From contig NZ_CP040818.1 in the NCBI RefSeq assembly GCF_005887635.2, forward strand, positions 2,262,501 through 2,326,500: a DNA stretch of 64,000 nucleotides, in the 5' to 3' direction. The DNA is from Paroceanicella profunda. Lineage in GTDB: Bacteria; Pseudomonadota; Alphaproteobacteria; Rhodobacterales; Rhodobacteraceae. This document shows positions 1 to 64,000 of this stretch, one piece after another (within the stretch, counting starts at the first letter, position 1; each line of letters starts with the position of its first letter). The position numbers and the translations under genes were made by a program. Below the pieces are notes generated by a model, which worked only from the letters and a program-made list of their open reading frames with translations, did no database searches and was not told the origin of the DNA.

Positions 1-2131
<2,131 letters not shown>

Positions 2132-2287
2132 GATCCGGTAGTCGCAAGACAACCGATCCCAACTCAGGTCAGATACACAAAGACTTGGAAAGACGCCCGA
2201 AAGGGCAAAAATGCGTCTCACTGTCCAGGCCCAAAAGGCCAGGACGGCCAGACCTTCCGAGGAGCCCGCCAAAACGGCTCCCCCGAA

Positions 2288-2405
2288 GGTCTGGTGGTCA
2301 CAGCGCGAGGTAAACTCCCGATCCCTTCCCGAACTCGGCCGATAAGACCCGCCGCGCCAATGGTACTGCGTCTCAAGACGTGGGAGAGTAGGTCGCCGCC
2401 AGACC
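2288..2405 (+). rRNA. rrf: 5S ribosomal RNA
   Basis: The terminal helix is visible: GGTCTGG at 2288-2294 pairs with CCAGACC at 2399-2405. The conserved core GATCCCTTCCCGAACTCGGC and the 3' block GGGAGAGTAGGTCGCCGCC follow the alphaproteobacterial pattern. It lies about 155 bases after 23S in the same operon. The length of about 118 is normal. Confidence 0.95.
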
Positions 2406-2445
2406 AATACATCCTCATTCCCTCTCCTCACGATACATCAAACAC

Positions 2446-4131
<1,686 letters not shown>

Positions 4132-4150
4132 TGTGCGTCTCCCAAGGCGA

Positions 4151-4366
4151 TCAGGAGCCGCGCGAGCCCTGCTTCTTGACTTCTTGCTCGTAGAATTCGC
4201 GAGCTGCCTGTCGCGCCAGAAACTCGACCAGCCGGACGAGGCGAGGGTCGGGATCGCACTGCGGCGTGAAGCTCAGCTCCGGCGCCTCGACAAGCATGGC
4301 CTCGAGCATCTCTTCGCGCTCGCTCGGAACAGTCGTTGATCTCGATTGGCTTGATTTCCGGCTCAT
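4151..4366 (-). CDS. Small hypothetical protein upstream of recombinase
   Basis: 71 aa, basic and serine-rich at the N-terminus, then acidic; it includes DPRLVRLVEFLARQAAREF. It lies 19 bases before the recombinase start in the same direction, so the two probably share a transcript. Small proteins with a similar RLVEFLARQAAR segment are, from memory, common partners of this recombinase type. No function is known. The product could be an accessory DNA-binding or directionality factor, but nothing in it proves this. Confidence 0.6.
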   Translation of the reverse strand: MSRKSSQSRSTTVPSEREEMLEAMLVEAPELSFTPQCDPDPRLVRLVEFLARQAAREFYEQEVKKQGSRGS

Positions 4367-4727
4367 ACACGCCAGAATTTACGCCGGATCGACAATAAAC
4401 AACTGAAATAACGGTGGAATATTCGGCGGTGTCGGGCAGGCTCATTCGCATGACTGCGTGCTTCCGCGCATCATGGCGGGCGTCGGCATAGTGAAATAAC
4501 CTAGCTCCAAACCACGATTCCGGCGCGCTGCGCATCTGAACTTCCACCTCAACTCCTAATCGTCATGCCGCGGGCTCAGGCAGACCTTTCGACGAGGTAC
4601 GGTTCTCGTACATCGCGCACCTCGAAAATAGCCTGCCAGATGGTGATCGTCCAATGTGATTTGTGGTATGAGGTGATCTCATACGATTTTTCTTGATAAT
4701 GGCGTTGTTTCGGCGCATAACACGCAA
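4367..4727. other. Intergenic region between recombinase unit and RM operon
   Basis: 361 bases of lower GC, divergent promoter space between the recombinase pair (leftward) and the restriction-modification operon (rightward). The only structured part is the dyad at 4666-4684 with the adjoining AT-rich -10 region. An overlapping leftward reading frame exists but shows no recognisable protein. Confidence 0.5.
4666..4700 (+). promoter_or_regulatory. Putative promoter and operator of the type I RM operon
   Basis: GTATGAG (4666-4672), GTGAT spacer, CTCATAC (4678-4684) is a perfect 7-bp inverted repeat. It is followed by TTGATAAT, an extended -10-like box ending at 4700, 27 bases before the first ATG. 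The dyad covers the place where a -35 element would lie, which fits a repressor or controller site. No regulator gene is obvious nearby. Confidence 0.45.
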
Positions 4728-5279
4728 ATGAAGCATCTGAGCGAAATCGCGGAAGTTCTTAGCGGCATCCTCCCCCCGAAGGGTGCTGACCGAGATGCTG
4801 TATACGTTCAGATCAAGGATTTGCGTGATTACAATAGTGAGTTTCTTCGGGGGGCGGCGCCAAAAGCAAGGCGGGCGACGCGTATTGCTGTGCACGATCT
4901 TCTTGTGCCGTCACGTGGAGATCAGCTCGCTGCATTTCGTCCAACGCCGGACATGATCGGGGCTTTTGTTGGACTTGATGTCTACCTGGTCCGACCTGCA
5001 ATCCGGCGTGTTGATCCTGACTTCCTGTTTATTGCGCTCAATGACATTGCCGCTGTCCGGCAACTGAAAGCCTCGGCAACAGCAGGAGCTTTGCCTCGCA
5101 TTCCGAAGCAGGCGTTGGACGACGTCCTCCTGCCCCTTCCGTCTATGGAAAAACAACGCCGTATCGCACGGCTCGGCATCCTCGCGGCAGACTGCGAGAG
5201 GCTTCTGCGCCAGCGCCTGGCCGCCGAGGCAAAACTCAACGCCGCCCTCATTTCACGCTTGCTCAGAACACCCGCATAG
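4728..5279 (+). CDS. Short HsdS-like specificity protein (single TRD)
   Basis: 183 aa, less than half the length of a usual HsdS. It opens with a target-recognition-domain-like start (LSEIAEVLSGILPPKG) and ends with an S-subunit-style tail, IPKQALDDVLLPLPSMEKQ followed by a helical segment RIARLGILAADCERLL. This is the layout of one TRD plus one conserved helix. It starts the RM operon, ten bases before hsdM. Half-size S proteins can dimerise or exchange with full ones in other type I systems. Here a second, full-length hsdS is present, so this could be an alternative specificity subunit or a remnant of recombination. It has an intact frame. Confidence 0.75.
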   Translation: MKHLSEIAEVLSGILPPKGADRDAVYVQIKDLRDYNSEFLRGAAPKARRATRIAVHDLLVPSRGDQLAAFRPTPDMIGAFVGLDVYLVRPAIRRVDPDFLFIALNDIAAVRQLKASATAGALPRIPKQALDDVLLPLPSMEKQRRIARLGILAADCERLLRQRLAAEAKLNAALISRLLRTPA

Positions 5280-5289
5280 GAACGCCCCC

Positions 5290-6843
5290 ATGACCAGACC
5301 AGAAGACATCAACAATGCGGTATGGGCGGCGTGCGACACGTTTCGTGGCGTCATCGATGCCGAGCAATACAAGAACTACATTCTTGCGCTGCTCTTCCTG
5401 AAGTACATCAGCGACGTCTGGAACAAGCATTATCAGGAAATGCTGGAGGAATTCCGCGACCACCCCCAGCGCGACCTCCGCATCCGTCGCCGCCTTGAGC
5501 GGGAGCGCTTCAAGCTCAAGGAGATCGAGTACCGCAATGAAAAGGGTGAGGTCGTCGAGAACTTCCTGTCGAGCTTCGACAGCCTCTACGAGCGACGTAA
5601 TCGCGATAATGTCGGTGAGCTGATCAACATGGTGCTCGACGCTATCGAACAGGCGAACGAGCCAAAGCTGAACGGCGTGTTTCGCAATATCGATTTCAAC
5701 TCCGAGATCAGTCTTGGGCAGACCAAGGACCGGAACCGCCGCCTGAAGAATGTGCTGGAGGACTTCGCCAAGCCGAGCCTCAATCTCAGCACCGTCAGCG
5801 AAGACGCGATCGGTGAAGCCTATATCTATCTCATCGAGCAGTTCGCGGCTGACGCAGGCAAAAAGGCTGGCGAGTTTTTCACCCCGCGCAAGGTCTCAGA
5901 AGTCGTCGCCAAGCTCGCAGCGCCGAAAGACGGTGCGCTGATCTGTGACCCGGCCTGTGGCTCGGGCTCGCTCTTGCTGCGCGCCGGCGAAGTGGTGGGG
6001 ACGAATAACTTCCGGCTCTACGGTCAGGAGGCGAATGGCCAGACCGTCGCGCTCGCCCGCATGAACATGTTCCTGCACGGTCGTGATGCCGCCGATATTC
6101 GCTGGTGCGACACGATCAACGGCCCGACGCTGCTCGAAGGTGACCACCTGATGCGGTTTGACACGGTCGTCGCCAATCCTCCGTTCAGCCTCGACAAGTG
6201 GGGAGCGGAGAACGCGGAGAACGATCCGTTCCGGCGCTTTGCGCGAGGGGTGCCGCCGAAATCCAAAGGCGACTACGCCTTCATCCTGCACATGCTGGCG
6301 ATCGCCCGCCCTGGCGAAGGGCGTGTCGCCGTCGTCGCGCCGCACGGGGTTCTCTTTCGGGGCGGCGCAGAAGGCCGCATCCGCGAGAGCATCGTCCGTG
6401 ACAACCTCCTCGACGTGGTCGTCGGACTGCCCGCACAGCTCTTTCCTACAACGGGCATTCCCGTTTGCATCATGGTGTTCGACCGCGCGCGGGAAGCTGG
6501 CGGCGCAAGAGAGAGCGAGCGCGACGTGCTCTTCATTGATGCCAGTCGAGAATTCGGCTCCGTTAAGCGCCAGAACCAGCTGCGCGACGAAGACGTCGCG
6601 AACATTATTTCGACCGCACGCGCGCGCAGTGAAATTGAGCGCTACTCGCACCGCGCCTCGTTCGAAGAGATTGAACGGAACAAGTTCAACCTCAACATCC
6701 CGCGCTACGTCGACACCTTCGAGCCCGAGCCGGAGATCGACATCCAGGCGGTGCAGAACGAGATCCGCGAGCTTGATCGGCAACTCGCTGAAACCCGCGC
6801 CGAGATGAACCGCTATCTGAAGGAGCTCGGAATTGAAGTCTGA
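5290..6843 (+). CDS. hsdM: Type I restriction-modification DNA methyltransferase HsdM
   Basis: 517 aa. An N-terminal HsdM_N helical domain (about 10-150) precedes the N6-adenine methyltransferase domain with SAM motif DPACGSG at 220-226 and catalytic NPPF at 296-299. It ends in a coiled-coil tail (EIRELDRQLAETRAEMNR) that normally contacts HsdS. It methylates adenine in the asymmetric bipartite site chosen by HsdS and joins the HsdR2M2S complex. Length and all key motifs are normal. The stop overlaps the next gene by 11 bases. Confidence 0.95.
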   Translation: MTRPEDINNAVWAACDTFRGVIDAEQYKNYILALLFLKYISDVWNKHYQEMLEEFRDHPQRDLRIRRRLERERFKLKEIEYRNEKGEVVENFLSSFDSLYERRNRDNVGELINMVLDAIEQANEPKLNGVFRNIDFNSEISLGQTKDRNRRLKNVLEDFAKPSLNLSTVSEDAIGEAYIYLIEQFAADAGKKAGEFFTPRKVSEVVAKLAAPKDGALICDPACGSGSLLLRAGEVVGTNNFRLYGQEANGQTVALARMNMFLHGRDAADIRWCDTINGPTLLEGDHLMRFDTVVANPPFSLDKWGAENAENDPFRRFARGVPPKSKGDYAFILHMLAIARPGEGRVAVVAPHGVLFRGGAEGRIRESIVRDNLLDVVVGLPAQLFPTTGIPVCIMVFDRAREAGGARESERDVLFIDASREFGSVKRQNQLRDEDVANIISTARARSEIERYSHRASFEEIERNKFNLNIPRYVDTFEPEPEIDIQAVQNEIRELDRQLAETRAEMNRYLKELGIEV

Positions 6844-7771
6844 CGCTGCAAATTACCGCGCGCGGCGCATCGGACGCACGCTGAAGCTTTTTCTTGTCGA
6901 CGGCTCGCCGACCGGGGTGATCACGGCCGAGCTTGGGAACTGGTCGGGCAAGGCCGTCGTCGCGCCGCGCACGGCGCTGCCCGACCTCATCAAGCGCGAG
7001 GAAGCCTCGCGTACCGGTGTGTATCTCCTGATGGGTCCGGACCCGGACAATACTGCTCGCACGCTTGTCTATGTCGGTGAAAGCGACAGCGTCCGCACGC
7101 GGCTCGCCAGCCATGACTCCGACGACGCCAAGCAGTTCTTCACCCGCGTCTGCCTGATCGTTTCCAAGGACGAGAATCTCACCAAGGCACACGGACGTTA
7201 TCTCGAAGCGCGCATCATGGCGCTGATCCGGGCAGCTTCGCGCGCCGTTCTCGTCAACGGGACCGAGCCCGATTTCAAGGGGCTGCCGGAACCCGAAATC
7301 GCCGACATGGAAGGCTTCCTGTCTGAAATCGAAATCTTGCTGCCTGTGCTTGGTTTCGATGTTCTGCGCCGTGCTGCGGAAAGCGGCGACGCTGACAGTC
7401 CGGCGCGCGCGGACGAACCGATCTTCACGTTCACCGAAGCCGGCACCAATGCCCGGGCGCGTGAGGCTGGTGGCGAGTTCGTCGTGCTCGCCGGTTCATT
7501 GGCGCGGGTGAAAGAAACCAACACCATCCATGACGGTGCGAAGGATCAGCGTCGCCAGCTGGTCGAGGACGGCGTCCTGGTGAAGAGCGCGGACGGCCAG
7601 CACTATACCTTCGCCCGGGATGTCGCCTTTTCGTCGCCGTCCGGCGCCGCCGCCGTCGTCTACGGGGGAAACATTAGCGGTCCAGCGACCTGGCGGCGCG
7701 AGAGTGACGGGCTCACCTACAAGGAGTGGCGTCAGCAGCAGCTCGCGCAGGCACAGGGAGGCGAGGAATGA
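6833..7771 (+). CDS. GIY-YIG nuclease-like protein with DUF4357
   Basis: 312 aa from a TTG start overlapping the end of hsdM; no nearer ATG fits the conserved N-terminus. After about 60 residues comes a GIY-YIG-like core, TGVYLLMG then LVYVGESDSVRTRL, with a following RYLEARI glutamate in the place of the catalytic acid. The C-terminus (KDQRRQLVEDGVLVKS to GPATWR) resembles DUF4357. GIY-YIG/DUF4357 proteins are frequent companions of type I RM loci; their exact job there is not established. It sits between hsdM and hsdS with an ATGA overlap to the latter, so production is coupled to the RM subunits. It could add a second nuclease activity or regulate the complex. Confidence 0.85.
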   Translation: MKSDAANYRARRIGRTLKLFLVDGSPTGVITAELGNWSGKAVVAPRTALPDLIKREEASRTGVYLLMGPDPDNTARTLVYVGESDSVRTRLASHDSDDAKQFFTRVCLIVSKDENLTKAHGRYLEARIMALIRAASRAVLVNGTEPDFKGLPEPEIADMEGFLSEIEILLPVLGFDVLRRAAESGDADSPARADEPIFTFTEAGTNARAREAGGEFVVLAGSLARVKETNTIHDGAKDQRRQLVEDGVLVKSADGQHYTFARDVAFSSPSGAAAVVYGGNISGPATWRRESDGLTYKEWRQQQLAQAQGGEE

Positions 7772-9063
7772 GCGCGTCCGAAACCCTGGCCACCGAAATC
7801 GAACTGGACAACGAAACCGAGGATGCGGCATCGCGAGCCGTGAGTGCCTACCCTCCGAGCGTTCAACCAGGAATTCCAAAGCTCGGCCGGAAACCTGACG
7901 GTTGGACACGCGCGCCGATCGGCGAGTTCCTGGAGCCGGTCTTTCGGCCGGCGAAGCTCGCGGACGATGAGCGCTATCAGTTGGTTACCGCTAGACGTAG
8001 CCGTGGCGGGATCGTGCCCCGTGAAGTCCTCTTTGGCCGAGATATTCGCACAAAGACCCAGTTCTTCGTGAAAGCGGACGACTTCCTGATTTCGAAGCGC
8101 CAGATTTCACATGGCGCGTGCGGCATCGTTCCGCCGTCGCTCGATAGCGCCGTTGTGTCGAACGAATACGTCGCGCTCAAACCGAAGGCCGGGCTCGATA
8201 TGCGGTTTTTGAATCACCTATCGCACTCGGTCTATTTCCAGCAGACCTGCTTCCACTCAAGTATCGGCGTGCACGTCGAGAAACTGGTGTTCAAGCTCGA
8301 AGATTGGCTGGAATGGGAGTTCGATATTCCGCCTATGGCGGAGCAACTCCATTTGGCCGATGCCTTCGACAGTTGGGATCGCGCAATTCGGGGCGCTAAC
8401 CAAGGCATCGTCGCCAAGCTTTGCCGCAAGGCCGAGATTACACGCCAACTTCTCCACGAAGGCGGCGAAAGGAACGGCCGTATTGGCGACATTGCCGAGA
8501 TAAACCCCCGCAGCCCTCATGTTGAGCCCGAACAGCTGGTGACATTCGTTCCAATGGACGCGATGTCCGAGGACGGCCGACTTGTAAGAAATGAAGCGAG
8601 GAGGCGGGCCGCCATTGGATCCGGATATACAGGCTTCATCGATGACGATGTTCTCGTCGCAAAGATCACGCCTTGCTTTGAGAACGGCAAAGGCGGACAC
8701 GTCTTCGGCCTGCATTCCGGAGTGGGTTTCGGGAGCACGGAGTTCCATGTGCTGCGCGCCCATGATAAGCGCGATGTGCGGTTCCTCCATCACCACGTGA
8801 TGGCGAGAGCATTCCGCAAAAATGGTGAGCGCTACATGACCGGCAGCGCCGGACAGCGCCGTGTTCCGGCAGAATTCATTGAGGACTACCGGGTTCCCCT
8901 GATGGACGCAGGGCGGCGCCATCGTGCAGCAACGATCCTTGATGCTGCAGACCGGGAGATCGATCTGCTCCAGCAGGAGTTGCGCTGCTTCACTCACCAG
9001 AAGCGCGCCTTGATGCAGCGGCTTTTCAGCGGCGACGCCTTGACCACGGAGGCCGCTGAATAA
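7768..9063 (+). CDS. hsdS: Type I RM specificity subunit HsdS, full length
   Basis: 431 aa from the ATG at 7768, chosen because it overlaps the preceding stop as ATGA. Two target-recognition domains are seen: about 45-180, ending FDIPPMAEQLHLADAFDSWD, and about 235-390, ending YRVPLMDAGRRHRAATILD. Each is followed by a conserved helix, and the C-terminal one ends QKRALMQRLFSGD, a classic HsdS tail. It sets the DNA recognition sequence for methylation and restriction. The downstream gene starts within its stop codon (TAATG). Confidence 0.93.
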   Translation: MSASETLATEIELDNETEDAASRAVSAYPPSVQPGIPKLGRKPDGWTRAPIGEFLEPVFRPAKLADDERYQLVTARRSRGGIVPREVLFGRDIRTKTQFFVKADDFLISKRQISHGACGIVPPSLDSAVVSNEYVALKPKAGLDMRFLNHLSHSVYFQQTCFHSSIGVHVEKLVFKLEDWLEWEFDIPPMAEQLHLADAFDSWDRAIRGANQGIVAKLCRKAEITRQLLHEGGERNGRIGDIAEINPRSPHVEPEQLVTFVPMDAMSEDGRLVRNEARRRAAIGSGYTGFIDDDVLVAKITPCFENGKGGHVFGLHSGVGFGSTEFHVLRAHDKRDVRFLHHHVMARAFRKNGERYMTGSAGQRRVPAEFIEDYRVPLMDAGRRHRAATILDAADREIDLLQQELRCFTHQKRALMQRLFSGDALTTEAAE

Positions 9064-10403
9064 TGGTGGCGGCCGGCGGCTACATCCTTCAGGTGCCGAA
9101 GGACAGACGTAAGCTGCTTCTCGACGAAGCCGAACACGGCGGTTCGTTTTATTCGCCGAAACCCTTTGTCTCGGAACCTGTTCCGCGCTTCGACCACAGC
9201 CGTCGCGCGCCGCTTGCCGTTTTCGCGTCCTTCGAGGATGGCTTCATCACTCACATCGCCGGCGGACGAAAAGGACAGTCAGCGGGCACAGGCCTCGTCC
9301 GGCTGAATCTCGAAGAACTCCAACCGCTGAAGCGGCCCGTGAGCTTCGATGAGATCCTTGCTGGTATCGACATACGCGTTGCCCGGCACGTCAGGCAGCG
9401 CTTGGAAACAGGCGGCCTGCTCCCGCCGAAGTCGCTCGGCGCATTTGTTGATCGTATCACGCAACTCGATGAGACCGTCAGCCCACGCCTTGCGCGCTAT
9501 TCCGAGCGCCGCGCCCAAGCGCTGCGGCGGCTCGAGCCCCGTGCCCGCGAAAACCTCGCCTACCAGAAGGAAACGCTCGGCCTCGCACTCGAGATTGCTG
9601 GCATGTCGCGAGACGACCTTTTGGCGTGGACCCCGACGGACGCTTCACAGCAATCCTTCCTTGATGGACTGCCGGGCGCACAGGTTCGGGAAGATGCTAT
9701 GCTTTTGTCCGACTTCTCGACCGTGCCGGGCTTTGAAGCTGTGGGCGAGACCACCCACTACGGCTCGAAGGTGTTCGCGAGCGAAGAGGATTCGTCGAAG
9801 CGGTTGACGGTGATCATGGCCAACCGTCTGCCCCTCGAACAACAGACCGGCGCCGACCTCATCTACTTCAACGAAGCCTACCGCAGCTTCGTGATGGTCC
9901 AATACAAGGCGATGGAGAAGCGCGAAGACGAGGTGGAATTTCGTTGGCAGGCGAAGGATCAGTTCTGCGACGAAGTTAAGCGGATGGAGACCCTGCTGGG
10001 GGAGCTCAGGAAGCTCCCGAGCGGTGAGCACCCTGATGGGTTCCGCTTCTCGGACAACCCGTTTTTCCTGAAGTTCTGTCCGCGCGTTGTCTTCAACCCC
10101 GACGACAAAGGGCTCTTCAAGGGTATCTATCTGCCTCTCGATTTATGGAAGCGAGCGGATGCCGCTGGTCTATTCACGGGGCCGCGCGGCGGCAAGGTTC
10201 TGACCTTCAAGAACGTCGGTCGTCGAATCAACAATTCGGAGTTTGTCGGGCTCGTGGCCGGATCGTGGGTAGGCACGTCGATAGAGCAATCCGCTGTACT
10301 CAGCGAGATTGTCCGGCAGGTGCTGGAAACCGGGAAGACCGTCACGATCGCCATCAAGCACACCCCGCCTCCTCATGCGTCCGAAATGGAGGCCGATGAA
10401 TGA
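9063..10403 (+). CDS. Uncharacterised RM-operon protein, possible Mrr-like nuclease core
   Basis: 446 aa, family not recognised. No signal peptide or membrane segment is seen. Residues about 262-284 read TGADLIYFNEA then FVMVQYKAM: Asp265 on one predicted strand and Gln280-x-Lys282 on the next. This is the D...QxK arrangement of Mrr-type PD-(D/E)xK nucleases, where Gln replaces Glu. The following segment is rich in acidic and basic residues (EKREDEVEFRW). The N-terminal 130 residues look like a separate domain. The gene is locked between hsdS (TAATG) and a DUF6119-like gene (ATGA), strongly suggesting co-translation. The nuclease idea is inference from motif spacing only. Confidence 0.7.
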   Translation: MVAAGGYILQVPKDRRKLLLDEAEHGGSFYSPKPFVSEPVPRFDHSRRAPLAVFASFEDGFITHIAGGRKGQSAGTGLVRLNLEELQPLKRPVSFDEILAGIDIRVARHVRQRLETGGLLPPKSLGAFVDRITQLDETVSPRLARYSERRAQALRRLEPRARENLAYQKETLGLALEIAGMSRDDLLAWTPTDASQQSFLDGLPGAQVREDAMLLSDFSTVPGFEAVGETTHYGSKVFASEEDSSKRLTVIMANRLPLEQQTGADLIYFNEAYRSFVMVQYKAMEKREDEVEFRWQAKDQFCDEVKRMETLLGELRKLPSGEHPDGFRFSDNPFFLKFCPRVVFNPDDKGLFKGIYLPLDLWKRADAAGLFTGPRGGKVLTFKNVGRRINNSEFVGLVAGSWVGTSIEQSAVLSEIVRQVLETGKTVTIAIKHTPPPHASEMEADE

Positions 10404-12055
10404 GCAATACCCAGAAGCTTTCCATTCGCCTATTGCGAGATGGCCTCGCCCCCGCTGACGCAGTTCGCGACGGTGTAGACCTAACACCATGGGGCAAGCT
10501 GGAAGGCGCACTCATTTCATTGGCAACGCTCGGCGGCGGCGCGCCGAAATGGGCGCGGTTCCTCGAATTGTCAGAAGACGAGAAGAACAAGGTCTTCAAC
10601 CACACAGCCTTCGGACTCGTGTTCGTCCAGGCGTCAGGGCGTTGGTTCGCCGTGTCTTTTGGCATGGGTCACGTCAAACTTGATCCTGCGGCGTTCGAGC
10701 AGGATTTTGGGCTACGGGTCGTCCTCAACGCCGTTGACCCGAAGCAGTTAAAAAGTGCGGACGTTCGGACACCGGATGAGAATACTCTGTCCCGCCGTAC
10801 GCAGACCAGCCGGGGCTCCGATCAGACTGCCTTCGCCATCGACATCGAGCGCGACCTCGTCCGTGGACTGGCAGGGACGCCCAAAGATGAAGGGTTCGGC
10901 TCTTATGTAGCCGGGACCGATGGCCTGACGCTCAACCGAAAGCTTGAGATTGCGGAACTCTCCCAGGCCTGTGCGGACGCGTATGCAGTCTATCAGAAGA
11001 CCGACTACAAGACCGACTTCGGTTGGATCGACCAGATTCGCCACATCCGTGAGCAAGAATTGATCGACAAGCTGGACGCCAAGCTGGTCGAAGCTTTGGC
11101 AAAGGCGGTTGACGAAGGCGAGACCGACGGTATTCACCTCGCCTTTCCGGTCATCTATGACCCTGAGAAATCAAGCCTCATCCGCTACAAGGGTTTTCGC
11201 AGCTGGCAGCTTTATGCCGACCTCGACTTGCCCGGTTACCTCGACGCATTGAAGGAGCGCGAGAAAACCGGCTACTCGGACGAGGACCTCCGCAATCACA
11301 CCGTCCACGAAGTCGATGATGATGGCCACGACTGTGGTGGGAAGTGGAAGTTGCGGGAATGCATAGTGTTCGAGACAGAGCTCGATGGCTCGACCTACGT
11401 CTTCTCTGGAGGCCGCTGGTACCAGATCGACCAGAACCTTGCCAAAGAGGTACAGGAGTTTTTCGACGCGACAAGCAAGGTCGGCATGCCCGTCGCTGAG
11501 GCTGACGAGACAGAAGAGACCTACAACAAGCGCGTCGCCGGTCTTGATGCGGACATGATCTGCCTAGACCGTCGGCTCATCAAGCCAACAGGTGCTGCGA
11601 GCAAGATCGAAGCCTGCGACTTTCTCGGCCGTGAGCGTCAACTGATCCACGTTAAGGACAAGACGTCCTCGTCTCGACTCAGTCACCTTTTCAGCCAGGG
11701 GACCGTCTCCGCACGCGTCCTCGCGACCGATCCGCCGTCGCGCGACAGCGTTCGGAACGAAGTGATCGCAGTCCAGGCTGAAACCGGACAGACCGGCTAC
11801 GAGGACATCATTCCGAATTCCGGGAATGACTTCACCCGTGGTGATTTCCCCGTCGTCTACAGCGTCATTGCTGCATCTGATAAGCCGAAACTCCCCTTCT
11901 TCAGCTTGGTGTCGTTCCGCCAGGCTGCGCGCGAATTGCACGCGCTCGGCTACAAATGGGCTTTCGCCTGGATCGAGAAGCCGAAGTCTGGCGCGAAGGC
12001 GAAAGCCAAACGATCCGCGAAGGGCGCTGGAGAAGATGCGGAGGTCATAGAATGA
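10400..12055 (+). CDS. DUF6119 / TIGR04141-like protein
   Basis: 551 aa, close to the length I recall for the sporadically distributed TIGR04141/DUF6119 family. Features: an N-terminal block starting KLSIRLLRDGL, a central region with LAFPVIYD and YVFSGGRWYQID, and the segment IHVKDKTSSSRLSHLFSQG, which resembles the family's conserved K-x-SS-x-LSHLF block. The C-terminus is a basic lysine/alanine tail. No function is known. It starts inside the stop of the 446-aa gene and its own stop overlaps hsdR (ATGA), so it is embedded in the RM operon. It may be a nuclease-like or effector protein of the same defence system; this is inference. Confidence 0.75.
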   Translation: MSNTQKLSIRLLRDGLAPADAVRDGVDLTPWGKLEGALISLATLGGGAPKWARFLELSEDEKNKVFNHTAFGLVFVQASGRWFAVSFGMGHVKLDPAAFEQDFGLRVVLNAVDPKQLKSADVRTPDENTLSRRTQTSRGSDQTAFAIDIERDLVRGLAGTPKDEGFGSYVAGTDGLTLNRKLEIAELSQACADAYAVYQKTDYKTDFGWIDQIRHIREQELIDKLDAKLVEALAKAVDEGETDGIHLAFPVIYDPEKSSLIRYKGFRSWQLYADLDLPGYLDALKEREKTGYSDEDLRNHTVHEVDDDGHDCGGKWKLRECIVFETELDGSTYVFSGGRWYQIDQNLAKEVQEFFDATSKVGMPVAEADETEETYNKRVAGLDADMICLDRRLIKPTGAASKIEACDFLGRERQLIHVKDKTSSSRLSHLFSQGTVSARVLATDPPSRDSVRNEVIAVQAETGQTGYEDIIPNSGNDFTRGDFPVVYSVIAASDKPKLPFFSLVSFRQAARELHALGYKWAFAWIEKPKSGAKAKAKRSAKGAGEDAEVIE

Positions 12056-15000
12056 CCGAAAGCCCGAAATTCTCCCTTTCCGAAGCTGGTCGCGAGCAGC
12101 TTCAGGCGCTTATGACGCTGTCGGCGCTCGGCTGGCGCTATGTCACGCGCGCGGAGGTCGATCGACAGCGGCGGCACCGTCGCACTGGCGTCCTGCTTGA
12201 GGACACGCTGCGCACTCAGCTTGCAGCGCTTAACCGCATCCGCGCCAGCGGCCGCACGCATGCCTTCTCAGAGGGGAACATCGAGACGGCCGTCGAACGT
12301 CTCAAGGATGTCCGCTTCGATGGGTTGATGCGCACCAACGAGCGCCAGACCGACCTGATCCAGCTTGGCGTCGCGCTGCCGCAGACGGTGGATGGCCAGT
12401 CGCGCGAATGGCCGTTCCGCTACATCAATTGGGGCCTCGACGCGGACAATATGCGGGCGAACGCCTTCCATATGACGAGTGAGTTTCCGGTCGACTGGCC
12501 GGAGGGCGCGAGCATCCGCCCCGACATCGTTCTGTTCGTGAACGGCATTCCCTTCGCCGTCATCGAGGTGAAGCGGAGCCAGGAAAAGGTCGCGCAAGGC
12601 ATCAGCCAGCATCTGCGCAATCAGAAGCCCGATCTCGGTGCGCCAAACCTGTTCTTCACGGCGCAGCTGCTCATCGCCGCGAATTCGCATGAGCCCCGCT
12701 ACGCGACCGTTGGCACGCCGGCGAAGTTCTGGTCGGCCTGGCGCGAGCGCGAAGACGCGCCCGATTACGTCACCGAGGTCGTCAACCGAGCGATCGACAC
12801 AACAGATCAGGACGCGATCTTCCAGGACTTCGGCCTCCACCGCCGCAAGCATGACGGTCTGCGTGAGGCGGGGGACCGCTTCATCACACCGCTCGACGAA
12901 ATGCTGGTAAGTCTCTGCCGCCCAGAGCGCATCCTCGATCTCGCGCGCCGCTTCACGCTCTTCGATGGCGGTGTGAAGAAGGTGGCGCGCCATCAGCAAT
13001 ATTTCGCGGTGAAGGACCTGCTGAAGCGTGTCGATGCACGCGACGCCGGCGGACGACGCGCTGGCGGCGTTGTCTGGCATACGCAGGGATCTGGCAAGTC
13101 GCTGACCATGGTGATGCTCGCGAAGTCTCTCGCGATGAGTGTTCCCACAGCGCGTGTCGTGCTGGTGACCGACCGAACCGATCTCGACGACCAGATCGAC
13201 AAGACCTTCGCGGCGACTGGCCTGTCGCCCGAACGCGCCAAGACGGGCGAACACCTAGTCGAACTCATCGAAGCTAGGACGCCGGTCATCACGACCCTCG
13301 TTCACAAGTTCAAGGCCGGGCTCAACAAGCGCCGCGTGGTCGATGCAAGCACGGACATCTTCCTGCTCGTCGATGAGAGCCACCGCAGCCAGTACGGCGA
13401 CATGGAAAGCCTGCACCAGAAGATGCGCGACGTGCTGCCGGGCGCTTGCTTGATCGGCTTCACTGGCACGCCGATTGCGAAGAAAGAGCGCAATACCTTC
13501 ACCAAGTTCGGACCGCTCGTGCAGCCGGTCTATTCTATGAAGGATGCCGTCGCGGACGGTGCTGTCGTGCCGCTGCTCTATGAGGGCCGTCACGTCGAGG
13601 AGGATATCGACGAAGACGCGGTCGATGCCTGGTTCGACCGTGTGACCGTCGGCCTCAGCGAAACACAGAAAGCCGATCTCAAACGCAAGATGAGCCGCCC
13701 TCGGACGCTCATGGGCGTGTCAGCACGTCTGCGCTGCATCGCGTTCGACGTGAGTCGGCATTTCGCGGACAACTTCCAGTCTGACAGGCTGAAAGGTCAG
13801 CTCGTCGCGCCGTCCAAACGCGACGCGATCGCTCTGAAGAAGCTGCTTGACGAGTTCGGCGAGGTGACCTCGGAGGTTATCATCTCCGGGCCGGATCAGC
13901 GCGAGGGCGAACACGCCATAGACGAGGAATCTGACGACGAGGTGGTGAAGTTCTGGCGCCGGATGATGGAGCGACACGGCGGCGAGGAGAGCTACAACAA
14001 GACTATAATCTCAAAGTTCAAGGGGCCCGGCGAACCGGACATCCTGATCGTCGTCGACAAGCTGCTCACCGGCTTCGATGCGCCGCGCAACACAGTGCTT
14101 TACATGGCCAGACCGCTCCGCGAGCACGGTCTTTTGCAGGCCATCGCGCGCGTCAATCGTGTTTTCGACGAGGATGGCGCGCCTGAAAAACCGTTTGGCT
14201 TTATTATAGATTACTGCGGTGTGCTTCGTCACCTCGGCGAGGCATTGACGGCCAACGACGCGCTGCGGGACTTCGACGAAGCCGACCTGCAGCAGTCGGT
14301 CAGCGCAATCGCTGATGAAGCGCGTACGCTTCCCCAGAGGCACGCTGCACTCCTAGATCTCTTCGTTGGCGTTTCGAACGTCTACGACGAGGAAGCCTAC
14401 GCGCGAGAACTCGCAGACGATGCACTGCGCGATGACTTCTATCGCCGCCTCTCAGAATTCTCCCGCACGCTTACCGTCGCTGTCAGCTCCCGCGTGTTCA
14501 TTGAGGAAACACCTGCGGACCGGCTGCAACGCTGGCGAACCGATGAAAAGCGCTTTCTCGCGCTGCGCGCCCATGTGAAGGCTCGTTACGCGGACGCGGT
14601 GGACTGGAGCAACTACGAGCGACGTGTGCGCAGTTTGCTCGACCAGCACGTCACCGCACACGAGGTCACGACGATCGTGGAGCCCTTAGCCGTCTTCGAC
14701 GATGGCGCAATCGAAGCGGCACGGAGCGAGAAAAAGCGCTCGGATGCGTCGATTGCGGACGAGATTGCGCACCGAACGCTCCGGACGATTGAGGAGAAGT
14801 GGGACGAGGACCCTGTCTTCTTCGAGAAGTTTTCAAAACTTATCCGCCAGACCATCGACGACTTCCGTCGCGGTCGCTTGGAAGAGAAGGCCTATCTCGA
14901 ACGCATCCGAACGCAGCGCGATAAGCTCGACGCCCGTGACGATGAAGACGATCCGACGCCGCATCAGCTGCGTGGCAAGGGCAACGAAACCGCGTTCTGG

Positions 15001-15285
15001 GGGATTGCCAGAAAGGAACTGCGCCGTGCAGGGATCGATGATCCCCGCCTTTCGGTGCGTATTTCGCTGTCGCTAACCGAGATCATCGAGAATCGTCGGC
15101 GCGTTGGATGGCAACATGATCGAGACATTCAAAATGATATGCGCAATGCCATTGATGACTTCTTTTTCGATGACCTGATGGGTTCCGGCGGCGTGGACCT
15201 CGACGCAGCCGTGATGGACGGTATCGTCAATGAGGTGCTCTCGGCCGCACGGGTCCGCATGCAGGATGATGGCCGTGTCCGCTGA
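12052..15285 (+). CDS. hsdR: Type I restriction endonuclease subunit HsdR
   Basis: 1077 aa from the ATG at 12052, selected because it forms ATGA with the upstream stop. The PD-(D/E)xK nuclease is visible as RPDIVLFVNGIPFAVIEVK, with Asp158, Glu172 and Lys174. The translocase has Walker A TQGSGKS at 344-350, motif II DESHR at 441-445, GFTGTPI, and the late motif DKLLTGFDAPRN to QAIARVNR. It moves DNA through the bound complex and cuts unmodified DNA at a distance. All catalytic residues are present, so the enzyme looks functional. Confidence 0.95.
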   Translation: MTESPKFSLSEAGREQLQALMTLSALGWRYVTRAEVDRQRRHRRTGVLLEDTLRTQLAALNRIRASGRTHAFSEGNIETAVERLKDVRFDGLMRTNERQTDLIQLGVALPQTVDGQSREWPFRYINWGLDADNMRANAFHMTSEFPVDWPEGASIRPDIVLFVNGIPFAVIEVKRSQEKVAQGISQHLRNQKPDLGAPNLFFTAQLLIAANSHEPRYATVGTPAKFWSAWREREDAPDYVTEVVNRAIDTTDQDAIFQDFGLHRRKHDGLREAGDRFITPLDEMLVSLCRPERILDLARRFTLFDGGVKKVARHQQYFAVKDLLKRVDARDAGGRRAGGVVWHTQGSGKSLTMVMLAKSLAMSVPTARVVLVTDRTDLDDQIDKTFAATGLSPERAKTGEHLVELIEARTPVITTLVHKFKAGLNKRRVVDASTDIFLLVDESHRSQYGDMESLHQKMRDVLPGACLIGFTGTPIAKKERNTFTKFGPLVQPVYSMKDAVADGAVVPLLYEGRHVEEDIDEDAVDAWFDRVTVGLSETQKADLKRKMSRPRTLMGVSARLRCIAFDVSRHFADNFQSDRLKGQLVAPSKRDAIALKKLLDEFGEVTSEVIISGPDQREGEHAIDEESDDEVVKFWRRMMERHGGEESYNKTIISKFKGPGEPDILIVVDKLLTGFDAPRNTVLYMARPLREHGLLQAIARVNRVFDEDGAPEKPFGFIIDYCGVLRHLGEALTANDALRDFDEADLQQSVSAIADEARTLPQRHAALLDLFVGVSNVYDEEAYARELADDALRDDFYRRLSEFSRTLTVAVSSRVFIEETPADRLQRWRTDEKRFLALRAHVKARYADAVDWSNYERRVRSLLDQHVTAHEVTTIVEPLAVFDDGAIEAARSEKKRSDASIADEIAHRTLRTIEEKWDEDPVFFEKFSKLIRQTIDDFRRGRLEEKAYLERIRTQRDKLDARDDEDDPTPHQLRGKGNETAFWGIARKELRRAGIDDPRLSVRISLSLTEIIENRRRVGWQHDRDIQNDMRNAIDDFFFDDLMGSGGVDLDAAVMDGIVNEVLSAARVRMQDDGRVR

Positions 15286-15985
15286 TGCTTGTTTCCAATG
15301 GGGGCGACGACGGATCACCTACCGCGTCAGTCGGGATGAGCGAAGACGTTTGAAGATCACCGTCGCGCCGTCAGGCATGGTGGATGTCACTGCGCCGGTC
15401 GATGCAACGGTAGAGGAGGTCCACGACCGGGTTCGCCGCAAGGGTGGGTGGATCGCTGCGCAGATCGCTGACTTCGAGCAGTACCGTCCGAGAACGCCAC
15501 CGCGGCATTATATCAGTGGCGAAACGCACCTTCTGAGAGGCGTTCAATACAGGCTTCGCGTTCGACAAGGGGCTGCATCCCGCATCTATCTGAGTGGCGA
15601 CAGGATTGTCCTTGAAACCCCGCACACCGAGAGCGCCATTCACAAAGCGGCGCTGCTGAACCATTTCTATCGGCTTGAGGCACATCAAGAATTTCCGCTC
15701 CGCCTACTACAATTGGCTCCGCTGTTTGCATCCGAAGGGATGGACGTGCCGAAGTTGATAATCCGCCCGATGACGAAACGGTGGGGGAGTTTTACACCGA
15801 AAGGCAGCTTGGTCCTCAATCTAGATCTTGTCCGAGCGCCGATACAGTGCATCGATTATGTCATTGTTCATGAGTTGGCGCACGCTTTTGAACCCGACCA
15901 TGGGCCGCGCTGGCGCAGCCTGATGGACAAGGCCATGCCAGACTGGCGCGATCGCAAACAAAGACTCGAGACAAAGCTCCTTTAA
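15266..15985 (+). CDS. YgjP-like (DUF45, M48-type) zinc metallopeptidase
   Basis: About 239 aa. The start is uncertain among ATGs at 15266 and 15269 that overlap the end of hsdR; the frame is open further up. It shows the YgjP/SprT-like block RPMTKRWGSFTPKG and the zinc motif HELAHAFEPDHGPRW, where the two His and the Glu form the active site and a later His completes it. Genes of this family very often follow hsdR in type I loci, but the substrate is unknown. It overlaps hsdR by about 20 bases, so it belongs to the operon. Confidence 0.87.
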   Translation: MMAVSADACFQWGRRRITYRVSRDERRRLKITVAPSGMVDVTAPVDATVEEVHDRVRRKGGWIAAQIADFEQYRPRTPPRHYISGETHLLRGVQYRLRVRQGAASRIYLSGDRIVLETPHTESAIHKAALLNHFYRLEAHQEFPLRLLQLAPLFASEGMDVPKLIIRPMTKRWGSFTPKGSLVLNLDLVRAPIQCIDYVIVHELAHAFEPDHGPRWRSLMDKAMPDWRDRKQRLETKLL

Positions 15986-16275
15986 TATTCTTGTAGCATT
16001 TCCTTCCGCCCGGCACACGCGTCAGGAAACATCAAAGTGGTACGATTTCTTCTTCAGAAAACTACTGGCTTCGAAGCACGGATGCGGTGGGTGCATCTGG
16101 ATCCTCGGTATAGGTGACAGGTGAACCGCACCGACTTTCCCTAAGACTGGTCTCTGTCAATGAGCGCCTCACGTGACAACGTCACTGCCGGACACGATGC
16201 AATCGAAAGAGCCTTTCGAGAAAATCGACGATCCTCGCTTCAGCACCGGGGTCAACTAGCTCGTTTGCTCCAAAT

Positions 16276-16491
16276 ATGCAGACCGATCCCTCGCACGAGG
16301 CCGCAGAGCGCGTGAATGCCAAGATCGCGGGAAATCCACAGACCGCGCGGACTACGGAACGGGATTCGGTGAAGATCGAAGTGCTCGTGGGTCGCCTTTC
16401 CCTGCAGGGTGTCGGTACGCCCCAGGTCAGTGAAATCGTTGGTCAGTTGATGGAAGAAGAAGGGGTCTCAATTGAAAACAATACCCCATGA
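16276..16491 (+). CDS. Possible small protein upstream of AbiV-like gene
   Basis: 71 aa, no recognised domain; the C-terminal half (VGTPQVSEIVGQLMEEEGV) could form a helix. Its stop overlaps the ATG of the next frame as ATGA, which argues for a real, coupled gene. The weak point is that the next frame's own first residues look unlike the family and may not be used. The 290 bases before it (15986-16275) hold nothing recognisable except possible promoter space. Confidence 0.35.
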   Translation: MQTDPSHEAAERVNAKIAGNPQTARTTERDSVKIEVLVGRLSLQGVGTPQVSEIVGQLMEEEGVSIENNTP

Positions 16492-17513
16492 GGAAACTGC
16501 TTTTCAGCACTCATTGCTCTAACTACCCACGCAGAGACGTGCCGATCTGTGTTATTCATCGAGGTGCGTGGCTCGAACAAAGGAAGGTGGAGGTGGCGGG
16601 CGGATCGAACGAGGGCTCGAAGCCAACAAAGAAAGACGAGGATCGGATCCCGTTCGGTAACCGGCATGCCAACATGCTGTGTAACATGCCGCGCGCCGCA
16701 CAGCTTGACCTGTTGGCAGAGGGGTTGCCGATCATACTCAAGAGCGCGCAGGGCTTCTGGAATGCGGCAGTGCAACTCTCCGACCATTCGCGCGAGGCCC
16801 GCGTGCTCGAAGGCTTCTGCGAGGAGGAATGCGCCAAGATCGTGATCCTGATGGATCTGGTGCGTTGCCCAAAGAAGCTAGCGAGCAGCCGCGCCGGCAA
16901 GCTCACTTCCGTCTTCTACGACCATCTCGGCCGGCTAATCTACGCCGAGGCCCAGAACTGGAAGCCGGTCAACCTCGCCCAGCTCCGCGAGTATGTCGAC
17001 CACTCGCGGGAAGGCCATTATCTCGAAGGCTATGCCGGTGAGTATATCGTTCCCAACTGGAGCCGCTACAGCCGTGAAAGCACCCTCTATGCAGATATCG
17101 AACTTCACGAGGATGGCCAACCGTACTGGAACGAGCCGACCCAGCTCGGAGCGATCGCCCTCGGTATCCCTCCACCGGTGCTGAGCCTCGCAGAGGCCAT
17201 GAGTGCGCTCGGGCTGTTCGACCGACGTGGCCTGCAAGCCGTGGCGGACGTCTGGAACCAACTTGAGTTCGTGGGCACGGAAAATTTCGAGGATAGCCGC
17301 CGGCTGACCGGCGAGCTGTTTGACAGGCTCGATGCCGAACAACTCGTCACCGAGGCCGCAACTGACCGGCATCCTGGCTGGATTCAGAACAACTGGCAGA
17401 TGCCGATGTATAATCTGGAGTTTCGGGAAATCCCGATGAAGCTCAGTGATCTAAAGGCGCAGCAGGAGGCCATGCTTTGGTCCGAGATTGGCTATGAGCG
17501 GGGAGACTATTAG
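16488..17513 (+). CDS. AbiV-like abortive-infection protein
   Basis: 341 aa as the longest frame; the conserved part begins only near residue 63, so ATG 16674 or 16686 are alternative starts. The helical segment LDLLAEGLPIILKSAQGFWNA and the following EGFCEEECAKIVILMDLV resemble the AbiV family, where an EE-x-K helix is followed by an RE-x-x-LYVD motif; here it reads YSRESTLYADIELHEDG. AbiV arrests translation in phage-infected lactococci; HEPN-like folds are common in such effectors. Function here is inferred from this partial pattern and from the defence-island context. Confidence 0.5.
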   Translation: MRKLLFSTHCSNYPRRDVPICVIHRGAWLEQRKVEVAGGSNEGSKPTKKDEDRIPFGNRHANMLCNMPRAAQLDLLAEGLPIILKSAQGFWNAAVQLSDHSREARVLEGFCEEECAKIVILMDLVRCPKKLASSRAGKLTSVFYDHLGRLIYAEAQNWKPVNLAQLREYVDHSREGHYLEGYAGEYIVPNWSRYSRESTLYADIELHEDGQPYWNEPTQLGAIALGIPPPVLSLAEAMSALGLFDRRGLQAVADVWNQLEFVGTENFEDSRRLTGELFDRLDAEQLVTEAATDRHPGWIQNNWQMPMYNLEFREIPMKLSDLKAQQEAMLWSEIGYERGDY

Positions 17514-17546
17514 ACGTGCGCGTCAGCTCGCCGACAGACAAGTCTG

Positions 17547-18461
17547 GTGGGCGCGCCAGCGATCGGAGATACGACAGATGAGATGGACCGGCGCATGGGT
17601 CGTCCCCTGAACGAAGCCGCCGACGTTGGTGATGAAGCGACGCCAGCGCCAGTAGGTGGCCTGACAATCTACATCGGCGATCTAGTCACGACGGCTTCAG
17701 ATCGAGCTGTGCTCGAAGCAGCAACCGGAACGCTGCACGATGCAGAGATGCCGGCCGTACTGCTCGCAAACTTCGACATCGGTCGCCAGATCGATCTGGT
17801 CGTCGCGACGGAGCAACAGGTTCTGCTCGTCGAAGCCAAGGGAAACCGGACGCCAGTCAGAGGGCAGGCCAATAGCGCCGCGGATTGGGCCGCTCGTACG
17901 GGCACCGGCCGGTGGGCGTCATTCCGCAGCCCCGTCCGTCAAGCGGACGAAGCACGTCTGGCGCTGCGAGACCGGCTTGCCGTGTTTCTCAGATCGTCAG
18001 CGCCTTATTTTCCCGGAGCCGTCATCTTTGCGCCCCAGGTTCCCCAGGGATCCGAGGTTCCGGCCGGTGACTTCAAGGTACGCATCGGCGATCTGACCGA
18101 TCTTTGCACTTGGGTGACGCAGGGGAATGGATCGTCGGGAGTGAGCCTGGCGCAATGGCGCGCATTTGCCGCCGATCTCGGGTTACGCAGGGTGTCGGGC
18201 ATTGCCGCAGCCTGCGACGGCAATCTCAACGCGGCTGAGACGCTGGTCGATACTTACCTGAATACATTCCGCGCTACCTACCAAACCAAGGCCGACGAAC
18301 TTATTTCAATACCATGCGAAGGCGCCTCCGGCATCGAGACATCGCTAGGCTTCGCGGAGGCCGTCGCCGCCGGAGATAGCATCGCACTCATCGGTCGATC
18401 GGGCTGTGGCAAGACCTTGGCTGCATGCCGATCCGGTATCCTCGCTGTTGGATGTCACTGA
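17547..18461 (+). pseudogene. NERD-domain/P-loop NTPase, 3' end lost to IS insertion
   Basis: 304 aa remain. The central region FDIGRQIDLVVATEQ followed by VLLVEAKG is a NERD-type nuclease-related core with the typical Asp and E-x-K. At the C-terminus IALIGRSGCGKTLA is a complete Walker A P-loop, the start of an NTPase domain. Right after it the frame runs into the inverted repeat of an IS21-family element and stops with residues from the IS (VGCH). The NTPase body is therefore missing. Such NERD-NTPase genes occur in defence islands. The likely start is ATG 17583 or the upstream in-frame start; the first 30 residues are unremarkable. Confidence 0.7.
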
Positions 18462-18517
18462 GAACTGACCCAGCATTGTCATCGAGATTTGACCCGCCTG
18501 TCAGTATGTCGGTCGGT

Positions 18518-19309
18518 TCATGATGGGGTCAACATTGGCGTCTCCTTCCTCTTTTTTTTCGCGGTCTCGGAGCTGGCCTTGAAGCGATAACTGTCGTTTC
18601 CGGTTTCCAGGATGTGGCAGCGGTGTGTGAGGCGATCGAGGAGCGCCGTGGTCATCTTGGCGTCACCGAAGACGCTGGCCCATTCGCTGAAGCTTAGGTT
18701 CGTGGTGATCACGACGCTGGTGCGTTCGTAAAGTTTGCTGAGGAGGTGGAACAGCAAGGCGCCGCCCGAGGCGCTGAACGGCAGGTATCCGAGCTCGTCG
18801 AGGATCACCAATTCGGTTTTCACCAACGCCTCGGCGATTTTCCCGGCCCTTCCCAGCGCCTTTTCCTGTTCCAGCGCGTTCACCAGCTCGACTGTGGAGA
18901 AGAAGCGCACGCGTTTGCGGTGATGCTCAATCGCCTGGACTCCGAGGGCGGTCGCCACATGGCTTTTCCCGGTGCCGGGCCCGCCAATCAGGACCACGTT
19001 TTCGGCAGCATCGAGGAACTCGCATCGATGAAGCTGCCGAACGAGGGCCTCGTTGACCTCGCTGGCCGCGAAGTCGAAGCCTGACAGGTCCTTGTGGGCC
19101 GGGAAGCGCGCTGCCTTCATGTGATAAAAGATGGACCGCACTTCACGTTCGGCCATTTCAGCCTTCAGCAGCTGGGACAGGATCGGGATCGCCGCATCGA
19201 ACGCAGGCGCGCCCTGTTCCATGAGGTCATGCACGGCTTGGGCCATGCCTGGCATCTTCAGACTGCGGAGCATGATGACGATGGCAGCTCCGGCGGGATC
19301 ATGACGCAT
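18518..19309 (-). CDS. istB: IS21 helper ATPase IstB
   Basis: 263 aa from the ATG at 19309, which overlaps the istA stop by 11 bases, the normal IS21 coupling. It carries Walker [11 protein letters not shown], Walker [12 protein letters not shown], and the sensor region [19 protein letters not shown], as in DnaA/DnaC-like AAA+ transposition helpers. It regulates target choice for IstA. Intact. Confidence 0.95.
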
Positions 19310-20828
19310 GGCGTTTGCCTCCGGATGTGCGCAGCCCATCGTAGCGTGCAACATTGGCCTCGGGCTCCTTGCTCAGCGTCAAGGCCGGAGGCGGCGTTAC
19401 GTCTGGCAACTCGACTGAAGTGCCGTTCACCAGCCTGTGCAATAGGTTCAGCACGTGGGTCTTTGTCGGCACGCCGGCCTTCAACGCCATGTCCACCGCG
19501 CACAGGACCGCCTGTTCGTCGTGATGCAATACCAACGACAGGACGTCGACCATCTCCCGATCACCGCCGGGTCTGCGCAGCATCTGATCCTGCAGCTCAC
19601 GAAAGCCCCTCGGCATCTCAACAAACGGGGCGCCGTTACGCAGCGCACCGGGCTTGCGCTGGATCACGGCCAGGTAATGCCGCCAGTCATAGATGACGCG
19701 GCCCGGTTGCCGATGCGACCTTTCAATGATGCGCTGGTGCTCGCAGACGACATGCCCTTCAGCAACGACAACCAGCCTTTCGGGGTAGATGTGCAGGCTG
19801 ACTGGCCGGTTCGCAAAGCTGGCAGGCACGGAGTAGCGATTGCGATCAAACGTGACGAGGCAGGTTGGGGACACCCGCTTGCTTTGCTCGACATAACCGT
19901 CGAACGCGGTGGGCAACGGCATCAGCGAGGGCTTCTCCGCTTGCCAGACGTCTGCGATGCTGCCGGGCAAACCGCCATGTGCGGTTTCGGCCCACAGCGC
20001 CTTGCACCGTTCTTCCAGCCAGCAGTTCAGCGCATCGAGATCAGGGAAGGTGGGCATCACCTGCCACATCCTGCTGCGCGCATCGCGGACGTTCTTCTCG
20101 ACCTGGCCCTTTTCCCATCCCGCCGCCGGATTGCAAAAGTCGGGTTCGAACACGTAGTGGCTGGTCATCGCCATGAAGCGCGCATTTACATCGCGCTTTT
20201 TGCCGACGCCCACGCGGTCCACCGCCGTGCGCATATTGTCGTAGATCCCGCGGCCCGGCACGCCTTCGAAGATTCTGAACGCATGCCAATGCGCGTCGAA
20301 CAGCATCTCGTGTGTCTGCAGCAAATATGCCCTGACCAGGAACACGCGGCTGTGCGACAGCTTGATGTGTGCGACCTGCAGCTTGGTCCGTTCACCCCCG
20401 ACGATCGCGTAGTCTTCGCTCCAATCGAATTGGAAGGCCTCGCCCGGCTTGAACACCAGAGGCACGAATGTCCCGCGATCCGTCGTGTTCTGCGCGCGCT
20501 GCCGGTCCGATTTCCAGGCTCGGACAAAGGCTGAGACCCGCTCGTAGGACCCATCGAACCCCAGCTGAACCAGATCCGCGTGCATCTGTTTCGCCGTCCG
20601 CCGCTCTTTGCGCGATTTGCGCTGTTCGGCCAGCAACCAGCCCGACAGCTTCTCCGCGTACGGGTCGAGCTTGCTCGGCCTCGATGGTGCCTTGAACTTG
20701 GGCTCGACGATCCCGGCACGCAGGTAACGCCTGATCGTATTTCGGGACAGTCCAGTCCGCCGCGAAATCTCGCGGATGGGCATCTTGTCCCGCAGTGCCC
20801 ACCGTCGAATGACGCTCAAAAAATCCAT
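19299..20828 (-). CDS. istA: IS21 transposase IstA
   Basis: 509 aa from ATG 20828. An N-terminal helix-turn-helix is seen ([20 protein letters not shown]). The DDE integrase core begins near [14 protein letters not shown] and includes the later Asp and Glu regions ([23 protein letters not shown]). A C-terminal beta domain is rich in aromatics. It performs cut-and-paste transposition together with IstB. Length is normal for the family, so the element may still be active. Confidence 0.95.
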
Positions 20829-20943
20829 GTCGATCACTCCAATGACCCCCGACAAATCTCGTCAGGGGGAGGGTTCCACATGGGTCAATTCTCAGTGACA
20901 TTTCCTATCGCTGCTGGGTCAGTTCTCAGTGACATCCAACAGC

Positions 20944-20987
20944 AGCTTCGTTATGATGTCTTCGGGCTTCTCTCGTTTGCCTGCCAT
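20944..20987 (-). pseudogene. IS3-family OrfA, first 14-15 codons only
   Basis: On the minus strand ATG at 20987 begins MAGKREKPEDIITKL, the usual opening of an IS3-family OrfA transposase. It then runs directly into the IS21 inverted repeat and stops. A ribosome-binding sequence GGAGG precedes the ATG. The IS21 element therefore landed in an older IS3 element, and the remainder of that IS3 copy is gone. Confidence 0.75.
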
Positions 20988-21041
20988 CGTCGTAGTCCTC
21001 CGTGATACGGGATAAACTATCCCAAGGGGTGGACCACTTCA
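20988..21041 (-). mobile_element. Left end of truncated IS3-family element
   Basis: Upstream of the OrfA fragment, the sequence on the minus strand reads TGAAGTGGTCCACCCC at its outer edge and ends at the junction with the helicase gene near 21041. This edge is placed where helicase-like coding sequence begins and by the TGA-type terminus; it is approximate. Confidence 0.5.
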
Positions 21042-21859
21042 GTGGGGCAAGACCAATTCTGCCGACCGGCGCGGGAAAAACGACGCTCTCTTGCCTGAAG
21101 ATTGCTGCTGTGCTCGCAAGCGGCAAGTCGGTTGTGTTCGTCGCTCCAACTCACGCGCTCGTGGATCAGCTCACCGACGATCTGCAGAAGGTCTTCCCGG
21201 AATCTCTGGAAGGTTCTGTTGTATCGAGCGATTTCGACCGCTTGTTCGCTTCCGGCACCAACTTCGAAAGCATCGAGGTCATGACGCCGGAGCGCTGTCT
21301 TGCGCTTCTGTCATACTCGCCAGAGGCTTTTGATAACGTGGGGCTGCTGGTCTTTGATGAATGTCATCTCCTCAGCCCCGTATCGAGTCTCTGCCGAGCG
21401 CTGGACGGAATGTTCTGTGTCCTTGCCTTCAACAGCATCGCACCGGAAGCCGACTTCCTTTTTCTTTCTGCGATGCTTGAAAATGGCGCTGCATTCGCAG
21501 AGTGGATTGAAGAGCTTACCGGTCGAACCTGTGTTTTTGCCGATCCGCTTTGGAAGCCGAGCCGACAAGCGCGCGGCGTCCTGCTGTATGAGAGTGCCGC
21601 CATCGCTCAGATGAAACGTAACGCGATTGCCGTTCAGCGCGCGGAGGATGCCCGAAAGAACAAGCGCGCAAAGAACCTGCGCAAACCGGCCGCTGAGGCG
21701 CTACAATGTCCGCCGCATGCTCTCTTTGGACTTCAGCACAACTGGCTGGCTGGCGCAGCGCCAAGCTGCACCCTGACGGCCATATCCGATGCGCCGGTCA
21801 CGTTAACCGGTAAGCTCAAGAGGGATGGTTCAGATCTATCTGACGCCGAATGTAAATAA
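21002..21859 (+). pseudogene. SF2 helicase, N-terminal fragment (5' truncated)
   Basis: 285 aa. The first 13 codons come from the IS3 remnant, so the native N-terminus is missing. Helicase motifs follow: LPTGAGKTTLS (motif I), FVAPTHALVDQL (Ia), VMTPERC, LLVFDECHLLSP (II, DECH) and FLSAMLENG (III). It reads VTLTGKLKRDGSD and then leaves the frame, ending 20 bases after a second frame opens. Together with the next entry it was one Ski2-like helicase. A GTG at 21002 is the formal start, but whether anything is translated is doubtful. Confidence 0.75.
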
Positions 21860-23378
21860 GGTTGCCGCGCAAGTTGCGGCTGCTGCTGCTCGCAACGGCG
21901 TGAAAGGCATCGTCTTCGTCAACCGCAAGGATATTGCCGCGTCTACTGCTCGTGAAATCTCGGCGCTTTTGGGTGACCCGCCAGAGCAAACGCAAGATGA
22001 AGAAGAAAGATGGAAGGCGCTGGAGATTGAGCTCGGCGGTCTGGAACACGCAATCTTGCCCGGGCCCGCCGCTGCTGTGCCCCACAATGCGCTGATGCTC
22101 AGGCTGGAGCGCGATCTGGCAGAACGCTTGTTCCGCCGTGCCGACGGGGCAAAAGTCATCGTCGCCACACCGACGCTGGCGCAGGGGCTCAACCTTCCGG
22201 CTCATATTGCCATTCTTGCCGGGGACAAGCGTAGCGACCCGGATGAAGGAGGGCGCGAGGACCTGGAGGCGCACGAGATACTGAATGCAGCGGCCAGTGC
22301 AGGGCGCGCCGGTCACCTCGCCAACGGCATCGTACTGCTGATCCCTGAAGCCGTGCTTCAGTTCAGGCGCGGTAGCCCCTTCATTCCAGGAGTGCTCGAC
22401 AAACTGAAGTCAGTACTGCCTGAGGACGACCGCTGCCTGTCGCTGAGCGATCCCCTGCAGACAATTCTTGATCGCATTAACGTGGCGGCTGCTGCCGACC
22501 CCGATGTCGAGTATGCCCTGAACCGCTTGGCTACTGCGGTCTCGCCTGAAGGCGCAGAAACCGAGGCAACAACGCGTTTTTCGATAGGACGGTCACTGGC
22601 GGCCTTCACGGCCAAGAGGATCAATAGGAAGGCTGAGTTCGATGCGAAAGTCGCGAAACTGAACGAGCTTATTGGCGAGAGAGCGAAAGAGGCCAACGAT
22701 CAGGTCCTAGCGGAGCTTGCCACCCAGAGCGGCGCGCCGCTCGGCATACTCAAATCGCTCCGGCAAAGGATCGAAGATCAGATTGAACAGCTACCCCAGA
22801 CAATACTCGACTGGACGTCCTGGATCATCAAATGGCTCGCAGAGGATCAGGATGCGCGCGATGCTATTCTGATCCGTGATGGTAGAGCAATTCTCGGGGC
22901 TACTGGAAACAAGAAGGACGGACGGCTCACGGCCGATGCCGTGAGAAACCTCGGACCCGGGATTCTGGCCTGGCTACGCGGCGAACCCTTGCGCGAAATC
23001 GAAAGACAACTCGGCGACGACCCCGCTGAAAAAGTGGTTTGCCCGCGCGCCCGTGAGCTAGTCTCTCAGCTAGTGCCGCTCAGCCTTTCATTCGCTGCCG
23101 GTCTGGTCGCGCGCACGGCAAGCGAGATACCTGCCATCGCAGACGGAACGGCTACGCCGGTCTCTGTCATTGACTGCCTTGCAGCCGGTGTAAGGCGCGG
23201 CTTCGACACTCCAAACAAGCTCGCCTTTAGCGACATCATGCGCGGTTTCCTGAGCCGCGTTCAGACACATCAGTCCTATTTCGCTACTATCGAGCATGAG
23301 CCAGAGATCTCAAACGTGGAAGAGTATCCGGCGGTTGTGGGCCGAATGCGGGTGTATCTGCTGCTAGTCGGCGACTGA
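21825..23378 (+). pseudogene. SF2 helicase, C-terminal fragment after a frame break
   Basis: 517 aa in the +1 frame relative to the preceding fragment, overlapping it by 35 bases. It begins IYLTPNVNKVAAQVAAAA, the direct continuation expected after motif III. It has GIVFVNRKDIAAST (IV), VIVATPTLAQGLNLPA (V) and AASAGRAGH (VI), followed by a long helical C-terminal region. The shift happens near 21826-21850 and is a single-base change in either direction of interpretation. It could be a true mutation, a programmed event or a sequencing error. Neighbour of the broken NERD/P-loop gene; the two probably formed one defence operon before the IS insertions. Confidence 0.75.
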
Positions 23379-23857
23379 GAGCGCACCAAGCTAGTTCGCA
23401 GGCATCCCAGTTGCCGTGTGATCGATCTCGCTAGGAAAGCCCTCTGTTCGATCGAGCGGTTGTAAAGGGACGATCACAACCGATTTTCGCGCTCCCGTAT
23501 TGGCGTACGCCAATATAGGGTGCCGAAGGGAAGCGGGGAATAGACCCTTTAGGGGGCTCTTTGTAACGCTTACTGACGGTCTCGCAGTTGCACCAGGGGC
23601 CTGCCATATTCACATGCTCGGGCAGATGTATTGTCCGAAGGGCCACACCGAGGGGCCGAAGGCGACGCCCAAAGGTGGCGGCTGCGAACAAGGTTGCCAC
23701 GCGTCCTGTTCGGCTCGCCAATCGGTCAATCCCGGGCCCCGGCCGCGACGGGCGGTCGATCTGCTCGGGCCGCCGGGGGTGCCAAGCCCGCCATCCATGC
23801 GCTATGAGCAGGTGAGGCCGCGGTGCGCGCGGCGGCAGATGCGAGGGGGAACAGCGC
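23379..23857. other. Intergenic transition from accessory island to core genome
   Basis: 479 bases without a credible gene. GC rises sharply from left to right near 23.6 kb. It contains an inverted repeat CGGTTGT/ACAACCG (23457-23463, 23476-23482) followed by TTTTC, which could be a weak terminator for the helicase. It also contains the 18-bp palindrome at 23498-23515. No copy of the tRNA-fMet 3' end was found, so the right boundary of the island is not fixed. Confidence 0.5.
23498..23515. promoter_or_regulatory. Perfect 18-bp palindrome TATTGGCGTACGCCAATA
   Basis: Uninterrupted self-complementary sequence in the AT-richer part of the island edge, flanked by CCC and GGG two or three bases away. 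It has the form of a dimeric repressor operator or an element terminus. No regulator gene adjoins it. Confidence 0.4.
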
Positions 23858-24592
23858 ATGAAGGCGATCATTACGGGGCATTCCCGCGGCCTGGGGGCCG
23901 CATTGGCGGCGGAGCTGCTGGGGCAGGGGGCGAAGGTGCTGGGGCTGGCCCGCGGCAGCGCGGCGGGGCTCGCGGCGCAGTACCCGGAACGGTTCCGGGA
24001 GGCGGCGCTCGATCTCTCGGACGCGCAGGCGGTGACCGCCTGGGCTGGGGCTGGCGGGCTGGCTGCCTTCCTCGAGGGGGGTGAGGGGCCTGTGATGCTG
24101 ATCAACAACGCCGGCACGGTGGAGCCGATCGGGCCGGCGGGCACGCTGGCTCCGGCATCCGTTGCGCAGGCGGTGGCGCTGAACGTGACCGTGCCTCTGC
24201 TGCTCAGCGAGGCGTTCATTGCCGCGACGATGGGTTCGGCGAACCGGCGCATCCTGCATGTCTCCAGCGGGGCAGGGCGCAAGCCCTATGCCGGGTGGAG
24301 CGTGTATTGTGCCACCAAGGCGGCGCTCGACCATCACGCCCTCACCGTGGCGCAGGATGCCGTTCCCGGGCTTCGCATCGCCAGCATGGCCCCGGGCGTG
24401 GTGGACACGGACATGCAGGCCATCATCCGTGGCACCTCGGAGGAGCAGTTCGTGCTGCGGGAGAATTTCGTCTCGCTCAAGGAGAGCGGCGCGCTGGCCC
24501 GACCGCAGGACACTGCTGCCGTCATGGTGTCCTACCTGCTGGGCGAGGCCTTCGGCTCCGTGGCGCTGTGCGACGTGCGCGATCTTGCCTGA
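23858..24592 (+). CDS. Short-chain dehydrogenase/reductase
   Basis: 244 aa, classical SDR. Rossmann motif TGHSRGLG near residue 7, NNAG near 87, catalytic Ser in VSSGAG and YCATK with Tyr and Lys. The PGVVDTDMQ segment and overall sequence resemble the sepiapterin reductase/benzil reductase branch, so it probably reduces a carbonyl with NADPH; the substrate is unknown. GAGGGGG precedes the ATG by eight bases. It is the first core gene after the island. Confidence 0.85.
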   Translation: MKAIITGHSRGLGAALAAELLGQGAKVLGLARGSAAGLAAQYPERFREAALDLSDAQAVTAWAGAGGLAAFLEGGEGPVMLINNAGTVEPIGPAGTLAPASVAQAVALNVTVPLLLSEAFIAATMGSANRRILHVSSGAGRKPYAGWSVYCATKAALDHHALTVAQDAVPGLRIASMAPGVVDTDMQAIIRGTSEEQFVLRENFVSLKESGALARPQDTAAVMVSYLLGEAFGSVALCDVRDLA

Positions 24593-24712
24593 CCCGTGTT
24601 GCGCGTTGCGGAAATTGCCGAACGGGCGTATGAGACGACTCGTCCCATAGAGATTTGGGAGACTGAAAGTGTCCGGCGCCTGTCGCGCCGGACCGGCAGG
24701 GCGGAGGCGCCG

Positions 24713-25159
24713 ATGATTTCCCAGAAGGCCCAGTATGCCCTGCGCGCGCTGATCGCACTGGCGCGCGCGGAGCCCGATGAAGCGCTGCTGATCGGCGACA
24801 TTGCCGAGGCTCAGCGTATCCCGAAGAAATTCCTCGAACAGATCCTGCTCGACCTCAAGCACCAGGGCGTGGTGATCAGCCGGCGCGGCAAGGCGGGCGG
24901 CTACCTGCTGCTCAAGAGCGCGGAGGAGATCACCTTCGGCGCCGTGCTGCGCATCATCGACGGGCCGATCGCGCCGCTGCCCTGCCTCAGCCGCATGGCC
25001 TATCGCAAATGCGACAGCTGCGTGGACGAGGGCGAATGCGAGATTCGCCACGTCTTCGCCCGGGTGGCCGAGGCGAGCCGCCAGGTTCTCGACACCGTGA
25101 CCATCGCCGACGCCATCTCGGGCGGCGTGGCGCTGCCGGAAATTCACCAGGCTTCCTGA
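24713..25159 (+). CDS. Rrf2-family transcriptional regulator (possible sulfur regulator)
   Basis: 148 aa from ATG 24713, which has GGAGG nine bases upstream; the longer frame from 24596 has no support. An N-terminal winged helix (MISQKAQYALRALIALAR; IPKKFLEQILLDLK; SRRGKAGGYLL) is followed by a cysteine cluster C-x8-C-x2-C-x5-C (CLSRMAYRKCDSCVDEGEC). This is typical of Rrf2 proteins that bind an Fe-S cluster or sense a thiol ligand. Its place directly before sbp-cysTWA suggests CymR-like control of sulfate uptake, in a lineage that commonly lacks CysB. That link is inference. Confidence 0.85.
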   Translation: MISQKAQYALRALIALARAEPDEALLIGDIAEAQRIPKKFLEQILLDLKHQGVVISRRGKAGGYLLLKSAEEITFGAVLRIIDGPIAPLPCLSRMAYRKCDSCVDEGECEIRHVFARVAEASRQVLDTVTIADAISGGVALPEIHQAS

Positions 25160-25201
25160 AGTTTCAAGGGCTTGCCATGTTCACGGCAGGGTTGCATTGT
25201 T

Positions 25202-25233
25202 TTAGTTGACTAACACGACCTAGTAGGTAGAGT
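25202..25233 (+). promoter_or_regulatory. sbp-cysTWA promoter with two dyads
   Basis: TTGACT at 25206-25211 and TAGAGT at 25228-25233, spaced 16, form a plausible housekeeping promoter 28 bases before the sbp ATG. Two inverted repeats overlap it: TTAGT-TG-ACTAA (25202-25213, on the -35) and ACCTA-G-TAGGT (25218-25228, in the spacer). The first contains the GACTA half-site common in Rrf2/IscR-type operators. A regulator bound here would block the polymerase. Confidence 0.55.
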
Positions 25234-25261
25234 TAAAGGGCATCCAACACGGGAGGCCCGA

Positions 25262-26317
25262 ATGACCTGCTCAAGACGAACCCTTCTGGCCGGCGCGGCG
25301 CTCAGCCTCGCCTTCACCGGCCTTGCCCCGGCGCTGGCGCCGAGCTTCGGCTCGGCCCTCGGCGCCGCCGGCGCGCAGAGCACGCTGCTCAATGTCTCCT
25401 ATGACCCGACCCGGGAATTCTACCAGGCCTTCAACGCCGCCTTTGCCGCGCACTGGCAGCAGGAAACCGGCGAGGACGTGACCGTGCGCATGTCCCACGG
25501 CGGTTCGGGCAAGCAGGCCCGCGCGGTGATCGAGGGGCTGGAGGCGGATGTCGTCACGCTGGCGCTCTCCGCGGACATCGACCAGATCGTGGAGATGACC
25601 GGACGCATCGCGCCGGACTGGCAGAGCCGCCTGCCGCATGCCAGCGCGCCCTACACCTCGACCATCGTGTTCCTGGTGCGCAAGGGAAACCCCAAGGGAA
25701 TCAAGGACTGGGACGATCTCCTCGCCGACGGGGTGGAGGTGATCACGCCGAATCCGAAAACGTCGGGTGGCGCGCGCTGGAACTACCTCGCGGCCTGGAT
25801 CCACGCCCTGAAGGCGCCGGGGGGCACCGAGGACTCCGCACGCAAGTTCGTCTCCGCGCTCTACCGTCATGTCCCGGTGCTCGACACCGGCGCGCGCGGC
25901 GCGACGACCACCTTCGTGCAGCGCGGCATCGGCGACGTTCTGCTGGCCTGGGAGAACGAGGCCTATCTCTCGCTCGAGGAGCTGGGGCCGGACGCGTTCG
26001 AGATCGTTGTGCCCACCGTCAGCGTGCTGGCGGAACCGCCGGTGGCGCTGGTCGACAGGAACGTCGACGCGAAGGGCACCCGCAAGCTGGCGGAAGCCTA
26101 TCTGGAGTATCTCTATTCCGCCGAGGGGCAGAGCCTCGCCGCGAAGAACTTCTACCGCCCCGCCGAGCCGGACCTCGCGGATCCGGCCGACATGGCCCGG
26201 TTCCCGGAGCTGGAGCGCGTGAAGGTGGAGGACGTGTTCGGGTCCTGGAAGCAGATCCAGGAGGTGCATTTCGCCGATGGCGGCATCTTCGACAAGATCT
26301 ATGCGGAGGGGAACTGA
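25262..26317 (+). CDS. sbp: Periplasmic sulfate-binding protein
   Basis: 351 aa. Signal peptide with SRR near the N-terminus and a cleavable ALA-type region, possibly Tat-exported. The mature protein has family signatures [13 protein letters not shown], the sulfate-contact region [20 protein letters not shown], and [16 protein letters not shown]. It captures sulfate or thiosulfate for the CysTWA transporter. GGGAGG lies upstream of the ATG. First gene of a tightly packed operon; cysT starts two bases after its stop. Confidence 0.95.
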
Positions 26318-26319
26318 GC

Positions 26320-27183
26320 ATGCTCGCTCGCCCCGTCCATGCCCCTGCCTGGCGCTTCCGCAAACCGGGCGTGATCCCCGGCTTCCGGCTGGCGATGGCC
26401 ATCACCCTCGGCTGGCTGGTGCTGATGATCCTGGTTCCGCTGTCGGGGATCTTCTGGCAGTCGGCCTCCCTGGGCTGGGAACGCTTCGCCGACCTGGCGC
26501 TGGACCGGCGCACGCTGTCGGCGCTGTGGATCAGCTTCTCCAGCGCCTTCTTCGCGGCGAGCGTGAACCTGGTGTTCGGCACGCTGGTGGCCTGGGTGCT
26601 GGTGCGCTACCGCTTCCCCGGCCGCCGGGTGGTCGACGCGCTGGTGGACCTGCCCTTCGCGCTGCCCACCGCCGTCGCGGGCATCGCCCTCACCGCGCTC
26701 TATGCCCCGAACGGCTGGGTGGGGTCGCTGCTGAGCCCGCTGGGCCTGCGCCTCAGCTACACCCAGGCGGGCATCGTGCTGGCGCTGATCTTCGTCGGCC
26801 TGCCCTTCGTGGTGCGCACCGTGCAGCCGGTGATGGAGGAGATCGACCGCGAGGTCGAGGAAGCCTCTGCCACGCTCGGCGCCCGGCGCTGGCAGACCGT
26901 GGCGCGGGTGTTGCTGCCCTCGCTCGCGCCCGCGCTGCTCACCGGTTTCGCGCTCGCGCTGGCACGCGGGGTGGGGGAATACGGTTCGGTGATCTTCATC
27001 GCCGGCAACATCCCCTATGCCTCGGAAATCGCGCCGCTGCTGATCGTGATCCGCCTGGAGGAGTTCAATTACCCGGCTGCCACCGCAATCGCGGCGATGA
27101 TGCTGGCGATCTCCTTCTCCATGCTCCTGCTCATCAACTGGGTTCAGGCCCGCAGCCGCAAGAGGTATGGTCATGCCGTCTGA
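26320..27183 (+). CDS. cysT: Sulfate ABC transporter permease CysT
   Basis: 287 aa, six predicted membrane helices, with the inner-membrane permease EAA-type loop [20 protein letters not shown] that docks onto the ATPase. [21 protein letters not shown] is characteristic of CysT/CysU. It forms a heterodimeric channel with CysW. Its end overlaps the start of cysW. Confidence 0.95.
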
Positions 27184-28033
27184 CACACGCGCCCTTCCGG
27201 CGCCGACCAGCGAGGCGCCCTGGGCCCGCCGCGCACTGATGCTCACCGCCCTGGCCTTCCTGGCGCTGTTCCTCGCGCTGCCGCTCGCCTCCGTGTTCAC
27301 CGAGGCGTTCCGGCAGGGCCCCGGGGCCTGGCTTGCCGCGCTCGCCGAGCCGGACGCGCTCTCGGCCATGTGGCTCACCCTCACGGTGACGGCCATCGCG
27401 GTGCCGCTCAACGTGGTGTTCGGCGTGGCCGCGGCCTGGGCGATCGCGAAATTCGAGTTCCACGGCAAGGCGTTGCTGATCAGCTTCATCGACCTGCCGT
27501 TCTCGGTCTCGCCGGTGATCTCGGGCCTGGTCTACGTGCTGCTCTTCGGCTCGGGCAGCCTGATCGGGCCCTGGCTGGCGGCGCATGGGGTGGAGATCCT
27601 CTTCGCGGTGCCGGGCATCGTCCTGGCGACGATCTTCGTCACCTTCCCCTTCGTGGCCCGTGAGCTGATCCCGCTGATGCAGGACCAGGGAACGACGGAG
27701 GAGGAGGCGGCGCTGAGCCTCGGCGCCTCCGGCTGGAAGACCTTCGTGCGTGTCACCCTGCCCAACATCCGCTGGGGGCTGCTCTATGGCGTGCTGCTGT
27801 GCACCGCCCGGGCGATGGGGGAATTCGGCGCGGTTTCGGTGGTCTCCGGCCACATCCGGGGCGAGACCAACACCATGCCGCTGCATGTGGAGATCCTCTA
27901 CAACGAATACAATTTCGTCGCCGCCTTCGCCGTGGCCTCGCTGCTCGCCTGCCTCGCGCTGGTCACCCTCACGGTGAAGACCCTGCTCGAAATCCGCTAC
28001 GGCGCGGCGCTCGCCGCCAGCCGCAAGCACTGA
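27173..28033 (+). CDS. cysW: Sulfate ABC transporter permease CysW
   Basis: 286 aa from ATG 27173; the AGAGG seven bases before it favours this over the in-frame ATG at 27167. Six predicted membrane helices; EAA-type loop [35 protein letters not shown] and [15 protein letters not shown] are typical of CysW. It overlaps the end of cysT by about ten bases. Confidence 0.95.
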
Positions 28034-28060
28034 CCCCCCGCTCTGGAAAGGAGACCGGAC

Positions 28061-29129
<1,069 letters not shown>

Positions 29130-29137
<8 letters not shown>

Positions 29138-30551
29138 CGTGAGAGAACGCGCCATGGCCCGGGTGAACGCAATGGTCGCCCGCCGCCAGGAAGGCCGCAT
29201 CGCGATCATCGGCGCCGGGTTCTCCGGCATGGCGATGGCCGCCGCCCTCATCGAGGCGGTCGATCACCGGCTGCATATCGTGATGATCGAGGGCAGCGAC
29301 GCCCGCGCCGGCGGGCTCGCCTTCGGCCGCGCCCATGCGGGCGAGCTGCTGAACGTCCGCGCCCGCGACCTCGGGCTGCTGGCCAGCCAGCCGGGCGATT
29401 TCGCCGACTGGCTCGCCGGGTTCACCTCGGGTGGCAGCCCCACCCGTGAGGACCTCGTCGCCGCCGGAGAGCGCTTCGCCCCCCGGGCCGCCTTCTCCGA
29501 CTACCTGCGCCGGCGCTTCGACGACCTCGTCACCCGCTCTGCGCACGTGACGGTGGAGACCATCCGCGAGGAGGCGATCGGCATCGTCCGCCGCCCGGGC
29601 GGCGGATTCCGGGTCGACCTCGTCTCCGGGCTGGGTGTGGGGGTGGAGGCGGTGGTGCTCGCCACCGGCTACGGCGATGCGCAGGGCCGCTTCGGCCGCT
29701 CGCCCTTCGCCGCCATCAACTCGGTGGAGCTGGAGAACGCCGGGCATATCGCCATCGTCGGCTCCGGCCTCTCGATGGTCGACACCCTGCTGCGCCTGCG
29801 CTCCATGGGCTCGCGCGCCCTCATCACGGTGATCTCGCGGCGCGGGCTGATGCCCCAGCCGCATGCGCCGCTCTCGGTGCGCCCGCCGGCCTGGCAGGTG
29901 ACCGACGGTGTCTCGCTGAACGTGCTCTACTCCGAGCTGCGCCGCGCCGTGGCCCGGGCCGATGCCGAAGGCCGGCCCTGGCAGGGCGAGATCAACCGCC
30001 TGCGCCCCTTCGCGCAGGACATCTGGCGCACGCTCTCGGTGGCCGACCGCAGCCGCTTCATGCGCCATCTGCGCCGGATCTGGGACGCGCATCGCCACCG
30101 GCTGCCGGCCGGGCAGTACGCGCGGATGATGGCGGAGTTCGAGCGCGACGAGACCTGCCACAGGGCCGGGCGCGTCGTCTCGGCGCTGCCCGGTGTGCCG
30201 GCCCGGCTGGAAGTGGTCTGGCGTGGCGCCACGGCCCCGGAAACGGTGCTGGCGGACCTGGTGTTCGACTGCTCCGGCCACCGCCCGGACCTGAGCGCGC
30301 CGCTGCTGCAGGGGCTGATCCGCGACGGGCTCGCCGTGCCGGACCAGCTCGGCATCGGGCTGAAGGTGGCGCCGGACGGCCGGGCCTGGTCGCCGGATGA
30401 CGACCTGTCGGGCCTGTTCGCCATCGGCCCGCTGGGCCAGGGCAGCCTGTTCGAGATCACCGGCGTGCCGGAGATCCTCGAGCAGACCGCCCGCGCCGCG
30501 GAAACGCTGCGCGACCTCGTTGCCCTGCGCGCCGCGGTGCGCACGGCCTGA
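29130..30551 (+). CDS. FAD/NAD(P)-binding protein in the sulfate operon
   Basis: 473 aa. It overlaps cysA by eight bases and has GGAGG upstream. An N-terminal dinucleotide fold [20 protein letters not shown] belongs to the FAD-NAD(P)-binding group (like PF13454). A second nucleotide fold, [17 protein letters not shown], occurs near residue 210. The ending [17 protein letters not shown] resembles NAD-dependent hydroxyacylglutathione or amine-oxidising relatives. The partner and substrate are unknown. Coupling to cysA suggests a role in sulfur assimilation, perhaps redox handling of a sulfur compound; that is inference. Confidence 0.75.
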
Positions 30552-30777
30552 CCCGGGCCGGCCCGGCCGCTGCTCCCCCTCCGGGCCCCCGCACCGCCGG
30601 CCCCCTCCGGCACATCCCGGGTGCGGGGGCCGGGCGCGCCCCGTCAGACTGCTCCCGGCACCGCCGGGCAGACTGGCGGGGCGTCTGGCGCAGATCCCCG
30701 TTTCACCCGCTGTGCGAATGGGGCATGCTCGCGCTTCGGGGCGCCGCGATCGCGCCCCGCAAAGCACGGGTAAGCCG

Positions 30778-32569
<1,792 letters not shown>

Positions 32570-32653
32570 GGCCGACCATCCGTCTCAGCCTCCCCGTGCC
32601 GGGCAAGGCCGGCGCGGGGGCGATGGTGGTCGCGGGTCGGACGGGCGAGGTGC

Positions 32654-32678
32654 CCCGGGGCCGGTGCGCGGCCCCGGG
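32654..32678 (-). terminator. GC hairpin downstream of pgk
   Basis: CCCGGGGCC (32654-32662) pairs with GGCCCCGGG (32670-32678), with a seven-base loop, ten bases beyond the pgk stop. There is no T tract on the minus side, so it may slow or stabilise the 3' end rather than act as a full intrinsic terminator. Confidence 0.45.
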
Positions 32679-32688
32679 TGCCGGGAAG

Positions 32689-33846
32689 TCAGCCCTCGAG
32701 AGCGGCCACGCCGGGCAGGGTCTTGCCCTCCAGCCATTCGAGGAAGGCGCCGCCGGCGGTGGAGACATAGGAGAACTTCGCCGCCGCGCCGGAGCTGTTC
32801 AGCGCCGCCACCGTGTCGCCGCCACCGGCGACGGAGAGCAGCTTGCCCTCCACGGTGAGCTCGGCCGCGTGCAGCGCCGCCGCATCGGTCGCGGCGTTGA
32901 AGGGCGGGATCTCGAAGGCGCCGAGCGGGCCGTTCCACACCAGCGTCTTCGCGGCGTTGAAGCGCTCCGCCACCTCGGCGACCGACTGGGAACCGGCATC
33001 GAGGATCATCGCGTCCTCCGGGCAGGCGTCGGCGGCCACGGTCTCGCACTCGGCGCCGGCCTTGAACTCGCGCGCCACCACCACGTCGACGGGCAGCACC
33101 AGCTCGCAGCCCTGCGCCTGCGCCCGCTCCATGATCTCGCGCGCGGTGGCGGCGAGGTCATGCTCGCAGAGCGACTTGCCCACCGGCTTGCCCTGGGCGG
33201 CGAGGAAGGTGTTGGCCATGCCGCCGCCGATCACGATGGCATCGACCTTCGAGAGCAGGTTGCCCAGCAGATCGAGCTTGGTGGAGACCTTGGCGCCCCC
33301 CACCACAGCCACCACCGGGTGCACCGGGTGGGCGAGGGCCTTCTCCAGCGCGCCCAGCTCCTCGGCCATCAGCCGGCCGGCGCAAGCCGGCAGCAGCCGG
33401 GCGATCGCCTCGGTGGAGGCATGGGCGCGGTGGGCGGCGGAGAAGGCGTCGTTCACGTAGATGTCGCCCAGCTTCGCCAGGGCGGCGGCGAAATCCGGGT
33501 CGTTCTTCTCCTCGCCGGGGTGGAAGCGGGTGTTCTCCATCAGCACCACCGCGCCGTCGGCGGTGCCGTCATCGGAGAAGACCACCGGCTGGCCCAGGGC
33601 GGCTGCCAGCGCCGGCACGGTCACCTTCAGCGACATTTCCGGCACCACCTTGCCCTTCGGCCGGCCGAAATGCGCCAGCAGCAGCACCCGGCCGCCCTTG
33701 GCGAGAATGTCCTTCACCGTGGGCACGACGCGGTCGATGCGGGTGGTGTCGGTCACGCGGCCGGCCTCGACCGGCACGTTGATGTCAACGCGCACGAGGG
33801 CGCGCTTGCCGGCGAAATCCATGTCGTCGAGCGTTTTCCAGGCCAT
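32689..33846 (-). CDS. pgk: Phosphoglycerate kinase
   Basis: 385 aa from ATG 33846 ([14 protein letters not shown]), with GGAGA upstream; the longer frame has no support. Substrate-binding [38 protein letters not shown], and nucleotide loop [14 protein letters not shown] and GGGDTVAAL. It interconverts 1,3-bisphosphoglycerate and 3-phosphoglycerate in glycolysis, gluconeogenesis and, if present, the Calvin cycle. Third gene of the tkt-gap-pgk cluster, 153 bases after gap. Confidence 0.97.
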
Positions 33847-33999
33847 CTTGTCTCTCCAGGGTCGGGGATGCGGGCCGGCGGCTCGGGCGTCACGGGGGCG
33901 GGGCCCCGGCGCGTGCATGGCCGTCCGCAGCGGCGCGTGGGCCCGCGCTGTGGCGGGCGGTGGCCGGCCGGAGGCGATCCCCCGGCCGGCCGGTCGGTC

Positions 34000-34998
<999 letters not shown>

Positions 34999-35651
34999 CT
35001 TTCGCTCCCGTCAATTGCGCGGGGCTCCTCCCCGCAGGACTGTATTGCTAGGCTCTATATAGTCTTTGCGCCAGCCGAGAAAGGCGCAGATTGCCACTCG
35101 TGCAAAGGTGGTATGCCAAGCGTGCAAGGCGAGACGCAACGAGGAGCCGGAGAGGGCGACGCCAACTCCCGAGAACATCGGCCGGATGCCCCGCGCCGCG
35201 GATACGCCCCCTGCCGGCGTGCGCGCGCAGGCGCCCGGTTGCCGGAGGCCGCCGGTATTCCGCCGCAGCAGGCTGGGCCGGGATATCTCCCGACCGTCCG
35301 CCTGCTCCGGGCGGAGGGGATGGTCGAGGTGTTCGAAACACGGTTCGAGCCGTACCGGCTGCCCGGAGCAGGCAGCGGCCAGTGCATGTCTATACGTGTG
35401 CTCGACGCCACGTCGCCCGGCGTGATGGCCGCGCTGACGGGCCGCATCGCATAGCTGCTCGGCGACGGCTGAGCCCGCGCCGCGCGGCCGAAGGCGGGGT
35501 CCGCAAGGACGGGGCGGGCACGGACGGGGGGCGAACACGGGACGGGCGAACACGGGACGGGCCCGCCTTCACACGGTCGTGGCCCGCCGCACATGCGAAG
35601 GGGGGCGGCCTGCGCCACCCCCCTTGCCGTCATTCACCAGCCTGGCGCGGC
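34999..35651. other. Intergenic region between tkt and gap
   Basis: 653 bases. Nearest gap is its leader, with CTATATAG (35055-35062) as a possible -10 for leftward transcription. Further out is TTGC-N7-GCAA (35091-35105), a loose dyad. The rest is very GC-rich with many spurious open frames on both strands. The one candidate gene is the short frame at 35320-35454. Confidence 0.5.
35320..35454 (+). CDS. Possible small protein (44 aa)
   Basis: ATG at 35320 has a strong GGAGGGG immediately upstream. The product MVEVFETRFEPYRLP followed by CMSIRVLDATSPGVMAAL has ordinary amino-acid composition, unlike the arginine-rich shadows around it. The frame is open further upstream, to ATG 35113. It opposes gap and tkt. 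No family recognised. Confidence 0.35.
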   Translation: MVEVFETRFEPYRLPGAGSGQCMSIRVLDATSPGVMAALTGRIA

Positions 35652-37670
35652 TCAGAGCAGCGCCTTCACCTTGTCCACGGTGGCTTCCGGCGTGATGCCG
35701 AAGTGCTTGTAGAGCTCGGGCGCGGGGCCGGAGGCGCCGAAGCCCTCCATGCCGATGAAGCCTGCCTTGCGGTCCTGGCCGCGCTCGCCGGAGAGCCACT
35801 TGTCCCAGCCGAAGCGCAGGCCGGCCTCGATGGCCACGCGCACCGGGCCCGCGGGCAGGATCTTCTTGCGCCAGGCTTCGTCCTGCGCCTCGAACAGCTC
35901 CCAGCAGGGCATGGAGACCACGCGGGTGCCGATGCCCTCGGCCTGCAGCATCTCGCGGGCCTGCATGGCGATCTCCACCTCCGAGCCGGTGGCGAGCAGG
36001 ATCGCCTGCCGCTTGCCCTCGGCCTCGGCCATCACGTAGGCGCCGCGGGCGGAGAGGTTGTTCGCCTTGTGCTCGGTGCGCAGCGTGGGCAGGTTCTGCC
36101 GGGTGAGCGAGAGCACCGAGGGCGCGTTCTGCATGGTGAGCGCCAGTTCCCACGCCTCCGCGGTCTCCACCGCGTCGGCCGGGCGGAACACGTGCATGTT
36201 CGGAATGGCGCGCAGGGCGGCGAGATGCTCCACCGGCTGGTGGGTGGGGCCGTCCTCGCCGAGACCGATGGAATCATGCGTCATCACGTAGACCACCCGG
36301 ATCCCCATCAGCGCCGAGAGGCGCATGGCGCCGCGGGCATAGTCGGAGAAGGTGAGGAAGGTGCCGCCGTAGGGCACGCAGCCGCCGTGCACCGCGAGGC
36401 CGTTCATCGCCGCGGCCATGCCGTGCTCACGGATGCCGTAATAGACATAGCGGCCCTTGCGGTTCTCCGGCTCGAAGGTGCCGAGATCCTTCGTGAGCGT
36501 GTTGTTGGAGCCAGTGAGATCGGCCGAGCCGCCGATGGTCTCGCCCATCACCGGGTTGATGGCCGCCAGCGCGTTCTCGGAGGATTTCCGGGTGGCGATG
36601 TTCGGCTTCTCCTCGGAGATCTGCTTCTTCAGCGCCTTGATCGTGGCGGAGAGCCGCTTGGGCACCGCGCCGGAGACCACGCGCTCGAACTCCGCGCGCC
36701 GCGTGGCGGAAAGGCCGGAGAGCTCCGCCTCCCAGGCCGCCCGGGCGCCGAGCCCGCGCGAGCCGATGGTCCGCCAGGTCTTGAGGATCTCGGAGGGGAT
36801 GTCGAAGGCAGCACTGCTCCAGCCGTAGATCTCGCGCACCTTCGCGATTTCCTCGGCGCCCAGCGGCGAGCCATGCGCACCGGCGCTGTCCTGCTTGGCC
36901 GGCGAGCCGTAGCCGATATGCGTCTTGCAGGCGATCAGCGTCGGGCGGCGGGTCTTCTTCGCGGCGGTGATGGCCGCGTCGATCGCCTCCGGGTCATGGC
37001 CGTCGATGGAGCTGGTGTCCCAGCCGGAGGCCTTGAAGCGGGCGATCTGGTCGGTGACGTCGGCCTTGGAGACCTCGCCGTCGATGGAGATGCCGTTGTT
37101 GTCCCAGAACACGATCAGCTTGCCGAGCTTCTGGCGCCCGGCGAGGCCGATGGCCTCATGGCTGATGCCCTCCATCAGGCAGCCGTCACCCGCGATCACG
37201 TAGGTGTAATGGTCCACCACCTTGCGGCCGAAGCGCGCGGCCATGGAGGCCTCGGCCATCGCCATGCCCACGGCGTTGGAGATGCCCTGGCCGAGCGGGC
37301 CGGTGGTGGTCTCGATGCCGGGCGCGTGGCCATACTCCGGGTGGCCGGCGGTGATGGAGCCGAGCTGGCGGAAGTTCTTGATCTGCTCCAGCGTCATCTC
37401 CGGGTAGCCGGTGAGGTAGAGCAGCCCGTAGAGCAGCATGGAGCCGTGGCCGGCGGAGAGCACGAACCGGTCGCGGTCGGCCCAGTCCGGTGTGCTCGCG
37501 TCGAATTTCAGGTGCTTCTCGAACAGGACGGTCGCCACGTCGGCCATGCCCATCGGCATGCCCGGGTGGCCGGAGTTCGCGGCCTGAACCGCGTCCATCG
37601 CCAGCACGCGGAGCGCGGCTGCCTTCATCCAGTGATCGGGGTGCGCCTTGCGCCGCTCGGAAATATTCAC
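35652..37670 (-). CDS. tkt: Transketolase
   Basis: 672 aa. Thiamine-diphosphate site [13 protein letters not shown] with later [10 protein letters not shown]-terminal [11 protein letters not shown]-terminal pyrimidine-domain motif [18 protein letters not shown] and [19 protein letters not shown]. It transfers two-carbon ketol units in the pentose phosphate or Calvin pathway. It leads the leftward tkt-gap-pgk group, though the 653-base gap suggests gap has its own promoter. Confidence 0.97.
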
Positions 37671-37928
37671 CTTCGGGCCTCGCTGTCGTCTCTTGCGCCG
37701 CGGACGGCGCCGGTTAAGGTCTCAGGCTGTTTAGCAGCCCGCCCGTTACGGTCAAGCGCTGCCGGGCCGGCCCCGGGAGGCGGGCACGGGCTGGTTGACC
37801 TCTGTCAGAACGGGCTAGACTGTCATACAGACGGCCGGGCGGAGCGATTCGCAATGTCCGAGACCACCGCGACACGGGAAAACCATGCGCGGATCCCGGA
37901 CACCAGATCTCCAGGAGGCAGGAGAGCC

Positions 37929-38171
37929 ATGTCGAAAATCACGAAACTGGAGGCGCGCCTCGATGCCGCCTTCGCACGGATCGAGGCCGCGCTCGGCGAG
38001 CGGCCTGAACCCGGGGCGCTGCAGGCCATGGCCAGTGCCGGCGAGGCGCAGAGCGCCGAGATCGCCGCGCTGCGCGACGATCTCGCCCGCATCCGCGCCG
38101 AACGCCGCAAGGACGCGGACGACGTCTCGGCCATTCTCGCTGACCTGCGACCCCTGCTGGAGCGTTCCTGA
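37929..38171 (+). CDS. Small coiled-coil protein upstream of zapA
   Basis: 80 aa from ATG 37929, with GGAGG upstream; ATG 37854 is a longer alternative. Almost entirely helical with heptads (ITKLEARLDAAFARIEAAL; EIAALRDDLARIRAERRK). Its stop overlaps the zapA start as TGATG, so the two are co-translated. It may partner ZapA at the division ring; no direct evidence. Confidence 0.7.
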   Translation: MSKITKLEARLDAAFARIEAALGERPEPGALQAMASAGEAQSAEIAALRDDLARIRAERRKDADDVSAILADLRPLLERS

Positions 38172-38578
38172 TGGCGGATATCACCCTGAACATCGGCGGC
38201 CGGCAGTTCCGTGTCGCCTGCGAGGACGGCGAGGAGGAGCGGCTGCGCGACGCCGCCGGCCTGCTGGACGCGGAAGCCGCCGCGCTGTCCAAGGCGATCG
38301 GCACGGTGCCCGAGAGCCGGATGCTGCTGATGGCCGGCCTGATGCTGGCGGACCGGATGATCGGCCAGGAGGCCCGCCATCGCGGCACCGAGGAGGCGCT
38401 GCGCGAAACCCGCGCCCGGCTGCGCACCGCCGAATCCGCGATGACCGCCCATCATGCCGCCCCGGACCCGCGGGCCATCGAGATCGAGAATCTCGCCGAC
38501 CAGGCCGTCGACCTGCTGGACCGCACCGCGACGCGGCTCGAAGGCCTCGCGGACGGGCTGGAGCTGGCCGAGACCTGA
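38171..38578 (+). CDS. zapA: Cell-division protein ZapA
   Basis: 135 aa. The N-terminal globular part MADITLNIGGRQFRVACEDG and EEERLRDAAGLLDAEA, followed by the segment MLLMAGLMLADRMI, match ZapA. The C-terminal coiled coil (IEIENLADQAVDLLDR) is extended relative to E. coli. ZapA cross-links FtsZ filaments at the Z-ring. Coupled to the upstream small coiled-coil gene. The 129-base gap that follows holds two hairpins (GGCAGCC/GGCTGCC at 38661-38680 is the clearest). Confidence 0.85.
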   Translation: MADITLNIGGRQFRVACEDGEEERLRDAAGLLDAEAAALSKAIGTVPESRMLLMAGLMLADRMIGQEARHRGTEEALRETRARLRTAESAMTAHHAAPDPRAIEIENLADQAVDLLDRTATRLEGLADGLELAET

Positions 38579-38707
38579 ATGCCGGACCACCCCCGGGGGC
38601 GGCCGCCTCTCCGGCCGTCCCGGCCGGCGGCTGGCTGCGCGCGGTCCCTCGACCCGGGGCGGCAGCCCGCATAGGCTGCCCCGTCCGAACGGGGAAGGGG
38701 CCCTTTC

Positions 38708-39505
38708 ATGCTCATCGCACAGATATCCGACCCGCACATGCGTGCGGCCGGGCAGCTCTACCAGGGGCTGGTCGATTCCAACACGATGTGCGCCGCCGCC
38801 ATCGCCACGCTGAACGCGCTGGACCCGCAGCCGGACCTCGTGCTGCTGAGCGGTGACGTGGTGGACACCGGCACGCCGGCGGATTACGCGCAGGCGCGCC
38901 ATGTTCTGGACCGGCTGCGCGCGCCCCTGCTGGCCATTCCCGGCAATCATGATGCACCCGAGGGCTTCCGCCGCTGCTTTGCCGGCCAGCCGGGGCTGGC
39001 CGCCTCCGGGCCACTGCATGTCGACTGGTCGGGAGACGGCCCGCTGCGGGTGCTCGGGCTCGACATCACCGTGCCCGGCGCCCATCACGGCCGGTTCGAC
39101 GCGGCGGCGGAGGACTGGCTGGCCAGGGCGCTCGCCCGCGCGCCCGACCGGCCGGTGCTGCTGATGATGCACCAGCCGCCCTGCGACATCGGCATCGGGT
39201 GCATCGACGCCTACCGCTGCTTCGGCGAGGACAGGCTGGCGGCGCTGCTGGCGCGGCATCCCCGGGTGCAACGGGTGCTCTGCGGCCACGTGCACCGGCT
39301 CACGATGCGCGCCTTCGGCGGAACGCTGCTGCTCACCGCGCCCAGCACCACCACCGCCATCGCCCTGCGCCTCGCCCCGGGGGCGGAGCCGGCCTCGCAT
39401 GTCGAGCCGCCGGCCCTGCTGCTGCACCATTGGCGGGAGGGGGCGGGGCTCACCACGCACCACCTGCCGATCGGGGCGCACCCCGGGCCGTTCCCGTTCT
39501 TCTGA
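38708..39505 (+). CDS. Metallophosphoesterase, CpdA-like
   Basis: 265 aa. Full calcineurin-type metal motif set: SDPHM, LSGDVVDTG, PGNHDAPEG, MMHQPP and CGHVHRL. The sequence and length match the cyclic-nucleotide phosphodiesterase (CpdA/GpdQ) subgroup, so cAMP or a phosphodiester may be the substrate. The start is supported by GGGGAAGGGG upstream. Confidence 0.88.
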   Translation: MLIAQISDPHMRAAGQLYQGLVDSNTMCAAAIATLNALDPQPDLVLLSGDVVDTGTPADYAQARHVLDRLRAPLLAIPGNHDAPEGFRRCFAGQPGLAASGPLHVDWSGDGPLRVLGLDITVPGAHHGRFDAAAEDWLARALARAPDRPVLLMMHQPPCDIGIGCIDAYRCFGEDRLAALLARHPRVQRVLCGHVHRLTMRAFGGTLLLTAPSTTTAIALRLAPGAEPASHVEPPALLLHHWREGAGLTTHHLPIGAHPGPFPFF

Positions 39506-39522
39506 ACCGGGGAGAAACGCGA

Positions 39523-39546
39523 AAGGGCGCCCCGCGGGGCGCCCTT
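39523..39546. terminator. Bidirectional terminator between phosphoesterase and grxD
   Basis: The 20-base palindrome GGGCGCCCCGCGGGGCGCCC (39525-39544) with flanking AA and TT can form the same hairpin on both strands. It sits 18 bases after the phosphoesterase stop and 22 bases after the grxD stop on the other strand. T tracts are short. Confidence 0.75.
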
Positions 39547-39567
39547 CGTGTCAACCGGAGACCTGCT

Positions 39568-39945
39568 TCAGCCGTTGGCTTCGCGGATCTTCTCGGCGGC
39601 GTCCTTGTCATAGGTCACGCCCTTCTGGTCGAACAGCGCGTCCAGCTCACCGGAGAGGGTCATCTCGGTGATGATGTCGCAGCCGCCCACGAATTCGCCC
39701 TTCACGTAGAGCTGCGGGACGGTCGGCCAGTCGGAGAAATCCTTGATGCCCTGACGCAGGTCGGGGCTGGCGAGGACGTTCACGTCCTTGAAGGTGACGC
39801 CCATGTAGTTCAGCACCCCGGCCACGCGCGAGGAGAAGCCGCACTGCGGCATGCTCGCGGTGCCCTTCATGAAGAGCACCACGTCATTGTTCTCGACATC
39901 GGCCTTGATCGCTGCCTGGACATCCGTCGTCGCCACATCGGTCAT
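39568..39945 (-). CDS. grxD: Monothiol glutaredoxin (CGFS type)
   Basis: 125 aa with active site QCGFSSRV, the TVPQLYV loop and GGCDIITEM, all Grx4/GrxD features. It binds a [2Fe-2S] cluster at the dimer interface with glutathione and delivers it, often with BolA. A bolA-family gene lies 170 bases upstream on the same strand, which fits that pairing. Confidence 0.95.
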   Translation of the reverse strand: MTDVATTDVQAAIKADVENNDVVLFMKGTASMPQCGFSSRVAGVLNYMGVTFKDVNVLASPDLRQGIKDFSDWPTVPQLYVKGEFVGGCDIITEMTLSGELDALFDQKGVTYDKDAAEKIREANG

Positions 39946-40114
39946 GTTCCATGCTCCTTGTCCGCGCCGCCTGGGGCGCTCTGGGTTTGGGTCGCCGGGC
40001 CCGGGAGGCGGAGCCGCGGCGGAATTTCCTGCACTCTGATCCGTCAGGCGATCCTGCCCCGTGGGCCCGGCATCCCGGCTGGGCCGGGCGGCCGCGGCAC
40101 GCGGGGCGCCTGGT

Positions 40115-40357
40115 TCAGTCCGGCGCCCGGGTGGTGAGCGCCAGTGCGTGCAACTCGCCCTGCGCCCCGTCCATCTTGCCCTTCAGGGCGGCATAGACGG
40201 CGCGCTGCTGCTGCACCCGGTTCATGCCGCGGAATTCCTCGGCCACCACGTTTGCGGCGTAGTGGTTCCCGTCACCGGCAAGGTCGGTGATCGTGACATC
40301 CGCTGACGGGAAGGCTTCCCGGATCAGCTTCTCGATTTCCGCCGCTTCAATCGCCAT
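40115..40357 (-). CDS. bolA: BolA family protein
   Basis: 80 aa, within the family range. GDGNHYAANVVAEEFRGMNRV contains the conserved His and the F-x-G-x-x-R segment; it closes with the helix QQRAVYAALKG. It resembles the IbaG/BolA1 branch. BolA proteins form [2Fe-2S]-bridged heterodimers with CGFS glutaredoxins; grxD follows directly. Confidence 0.92.
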   Translation of the reverse strand: MAIEAAEIEKLIREAFPSADVTITDLAGDGNHYAANVVAEEFRGMNRVQQQRAVYAALKGKMDGAQGELHALALTTRAPD

Positions 40358-40430
40358 TCACCATGCTCCCGCACTGCCTGCATCCCCTCCGATGTAGAGC
40401 GGCGCGGGGGCGCACGCAAGGGCGGGGCTG

Positions 40431-42608
<2,178 letters not shown>

Positions 42609-42899
42609 CGTTCGCTCCTCTCGCGATTCACGGGTCTTTTAGTCATTGCGGCGCGAGGGGGGAAGCAGGGAATGCGCAGCGCCATCGCGCCCCATGAATG
42701 ACCAGCCACCCTTAGGACTTGGTGAAGACCGGGCCATCTTCCTCAGCGTGTATTTAAAAGGGGATGAATGCCCCGCGTTCACACGCCCGTGATGCAATTA
42801 TACCATGCCCGGATCCGGTGAAACCGGCCGGCAAGACGGGTTTTGCAACCTGAGGTGGCGCCATCCCAGCCCAACTCTCGCCGTTGGCGCAGGATTGGC

Positions 42900-42927
42900 C
42901 AAAAAAAAGGCCGAGCAAAGCTCGGCC
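42900..42927 (-). terminator. Intrinsic terminator
   Basis: GGCCGAGC at 42909-42916, loop AAA, GCTCGGCC at 42920-42927, with eight A on the left, that is eight U on the minus-strand RNA. It could end the predicted small RNA or the LysR transcript whose gene stops 178 bases upstream. Confidence 0.9.
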
Positions 42928-42988
42928 CAAGTCCAACAGGGAGGTATGACGTGCTGAAATGCAACAGTGTTGCGTCCCGGCTCGTCAT
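42901..42988 (-). ncRNA. Predicted small RNA with anti-Shine-Dalgarno loop
   Basis: On the minus strand TTGATC (43023-43018) and TATCTC (43000-42995), spaced 17, predict a start near 42988. The RNA of about 88 nt would contain hairpin GCAAC-ACT-GUUGC (42973-42961), then unpaired ACCUCCC (around 42945-42939), then the terminator hairpin GGCCGAGC/GCUCGGCC (42927-42909) and eight U. No coding frame explains these signals. Alphaproteobacterial sRNAs with exposed CCUCC motifs are known. Prediction only. Confidence 0.6.
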
Positions 42989-43104
42989 GAGGGTGAGATA
43001 GGAGACTCGCCTGCGCAGATCAAGTCGGAATATGCCGCAAATGCGAGATGCATAGCTGATATGGCGGATTTGCATATCTATTGGGCAGTTTGAAAACGCC
43101 GGGC

Positions 43105-44010
43105 TCAGCCCCCCAGGGCCTTGCGAAGGCCGGATATTTCCGCGAGCACGAAGTCCCGGAACGCCTCCACCCGCTTGGACTGGCGCAACTCCTGCGCATA
43201 GGCAAAATACACCGGAATGGTGTCGGAGCATTCCTCCGGCAGCACGTTCACCAGGTCCGGAGAATCGACGGCGAGATATTCCGGCAGCGCGCCGATGCCC
43301 AGCCCGTGCCGCACCGCCTGCAGGACGCCGAAATAATTGTTCACCGAGAGGCGCGAGGTGTTCTCGTTGTCCACGAAGCGCTGCATCCACTGCCGGCCGG
43401 CGGAGACCTGGTGGCTGTCGATGGTGAAGAACAGCAGCCGATGGTCCGACAGCTCGTCCACTGTGCGCGGCAGGCCCTTCGTGGCGATGTATTCCGGCGA
43501 GGCGTAGAGGCGCATGCGGATGTCGATCAGCCGGCGGCGGATGATGTCCGCCTGGCTGGGCTCCTTCATGCGGATGGCGACATCGGCCTCGCGCATCGGC
43601 AGGTCGAGCACGCGTTCCTCCAGCAGAAGCTGGATCTTGAGGTTGGGATACTGGTCATAGAGCCGGCCCAGCCGGGGCGCCAGCCACAGGGTGCCGAAGC
43701 CGGTGGTCGCGGTCACGCGCAGCTCGCCGAACACCTCGTCCTCCGCGTCGCGGATGCGGGCGGTGGCGCTGTCGAGCCGCTTGGCCATGGATTTCGTGGC
43801 CTCGAACAGCAGCTCTCCCTGCTCGGTGAGGATGAGGCCGCGGGCGTGGCGGTGGAACAGCGTGCAGCTCAGCGCCTCCTCCAGGTGGCGGATCTGCCGC
43901 GAGACGGCCGACTGGCTGAGATTGAGGCTCTCGCCCGCGTGGGTGAGGCTGCCGGCATCCGCCACGGCATGGAAGATGCGCAACCTGTCCCAGTCCATCG
44001 TCAATCCCAT
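43105..44010 (-). CDS. LysR-family transcriptional regulator
   Basis: 301 aa; ATG 44010 or 43998 (MDWDRLRIF). N-terminal winged helix with AGESLNLSQSAVSRQIRHLE and the following FHRHARGLILTEQGE; effector-binding domain with LAPRLGRLYDQYPNLKIQL and ADVAIRMKEPSQADI. The target and ligand are unknown. It is divergent from a secreted hypothetical gene 93 bases away, a usual arrangement for LysR autoregulation and control of the neighbour. Confidence 0.9.
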   Translation of the reverse strand: MGLTMDWDRLRIFHAVADAGSLTHAGESLNLSQSAVSRQIRHLEEALSCTLFHRHARGLILTEQGELLFEATKSMAKRLDSATARIRDAEDEVFGELRVTATTGFGTLWLAPRLGRLYDQYPNLKIQLLLEERVLDLPMREADVAIRMKEPSQADIIRRRLIDIRMRLYASPEYIATKGLPRTVDELSDHRLLFFTIDSHQVSAGRQWMQRFVDNENTSRLSVNNYFGVLQAVRHGLGIGALPEYLAVDSPDLVNVLPEECSDTIPVYFAYAQELRQSKRVEAFRDFVLAEISGLRKALGG

Positions 44011-44103
44011 GTGTTCTCACTTTCCCGTGGCGGCGGACAAGCTGCACAATCGCCCTATTTATGCTTCTATGCCAAGAGGCAGGAGCATCAACGGGAGCTT
44101 TTC

Positions 44104-44964
44104 GTGACATCCAACTTCTACCGGACCCTGGGAACCCTCCTGACCGTCCTCGTGATTTCGGCCGTTCTTACACCGGCGCAGGCGCAGGTGGAAAGGTTGA
44201 AAGGCACCTATCTCGGTGTCGCCGAAGCCCAGGGCATGCGGCTCGATATCTCCCCCTCCGGTGGCGGGTTGCACGGGCGCTTCACTGATTCCAACGGAAC
44301 GGTCGCCGAGTTCGACGCACCCTCCGTCGGAACCGCCGCGGAGACGGTGATCGAGTTTCCTCAACGAAAAGTGAAGATCCGGATTTTTCCGGAGGCCGTC
44401 GGCCTGCGGATGATCGCCATTCCCCTCGATGCGAACGGCCAGCCGGTGATCGACGAGACCAATGCGCTGGTGTTCCTGCCGCCGGACGTGAAGGTGCCGG
44501 AGGTGCCGTCCGGCTACCAGCCGCCCACCTATCGCAAGCGCGTGGTGGACCCGGACACCTTCCTGATCTCCTACCCGTTCTGGCCGCCCGAGGGCGTGGC
44601 CTTCGGCTACGAGAGCCTGGAGGCGCGCTACCGCCCGCTGTTCGGCCTGTTCCCCGTGGTGATGACCGACGTGCTGTGGAAACTGTGCTCCTCCTCCTAC
44701 AAGCCCGGGGTGCTGGGCGAGGCGTTGCGCGGCCAGAACGTCACCTGCGACCAGGTGCTGCGCAAGATCGACGAGGTGCAGCGCCGCGGCCGGTTCGCCG
44801 CCTACAAGGCGCGCGTGGCCAAGGAGGCCGATGTGCTGATGACCTCGGTGCAATGCGCCCGGGGTTACATCGTGAAACCCGAAATCTGCCGGCCCGCCGC
44901 GAAGCGGGTCTCCGACGCCGCGATCTCGATGAACACCGTCTCCTCGGTGCTCTCGGGACTGTGA
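44104..44964 (+). CDS. Secreted hypothetical protein
   Basis: 286 aa from GTG 44104, with GGGAGC upstream; this start gives a clean signal peptide (LLTVLVISAVLTPAQAQ). The frame upstream overlaps the LysR gene and is spurious. The mature protein has a beta-rich N-terminal half (LKGTYLGVAEAQGMRLDI; GRFTDSNGTVAEF) and a helical C-terminal half with paired cysteines (LCSSSYK; NVTCDQV; VQCARGY; EICRPA). No family recognised; probably periplasmic. Confidence 0.75.
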   Translation: MTSNFYRTLGTLLTVLVISAVLTPAQAQVERLKGTYLGVAEAQGMRLDISPSGGGLHGRFTDSNGTVAEFDAPSVGTAAETVIEFPQRKVKIRIFPEAVGLRMIAIPLDANGQPVIDETNALVFLPPDVKVPEVPSGYQPPTYRKRVVDPDTFLISYPFWPPEGVAFGYESLEARYRPLFGLFPVVMTDVLWKLCSSSYKPGVLGEALRGQNVTCDQVLRKIDEVQRRGRFAAYKARVAKEADVLMTSVQCARGYIVKPEICRPAAKRVSDAAISMNTVSSVLSGL

Positions 44965-45110
44965 GGGGCTGACCGCCCGGGACAGCAGCGCTTCCCGTCG
45001 CGCTTGACAGGATGGGTCAAGCCTGCTTCCCTAAATTGCATCACGCGCGGTGAACAGCGCGGAGCGAGGGGGTGACATGTGAGTGCCCCCAAGGCCAGGG
45101 AGGCTGAAAC

Positions 45111-48100
45111 ATGGAGCTTCGTCCCGTTACCCTCGACACCCGGTATGATCTCGACGCCGGGCAGGTCCTTCTCAACGGAACCCAGGCGCTGGTGCGCCTT
45201 ACCCTCATGCAGCACGCCCGCGACGCTGCGGCGGGGCTGAACACTGCCGGTTACGTGACCGGCTACCGCGGCTCGCCGCTGGGCGGCGTCGATCTCAACA
45301 TGGCGAAGGCCAGGACGCTGCTGGAGGCGGCGCAGGTCACCTTCGAGCCCGGGCTGAACGAGGATCTCGCGGCCACCGCGGTCTGGGGCAGCCAGCAGGC
45401 GGAGATGCGGGGCGAAGGCCGCTACGACGGCGTCTACGCCATGTGGTACGGCAAGGGCCCGGGCGTGGACCGCTGCGGCGACGTCTTCCGCCACGCGAAC
45501 ATGGCCGGCACCTCGCGCCACGGCGGCGTGATCGCGGTGATGGGGGATGACCACACCGGCGAAAGCTCCACCACCCTGCACCATTCGGAATTCGCCTTCG
45601 TCGACGCGCTGATGCCGGTGCTGAGCCCGGCCGGCGTGCAGGAGATCCTCGATTACGGGCTGCTGGGCTGGGCGCTGTCGCGCTACTCCGGCTGCTGGGT
45701 GGGGCTGAAGGCGGTGAAGGACACCATCGAGGTGACGGAAGTGGTGGACGGCGAGCCGCACCGGCTCGACATCCGCCTGCCGCAGGATTTCGCCATGCCC
45801 GAGGACGGGCTCAACATCCGCCTCGGCGATGACCGCGTGCCCCAGGAGGCCCGGCTGCACGATTACAAGCGCTTCGCGGCGGAGGCCTTCGCCCGCGCGA
45901 ACCGCATCGACCGGCGGATGATGGGCCGCCCCGGCGCGAGGATCGGCATCGTCTCCGCCGGCAAGAGCTGGCTGGACACGGTCCACGCGCTGGACCTGCT
46001 GGGCATAGACGCGGCGGAGGCCGAGCGCCTCGGCATCACCACCTACAAGGTGGGCATGGTCTGGCCGCTGGACATGACCTCCTTCCGGGAATGGGCGGAG
46101 GGGCTCGACCTCATCATCTGCGTGGAAGAGAAGCGCAAGCTCCTGGAAGTGCAGATGAAGGAGGCGATCTTCAATGATCGCCACGGCCGCCGCATCATCG
46201 GCTGGAAGAAGGAGAACGGCGAGTTGCTGTTCTCGGTGAAGGGCGCGCTGGACCCGGTGCTGATCGCCCGCCAACTCGGCAAGGTGCTGGAGGAGGAGGG
46301 CCGCGGCTCCGAGGCGCTCAGTGCCGCGCGGGAGCGGCTGGAGGCGGCCGCGCGTTCCGACAACGCGCCGGAGATCGCCGCGCGCCTGCCCTGGTTCTGC
46401 TCCGGCTGCCCGCACAACACCTCCACCAAGCTCCCCGACGGCTCGCGCGGCTATGCCGGCATCGGCTGCCATTTCATGGTGCAGTGGATGGACCGCGAGA
46501 CCGAGGGTTTCACCCACATGGGCGGCGAGGGGGCGAACTGGATCGGCGAGAGCCATTTCTCCTCGCGCGGGCACGTGTTCCAGAACCTCGGTGACGGCAC
46601 CTACAACCACTCCGGCGTGCAGGCCATCCGCGCCGCCCTCGCCTCGGGCACCAACATCACCTACAAGATCCTCTTCAACGACGCCGTGGCGATGACCGGC
46701 GGCCAGCAGAACGAGGGCAATCTCTCCCCCCAGCAGATCGCCCATGAGCTGGTGGCGATGGGGGTGCGCAAGGTGGCCTGCGTCACCGACCCGAAGGAGG
46801 AGGTGGACCACGCGCTCTTCCCCGGCACCGTCTCCTTCGCCACGCGCGATGACCTCGACACCGTGCAGCGCGAGTTGCGCGAGGTGCCGGGCGTCTCGGC
46901 CATCGTCTACGTGCAGACCTGCGCGGCCGAGAAGCGCCGCCGCCGCAAGCGCGGCGCCTTCCCGGACCCGGACCGCCGGGTGTTCATCAACCCGTCCGTC
47001 TGCGAGGGCTGCGGCGATTGCGGCGTGCAGTCGAACTGCGTGTCGATCCTGCCGAAGGAGACCGAATTCGGCCGCAAGCGCGAGATCGACCAGAGCGCCT
47101 GCAACAAGGATTTCTCCTGCCTCAAGGGCTTCTGCCCCAGCTTCGTGACGGTGGAGGGCGGCCGGCTGCGCAAGGCGAAGGCGGCCGAGCTCACCCTGCC
47201 GGAGATGCCCGAGCCCGCGCTTCCCGCCATCGACGGCACCTGGAACCTCGTCATCACCGGGGTGGGGGGCACCGGCGTGGTGACCGTGGGCGCGCTGCTC
47301 GCGATGGCGGCACATCTCGAGGGCAAGGGAGCGGGCATGATGGAGATGGCCGGCCTCGCCCAGAAGGGCGGCGCGGTGCACATCCACTGCCGCATCGCGG
47401 AGAAACCCTCCGACATCTCCGCCGTGCGCGTGGCGGTGGGCGAGACGGACGGGCTGATCGGCGGTGACCTGGTGGTGGCGGCGGGGGCGAAGACCCTCGG
47501 CCTCATGGCCCGCGGCCGCACCCGCGCGGTGTGCAATGCGCATGAGATCATCACCGGCGCCTTCACCCGCGACACCGAGTTCGCCCTGCCCACCGACCGG
47601 CTGATGCTCGCCCTGCGCGCGCGCATCGGCGAGGAGGCGGCGCGCTTCTTCGACGCCACGAAACTTGCCGAGCGCCTGCTGGGCGACGCGATCTACGCGA
47701 ACGTGCTCATGCTGGGGGCGGCCTGGCAGGCCGGGCTCATCCCGCTCTCGGGCGCTGCCCTGCGCCGGGCGATCGAGCTCAACGGTGCAGGCGTGAAGGG
47801 CAATCTCGCCGCCTTCGAGATCGGCCGCTGGGCGGTCTTCGCTCCGCGCGAGGCCGAGGCCACCCTCGCCCCCGAAGTGCATCCGGAAGAGGAAAGCCTC
47901 GACACGCGCATCGACATCCGCGCGGCGCATCTGGAGAAATACCAGAACGCGGGCCTGGCCGAGCGGTACCGCGCGCTGGTGGCCGAAGCCCGCCGCCACG
48001 GCGATGCCTTCGGCGAGGCGGTGGCGCTGGGCTATCACAAGCTCCTGACCTACAAGGATGAATACGAGGTGGCCCGGCTGCATACCGAGACGCTGGAGCA

Positions 48101-48530
48101 GGCGCTGGCCGAGCAGTTCGAAGACACGGGCAAGCTGAAGTTCCACCTCGCGCCGCCGATTCTCGCCCGCAAGGACGCGCAGGGCCGGCCGGTGAAGACC
48201 ACCTTCGGCCCGTGGATGCTGCGCGCCTTCGGCCTGCTGGCCCGGCTGAAGGGCCTGCGCGGCACCGCGCTGGACCCGTTCGGGCGCACCGGGGAACGGC
48301 GCATGGAGCGCGCGCTCATCACCCAGTACGAGGCGGACATGGCTGCGCTGATGTCCGGCATCGGCCCGCGCACCGCCGAGATCGCCGAGGCACTTGCCCG
48401 CCTGCCGCTGCAGATCCGCGGCTTCGGCCACGTGAAGGCGGCGAACGCGGCGGCAGCGGAGAAGCGGCGCGAGGAACTGCTCGCCGCCTTCCGCGCCGGC
48501 GGCAGCCCGCTGGCACAGGCCGCCGAGTAA
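45111..48530 (+). CDS. Indolepyruvate:ferredoxin oxidoreductase, fused alpha-beta type
   Basis: 1139 aa. An N-terminal thiamine-diphosphate domain carries GYRGSPLGGVD and GDDHTGESST. In the middle are CSGCPHNTSTKLPDGSRG, GGEGANWIGES and the TPP-loop ILFNDAVAMTGGQQ. A cysteine region follows (SVCEGCGDCGVQSNC; CNKDFSCLKGFCP), suitable for Fe-S clusters. The C-terminal gamma-type domain (VITGVGGTGVVTVGALL) closes it. It oxidatively decarboxylates aryl or branched 2-oxo acids to acyl-CoA in the cytoplasm. The start has GGAGG-like AGGGAGG 16 bases upstream. Confidence 0.93.
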   Translation: MELRPVTLDTRYDLDAGQVLLNGTQALVRLTLMQHARDAAAGLNTAGYVTGYRGSPLGGVDLNMAKARTLLEAAQVTFEPGLNEDLAATAVWGSQQAEMRGEGRYDGVYAMWYGKGPGVDRCGDVFRHANMAGTSRHGGVIAVMGDDHTGESSTTLHHSEFAFVDALMPVLSPAGVQEILDYGLLGWALSRYSGCWVGLKAVKDTIEVTEVVDGEPHRLDIRLPQDFAMPEDGLNIRLGDDRVPQEARLHDYKRFAAEAFARANRIDRRMMGRPGARIGIVSAGKSWLDTVHALDLLGIDAAEAERLGITTYKVGMVWPLDMTSFREWAEGLDLIICVEEKRKLLEVQMKEAIFNDRHGRRIIGWKKENGELLFSVKGALDPVLIARQLGKVLEEEGRGSEALSAARERLEAAARSDNAPEIAARLPWFCSGCPHNTSTKLPDGSRGYAGIGCHFMVQWMDRETEGFTHMGGEGANWIGESHFSSRGHVFQNLGDGTYNHSGVQAIRAALASGTNITYKILFNDAVAMTGGQQNEGNLSPQQIAHELVAMGVRKVACVTDPKEEVDHALFPGTVSFATRDDLDTVQRELREVPGVSAIVYVQTCAAEKRRRRKRGAFPDPDRRVFINPSVCEGCGDCGVQSNCVSILPKETEFGRKREIDQSACNKDFSCLKGFCPSFVTVEGGRLRKAKAAELTLPEMPEPALPAIDGTWNLVITGVGGTGVVTVGALLAMAAHLEGKGAGMMEMAGLAQKGGAVHIHCRIAEKPSDISAVRVAVGETDGLIGGDLVVAAGAKTLGLMARGRTRAVCNAHEIITGAFTRDTEFALPTDRLMLALRARIGEEAARFFDATKLAERLLGDAIYANVLMLGAAWQAGLIPLSGAALRRAIELNGAGVKGNLAAFEIGRWAVFAPREAEATLAPEVHPEEESLDTRIDIRAAHLEKYQNAGLAERYRALVAEARRHGDAFGEAVALGYHKLLTYKDEYEVARLHTETLEQALAEQFEDTGKLKFHLAPPILARKDAQGRPVKTTFGPWMLRAFGLLARLKGLRGTALDPFGRTGERRMERALITQYEADMAALMSGIGPRTAEIAEALARLPLQIRGFGHVKAANAAAAEKRREELLAAFRAGGSPLAQAAE

Positions 48531-48630
48531 CGCCGCAGGCCACGCATTCAGGAAGCCGCAAGCAGCCGGGGGCACGCGCCTCCGGCTGTTTCGTGTCCGG
48601 GCCCCCGGGGGCGGGGCGCGCGGCAGGCGC

Positions 48631-48659
48631 AAAAAAAACCCGGGCCAACCGGGCCCGGG
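48631..48659 (-). terminator. Intrinsic terminator of glnK-amtB
   Basis: CCCGGGCC (48639-48646) pairs with GGCCCGGG (48652-48659); eight A before it give a U tract on the minus strand. It lies 54 bases past the amtB stop. Confidence 0.88.
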
Positions 48660-48712
48660 CTCAAGTCGGGAGGGCCGGTTCCGGCCCCCCTGGGGATTTC
48701 GCTCCCGAAGCC

Positions 48713-50065
<1,353 letters not shown>

Positions 50066-50099
50066 TGCATCCCTCTCATGATGTTGTTTTCCCGACGGC

Positions 50100-50477
<378 letters not shown>

Positions 50478-50503
50478 TTAGCAGTTTTGACAGTTAATCC
50501 GTA

Positions 50504-50520
50504 AGCAAAGAGCATGCCAA
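50504..50520 (-). promoter_or_regulatory. Sigma-54 promoter of glnK-amtB
   Basis: The minus strand reads TTGGCATGCTCTTTGCT: the GG (-24) and GC (-12) pairs are exactly ten bases apart and match the TGGCA-N-TTGC consensus closely. It is 66 bases before the glnK ATG. This predicts RpoN/NtrC control under nitrogen limitation. GCGT-GGATT-ACGC just upstream (about 50531-50543) is a possible activator dyad. Confidence 0.82.
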
Positions 50521-50714
50521 CTGCTAAAGTGCGTGGATTACGCCGTTCTGCCAAAGGGTTGCATCCGGAGCGCGCGGGGCGCGGTCACGGTTGCGTCAGT
50601 CATCCTGCCTAAAATCCCGGCATCTGACCGGATCCGGTCAGTGATGAGGTCAGCCGGACACGGCTGAGCCCGCCCGTGAGGACGGGCGGGCCAGAGCCTT
50701 GGGAACCAGAATGA

Positions 50715-52799
50715 TCAGGCGGCGTTGCTCAGCGCGCCCTTTCGTTCAACGTCGAAGAAGCCGACCAGTTCCCGCAGGTCCGCGGCTTCGTGCTCCAGCT
50801 CGCGGGCGCGGGTGGCGCTCTGCTCGGCAAGCTCGGCGCTGCGCTGGGTCATCGCGTCCATGGCGCTGACATTGGTGGCGATCTCGGTCACGGCGGTGGC
50901 CTGTTCGCGGCTGGCGGCGGAAATGTCGCTGATGTCGACGGTGAGCGAGCTGACCGATTCGTTGATTTCTCCGAGGGCCGAGCCGGTCTCGCGCACCAGG
51001 CGGGCGCCGTCGGAGACGAGCTGGCTGCTCTCCTGCACCAGGTCGCTGATGTCCTTTGCCGCCTCGGAGGCGCGCTGGGCGAGGGTGCGGACTTCGGAGG
51101 CGACCACGGCGAAGCCCTTGCCGGCCTCCCCTGCGCGTGCCGCTTCCACGGCCGCGTTCAGTGCCAGCAGGTTGGTCTGGAAGGCGATCGAGCCGATCAC
51201 CCCGTTGATCTCGGCGATTCGCGAGGAACTGGCCTCGATGCGGGTCATCGCGGTCTGCGCCTCGCTGACCACCGCACCGCCCGCACGGGCGCGGCGGACC
51301 ACCTCCCCGACCGCGGCATCGGCGCGGCCGGTCGATTCGGCATTGGTGCGCACCGTTGCGGAAATCTCCTCGATGGTGGCAGCGGTCTCCTCCAGCGAGG
51401 CCGCCTGGTTGGTGGCACGTTCCGTGAGATCGGCGGCATCGGTGGCAATGTGGCCGGTGGCGTCGGCAATGGCGTGCGTGGCGCTCCAGATCCGGCGCAC
51501 CAGGGCGGCCAGCCGGTCCGCCGTGTCGTTGAAGGCGGTGCGCAGTGGCGCAAACTCGCCGCTCACCCTGTCTCCCACCCGCACCGAGAGGTCGCCGTGC
51601 GCCAGCCTGTCCAGCGCGGTGCCCAGGCTGGCGAGGGTCGCGTCCAGCGCCTCCTTCTCGGCGCGGGTCCGGGCGGCCTCGGCGGCCGAGCGCTCGCGCT
51701 CCTCTTCGGCCTGGTCGCGGATCCGGGCCTCCCGCGTGGCGCTTTCGGCCTGGATGCGCTGCTGCAACCGCTCGAAGGCTCGGGCAATCTCGCCGATCTC
51801 GTCATCGCGCTTGCGGCCGCGCAACCTGGTGTCCGTGCGGCCCTCGGCGAAGGCCGAGAGCGCGGCGGCGGTTTCGGTCAGCGGGCCGATCACCGCGTGG
51901 GCGAGGCGGCGGATGATCAGCGTCACCAGTGCCACCGCGATGAGGAGCAGCACCGCAACGGTGACCCAGCGCACCAGAATCAGCGTGTCGCGCGTGGATG
52001 TCGCGCTGTCCTGTTCCTCCATGGCGATGGCCTGGAGGGCGTCCAGATCGGGGCGAACCTCCCGGAAGCTCTCGGACACGGCGGCGCGCGTGGCGACGGC
52101 CTCCATCTGCAGCGCGGCGAAGGCCAGAAAGGCTGCCTCGTAGGCGCCCAGGCTGCTCACCACCGTCGCCTGCGCGGCGGCGTCGCCGAAGGCGCTGGTG
52201 GGCATGGCGCGCACTTCCTCCATGCGCTGGCGCAGCCGGTCCACGTACTTACTGTCCCCCCGCATCATGAAATCCTTCTCGTGCCGGCGCATCATCAGGA
52301 TCTTGACCATCAGCTCCGGCGCGGCGGAGGCAGGCACGCTCTCCTCCGCGTCATGCACGGCCCTGCGCAGCGTGCCCTCCAGGCCGTGGTCCTCGTCCAT
52401 CCCGAGGCGGAGCATCTCGTCGATCAGCCGGTTCACCTGCTCGGTGTGGCCGGCCCAATGCGCGGTGATGCCGTCCAGCGCGGCGGCATCTGCCTCCGGA
52501 TCGAGCGCCCGCAGGTGGGCGGCGAGCGCGGTGAATGTGTCCGGCACGCGGGCCTGCAGGTCATGCAGACGGTCGATCATTTCCGGGTTCCGGTTCAGGA
52601 TCAGCCCCAGTTCCATCCCGCGCCCGCTCAGCAGCAGCTTTTCCAGCTCCGCCGTCTCCAGCGCGAGGGCCTGGGCCGAGGTCTGCCGCCGGTCGAACCG
52701 CGTCTGCACGAAGTCCCCCACGATCCCGATGACGGCAACGAGCAGCATTCCCCCGATGGCGATGGGCGTGATGCGCAGGATGCGGGAGGAGAGTGACAT
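50715..52799 (-). CDS. Methyl-accepting chemotaxis protein with HBM-like sensor
   Basis: 694 aa from ATG 52799. TM1 at about 11-30; a large helical periplasmic region (31-270) with [17 protein letters not shown] near 171-187, the signature of the helical bimodular (HBM) sensor domain; TM2 at about 273-297; HAMP; then a cytoplasmic coiled coil with the signalling tip containing [17 protein letters not shown]. It senses a small ligand and controls CheA. The C-terminus has no obvious CheR-binding pentapeptide. Divergent from the PBP1A gene. Confidence 0.92.
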
Positions 52800-52998
52800 G
52801 GCAGGCCCCGGTTCTGTTCGTCTGCCCCACTGGTCCCACAGCGCCCCTAAGAAAGTGTTGTGTCCGGGGAGATCTTGCGGCCGCATGCGGCGTTTTTGCG
52901 CCGCAGCGGCGGAATCGCGCCGGCCGGTCTCCACAAACCCGGCGTTTGGCCTTATCCTGTGCGTTAACCAATAAGCATCGAGCAGACGAAGGCGGGCA

Positions 52999-55146
52999 AT
53001 GACGCGTGACAGCAAGACCGGCCGGGCGCGTGAGCGGCCGGCGCCGCGGCATGAGCCGGGGCGACGCAGCAAGGCGGGCGACAAGGCCGCCCGGCCGAAG
53101 GCCGCGTCGGCGGCGCGCAAGCCCGGGCTCGTGGAGCGCGGCCTGCGCCGGCTGCTGCGCGGCACCCTGCGGATCGGCTGGTGGGTCGGCCTGCGCGTCG
53201 GCCTCATCCTGCTGCTGATCGTGGGCGGGGCCACGGGGTATTTCTACTCCCAGCTGCCGCCGGTGTCCGAGCTTCTGGACGGGCGCACGCGCGGCTCCGT
53301 CACCCTGCTGGACCGGGACGGCAACGTGTTCGCCTGGCGCGGAGACCAGTTCGGCGGCCAGGTGCGCGCCTCCGAGGTCTCGCCCTGGCTGCGCGACGCG
53401 GTGCTGGCCACCGAGGACCGGCGCTTCTACTCCCACCCCGGCGTCGACCCGATGGGCATCCTGCGCGCCCTCGTGGCCAACATCGCCGCCGGCCACGCGG
53501 TGCAGGGCGGCTCCACCCTCACGCAGCAGACCGCGAAGGTGGTGTTCCTGGACAATGACCGGACCATCGAGCGCAAGCTCAAGGAGATCCCCATCGCGCT
53601 GGCGATGGAGCTGAAATACGAGAAGAACGACATTCTCTCGGTCTATCTCAACCGGGTCTACCTGGGCGCGGGCACCTACGGGTTCGAAGCCGCGGCGCAG
53701 CGCTATTTCGGCAAGAGCGCGCGTGAGGTGAACCCGGCCGAGGCGGCGATGCTGGCGGGGCTGCTGAAGGCGCCCTCGCGCTATTCGCCGACCTCGAATC
53801 TCTCCGCGGCGGAGGGCCGGGCCTCCGTCATCCTCGGGCTGATGGGCGAGCAGGGCTATCTCACCCCGGACCAGGTGGCCGATGCGCGCGCACATCCCGC
53901 CCGCCTGTCGAGCGCCGCGCAGGCCCGCGCCGGCGGATACTTCGCCGATTGGGTGATGGAGAGCGGCCCGGCCTATCTCACCCGGCAGACCACGGAGGAT
54001 GTCGACATCCTCACCACCTTCGATCCGAAGATCCAGGCCGCGGCGGAGAGCGCGATCACCCGGGTGTTCGACTCCAAGGTGAAGGAGGGCTCCGAGGCCC
54101 AGGCCGCGGTGGTGATCCTCTCCCCGGATGGCGCCGTGCGCGCCATGGTGGGCGGGCGCGACATCAGCCCCACCGCCGGGGCCTTCAACCGCGCCACCCA
54201 GGCCACGCGGCAGACCGGATCGGTGTTCAAGCCGGTGATCTACGCCACCGCCATCGTGGCCGGAAAGTCGCCGGAGGACCTGGTGGAGGACGCGCCGCTC
54301 ACCATCGACGTGCCCGGCTTCGGCGCCTGGTCGCCGAAGAACTACACCCGCTCCTATCTGGGCCACATCACCCTCACCACGGCGCTGGCCAAGTCGATCA
54401 ACACCGCTGCCGTCCGCGTGTCCGAGGACGTGGGGCGCGACAAGGTGCGGGCCATGGCGCGCCGGCTGGGCATGAGCGGCGACATGGCGCCCGGGCCGGC
54501 GCTGGCGCTGGGCACCACCGGGGCGCCCCTGCTGGAGATGACCGGCGTCTATGCCACCTTCCTCAACAAGGGCCGGCAGGCGCGCCCCTACGGCCTGCGC
54601 GAGATCCGCCTGCGCGCCGACGGCGCCGAGCTCATGGGCTCGGACCGGGTGGAGCCGGAGGAACTGCTGACCGAGAAGCAGGCCGGCCTCGTCACCTGGA
54701 TGCTGCGCGAGGTGATCCGGCAGGGCACCGGCCACCGCGCCGCGCTGCCGGACCGCGAGGTGGCGGGCAAGACCGGCACCACCTCGGCGGCGCGCGACGC
54801 CTGGTTCATCGGCTTCACCTCCGATTACGTGGTGGGCGTGTGGATGGGCTATGACGACAACCGCCCGCTCACCGGCGTCACCGGCGGCGGCCTGCCGGCG
54901 GAGATCTTCCGGGAGACGATGTCGCGGGTGGAGGCCGGCCGCCCGGCCCGCCCGCTGCCCGTGGTCGCGCCGGAGCCGAAATCCCCCGCGCTGCTCTTCG
55001 CCGACGACCGCCCGCGCCGCAGCGACCCGGATGCCGACAGCATGACCGGAAGCATCTTCCGCAACGTGCTGGACGGGCTGGGCCTGTCGGACGTGGAGAT
55101 CACCCCCGGCCGCAGCACCGGGCGCGACGATTCGAACGACCGCTGA
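52999..55146 (+). CDS. mrcA: Penicillin-binding protein 1A
   Basis: 715 aa. Basic cytoplasmic tail (1-57), one membrane anchor (about 59-80). Glycosyltransferase 51 with catalytic [15 protein letters not shown] and [14 protein letters not shown]; transpeptidase with SxxK as TGSVFKP, SxN as AKSINTAAV, and [13 protein letters not shown]. It polymerises and cross-links peptidoglycan at the inner membrane. The C-terminal 50 residues are proline/arginine-rich and likely disordered. Shorter than the E. coli protein. Confidence 0.94.
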
Positions 55147-55180
55147 CCCTCCGCTGGCGGCGCTCCCGGACCGGGGCGCC

Positions 55181-55271
55181 GCCAGAGCGTCCCGCCAGAG
55201 CGTCCCGCCAGAGCGTCCCGCCAGAGCGTCCCGCCAGAGCGTCCCGCCAGAGCGTCCCGCCAGAGCGTCCC
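55181..55271. repeat. Seven exact copies of a 13-bp unit
   Basis: GCCAGAGCGTCCC repeated seven times without mismatch, 35 bases after the PBP1A stop. There are no spacers, so it is not CRISPR. The unit is not a multiple of three; three units would make a 13-residue repeating peptide only in a spurious leftward frame. Confidence 0.97.
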
Positions 55272-55509
55272 GCGCCAGCATGAGGTTTGCCCCTTCTCAG
55301 CGGCAGTTCGCGCAGTCTCGCCGATCGCTACAGAGGGCGGCTGCGGACCGGGGCGCAGAGACGCCGGACACGGCTGCGCCGGGGCGGCGGGCTGACACGG
55401 CTTCGGGGGGCAGCCCTGATCCGGCCGGAACGCCCGCGCCGGGCGCTCCGGTCGGACCACCCTGCGGGCGCCATGGAGCGCCCGGCCGTCCTTTGCGTAT
55501 CCGCTCAGG
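55272..55509. other. Intergenic region between tandem repeat and cytochrome gene
   Basis: GC-rich sequence without a convincing gene; short frames on both strands are arginine/glycine-rich. It forms the convergent 3' space between PBP1A and the cytochrome operon. I see no clear terminator. Confidence 0.5.
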
Positions 55510-56415
55510 TCAGGGCGCGCCTTCGGGCAGCACCGGCGGCAGTGCCTTGATGTAGGCGGCGAGCGCCGCGCGGTCCTCGGCCGGCAGGGCGGCGGTGTTG
55601 CGCACCACGTCGGCCATCGCGCCGCCGACACTGTCGTAATCCGGGGTGAAACCGCTCTCGAGATAATAGGCGATGTCGGAGGCCGACCAGCTCCCGAGCG
55701 GCCCCCCGGGGGTGAGGTTCGGAATCCGCCCCGCGCCATCCGGGTTCGGCCCGCCGCCGAGCCAGGCTTCCGTCACCGGCCCGCCGATCAGGTCGCGCCG
55801 GGTGTGGCACTCGCCGCAATGGCCCGGGCCCTCGGCGAGATACCGGCCGCGTGCGGCCAGCGGGTCCGCGCCCGGCATCGGCACCACCGGGTCCGGCGAG
55901 AGGTAGAGCAGCTTCCACAGCCCGATCGCCCGGTTCACCGAGAAGGGGAAGGGGATGTCATGCGGCGTGTCGGCCCGGTCCGAGGCGGGCAGGGTGCGCA
56001 GGTAGGCGAAGAGGTCGCGCAGGTCCTCCACGCGCATGCGCGCGTAGGAGGTGTAGGGGAAGGCGGGGTAATAGTGCCGCCCCTCCGGAGATGTGCCGTG
56101 CAGCATCGCGGCGACGAACTGCGCCTCGCTCCAGCCGCCGATGCCGTGCTCCGGGTCAGGGGAGATGTTGGGCACGTGGAAGGTGCCGAACTCCGACACG
56201 ATCGCCCGCCCGCCCGACAGCACCAGCCGCGCATCGCCCCCCGCGCCCTCCGCGGCATGGCAGGAGGCGCAGCCGCCGATGGTGAACACATGCGCGCCGC
56301 GCGCCGCGTCTGCGGTGTAGGCGGGCAGGTCTCCCGCCTCCACCGTCTCGGGCGCGCTGAGCGCCCAGGCCGCTCCGGCCGCGAGGACAAGGGCTCCGGC
56401 AGCCAGTTTCAGCAT
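55510..56415 (-). CDS. Secreted dihaem cytochrome c
   Basis: 301 aa from ATG 56415, which overlaps the upstream stop (TGATG). Signal peptide LKLAAGALVLAAGAAWALSA. Two haem sites, GGCASCHAAE near residue 47 and GHCGECHTRRD near 195, with likely Met ligands downstream. Typical of periplasmic electron carriers or dehydrogenase cytochrome subunits. Co-transcribed with the cytochrome c' gene; probably its electron partner, which is inference. Confidence 0.9.
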   Translation of the reverse strand: MLKLAAGALVLAAGAAWALSAPETVEAGDLPAYTADAARGAHVFTIGGCASCHAAEGAGGDARLVLSGGRAIVSEFGTFHVPNISPDPEHGIGGWSEAQFVAAMLHGTSPEGRHYYPAFPYTSYARMRVEDLRDLFAYLRTLPASDRADTPHDIPFPFSVNRAIGLWKLLYLSPDPVVPMPGADPLAARGRYLAEGPGHCGECHTRRDLIGGPVTEAWLGGGPNPDGAGRIPNLTPGGPLGSWSASDIAYYLESGFTPDYDSVGGAMADVVRNTAALPAEDRAALAAYIKALPPVLPEGAP

Positions 56416-56876
56416 CAGTTGCGCTTGACGCGGTAGTCTTCGTGGCAGGCGCGGCAGTTGGAGGCCACCTTGCCGAACACCGGCTTGAAGGCGTCGAGAT
56501 CGGCCGGGGCGGCGGCCACGGCCTCGGTGGTGTCGTCGATGAACTTCTGCACCGCGGCGCTGAAACCGGCGGCGTCCTCCCACACCTTCGGGCTGGCGGC
56601 GGTGGCGCCGCCGTCGCTGCCCTGCGGGAACATCAGCCCCAGGCCCAGGGCGCCGTTGTTGAAGGTGCGCAGCGCCGCGTCGGCCACGCGGGCATCGTAG
56701 GGCGCCTCGCCCTTCATCATCGCCCCGGCGAGCCCCATGGCCTTGCCGATGTTCTCCATCGCGTGCTGGCGCAGCGAAATCGGGTTCGACAGTTCGGCGG
56801 CGGGAAGACTGTCCTGGGCAAGGGCGAGCCCGGCCGGGCAGGCAAGAGCGGCGGCGAGAATGGCGGTTCTGAACAT
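56415..56876 (-). CDS. Cytochrome c'
   Basis: 153 aa with signal peptide (AILAAALACPAGLALAQ), a four-helix layout and the single haem motif near the C-terminus, NCRACHEDYR. Cytochromes c' bind NO or CO at a five-coordinate haem in the periplasm and protect against nitrosative stress. Length and motif position are normal. Confidence 0.93.
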   Translation of the reverse strand: MFRTAILAAALACPAGLALAQDSLPAAELSNPISLRQHAMENIGKAMGLAGAMMKGEAPYDARVADAALRTFNNGALGLGLMFPQGSDGGATAASPKVWEDAAGFSAAVQKFIDDTTEAVAAAPADLDAFKPVFGKVASNCRACHEDYRVKRN

Positions 56877-57152
56877 GGCGTCCTCCGAAAGGGCTGGCGC
56901 GTCGCGGGCCCGCGCGCGTGTGGCCTCTCCCGGATACCCCGGAACCGCCGCGGTGCAAGATCACGATTTATTCAGAATTTCCTCGCTACCCTTGCAGGCG
57001 CGGGTCGGAGTGTATTCCTTTATTACGCAACGGGCCGCTCAGCGGGTAATAATCGGCAAGTTGCCGCGCAATGCGCGAAACTCCGCTGATGACACAAAAA
57101 AGAATCAATGCTCTAATCAGGGCACGATCAACGGACTGGAGAGGAGTCTTCC

Positions 57153-57326
57153 ATGAGCCTGAGTTCGCATATCTCCCAACTTCAGAGGAAGCACGAGACG
57201 CTTTCGCAGCGCATCGAGATGGAGGCGCGCAGCCCCTCCATGGACAACCTGAAACTGACCGAGCTCAAGCGCGAGAAACTACGCCTCAAGGAGGAGATAT
57301 CCCGCCTTTCGGTGGAGCTCCATTAG
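57153..57326 (+). CDS. DUF465 / YdcH-like small protein
   Basis: 57 aa. Two-helix coiled-coil hairpin: SLSSHISQLQRKHETLSQRI and KLTELKREKLRLKEEISRL. Upstream GGAGAGGAG ends nine bases before the ATG. Widespread in alphaproteobacteria, function unknown. The 276 bases before it contain an AT-rich stretch (57010-57110) that can hold its promoter. Confidence 0.85.
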   Translation: MSLSSHISQLQRKHETLSQRIEMEARSPSMDNLKLTELKREKLRLKEEISRLSVELH

Positions 57327-57356
57327 GCAGAAGCAGGACTCCCGCCCGGTGCGCCC

Positions 57357-58217
57357 TCAGCGCCGGGCCGAGCCCCAGGCCGCCAGCGCGGCCCCGCACA
57401 CAACGAGGAGAGCCGCAAGAGCGAGGCTCTCCTCCGCCGCAGCCACCCCGGTGAGGATGAGCAGCAGCGTGGACAGCAACGGCGCGGCGTAGGACAGCAC
57501 CCCCAGCAGTTGGATGTCGCCGCGCTTCACGCCCACGTCCCACACGTAGAACGCCAGCCCCACCGGCCCCAGCCCGAGCGCCAGCACCGAGAGCCAGCCC
57601 GCGGCCCCCACCGGCCAGGCCGTCTCCTCGAAGGCAAGGTGGAAGGGGACGGAGAGCAGCGCCGTCGCGGCGCAGAACAGCATCACGCAATCGGTGGGCA
57701 CATCGCCCACCCGGCGGCTGAGCACCGAATATCCGGACCAGAACAGCGCACAGGCGAAGGCCGCAGCGTAGCCCAGGGCATTGCCGGCGCCCAGCGTGTC
57801 GCCGCCGCCCAGCAGTACCGCCACGCCGATCAGCGACACCGTTGCCCCGGCCAGGTGCGGCCAGCGCAGCCGCTCGCCGGGCAGGAAGCCGGAGAAGATC
57901 ACGATCAGCAGCGGCCAGAGATAGGCGATCAACCCGGCCGCGGCCGGCGGCGCGTTGCGCAGCGCGGTGAAGTAGAGCGCGTGATAGCCGAACAGCCCGA
58001 CGACCCCGAGCGCCCAGACCCTCGGCGCAAGGCGCGGCAGCCGCACCCGCCGCCCTCCGGCCCACATCCAGCCCAGCCCCACCCCGGCCCCGACCGCGAA
58101 GCACAGGGCGTTGAGCTGGAACGGCGGCACGGGCGCCGCGCCCACGCTGAACAGCGCGAGCGAGGACCAGAGCAGGATGGCGATGCCGCCGATCAGCGTG
58201 GCACGCCTGCGCGTCAC
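57357..58217 (-). CDS. EamA/DMT-family transporter
   Basis: 286 aa from GTG 58217, which shares GTGA with the stop of the upstream amidotransferase gene. Ten predicted membrane helices in two EamA halves; examples are FQLNALCFAVGAGVGLGW and LSVLALGLGPVGLAFYVWDVG. Probably exports or imports an amino acid or related small molecule. Coupling to a GMP-synthase-like amidotransferase is suggestive of a nitrogen-compound substrate but does not identify it. Confidence 0.87.
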   Translation of the reverse strand: MTRRRATLIGGIAILLWSSLALFSVGAAPVPPFQLNALCFAVGAGVGLGWMWAGGRRVRLPRLAPRVWALGVVGLFGYHALYFTALRNAPPAAAGLIAYLWPLLIVIFSGFLPGERLRWPHLAGATVSLIGVAVLLGGGDTLGAGNALGYAAAFACALFWSGYSVLSRRVGDVPTDCVMLFCAATALLSVPFHLAFEETAWPVGAAGWLSVLALGLGPVGLAFYVWDVGVKRGDIQLLGVLSYAAPLLSTLLLILTGVAAAEESLALAALLVVCGAALAAWGSARR

Positions 58218-58954
58218 GCCGCGCGGGCCGCCAGCGAGCGGCGGAAGCCGGAGAGGATCCAGCGCGGCCAGGGATTGTCGAGCAGCGGCGTCTCCAGGCT
58301 GGCGAGGGCCGCGTCCGCCAGCGGCTTCCCGATCGCGGCGCTGTCCCGGCGGTCCTTCACGATGGCGCGCACCACGGCGGGGGAGAACTCCGGATGGCTC
58401 TGCACCGAGATCGCCGAGGGGCGCTCGGCGTCGCCATAGGCCACGGCGGCAATCTCGCAGAACGGCGAGGCGCTCAGCACCGTCGCCTCCGCCGGCAGGG
58501 CGACCACCTGGTCCTGGTGCACCGCGAGGCCGGTATAGGCCGCGGCGCTGCCCTCCATCCAGGAGGGCCGGTTCACCAAGGGATAGTCCTGCGCGCCCAG
58601 GCCCCAGCCCTTCTCGGACTTCACCGCCCGGCCTCCCAGCGCCTCGGCCAGGATCTGATGCCCGAAGCAGATGCCGGCCAGCGGCACCCCGGCGGCCACG
58701 CAATCACTGATGAACTGCTTGAGCGGTGCGATGAAGGGGAGGTCGTCGTAAACCCCGTGCCGCGAGCCGGTGATGATCCAGGCATCGGCCTGATGCGGGC
58801 CCGACGGCGTTTCGCCATGCACCACGCTCACGGTCTGGAAGCTCAGCCGCGGGTCCTCCGCCAGCAGCATGCGCGCGAACATCGCCGGGTAGCTGCCCTC
58901 GGCGTCGACCAGATAGGCGGGGATATCCCCGGTTTCGAGAATTCCGATTCGCAT
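58214..58954 (-). CDS. GMP-synthase-like class I glutamine amidotransferase
   Basis: 246 aa from ATG 58954, with GGAGG eight bases upstream. Catalytic Cys in PLAGICFGHQILAEALGG, His and Glu in SVQSHPEFSP complete the triad. Standalone homologues are annotated as GMP synthase-like or gamma-glutamyl hydrolase-type proteins. No synthetase domain is attached. It overlaps the transporter gene. Confidence 0.9.
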   Translation of the reverse strand: MRIGILETGDIPAYLVDAEGSYPAMFARMLLAEDPRLSFQTVSVVHGETPSGPHQADAWIITGSRHGVYDDLPFIAPLKQFISDCVAAGVPLAGICFGHQILAEALGGRAVKSEKGWGLGAQDYPLVNRPSWMEGSAAAYTGLAVHQDQVVALPAEATVLSASPFCEIAAVAYGDAERPSAISVQSHPEFSPAVVRAIVKDRRDSAAIGKPLADAALASLETPLLDNPWPRWILSGFRRSLAARAA

Positions 58955-59429
58955 TGCCTGCCTCCATTTGCGGCGCACAATATCGCAATGCGCGGAAGGA
59001 GCAATCGGCGCGCGCGCGGGCTTCGCCGCGCGGCCGCACCGGCGCCATGGACGCGCTGAGGCGGCTCAGCCACGCAGGGCGCAGGCGGCGGAAGGCGTGG
59101 GGAAAACCCGTAGCGAGAGATCCGAACATCGGCCGCGCGCGGGGCCGCCCGAACGCATCGGCCGGAGACGGGCACAGGCATGTCGGGAGGCGCCCCCCCA
59201 TGCGCGGCGGCCTGAGCAGGAGGCAGAGGACCGGCAGGCGCGGAGGGGAGAACGGGCCCGGGCGGCAGCCAGCCCTTTCCCCATCTGGCGGAGGAGCCGG
59301 CGGGCGGGGCCATCTCCGGGGCAGCGCGGGGCAGGGGCGGGGGCGCAGCGCCCGGCTGCCCGGTGGTTCGGGGCGGCTGCGCGGAAGGCCGCCGCCCCGG
59401 GGCGCGCTCAGGCGGAGCGCGCCGCGCCC
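58955..59429. other. Intergenic region between amidotransferase and phaB
   Basis: 475 bases, extremely GC-rich and purine/pyrimidine-skewed, with only shadow frames. Next to the phaB stop lies GGCGCGCTC (59401-59409), loop AGGCG, GAGCGCGCC (59415-59423), a perfect nine-base-pair hairpin without a T run that probably marks the phaB 3' end. Confidence 0.6.
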
Positions 59430-60152
59430 TCAGGCGAGATACTGCCCGCCGTTCGAGGTGAGCGTGGAGCCGGTGATGAAGCCGGAATCGTCCGAAGCCA
59501 GGAACACCACGCAACGCGCGATCTCCTCCGGCTCGCCCAGCCGGCCGACCGGGATCTGCGCGATGATGCTCTCGCGCACCTTCTCGGGCACGGCCATCAC
59601 CATGTCGGTGGCGATGTAGCCCGGGCAGATCGCGTTCACGGTGATGCCGGCGCGCGCGCCCTCCTGGGCCAGCGCCTTGGTGAAGCCGATGTCGCCGGCC
59701 TTGGCGGCGGAATAGTTCGCCTGGCCCATCTGGCCCTTCTGGCCGTTGATCGAGGAGATCGAGATCACCCGGCCGAACTTGCGCTCGCGCATGCCGGGCC
59801 ACAGCGGGTGGGTCATGTTGAACAGGCCGGAGAGGTTGGTGTCGAGCACCTCGCGCCACTGCTCCGGGGTCATGCGGTGGAACATCGCGTCGCGGGTGAT
59901 GCCGGCGTTGTTCACCAGGATGTCGACCGGTCCGAGATCGGCCTCGACGGCCGCGATACCGGCCTTGCAGGCCTCGTAATCGGCCACGGACCACTTGTAG
60001 GTCTGGATGCCGGTCTCGGCGGTGAACTTTGCCGCGGCCTCGTCATTTCCGGCATAATTCGCCGCGACGGTGTAGCCAGCGTCCTTGAGGGCTTTCGAAA
60101 TGGCCGCGCCGATCCCGCGCGAGCCCCCCGTAACCAGTGCAACTCGTGCCAT
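59430..60152 (-). CDS. phaB: Acetoacetyl-CoA reductase PhaB
   Basis: 240 aa SDR. TGGSRGIGAAISKAL, NNAGITRDAMFHRM, catalytic Ser in SISSINGQKGQ, and YSAAKAG. The INGQKGQMGQANYSAAKAG block is the PhaB signature. It reduces acetoacetyl-CoA to (R)-3-hydroxybutyryl-CoA with NADPH for polyhydroxybutyrate. It follows phaA with a strong hairpin between them. Confidence 0.96.
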   Translation of the reverse strand: MARVALVTGGSRGIGAAISKALKDAGYTVAANYAGNDEAAAKFTAETGIQTYKWSVADYEACKAGIAAVEADLGPVDILVNNAGITRDAMFHRMTPEQWREVLDTNLSGLFNMTHPLWPGMRERKFGRVISISSINGQKGQMGQANYSAAKAGDIGFTKALAQEGARAGITVNAICPGYIATDMVMAVPEKVRESIIAQIPVGRLGEPEEIARCVVFLASDDSGFITGSTLTSNGGQYLA

Positions 60153-60220
60153 TCGTAGGGTTTCCTCTCTGTTAGGCAGTCTTTTTCTATCGTGTTTTTC
60201 AAGCGTTTAAACAGTAAATC

Positions 60221-60255
60221 GGCTTCCGCCGGGGGAAGTTTCCCCGGCGGAAGCC
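60221..60255 (-). terminator. Perfect 14-bp hairpin between phaA and phaB
   Basis: GGCTTCCGCCGGGG at 60221-60234 pairs with CCCCGGCGGAAGCC at 60242-60255 around a seven-base loop, ten bases after the phaA stop. On the minus strand it is followed by AT-rich sequence. It may reduce phaB expression relative to phaA or define separate transcripts. Confidence 0.7.
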
Positions 60256-60265
60256 CGCTCAGGCG

Positions 60266-61441
60266 TCAGGGGCGTTCGACACACATGGCCACGCCCATGC
60301 CGCCGCCGATGCACAGCGTGGCAAGGCCCTTCTTGGCGTCGCGGCGCTTCATCTCGAACAGCAGCGTGTTGAGCACGCGGGCGCCGGAGGCCCCGATCGG
60401 GTGGCCGATGGCGATGGCGCCACCATTCACGTTCACGATCTCCGGGTCCCAGCCCATGTCCTTGTTCACCGCGCAGGCCTGCGCGGCGAAGGCCTCGTTG
60501 GCCTCCACCAGGTCGAGGTCGGAGACCGACCAGCCCGCCTTCGCCAGCGCCTTGCGCGAGGCGTAGATCGGGCCGACGCCCATGATGGTGGGCGAGAGGC
60601 CGACCGTCGCGTAGGACACGATGCGCGCCAGCGGCTCGATGCCGCGCTTCTCGGCTTCCTTGTCGGTCATCAGCAGGGCGACGGCGGCGCCGTCATTGAT
60701 GCCGGAGGCGTTCGCGGCCGTCACCGTGCCGTCCTTCGTGAAGGCGGGGCGCAGCTTCTGCATGCTCTCCAGCGTGGCGCCGGCGCGGATGTACTCATCC
60801 TGGTCCACAACGGTCTCGCCCTTGCGGGTCTTGACCGTGAAGGGGGTGATCTCGTCCGCGAAGCGGCCGGCCTTCTGCGCGGCCTCGGCCTTGTTCTGCG
60901 ACTTCACGGCGAACTCGTCCTGCATGTCGCGGGAGATCTGCCACTGCTCGGCCACGTTCTCGGCGGTCTGGCCCATGTGGTAGCCGTTGAAGGCGTCCCA
61001 CAGCCCGTCGCGGATCATCGTGTCGATGAAGCTGAGGTCGCCCATCTTCTGGCCGGCGCGCAGATGCGCCGCGTGCGGGGCCATCGACATGCTCTCCTGC
61101 CCGCCGGCGACGACGATATCCGCGTCCCCAAGCATCACGTGCTGGCAGGCCAGGGCCACGGCGCGCAGGCCCGATCCGCAGAGCTGGTTGATGCCCCAGG
61201 CGGCGGAGCCTTCCGGCAGGCCGGCGTTGATATGGGCCTGGCGGGCGGGGTTCTGGCCCTGCGCCGCGGTCAGGATCTGGCCCATGATGGTCTCGGACAC
61301 ATCCTCGGCCGGAACGCCGGCGCGCTCCAGGACGGCCTTGATCGCGGTCGCCCCCAGGTCATGGGCCGGGGTGTTGGCGAAGGCGCCGTTGAAGCTCCCC
61401 ACCGCCGTGCGGGCGGCAGAGGCGATCACTACGTTCGTCAT
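60266..61441 (-). CDS. phaA: Acetyl-CoA acetyltransferase PhaA
   Basis: 391 aa from ATG 61441, with AAGGAGA upstream; the longer frame is unsupported. Thiolase motifs: acyl Cys in [14 protein letters not shown] near residue 88, [28 protein letters not shown] with His, and [13 protein letters not shown] with the second Cys. It condenses two acetyl-CoA, first step of PHB synthesis. Confidence 0.97.
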
Positions 61442-61530
61442 GCGTTTCTCCTTTCGGACCCGCGGTGCGGGCTCCCCATCGCAAGTGTTGTGCGGCGCAA
61501 CATAGTTGCGGGAACCGGGCCTGTCACGGG

Positions 61531-62752
61531 TCATCTCTGTCTATATTGGTCCCCGTCCGGGGGGTCTGCAAGGAATTCCCTCAACGGGTCCCACACTTCG
61601 CGGCGCGCCCGGCTGCCCACGATCATCCCCACATGGCCGGAGTGCGGCTCCCGCAGGCGGGCGCCGGGAATGGCGCGGGCCAGGGGCAGGGTGCTCGCCT
61701 GCGGTGCGATCCGGTCGGTGCGCGAGCAGAAGGCCAGCGCCGGCAGGCGGATGCGGGCGGGGTCGATGCGCGTGCCGCTCAGCCACCAGGCGCCCGCTCC
61801 GGTGAGATTGCGGATCTGCCAGTCGACGAGGATCTCCACCGCCGCCGGGCCGGGCAGCGGCACCGGGTCGTTCAGCCAGTCCTCCAGCTCCACGAAGCGG
61901 CGGGCGCGCGGCGAGCCGGGGTCGAACCGGCCGAAGCGGCGGAACTTCGCCAGGGCGAGCCCCGGGTCCAGCAACGCGAACAGAAGCTGCAGCAGGTCCG
62001 AGGGCACGGCGCCGAAGGCCTTGTCCATGGCCATCAGCTCATCGGTGAGGCGCTGGGCACCGTATTCGCGCGCCATGCCGCGCAGGGTGGGGCCCATGCC
62101 CGGCCCCCCCTCGAAGCTCCAGGGCGTGCCGATCAGCGCGAGCCCGCGCAAGCTCTCCGGCGCGATCTGCGCCGCCGCCGCGGCCAGCGCGCCGCCCATG
62201 CAGTAGCCCAGCAGCGCCACCGGCCCGGCCGCCGCCCGCGCCGCCGCCAGCATCGGCGCCAGCCGCAGGTCATGCCAGGCGGTGAGGTCGAACCCCGCCT
62301 CCGCCGGCCCGGGCACCCCCCAGTCGACGAGGAACACCCGCAGGCCGCGCCCCGCCAGATGGCGCACCAGCGAGGTTTCGGCGGAGAGGTCGAGCACATA
62401 GGCGCGGTTGATGAGCGAGGGAATGGCGACCACGGCCGGCCCGCGGCCGCCGAAGTCCAGCAGCCGGCTGGCGCCGGATTGCCAGAGCGCCGGCGGGTCG
62501 GCGAGGCGGCGGGCATGTGGATGCGTCTGCCAGGCCTCGACGCCGCGCACGAAATCTCCCAGCCGGCGCGCCGCCTCATGCGCCACGCTCACCTGGTCCA
62601 GAGGGCCGATCGCGCGGCCCCGGTCGAGCAGGGAGGGCGCCCAGGGAAACCGGTCGTCCCCGGCGAGCGGCGCCAGCGCCACGCCCTTCTCCAGGATCGC
62701 GGCGCCCGAGGCGAGGTGGAAGATCAGCGGGCTGGGTGCGCCCGTTCGGTCA
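61531..62752 (-). CDS. PhaC-like alpha/beta hydrolase (short PHA synthase relative)
   Basis: Catalytic parts are intact: [14 protein letters not shown] with nucleophile Cys in the lipase-like box, [14 protein letters not shown] with Asp, and [11 protein letters not shown] with His. [11 protein letters not shown] and LTAWHDL fit PHA synthases. About 400 aa are clearly related, less than the usual 560-600 of class I PhaC. The N-terminal boundary is unclear: the conserved-looking [17 protein letters not shown] has no ATG or GTG just before it in this frame; GTG 62682 would omit it. The longer frame to 62985 gives arginine-rich nonsense. I place the 5' limit at the stop of the small upstream frame. 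Confidence 0.7.
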
Positions 62753-62896
62753 GGCGGCGGCGGTCTCCGGCGCGGGACCTTCCTCCGCCAGCCGAGAAAT
62801 GTTGCGCTCCCAGAGATCGAGGTAGGCAGATGCGCGCTCAGGATCCGCCTCCGCGGACGCCGACCCTTCATCCCGCTGGTCCTCTTTCCGTTGCAT
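62750..62896 (-). CDS. 48-aa frame upstream of the PhaC-like gene
   Basis: MQRKEDQRDEGSASAEADPE, then ASAYLDLWERNISRLAEEGP and a short tail to a TGA. The YLDLWERNIS segment is a natural amphipathic helix and looks like real coding. It ends exactly where the PhaC-like frame becomes credible. Either it is a separate small, coupled gene, or it is the true N-terminus of the PhaC-like protein separated by a one-base frame change. Confidence 0.55.
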   Translation of the reverse strand: MQRKEDQRDEGSASAEADPERASAYLDLWERNISRLAEEGPAPETAAA

Positions 62897-62933
62897 TCTA
62901 ACAGCCTATAACCTGTGGCGGACACTCGCGTAT

Positions 62934-62962
62934 GCAAAAATTGCGTTGCGATGCCACATCGC
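62934..62962. promoter_or_regulatory. Candidate PhaR operators
   Basis: Two dyads between the divergent PhaC-like unit and phaR: GCAA-AAA-TTGC (62934-62944) and GCGATG-CCA-CATCGC (62948-62962). PhaR proteins are known to bind TGC/GCA-rich sequences and repress their own gene and phasin genes. The location 69 bases before phaR fits autorepression. Confidence 0.5.
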
Positions 62963-63030
62963 GGTTGTAAGGTGGTCCTTATCAATGACGGGCACCGGTC
63001 TCAACCGGCTGCGGATAGGGGAGGAGCCTC

Positions 63031-63636
63031 GTGTTGGATGCCGAGAAACAAGCGCCGGTTGTCATCAAGAAATATGCCAACCGTCGGCTTTACAATACTT
63101 CGAAATCGACCTACGTGACCCTCGAGCACCTCGCCGAGATGGTGCGCGAAGGCACCGATTTCGTAGTGAATGATGCCAAGTCCGGCGATGATATCACTCA
63201 TTCCGTGCTCACCCAGATCATTTTCGAGGAAGAATCTCGCGGCCAGAGCATGCTGCCGATCAGCTTCCTGCGGCAGCTCATCCGCCTGTACGGCGACACG
63301 CTGCAGGGCTTTGTGCCGGGCTATCTGGAGGCGTCGATGAACACGTTCGCCTCCAACCAGGAGGCGATGCGCGAGAAGGTGCGTGCCGCGCTGGACGCGA
63401 ATCCCGCCTTCGCGAATTTCGAGACCATGGCACGCACGAACATGGAGTGGTTCGAGAACGCGATGCGGATGTTCGCCCCCTTCGCGGGCGCGGCGCGGGC
63501 CTCGGACGCGGAGAAATCCGGCGAGTCCGGTGCCGAGCCGCGGGCCTCCGTCGCGCGCGACACGGAGCTGGAAGACATGAAATCCCAGCTCGCCGAGATG
63601 CAGACACAGCTGTCCAAGCTGGTCGGCAAATCCTGA
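63031..63636 (+). CDS. phaR: Polyhydroxyalkanoate synthesis repressor PhaR
   Basis: 201 aa from GTG 63031 (TTG 63034 possible), with GGGAGGAG upstream. The N-terminal DNA-binding domain VIKKYANRRLYNTSKSTYVT is diagnostic. The PHB accumulation regulatory domain continues with SVLTQIIFEEESRGQSMLP. The C-terminus is a coiled coil (LEDMKSQLAEMQTQLSKL). It represses phasin and PHA genes until granules titrate it. Confidence 0.96.
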   Translation: MLDAEKQAPVVIKKYANRRLYNTSKSTYVTLEHLAEMVREGTDFVVNDAKSGDDITHSVLTQIIFEEESRGQSMLPISFLRQLIRLYGDTLQGFVPGYLEASMNTFASNQEAMREKVRAALDANPAFANFETMARTNMEWFENAMRMFAPFAGAARASDAEKSGESGAEPRASVARDTELEDMKSQLAEMQTQLSKLVGKS

Positions 63637-63846
63637 CAGCGCGTATCAGCGCGGCCCTGCGTGCCGGATCCCTCTCCGGCACGACCCGAGCCGCGCGCGC
63701 GCGCCGTCCGGGCGATGCGCGCGGCCTGACGGCCCGGGCGCGCATCTCTCCCGCCTCCGTCAGGCACGGTCCCTCAAGCGCCCTCTCGGACAGTCAGGCG
63801 TCTGCCGCGGGGTCCCCTGGTGCACGGGCGTTCTCGCCGTGCCGTG

Positions 63847-64000
63847 TCAGGCGCGGCGGGTGTCGGGCGCGGCGCTGTCATCGCTCCGGTACCAGTCCTT
63901 CCGGATGCTGGGGCGGCCGAAATGGTAGCCCTGCAGGCAGTCCACCCCCATGGCGGTGAGGCGGGCCGCGTCCTCCGCGGTTTCGACGCATTCCGCCACG
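63847..64000 (-). CDS. EAL-domain protein, C-terminal end only
   Basis: The last 50 residues enter from the right edge of the window. VAECVETAEDAARLTAMGVD followed by CLQGYHFGRPS is the final helix and strand of an EAL cyclic-di-GMP phosphodiesterase, with the characteristic AEGVE-like and LQGY-FG-P motifs. Here the AEGVE motif reads AECVE. The remaining domains are outside the window. The 210 bases between it and phaR show no gene. Confidence 0.85.
   Translation of the reverse strand, partial: VAECVETAEDAARLTAMGVDCLQGYHFGRPSIRKDWYRSDDSAAPDTRRA

Follow-up and report, generated by a model that had tools for sequence, protein, structure and literature searches.

The window analysed here (64,000 nucleotides of contig NZ_CP040818.1 of Paroceanicella profunda) contains a type I restriction-modification (RM) operon carrying foreign genes at two gene junctions. 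One of them encodes a protein of 446 residues, designated P446, which, with a probability of roughly 60%, is a type IV-like restriction enzyme docked in the type I scaffold together with its putative nuclease partner, a DUF6119 protein. The docking of defence genes in type I operons is already known; for the P446-DUF6119 cargo, no name was found in the profile libraries and literature searched.

Organisation of the operon

An open reading frame search revealed eight frames, all on the forward strand, spanning positions 4728-15985, and gene families were assigned with Pfam, PADLOC and NCBIfam profiles (Table 1). The gene order is half-length hsdS (half-S), hsdM, GIY-YIG/DUF4357, hsdS, P446, DUF6119, hsdR and YgjP, and most neighbours overlap: half-S and hsdM are separated by a 10-nt gap, the GIY-YIG gene overlaps hsdM and has a TTG start, the GIY-YIG/hsdS, P446/DUF6119 and DUF6119/hsdR junctions are of the ATGA type, the hsdS/P446 junction is TAATG, and YgjP overlaps the end of hsdR. 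The longest open frame of hsdS opens at GTG 7726, ahead of the ATGA start, and the start codon of YgjP is ambiguous within the range 15230-15275. Judging from these overlaps, the eight genes probably form a single transcript. An earlier note on this DNA had described the co-directional, mostly overlapping frames and the couplings after hsdM, which sequence and junction reading confirmed, and had placed GIY-YIG/DUF4357 between hsdM and hsdS, the 446-residue and DUF6119 proteins between hsdS and hsdR, and a YgjP gene overlapping hsdR, in agreement with the profiles; the first frame, which it left unnamed, encodes a half-length HsdS.

Table 1. Features of the operon and its upstream region, with positions counted from the first letter of the window
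Feature	Position	Strand	Basis
Perfect inverted repeat GTATGAG-5-CTCATAC upstream of operon	4666..4684	.	Sequence
Putative promoter TTGATA-17-CATAAC	4693..4721	+	By-eye reading
Half-length HsdS-like gene, 183 aa	4728..5279	+	PADLOC Specificity_I E 3e-11; Pfam Methylase_S below cut-off
hsdM	5290..6843	+	N6_Mtase E 1e-96; HsdM_N; motifs DPACGSG, NPPF
GIY-YIG/DUF4357 protein, docking site 1 (hsdM-hsdS)	6833..7771	+	DUF4357 E 3.5e-15
hsdS	7768..9063	+	Methylase_S; PADLOC Specificity_I E 1.5e-53; start = ATGA at 7768
P446, 446 aa, docking site 2 (hsdS-hsdR)	9063..10403	+	Predicted structure, invariant residues
DUF6119/TIGR04141 protein, docking site 2	10400..12055	+	PF19614 E 4e-153
hsdR	12052..15285	+	SWI2_SNF2, HSDR_N; motifs GSGKS, DESH, PD..EVK
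YgjP/SprT/M48-type metallopeptidase	15266..15985	+	YgjP-like E 2e-51; motif HELAH.....H

The three genes required of a type I RM system, hsdM, hsdS and hsdR, are all present, and the HsdM and HsdR motifs listed in Table 1 are intact. The GIY-YIG/DUF4357 protein matches the PADLOC model PDC-S14 over residues 13-306 (E 1e-114), its GIY-YIG domain scoring below the Pfam cut-off.

The inverted repeat upstream of the operon lies 62-63 nt 5' of the half-S start in the window and in three related loci (L003, L006, L010), with identical arms and a variable 5-nt spacer. It is unique in the 5.47 Mb genome at up to one mismatch (a control pattern gave 0 sites) and was additionally flagged as terminator-like; it is a putative operator or insulating terminator. 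Transcription from the putative promoter, which was not picked up by a consensus promoter scan, would begin approximately at the half-S ATG and yield a near-leaderless mRNA.

A recurrent type I scaffold with two docking positions

Half-S, hsdM, hsdS, hsdR and YgjP constitute a recurrent type I scaffold with two docking positions. Among the 23 other genomes with hsdR relatives at E <= 1e-60, ten were fetched, the closest ones with upstream DNA being favoured; slot counts from this sample are therefore not random. YgjP follows hsdR in nine of the ten. At the docking positions, relatives hold GIY-YIG, RhuM, Kiwa, PDC-S05 or PDC-S34 genes, or DUF6119 without P446, and some hsdR relatives contain no cargo between hsdS and hsdR. 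Kiwa is a complete known system; no report of Kiwa embedded with type I restriction or hsdR was found in the literature searched. A half-S-like gene also precedes hsdM in L062, L063, L145, L146, L155, L156, L158 and L159. Examples of this arrangement span Alphaproteobacteria, Gammaproteobacteria and Actinomycetes, with foreign genes between the hsd genes that vary across relatives on a constant scaffold. The type I operon appears to serve as a frame in which defence modules can be exchanged at two junctions. The gene content of loci was read from open frames and home-made HMMs, which divergent hsd genes may escape. Of seven plasmid regions with GIY-YIG genes that were inspected, the Rhodothermus region does not represent a type I operon and the Sphingobium region has a different gene order; among three plasmid regions with YgjP, that of Picosynechococcus has no adjoining hsd genes.

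The full eight-gene set was found in the window and in three of the 44 P446 loci (L003, L006, L010; genera Mesorhizobium, Stappia and Croceicoccus). Because the same order occurs in these genera and the scaffold recurs with cargo at two fixed positions, the genes are unlikely to be chance neighbours, and in this respect the earlier note holds. Its other proposal, a composite defence system, taken here to mean that the four accessory proteins and HsdRMS would act as a single dedicated machine, is quite unlikely. An order common to four genera, and DUF6119 directly following hsdS in L062, L063, L068 and L079, would fit such a machine, but the aligned DNA of the four full-set copies is 88-96% identical, so they represent one spread lineage, and relatives lack P446 and/or GIY-YIG or hold other cargo, Kiwa included, or none between hsdS and hsdR; the P446-DUF6119 pair also stands alone in other genera. 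In L003, half-S and hsdS may be broken, since each is split into two overlapping frames.

The earlier note would count accessory homologues lying mostly away from type I loci against the composite, and for P446 and DUF6119 the majority of the sampled genes do lie away from them. P446 was accompanied by a detected type I operon in five of the 44 genome loci (L003, L006, L010, L011, L022), some of the 44 being on short contigs, and in none of the four further P446 genomes from a sample of 385 genomes of the class, for which 11-20 kb each were examined. DUF6119 lies within a type I operon in two of 17 other genomes sampled; in a third, an RM operon adjoins it on the opposite strand, and in a fourth there is an hsdM-like gene only.

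P446 combines a predicted reader fold with a nuclease-like motif

Two sequence searches, each scoring a set of candidates capped at about 8,000, indicated at least 958-963 database relatives of P446 (E <= 0.001); no family scored above the cut-off in Pfam, PADLOC or NCBIfam, and no match was found among 50,697 phage records. Conservation was read from an alignment (A3) of 102 rows, hand-picked from 237 listed database proteins and the 44 loci; it omits L003-L010 (close to the window copy), near-duplicates (L026, L033), split or partial copies (L020, L035, L036, L045, L046), the plasmid loci and L043, which is a degenerate paralogue. The structure model has a pLDDT of 89.1; an earlier one, built from 19 close relatives, was dropped (pLDDT 50.6).

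Residues ~1-140 are predicted to adopt a PUA-like (EVE/YTH/ASCH) modified-base-reader fold: a fold search with the model returned EVE/YTH/ASCH-like proteins among the matches for this part. A Foldseek comparison with the PDB gave no match that reached E 0.001, and the viral structure library yielded one match (E 4.8e-4), an uncharacterised phage protein of 132 aa. In hhalign comparisons, where the EVE and Mrr profiles were built from class genomes, the N-terminus of P446 reached a probability of 4.3% against EVE, which is not significant, the mismatched controls giving 0.4% and 1.5%.

A helical middle part is followed by the invariant residues E259, D265, Q280 and K282, forming the signature E..D..QxK, where D265 and QxK sit on adjacent strands of the predicted model. 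Motif and strand order suggest that the C-terminal part is a putative PD-(D/E)XK-like nuclease. Its best local match to Mrr (PF04471) coincides exactly with the G-x-D..(V)QxK signature common to both, at a non-significant hhalign probability of 1.0% (mismatched control with EVE, 1.5%), and the Pfam scan gave no match to Mrr_cat. Among the fold-search matches listed, PD-(D/E)XK domains occurred only in whole restriction enzymes aligned via another domain; as the C-terminal half was barely probed by that search, their scarcity does not count against such a fold. Two weak helical matches from a sequence search of solved structures (E 0.03 and 0.3) were rejected as chance.

DUF6119 and the P446-DUF6119 pair

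The DUF6119 protein scores far above the curated cut-offs of PF19614 (511 bits vs 27) and TIGR04141 (443 bits vs 35). An alignment of 19 rows (A4, which omits the stop-broken L072 and the long or fragmentary L074, L075 and L076) and motif reading revealed a conserved ExxD..HxK..Q, a putative nuclease-like motif. A sequence search of solved structures found no relative, and hhalign probabilities against the Mrr and EVE profiles were 0.2-0.9%. In the literature searched, DUF6119 appeared in a wheat gene-family paper only, and no report was found for TIGR04141 or for a 'sporadically distributed protein' with restriction. Four (L061-L064) of the 29 plasmid records matching DUF6119 were opened.

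The P446-DUF6119 pair is separable from the operon: it occurs intact in other genera without detected hsd genes, beside decayed hsd ends, and on plasmid pAMI8. On the hsdS side, the relic similarity is weak in L005 and L007, being reached by 63 and 58 of 2000 shuffles, respectively; 6 of 2000 reached it in L061, and L008 gave no support (282 of 2000). Since remnants of hsd genes lie on either side of it, the stand-alone pair was set aside as the ancestral state, although the hsdS-side remnant is weak in L005 and L007 and absent in L008; pairwise dN/dS does not isolate the stand-alone branch.

Overlapping genes, occurrence on a plasmid and a position that can also harbour the toxin-antitoxin pair DarTG2 (PMC12255303) could also mark a selfish addiction pair that merely stabilises its island or plasmid, but DUF6119 was not detected alongside P446 in 36 of the 44 loci, including the type I operons of L011 and L022 that contain P446, and nine of the ten DUF6119 genomes in the class sample gave no P446 match, which leaves this explanation very improbable. 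Within the sample of 385 genomes, the two genes were found together in that of the window alone, so they are not obligate partners.

Proposed function

Type I RM cuts unmethylated DNA. The scaffold carries GIY-YIG/DUF4357 at the first docking position and P446-DUF6119 at the second; on the reading of P446 as a type IV-like enzyme, its PUA-like domain would recognise a modified base, or another aberrant mark, on invading DNA, and the PD-(D/E)XK-like domain would then cut. DUF6119 would most likely be its partner, possibly a second nuclease. Phages evading type I cutting through DNA modification would then face a second layer. Gene order, the scaffold with its cargo positions, the intact pair where no hsd genes were detected, the predicted fold of residues 1-140 and the invariant motifs are observations; enzymatic activity, the target modification, cooperation of P446 with DUF6119 and phage defence are proposals. 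Were they to hold, a single operon would act on phage DNA with and without modification, on the former through the type IV-like enzyme and on the latter through type I cutting, and a widespread unannotated family would acquire a specific testable role, reading modified DNA and cutting it.

Perhaps the pair instead guards its host system, sensing when the RM or BREX system around it is inhibited or lost and then attacking host DNA in an abortive response. P446 is embedded in methylation-based systems, both type I operons (the window, L003, L006, L010, L011, L022) and BREX-type loci (L023-L029); with a PUA-like domain able to read N6-methyladenine it could detect the mark of the host, YTH proteins being among the structure matches, and PrrC, an embedded guard (PMC12707154) that acts in this way for EcoPrrI, provides a precedent. 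Such a role is unlikely, however, since the pair persists intact where no hsd gene was detected within the DNA examined, and 39 of the 44 P446 loci, some on short contigs, have no detected type I operon.

P446 was also found beside Gabija genes. A broader version of the type IV-like reading can be advanced tentatively, at somewhat less than even odds: P446 may found an unrecognised modification-dependent restriction family (PUA-like reader, helical middle, PD-(D/E)XK) that moves as a plug-in among loci of the type I RM, BREX and Gabija kinds and, joined by DUF6119 as another nuclease subunit, equips methylation-based systems with their own answer to phages whose DNA is modified.

Relation to known systems

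VcaM4I pairs a modified-base reader with an HNH nuclease. From this enzyme (6yex) and other PUA-superfamily (EVE/SRA/ASCH/YTH) modification-dependent enzymes, P446 differs by its PD-(D/E)XK-like E..D..QxK signature and helical middle. BREX with BrxU has a type IV enzyme as a second layer; the likeness is that a single locus joins a methylation-based system to a nuclease predicted to be modification-dependent, whereas the nuclease family differs and type I RM is the host here.

The PADLOC candidates PDC-S05, PDC-S14 and PDC-S34 stem from a guilt-by-embedding approach (PMC12988326). The GIY-YIG gene of the window corresponds to PDC-S14, and the same embedding logic applies; neither P446 nor DUF6119 has a matching model in PADLOC-DB 2.0.0.

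The RRDM island of enteropathogenic E. coli (EPEC) comprises RptR, a type I RM system, DarTG2 between hsdS and hsdR, and an M48 metallopeptidase downstream (PMC12255303). In both loci a pair of defence genes (putative in the window) separates hsdS from hsdR in a type I RM system, a metallopeptidase of the M48/SprT type follows hsdR, and a palindromic sequence lies upstream. The pair is DarTG2 there and P446-DUF6119 here, the half-S and GIY-YIG genes are additional here, the first gene is a repressor there and half-S here, and three 6-bp repeats there contrast with one perfect repeat with 7-bp arms here.

Organisation of the Operon

Eight open frames follow one another on the + strand of the window, and family searches assign all but P446; in order, they are half-S (an HsdS-like gene of half length), hsdM, a GIY-YIG/DUF4357 gene, hsdS, P446 (encoding a 446-aa protein with a predicted PUA-like reader domain and a PD-(D/E)XK-like signature), a DUF6119/TIGR04141 gene, hsdR and a YgjP-like metallopeptidase gene. 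HsdM, HsdR and YgjP keep their motifs intact. As read from the sequence, half-S and hsdM are separated by 10 nt, the GIY-YIG gene overlaps hsdM by 11 nt from a TTG start, ATGA marks the junctions GIY-YIG/hsdS, P446/DUF6119 and DUF6119/hsdR, TAATG marks hsdS/P446, and hsdR and YgjP overlap. Frames, families and junctions bear out the description, made in the earlier note, of eight co-directional genes with mostly overlapping junctions; the operon is real and informative, and its genes are presumably transcribed together as a single mRNA.

Coordinates of the features discussed
Feature	Sequence	Position	Strand
Large serine recombinase gene	window	2446-4131	-
Perfect palindrome GTATGAG-5-CTCATAC and the putative promoter after it	window	4666-4721 (region)	
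Eight-gene operon	window	4728-15985	+
half-S	window	4728-5279	+
P446	window	9063-10403	+
Region downstream of the operon	window	16488-23378	
IS21-type istA/istB pair	window	18518-20855	
BREX-type locus	L027	2643-18955	
Type I locus with RhuM and Kiwa genes	L156	2841-12644	
ATP-binding protein and S8 peptidase genes upstream of the P446-DUF6119 pair, plasmid pAMI8 (region)	L061	5394-8735	
Tandem P446 genes	L043	7377-11311	

In a published type I operon from E. coli, DarTG2 occupies the hsdS-hsdR interval, a repressor lies upstream and an M48 metallopeptidase downstream; the study reports phage protection by the DarTG2-bearing island and terms the site a potential recombination hotspot (PMC12255303). 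In two further papers, the PDC families (PADLOC candidate defence families) are the outcome of a guilt-by-embedding approach (PMC12988326), and PrrC is cited as a guard whose gene resides within a type I locus (PMC12707154). Given these published embedded genes, the arrangement in the window is already known in kind; what is new is its cargo, the P446-DUF6119 pair, which is separable. Neither member of the pair has a model match in PADLOC-DB 2.0.0, and the literature searched mentions DUF6119 only in unrelated wheat work and TIGR04141 nowhere.

Docking Sites in Related Type I Loci

HsdR relatives (E <= 1e-60) were found in 24 of the 385 genomes of the class sample, the window's own included, and 10 of the 23 others were examined; YgjP follows hsdR in nine of these ten, and half-S lies upstream of hsdM in four. 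The half-S gene is a recurrent scaffold part in several genera. L156 carries RhuM (PDC-S05) at the hsdM-hsdS junction and KwaA-KwaB, the Kiwa system, at the hsdS-hsdR junction; in L159 the first site likewise holds RhuM and the second a PDC-S34 gene, and in L158 both sites have genes of no clear family. The hsdS-hsdR gap measures ~1.4 kb in L155 and ~0.8 kb in L157, with no family found in it, and holds a 144-aa frame in L164; no gene lies there in L161, L162 or L163, and L160 is broken, with neither hsdM nor hsdS recognised.

Plasmids of Mameliella and Mesorhizobium contain half-S, hsdM, hsdS, DUF6119, hsdR and SprT in this order, without P446 and the GIY-YIG gene, and plasmids of Phyllobacterium and Methylocystis contain half-S, hsdM, GIY-YIG, hsdS, other cargo (a hypothetical gene in each, together with a DUF3800 gene in the first and a serine/threonine kinase gene in the second), hsdR and SprT. 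Rhodococcus, Acinetobacter and Alteromonas have the GIY-YIG gene in the hsdS-hsdR interval, as probably does Ketogulonicigenium, in which the final gene bears a helicase-family annotation and is HsdR by our HMM only; in Klebsiella, a YecA gene occupies this site. Since the cargo varies at both junctions of the relatives' scaffold, hsdM-hsdS and hsdS-hsdR each serve as a docking site where genes are interchangeable while the frame stays constant. There are, however, counter-examples: a GIY-YIG gene outside any type I operon on a Rhodothermus plasmid, a different gene order around GIY-YIG in Sphingobium, and a YgjP relative in Picosynechococcus with no hsd genes adjoining.

Occurrence of P446 and DUF6119

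An alignment scan for P446 over the genomes of 84,980 species revealed 44 loci besides the window, a count that is not exhaustive, since two short peptide patterns underlay the scan. Three of these loci have all eight genes in the same order (L003 Mesorhizobium sediminum, L006 Stappia indica and L010 Croceicoccus; in L003, half-S and hsdS are each split into two frames). Their DNA identity to the window is 88-96%, with the alignment gap falling in hsdS, which indicates one spread lineage with an exchanged hsdS and not repeated assembly. Two loci have P446 inside a type I operon without DUF6119 (L011, L022), four have P446 adjoining DUF6119 with no hsd genes detected (L004, a 3.7-kb contig, L005, L007 and L008), and in L015 P446 is divergent from a distant DUF6119 gene. 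P446 lies downstream of a DUF6079/BrxC-type gene in seven loci (L023-L029), named as BREX by PADLOC in L027 only (BrxC, SIR2, HerA, PglXI, BrxHI) and by sequence clustering in the others; a 4.3-kb contig (L036) has a methylase family in common with them. In L027, P446 is embedded along with a SIR2-HerA pair. GajA- and GajB-type neighbours occur in six loci (L012, L033, L037, L039, L040, L044), the Gabija-type naming resting on PADLOC for L033 and L012, and no named system is attached in the remaining 20.

In the class sample, P446 was found in 5/385 genomes (E <= 1e-10) and DUF6119 in 10/385, the two together in the window's genome only; the other four P446 carriers showed no hsd or DUF6119 gene within the 11-20 kb examined in each. 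Among 17 other genomes of the class and phylum samples, DUF6119 is inside a type I operon in two (L068, L079), beside one on the opposite strand in one (L078) and near an hsdM-like gene only in one (L069).

The earlier note regarded the coupled genes as one composite defence system rather than chance neighbours. That reading is partly right: the recurrence of the scaffold with genes at set junctions agrees with it, but the full set represents a single lineage, its P446-DUF6119 pair is separable, and no type I operon was detected at most P446 loci, some of them on short contigs, contrary to what that reading implied.

The Separable P446-DUF6119 Pair

In L005 and L007, DNA identity to the window spans from the start of P446 to 7 bases past DUF6119, and on plasmid pAMI8 (L061) the pair recurs with 94-95% protein identity; no hsd genes were detected in the DNA surrounding the stand-alone copies. 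Immediately upstream of the pair, pAMI8 has genes for an ATP-binding protein and a subtilisin-type (S8) peptidase. L008 apparently retains the beginning of hsdR over 13 codons (85% identity, E 0.98, position as expected). A shuffle comparison, covering L005, L007, L008 and L061, indicated a resemblance of the downstream flanks to the hsdR start (score reached by 0 to 6 of 2000 shuffles) and a weak resemblance of the upstream flanks to the hsdS end in L061, L007 and L005 (6, 58 and 63 of 2000, respectively), with no such signal in L008 (282 of 2000). Both frames are open in all five stand-alone copies; relative to the window copy, their P446 has a dN/dS of 0.10-0.19 and their DUF6119 one of 0.06-0.12, and the values in the three full-operon copies are 0.10-0.21 and 0.05-0.06, respectively. 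The simplest account of these sequence comparisons is that the restriction-modification (RM) genes were lost around the pair, which was retained by selection; a pair kept after such a loss would work, or at least matter, without this RM system.

The best reading of P446, the first member of the pair, is a type IV-like restriction enzyme that is so far unnamed. The window DUF6119 protein contains the motif ExxD-x9-HxK-x13-Q, in which E404, D407, K419 and Q433 do not vary, and H417 hardly does, among 19 members that share 20-99% identity with the window copy. We take this motif to resemble a PD-(D/E)XK core with a C-terminal Q, and DUF6119 may tentatively be considered a putative PD-(D/E)XK-like protein; comparison with solved structures found no structural support.

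The tandem P446 genes of L043 include a first copy without D265 and K282. P446 is split into two frames or contains stops in L020, L035, L045, L046 and L166 (three Bradyrhizobium contigs, one Brachymonas contig and one class genome).

Surroundings and Putative Regulatory Signals

23S, 5S and tRNA-Met genes lie upstream of the operon, and the 3' end of the large serine recombinase gene overlaps the tRNA-Met gene beside the rRNA operon; due to this overlap, the operon probably sits on an island integrated at that tRNA gene. The palindrome, located 62 to 44 nt 5' of the first ATG, has no second copy in the window's genome; its arms are identical in all four full operons, 62-63 nt 5' of the half-S start, and its spacer is variable. 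By eye, a putative promoter (TTGATA-17-CATAAC) can be read downstream of it, which would place the mRNA start at about the first ATG, making the transcript near-leaderless. The palindrome may be an operator of the operon; it can alternatively be read as an insulating terminator.

Downstream of the operon, the window encodes a protein whose AbiV/HEPN match is weak, and a NERD protein, followed by the istA/istB pair and helicase-like frames; the NERD gene reaches up to the IS21-type insertion and may be interrupted by it.
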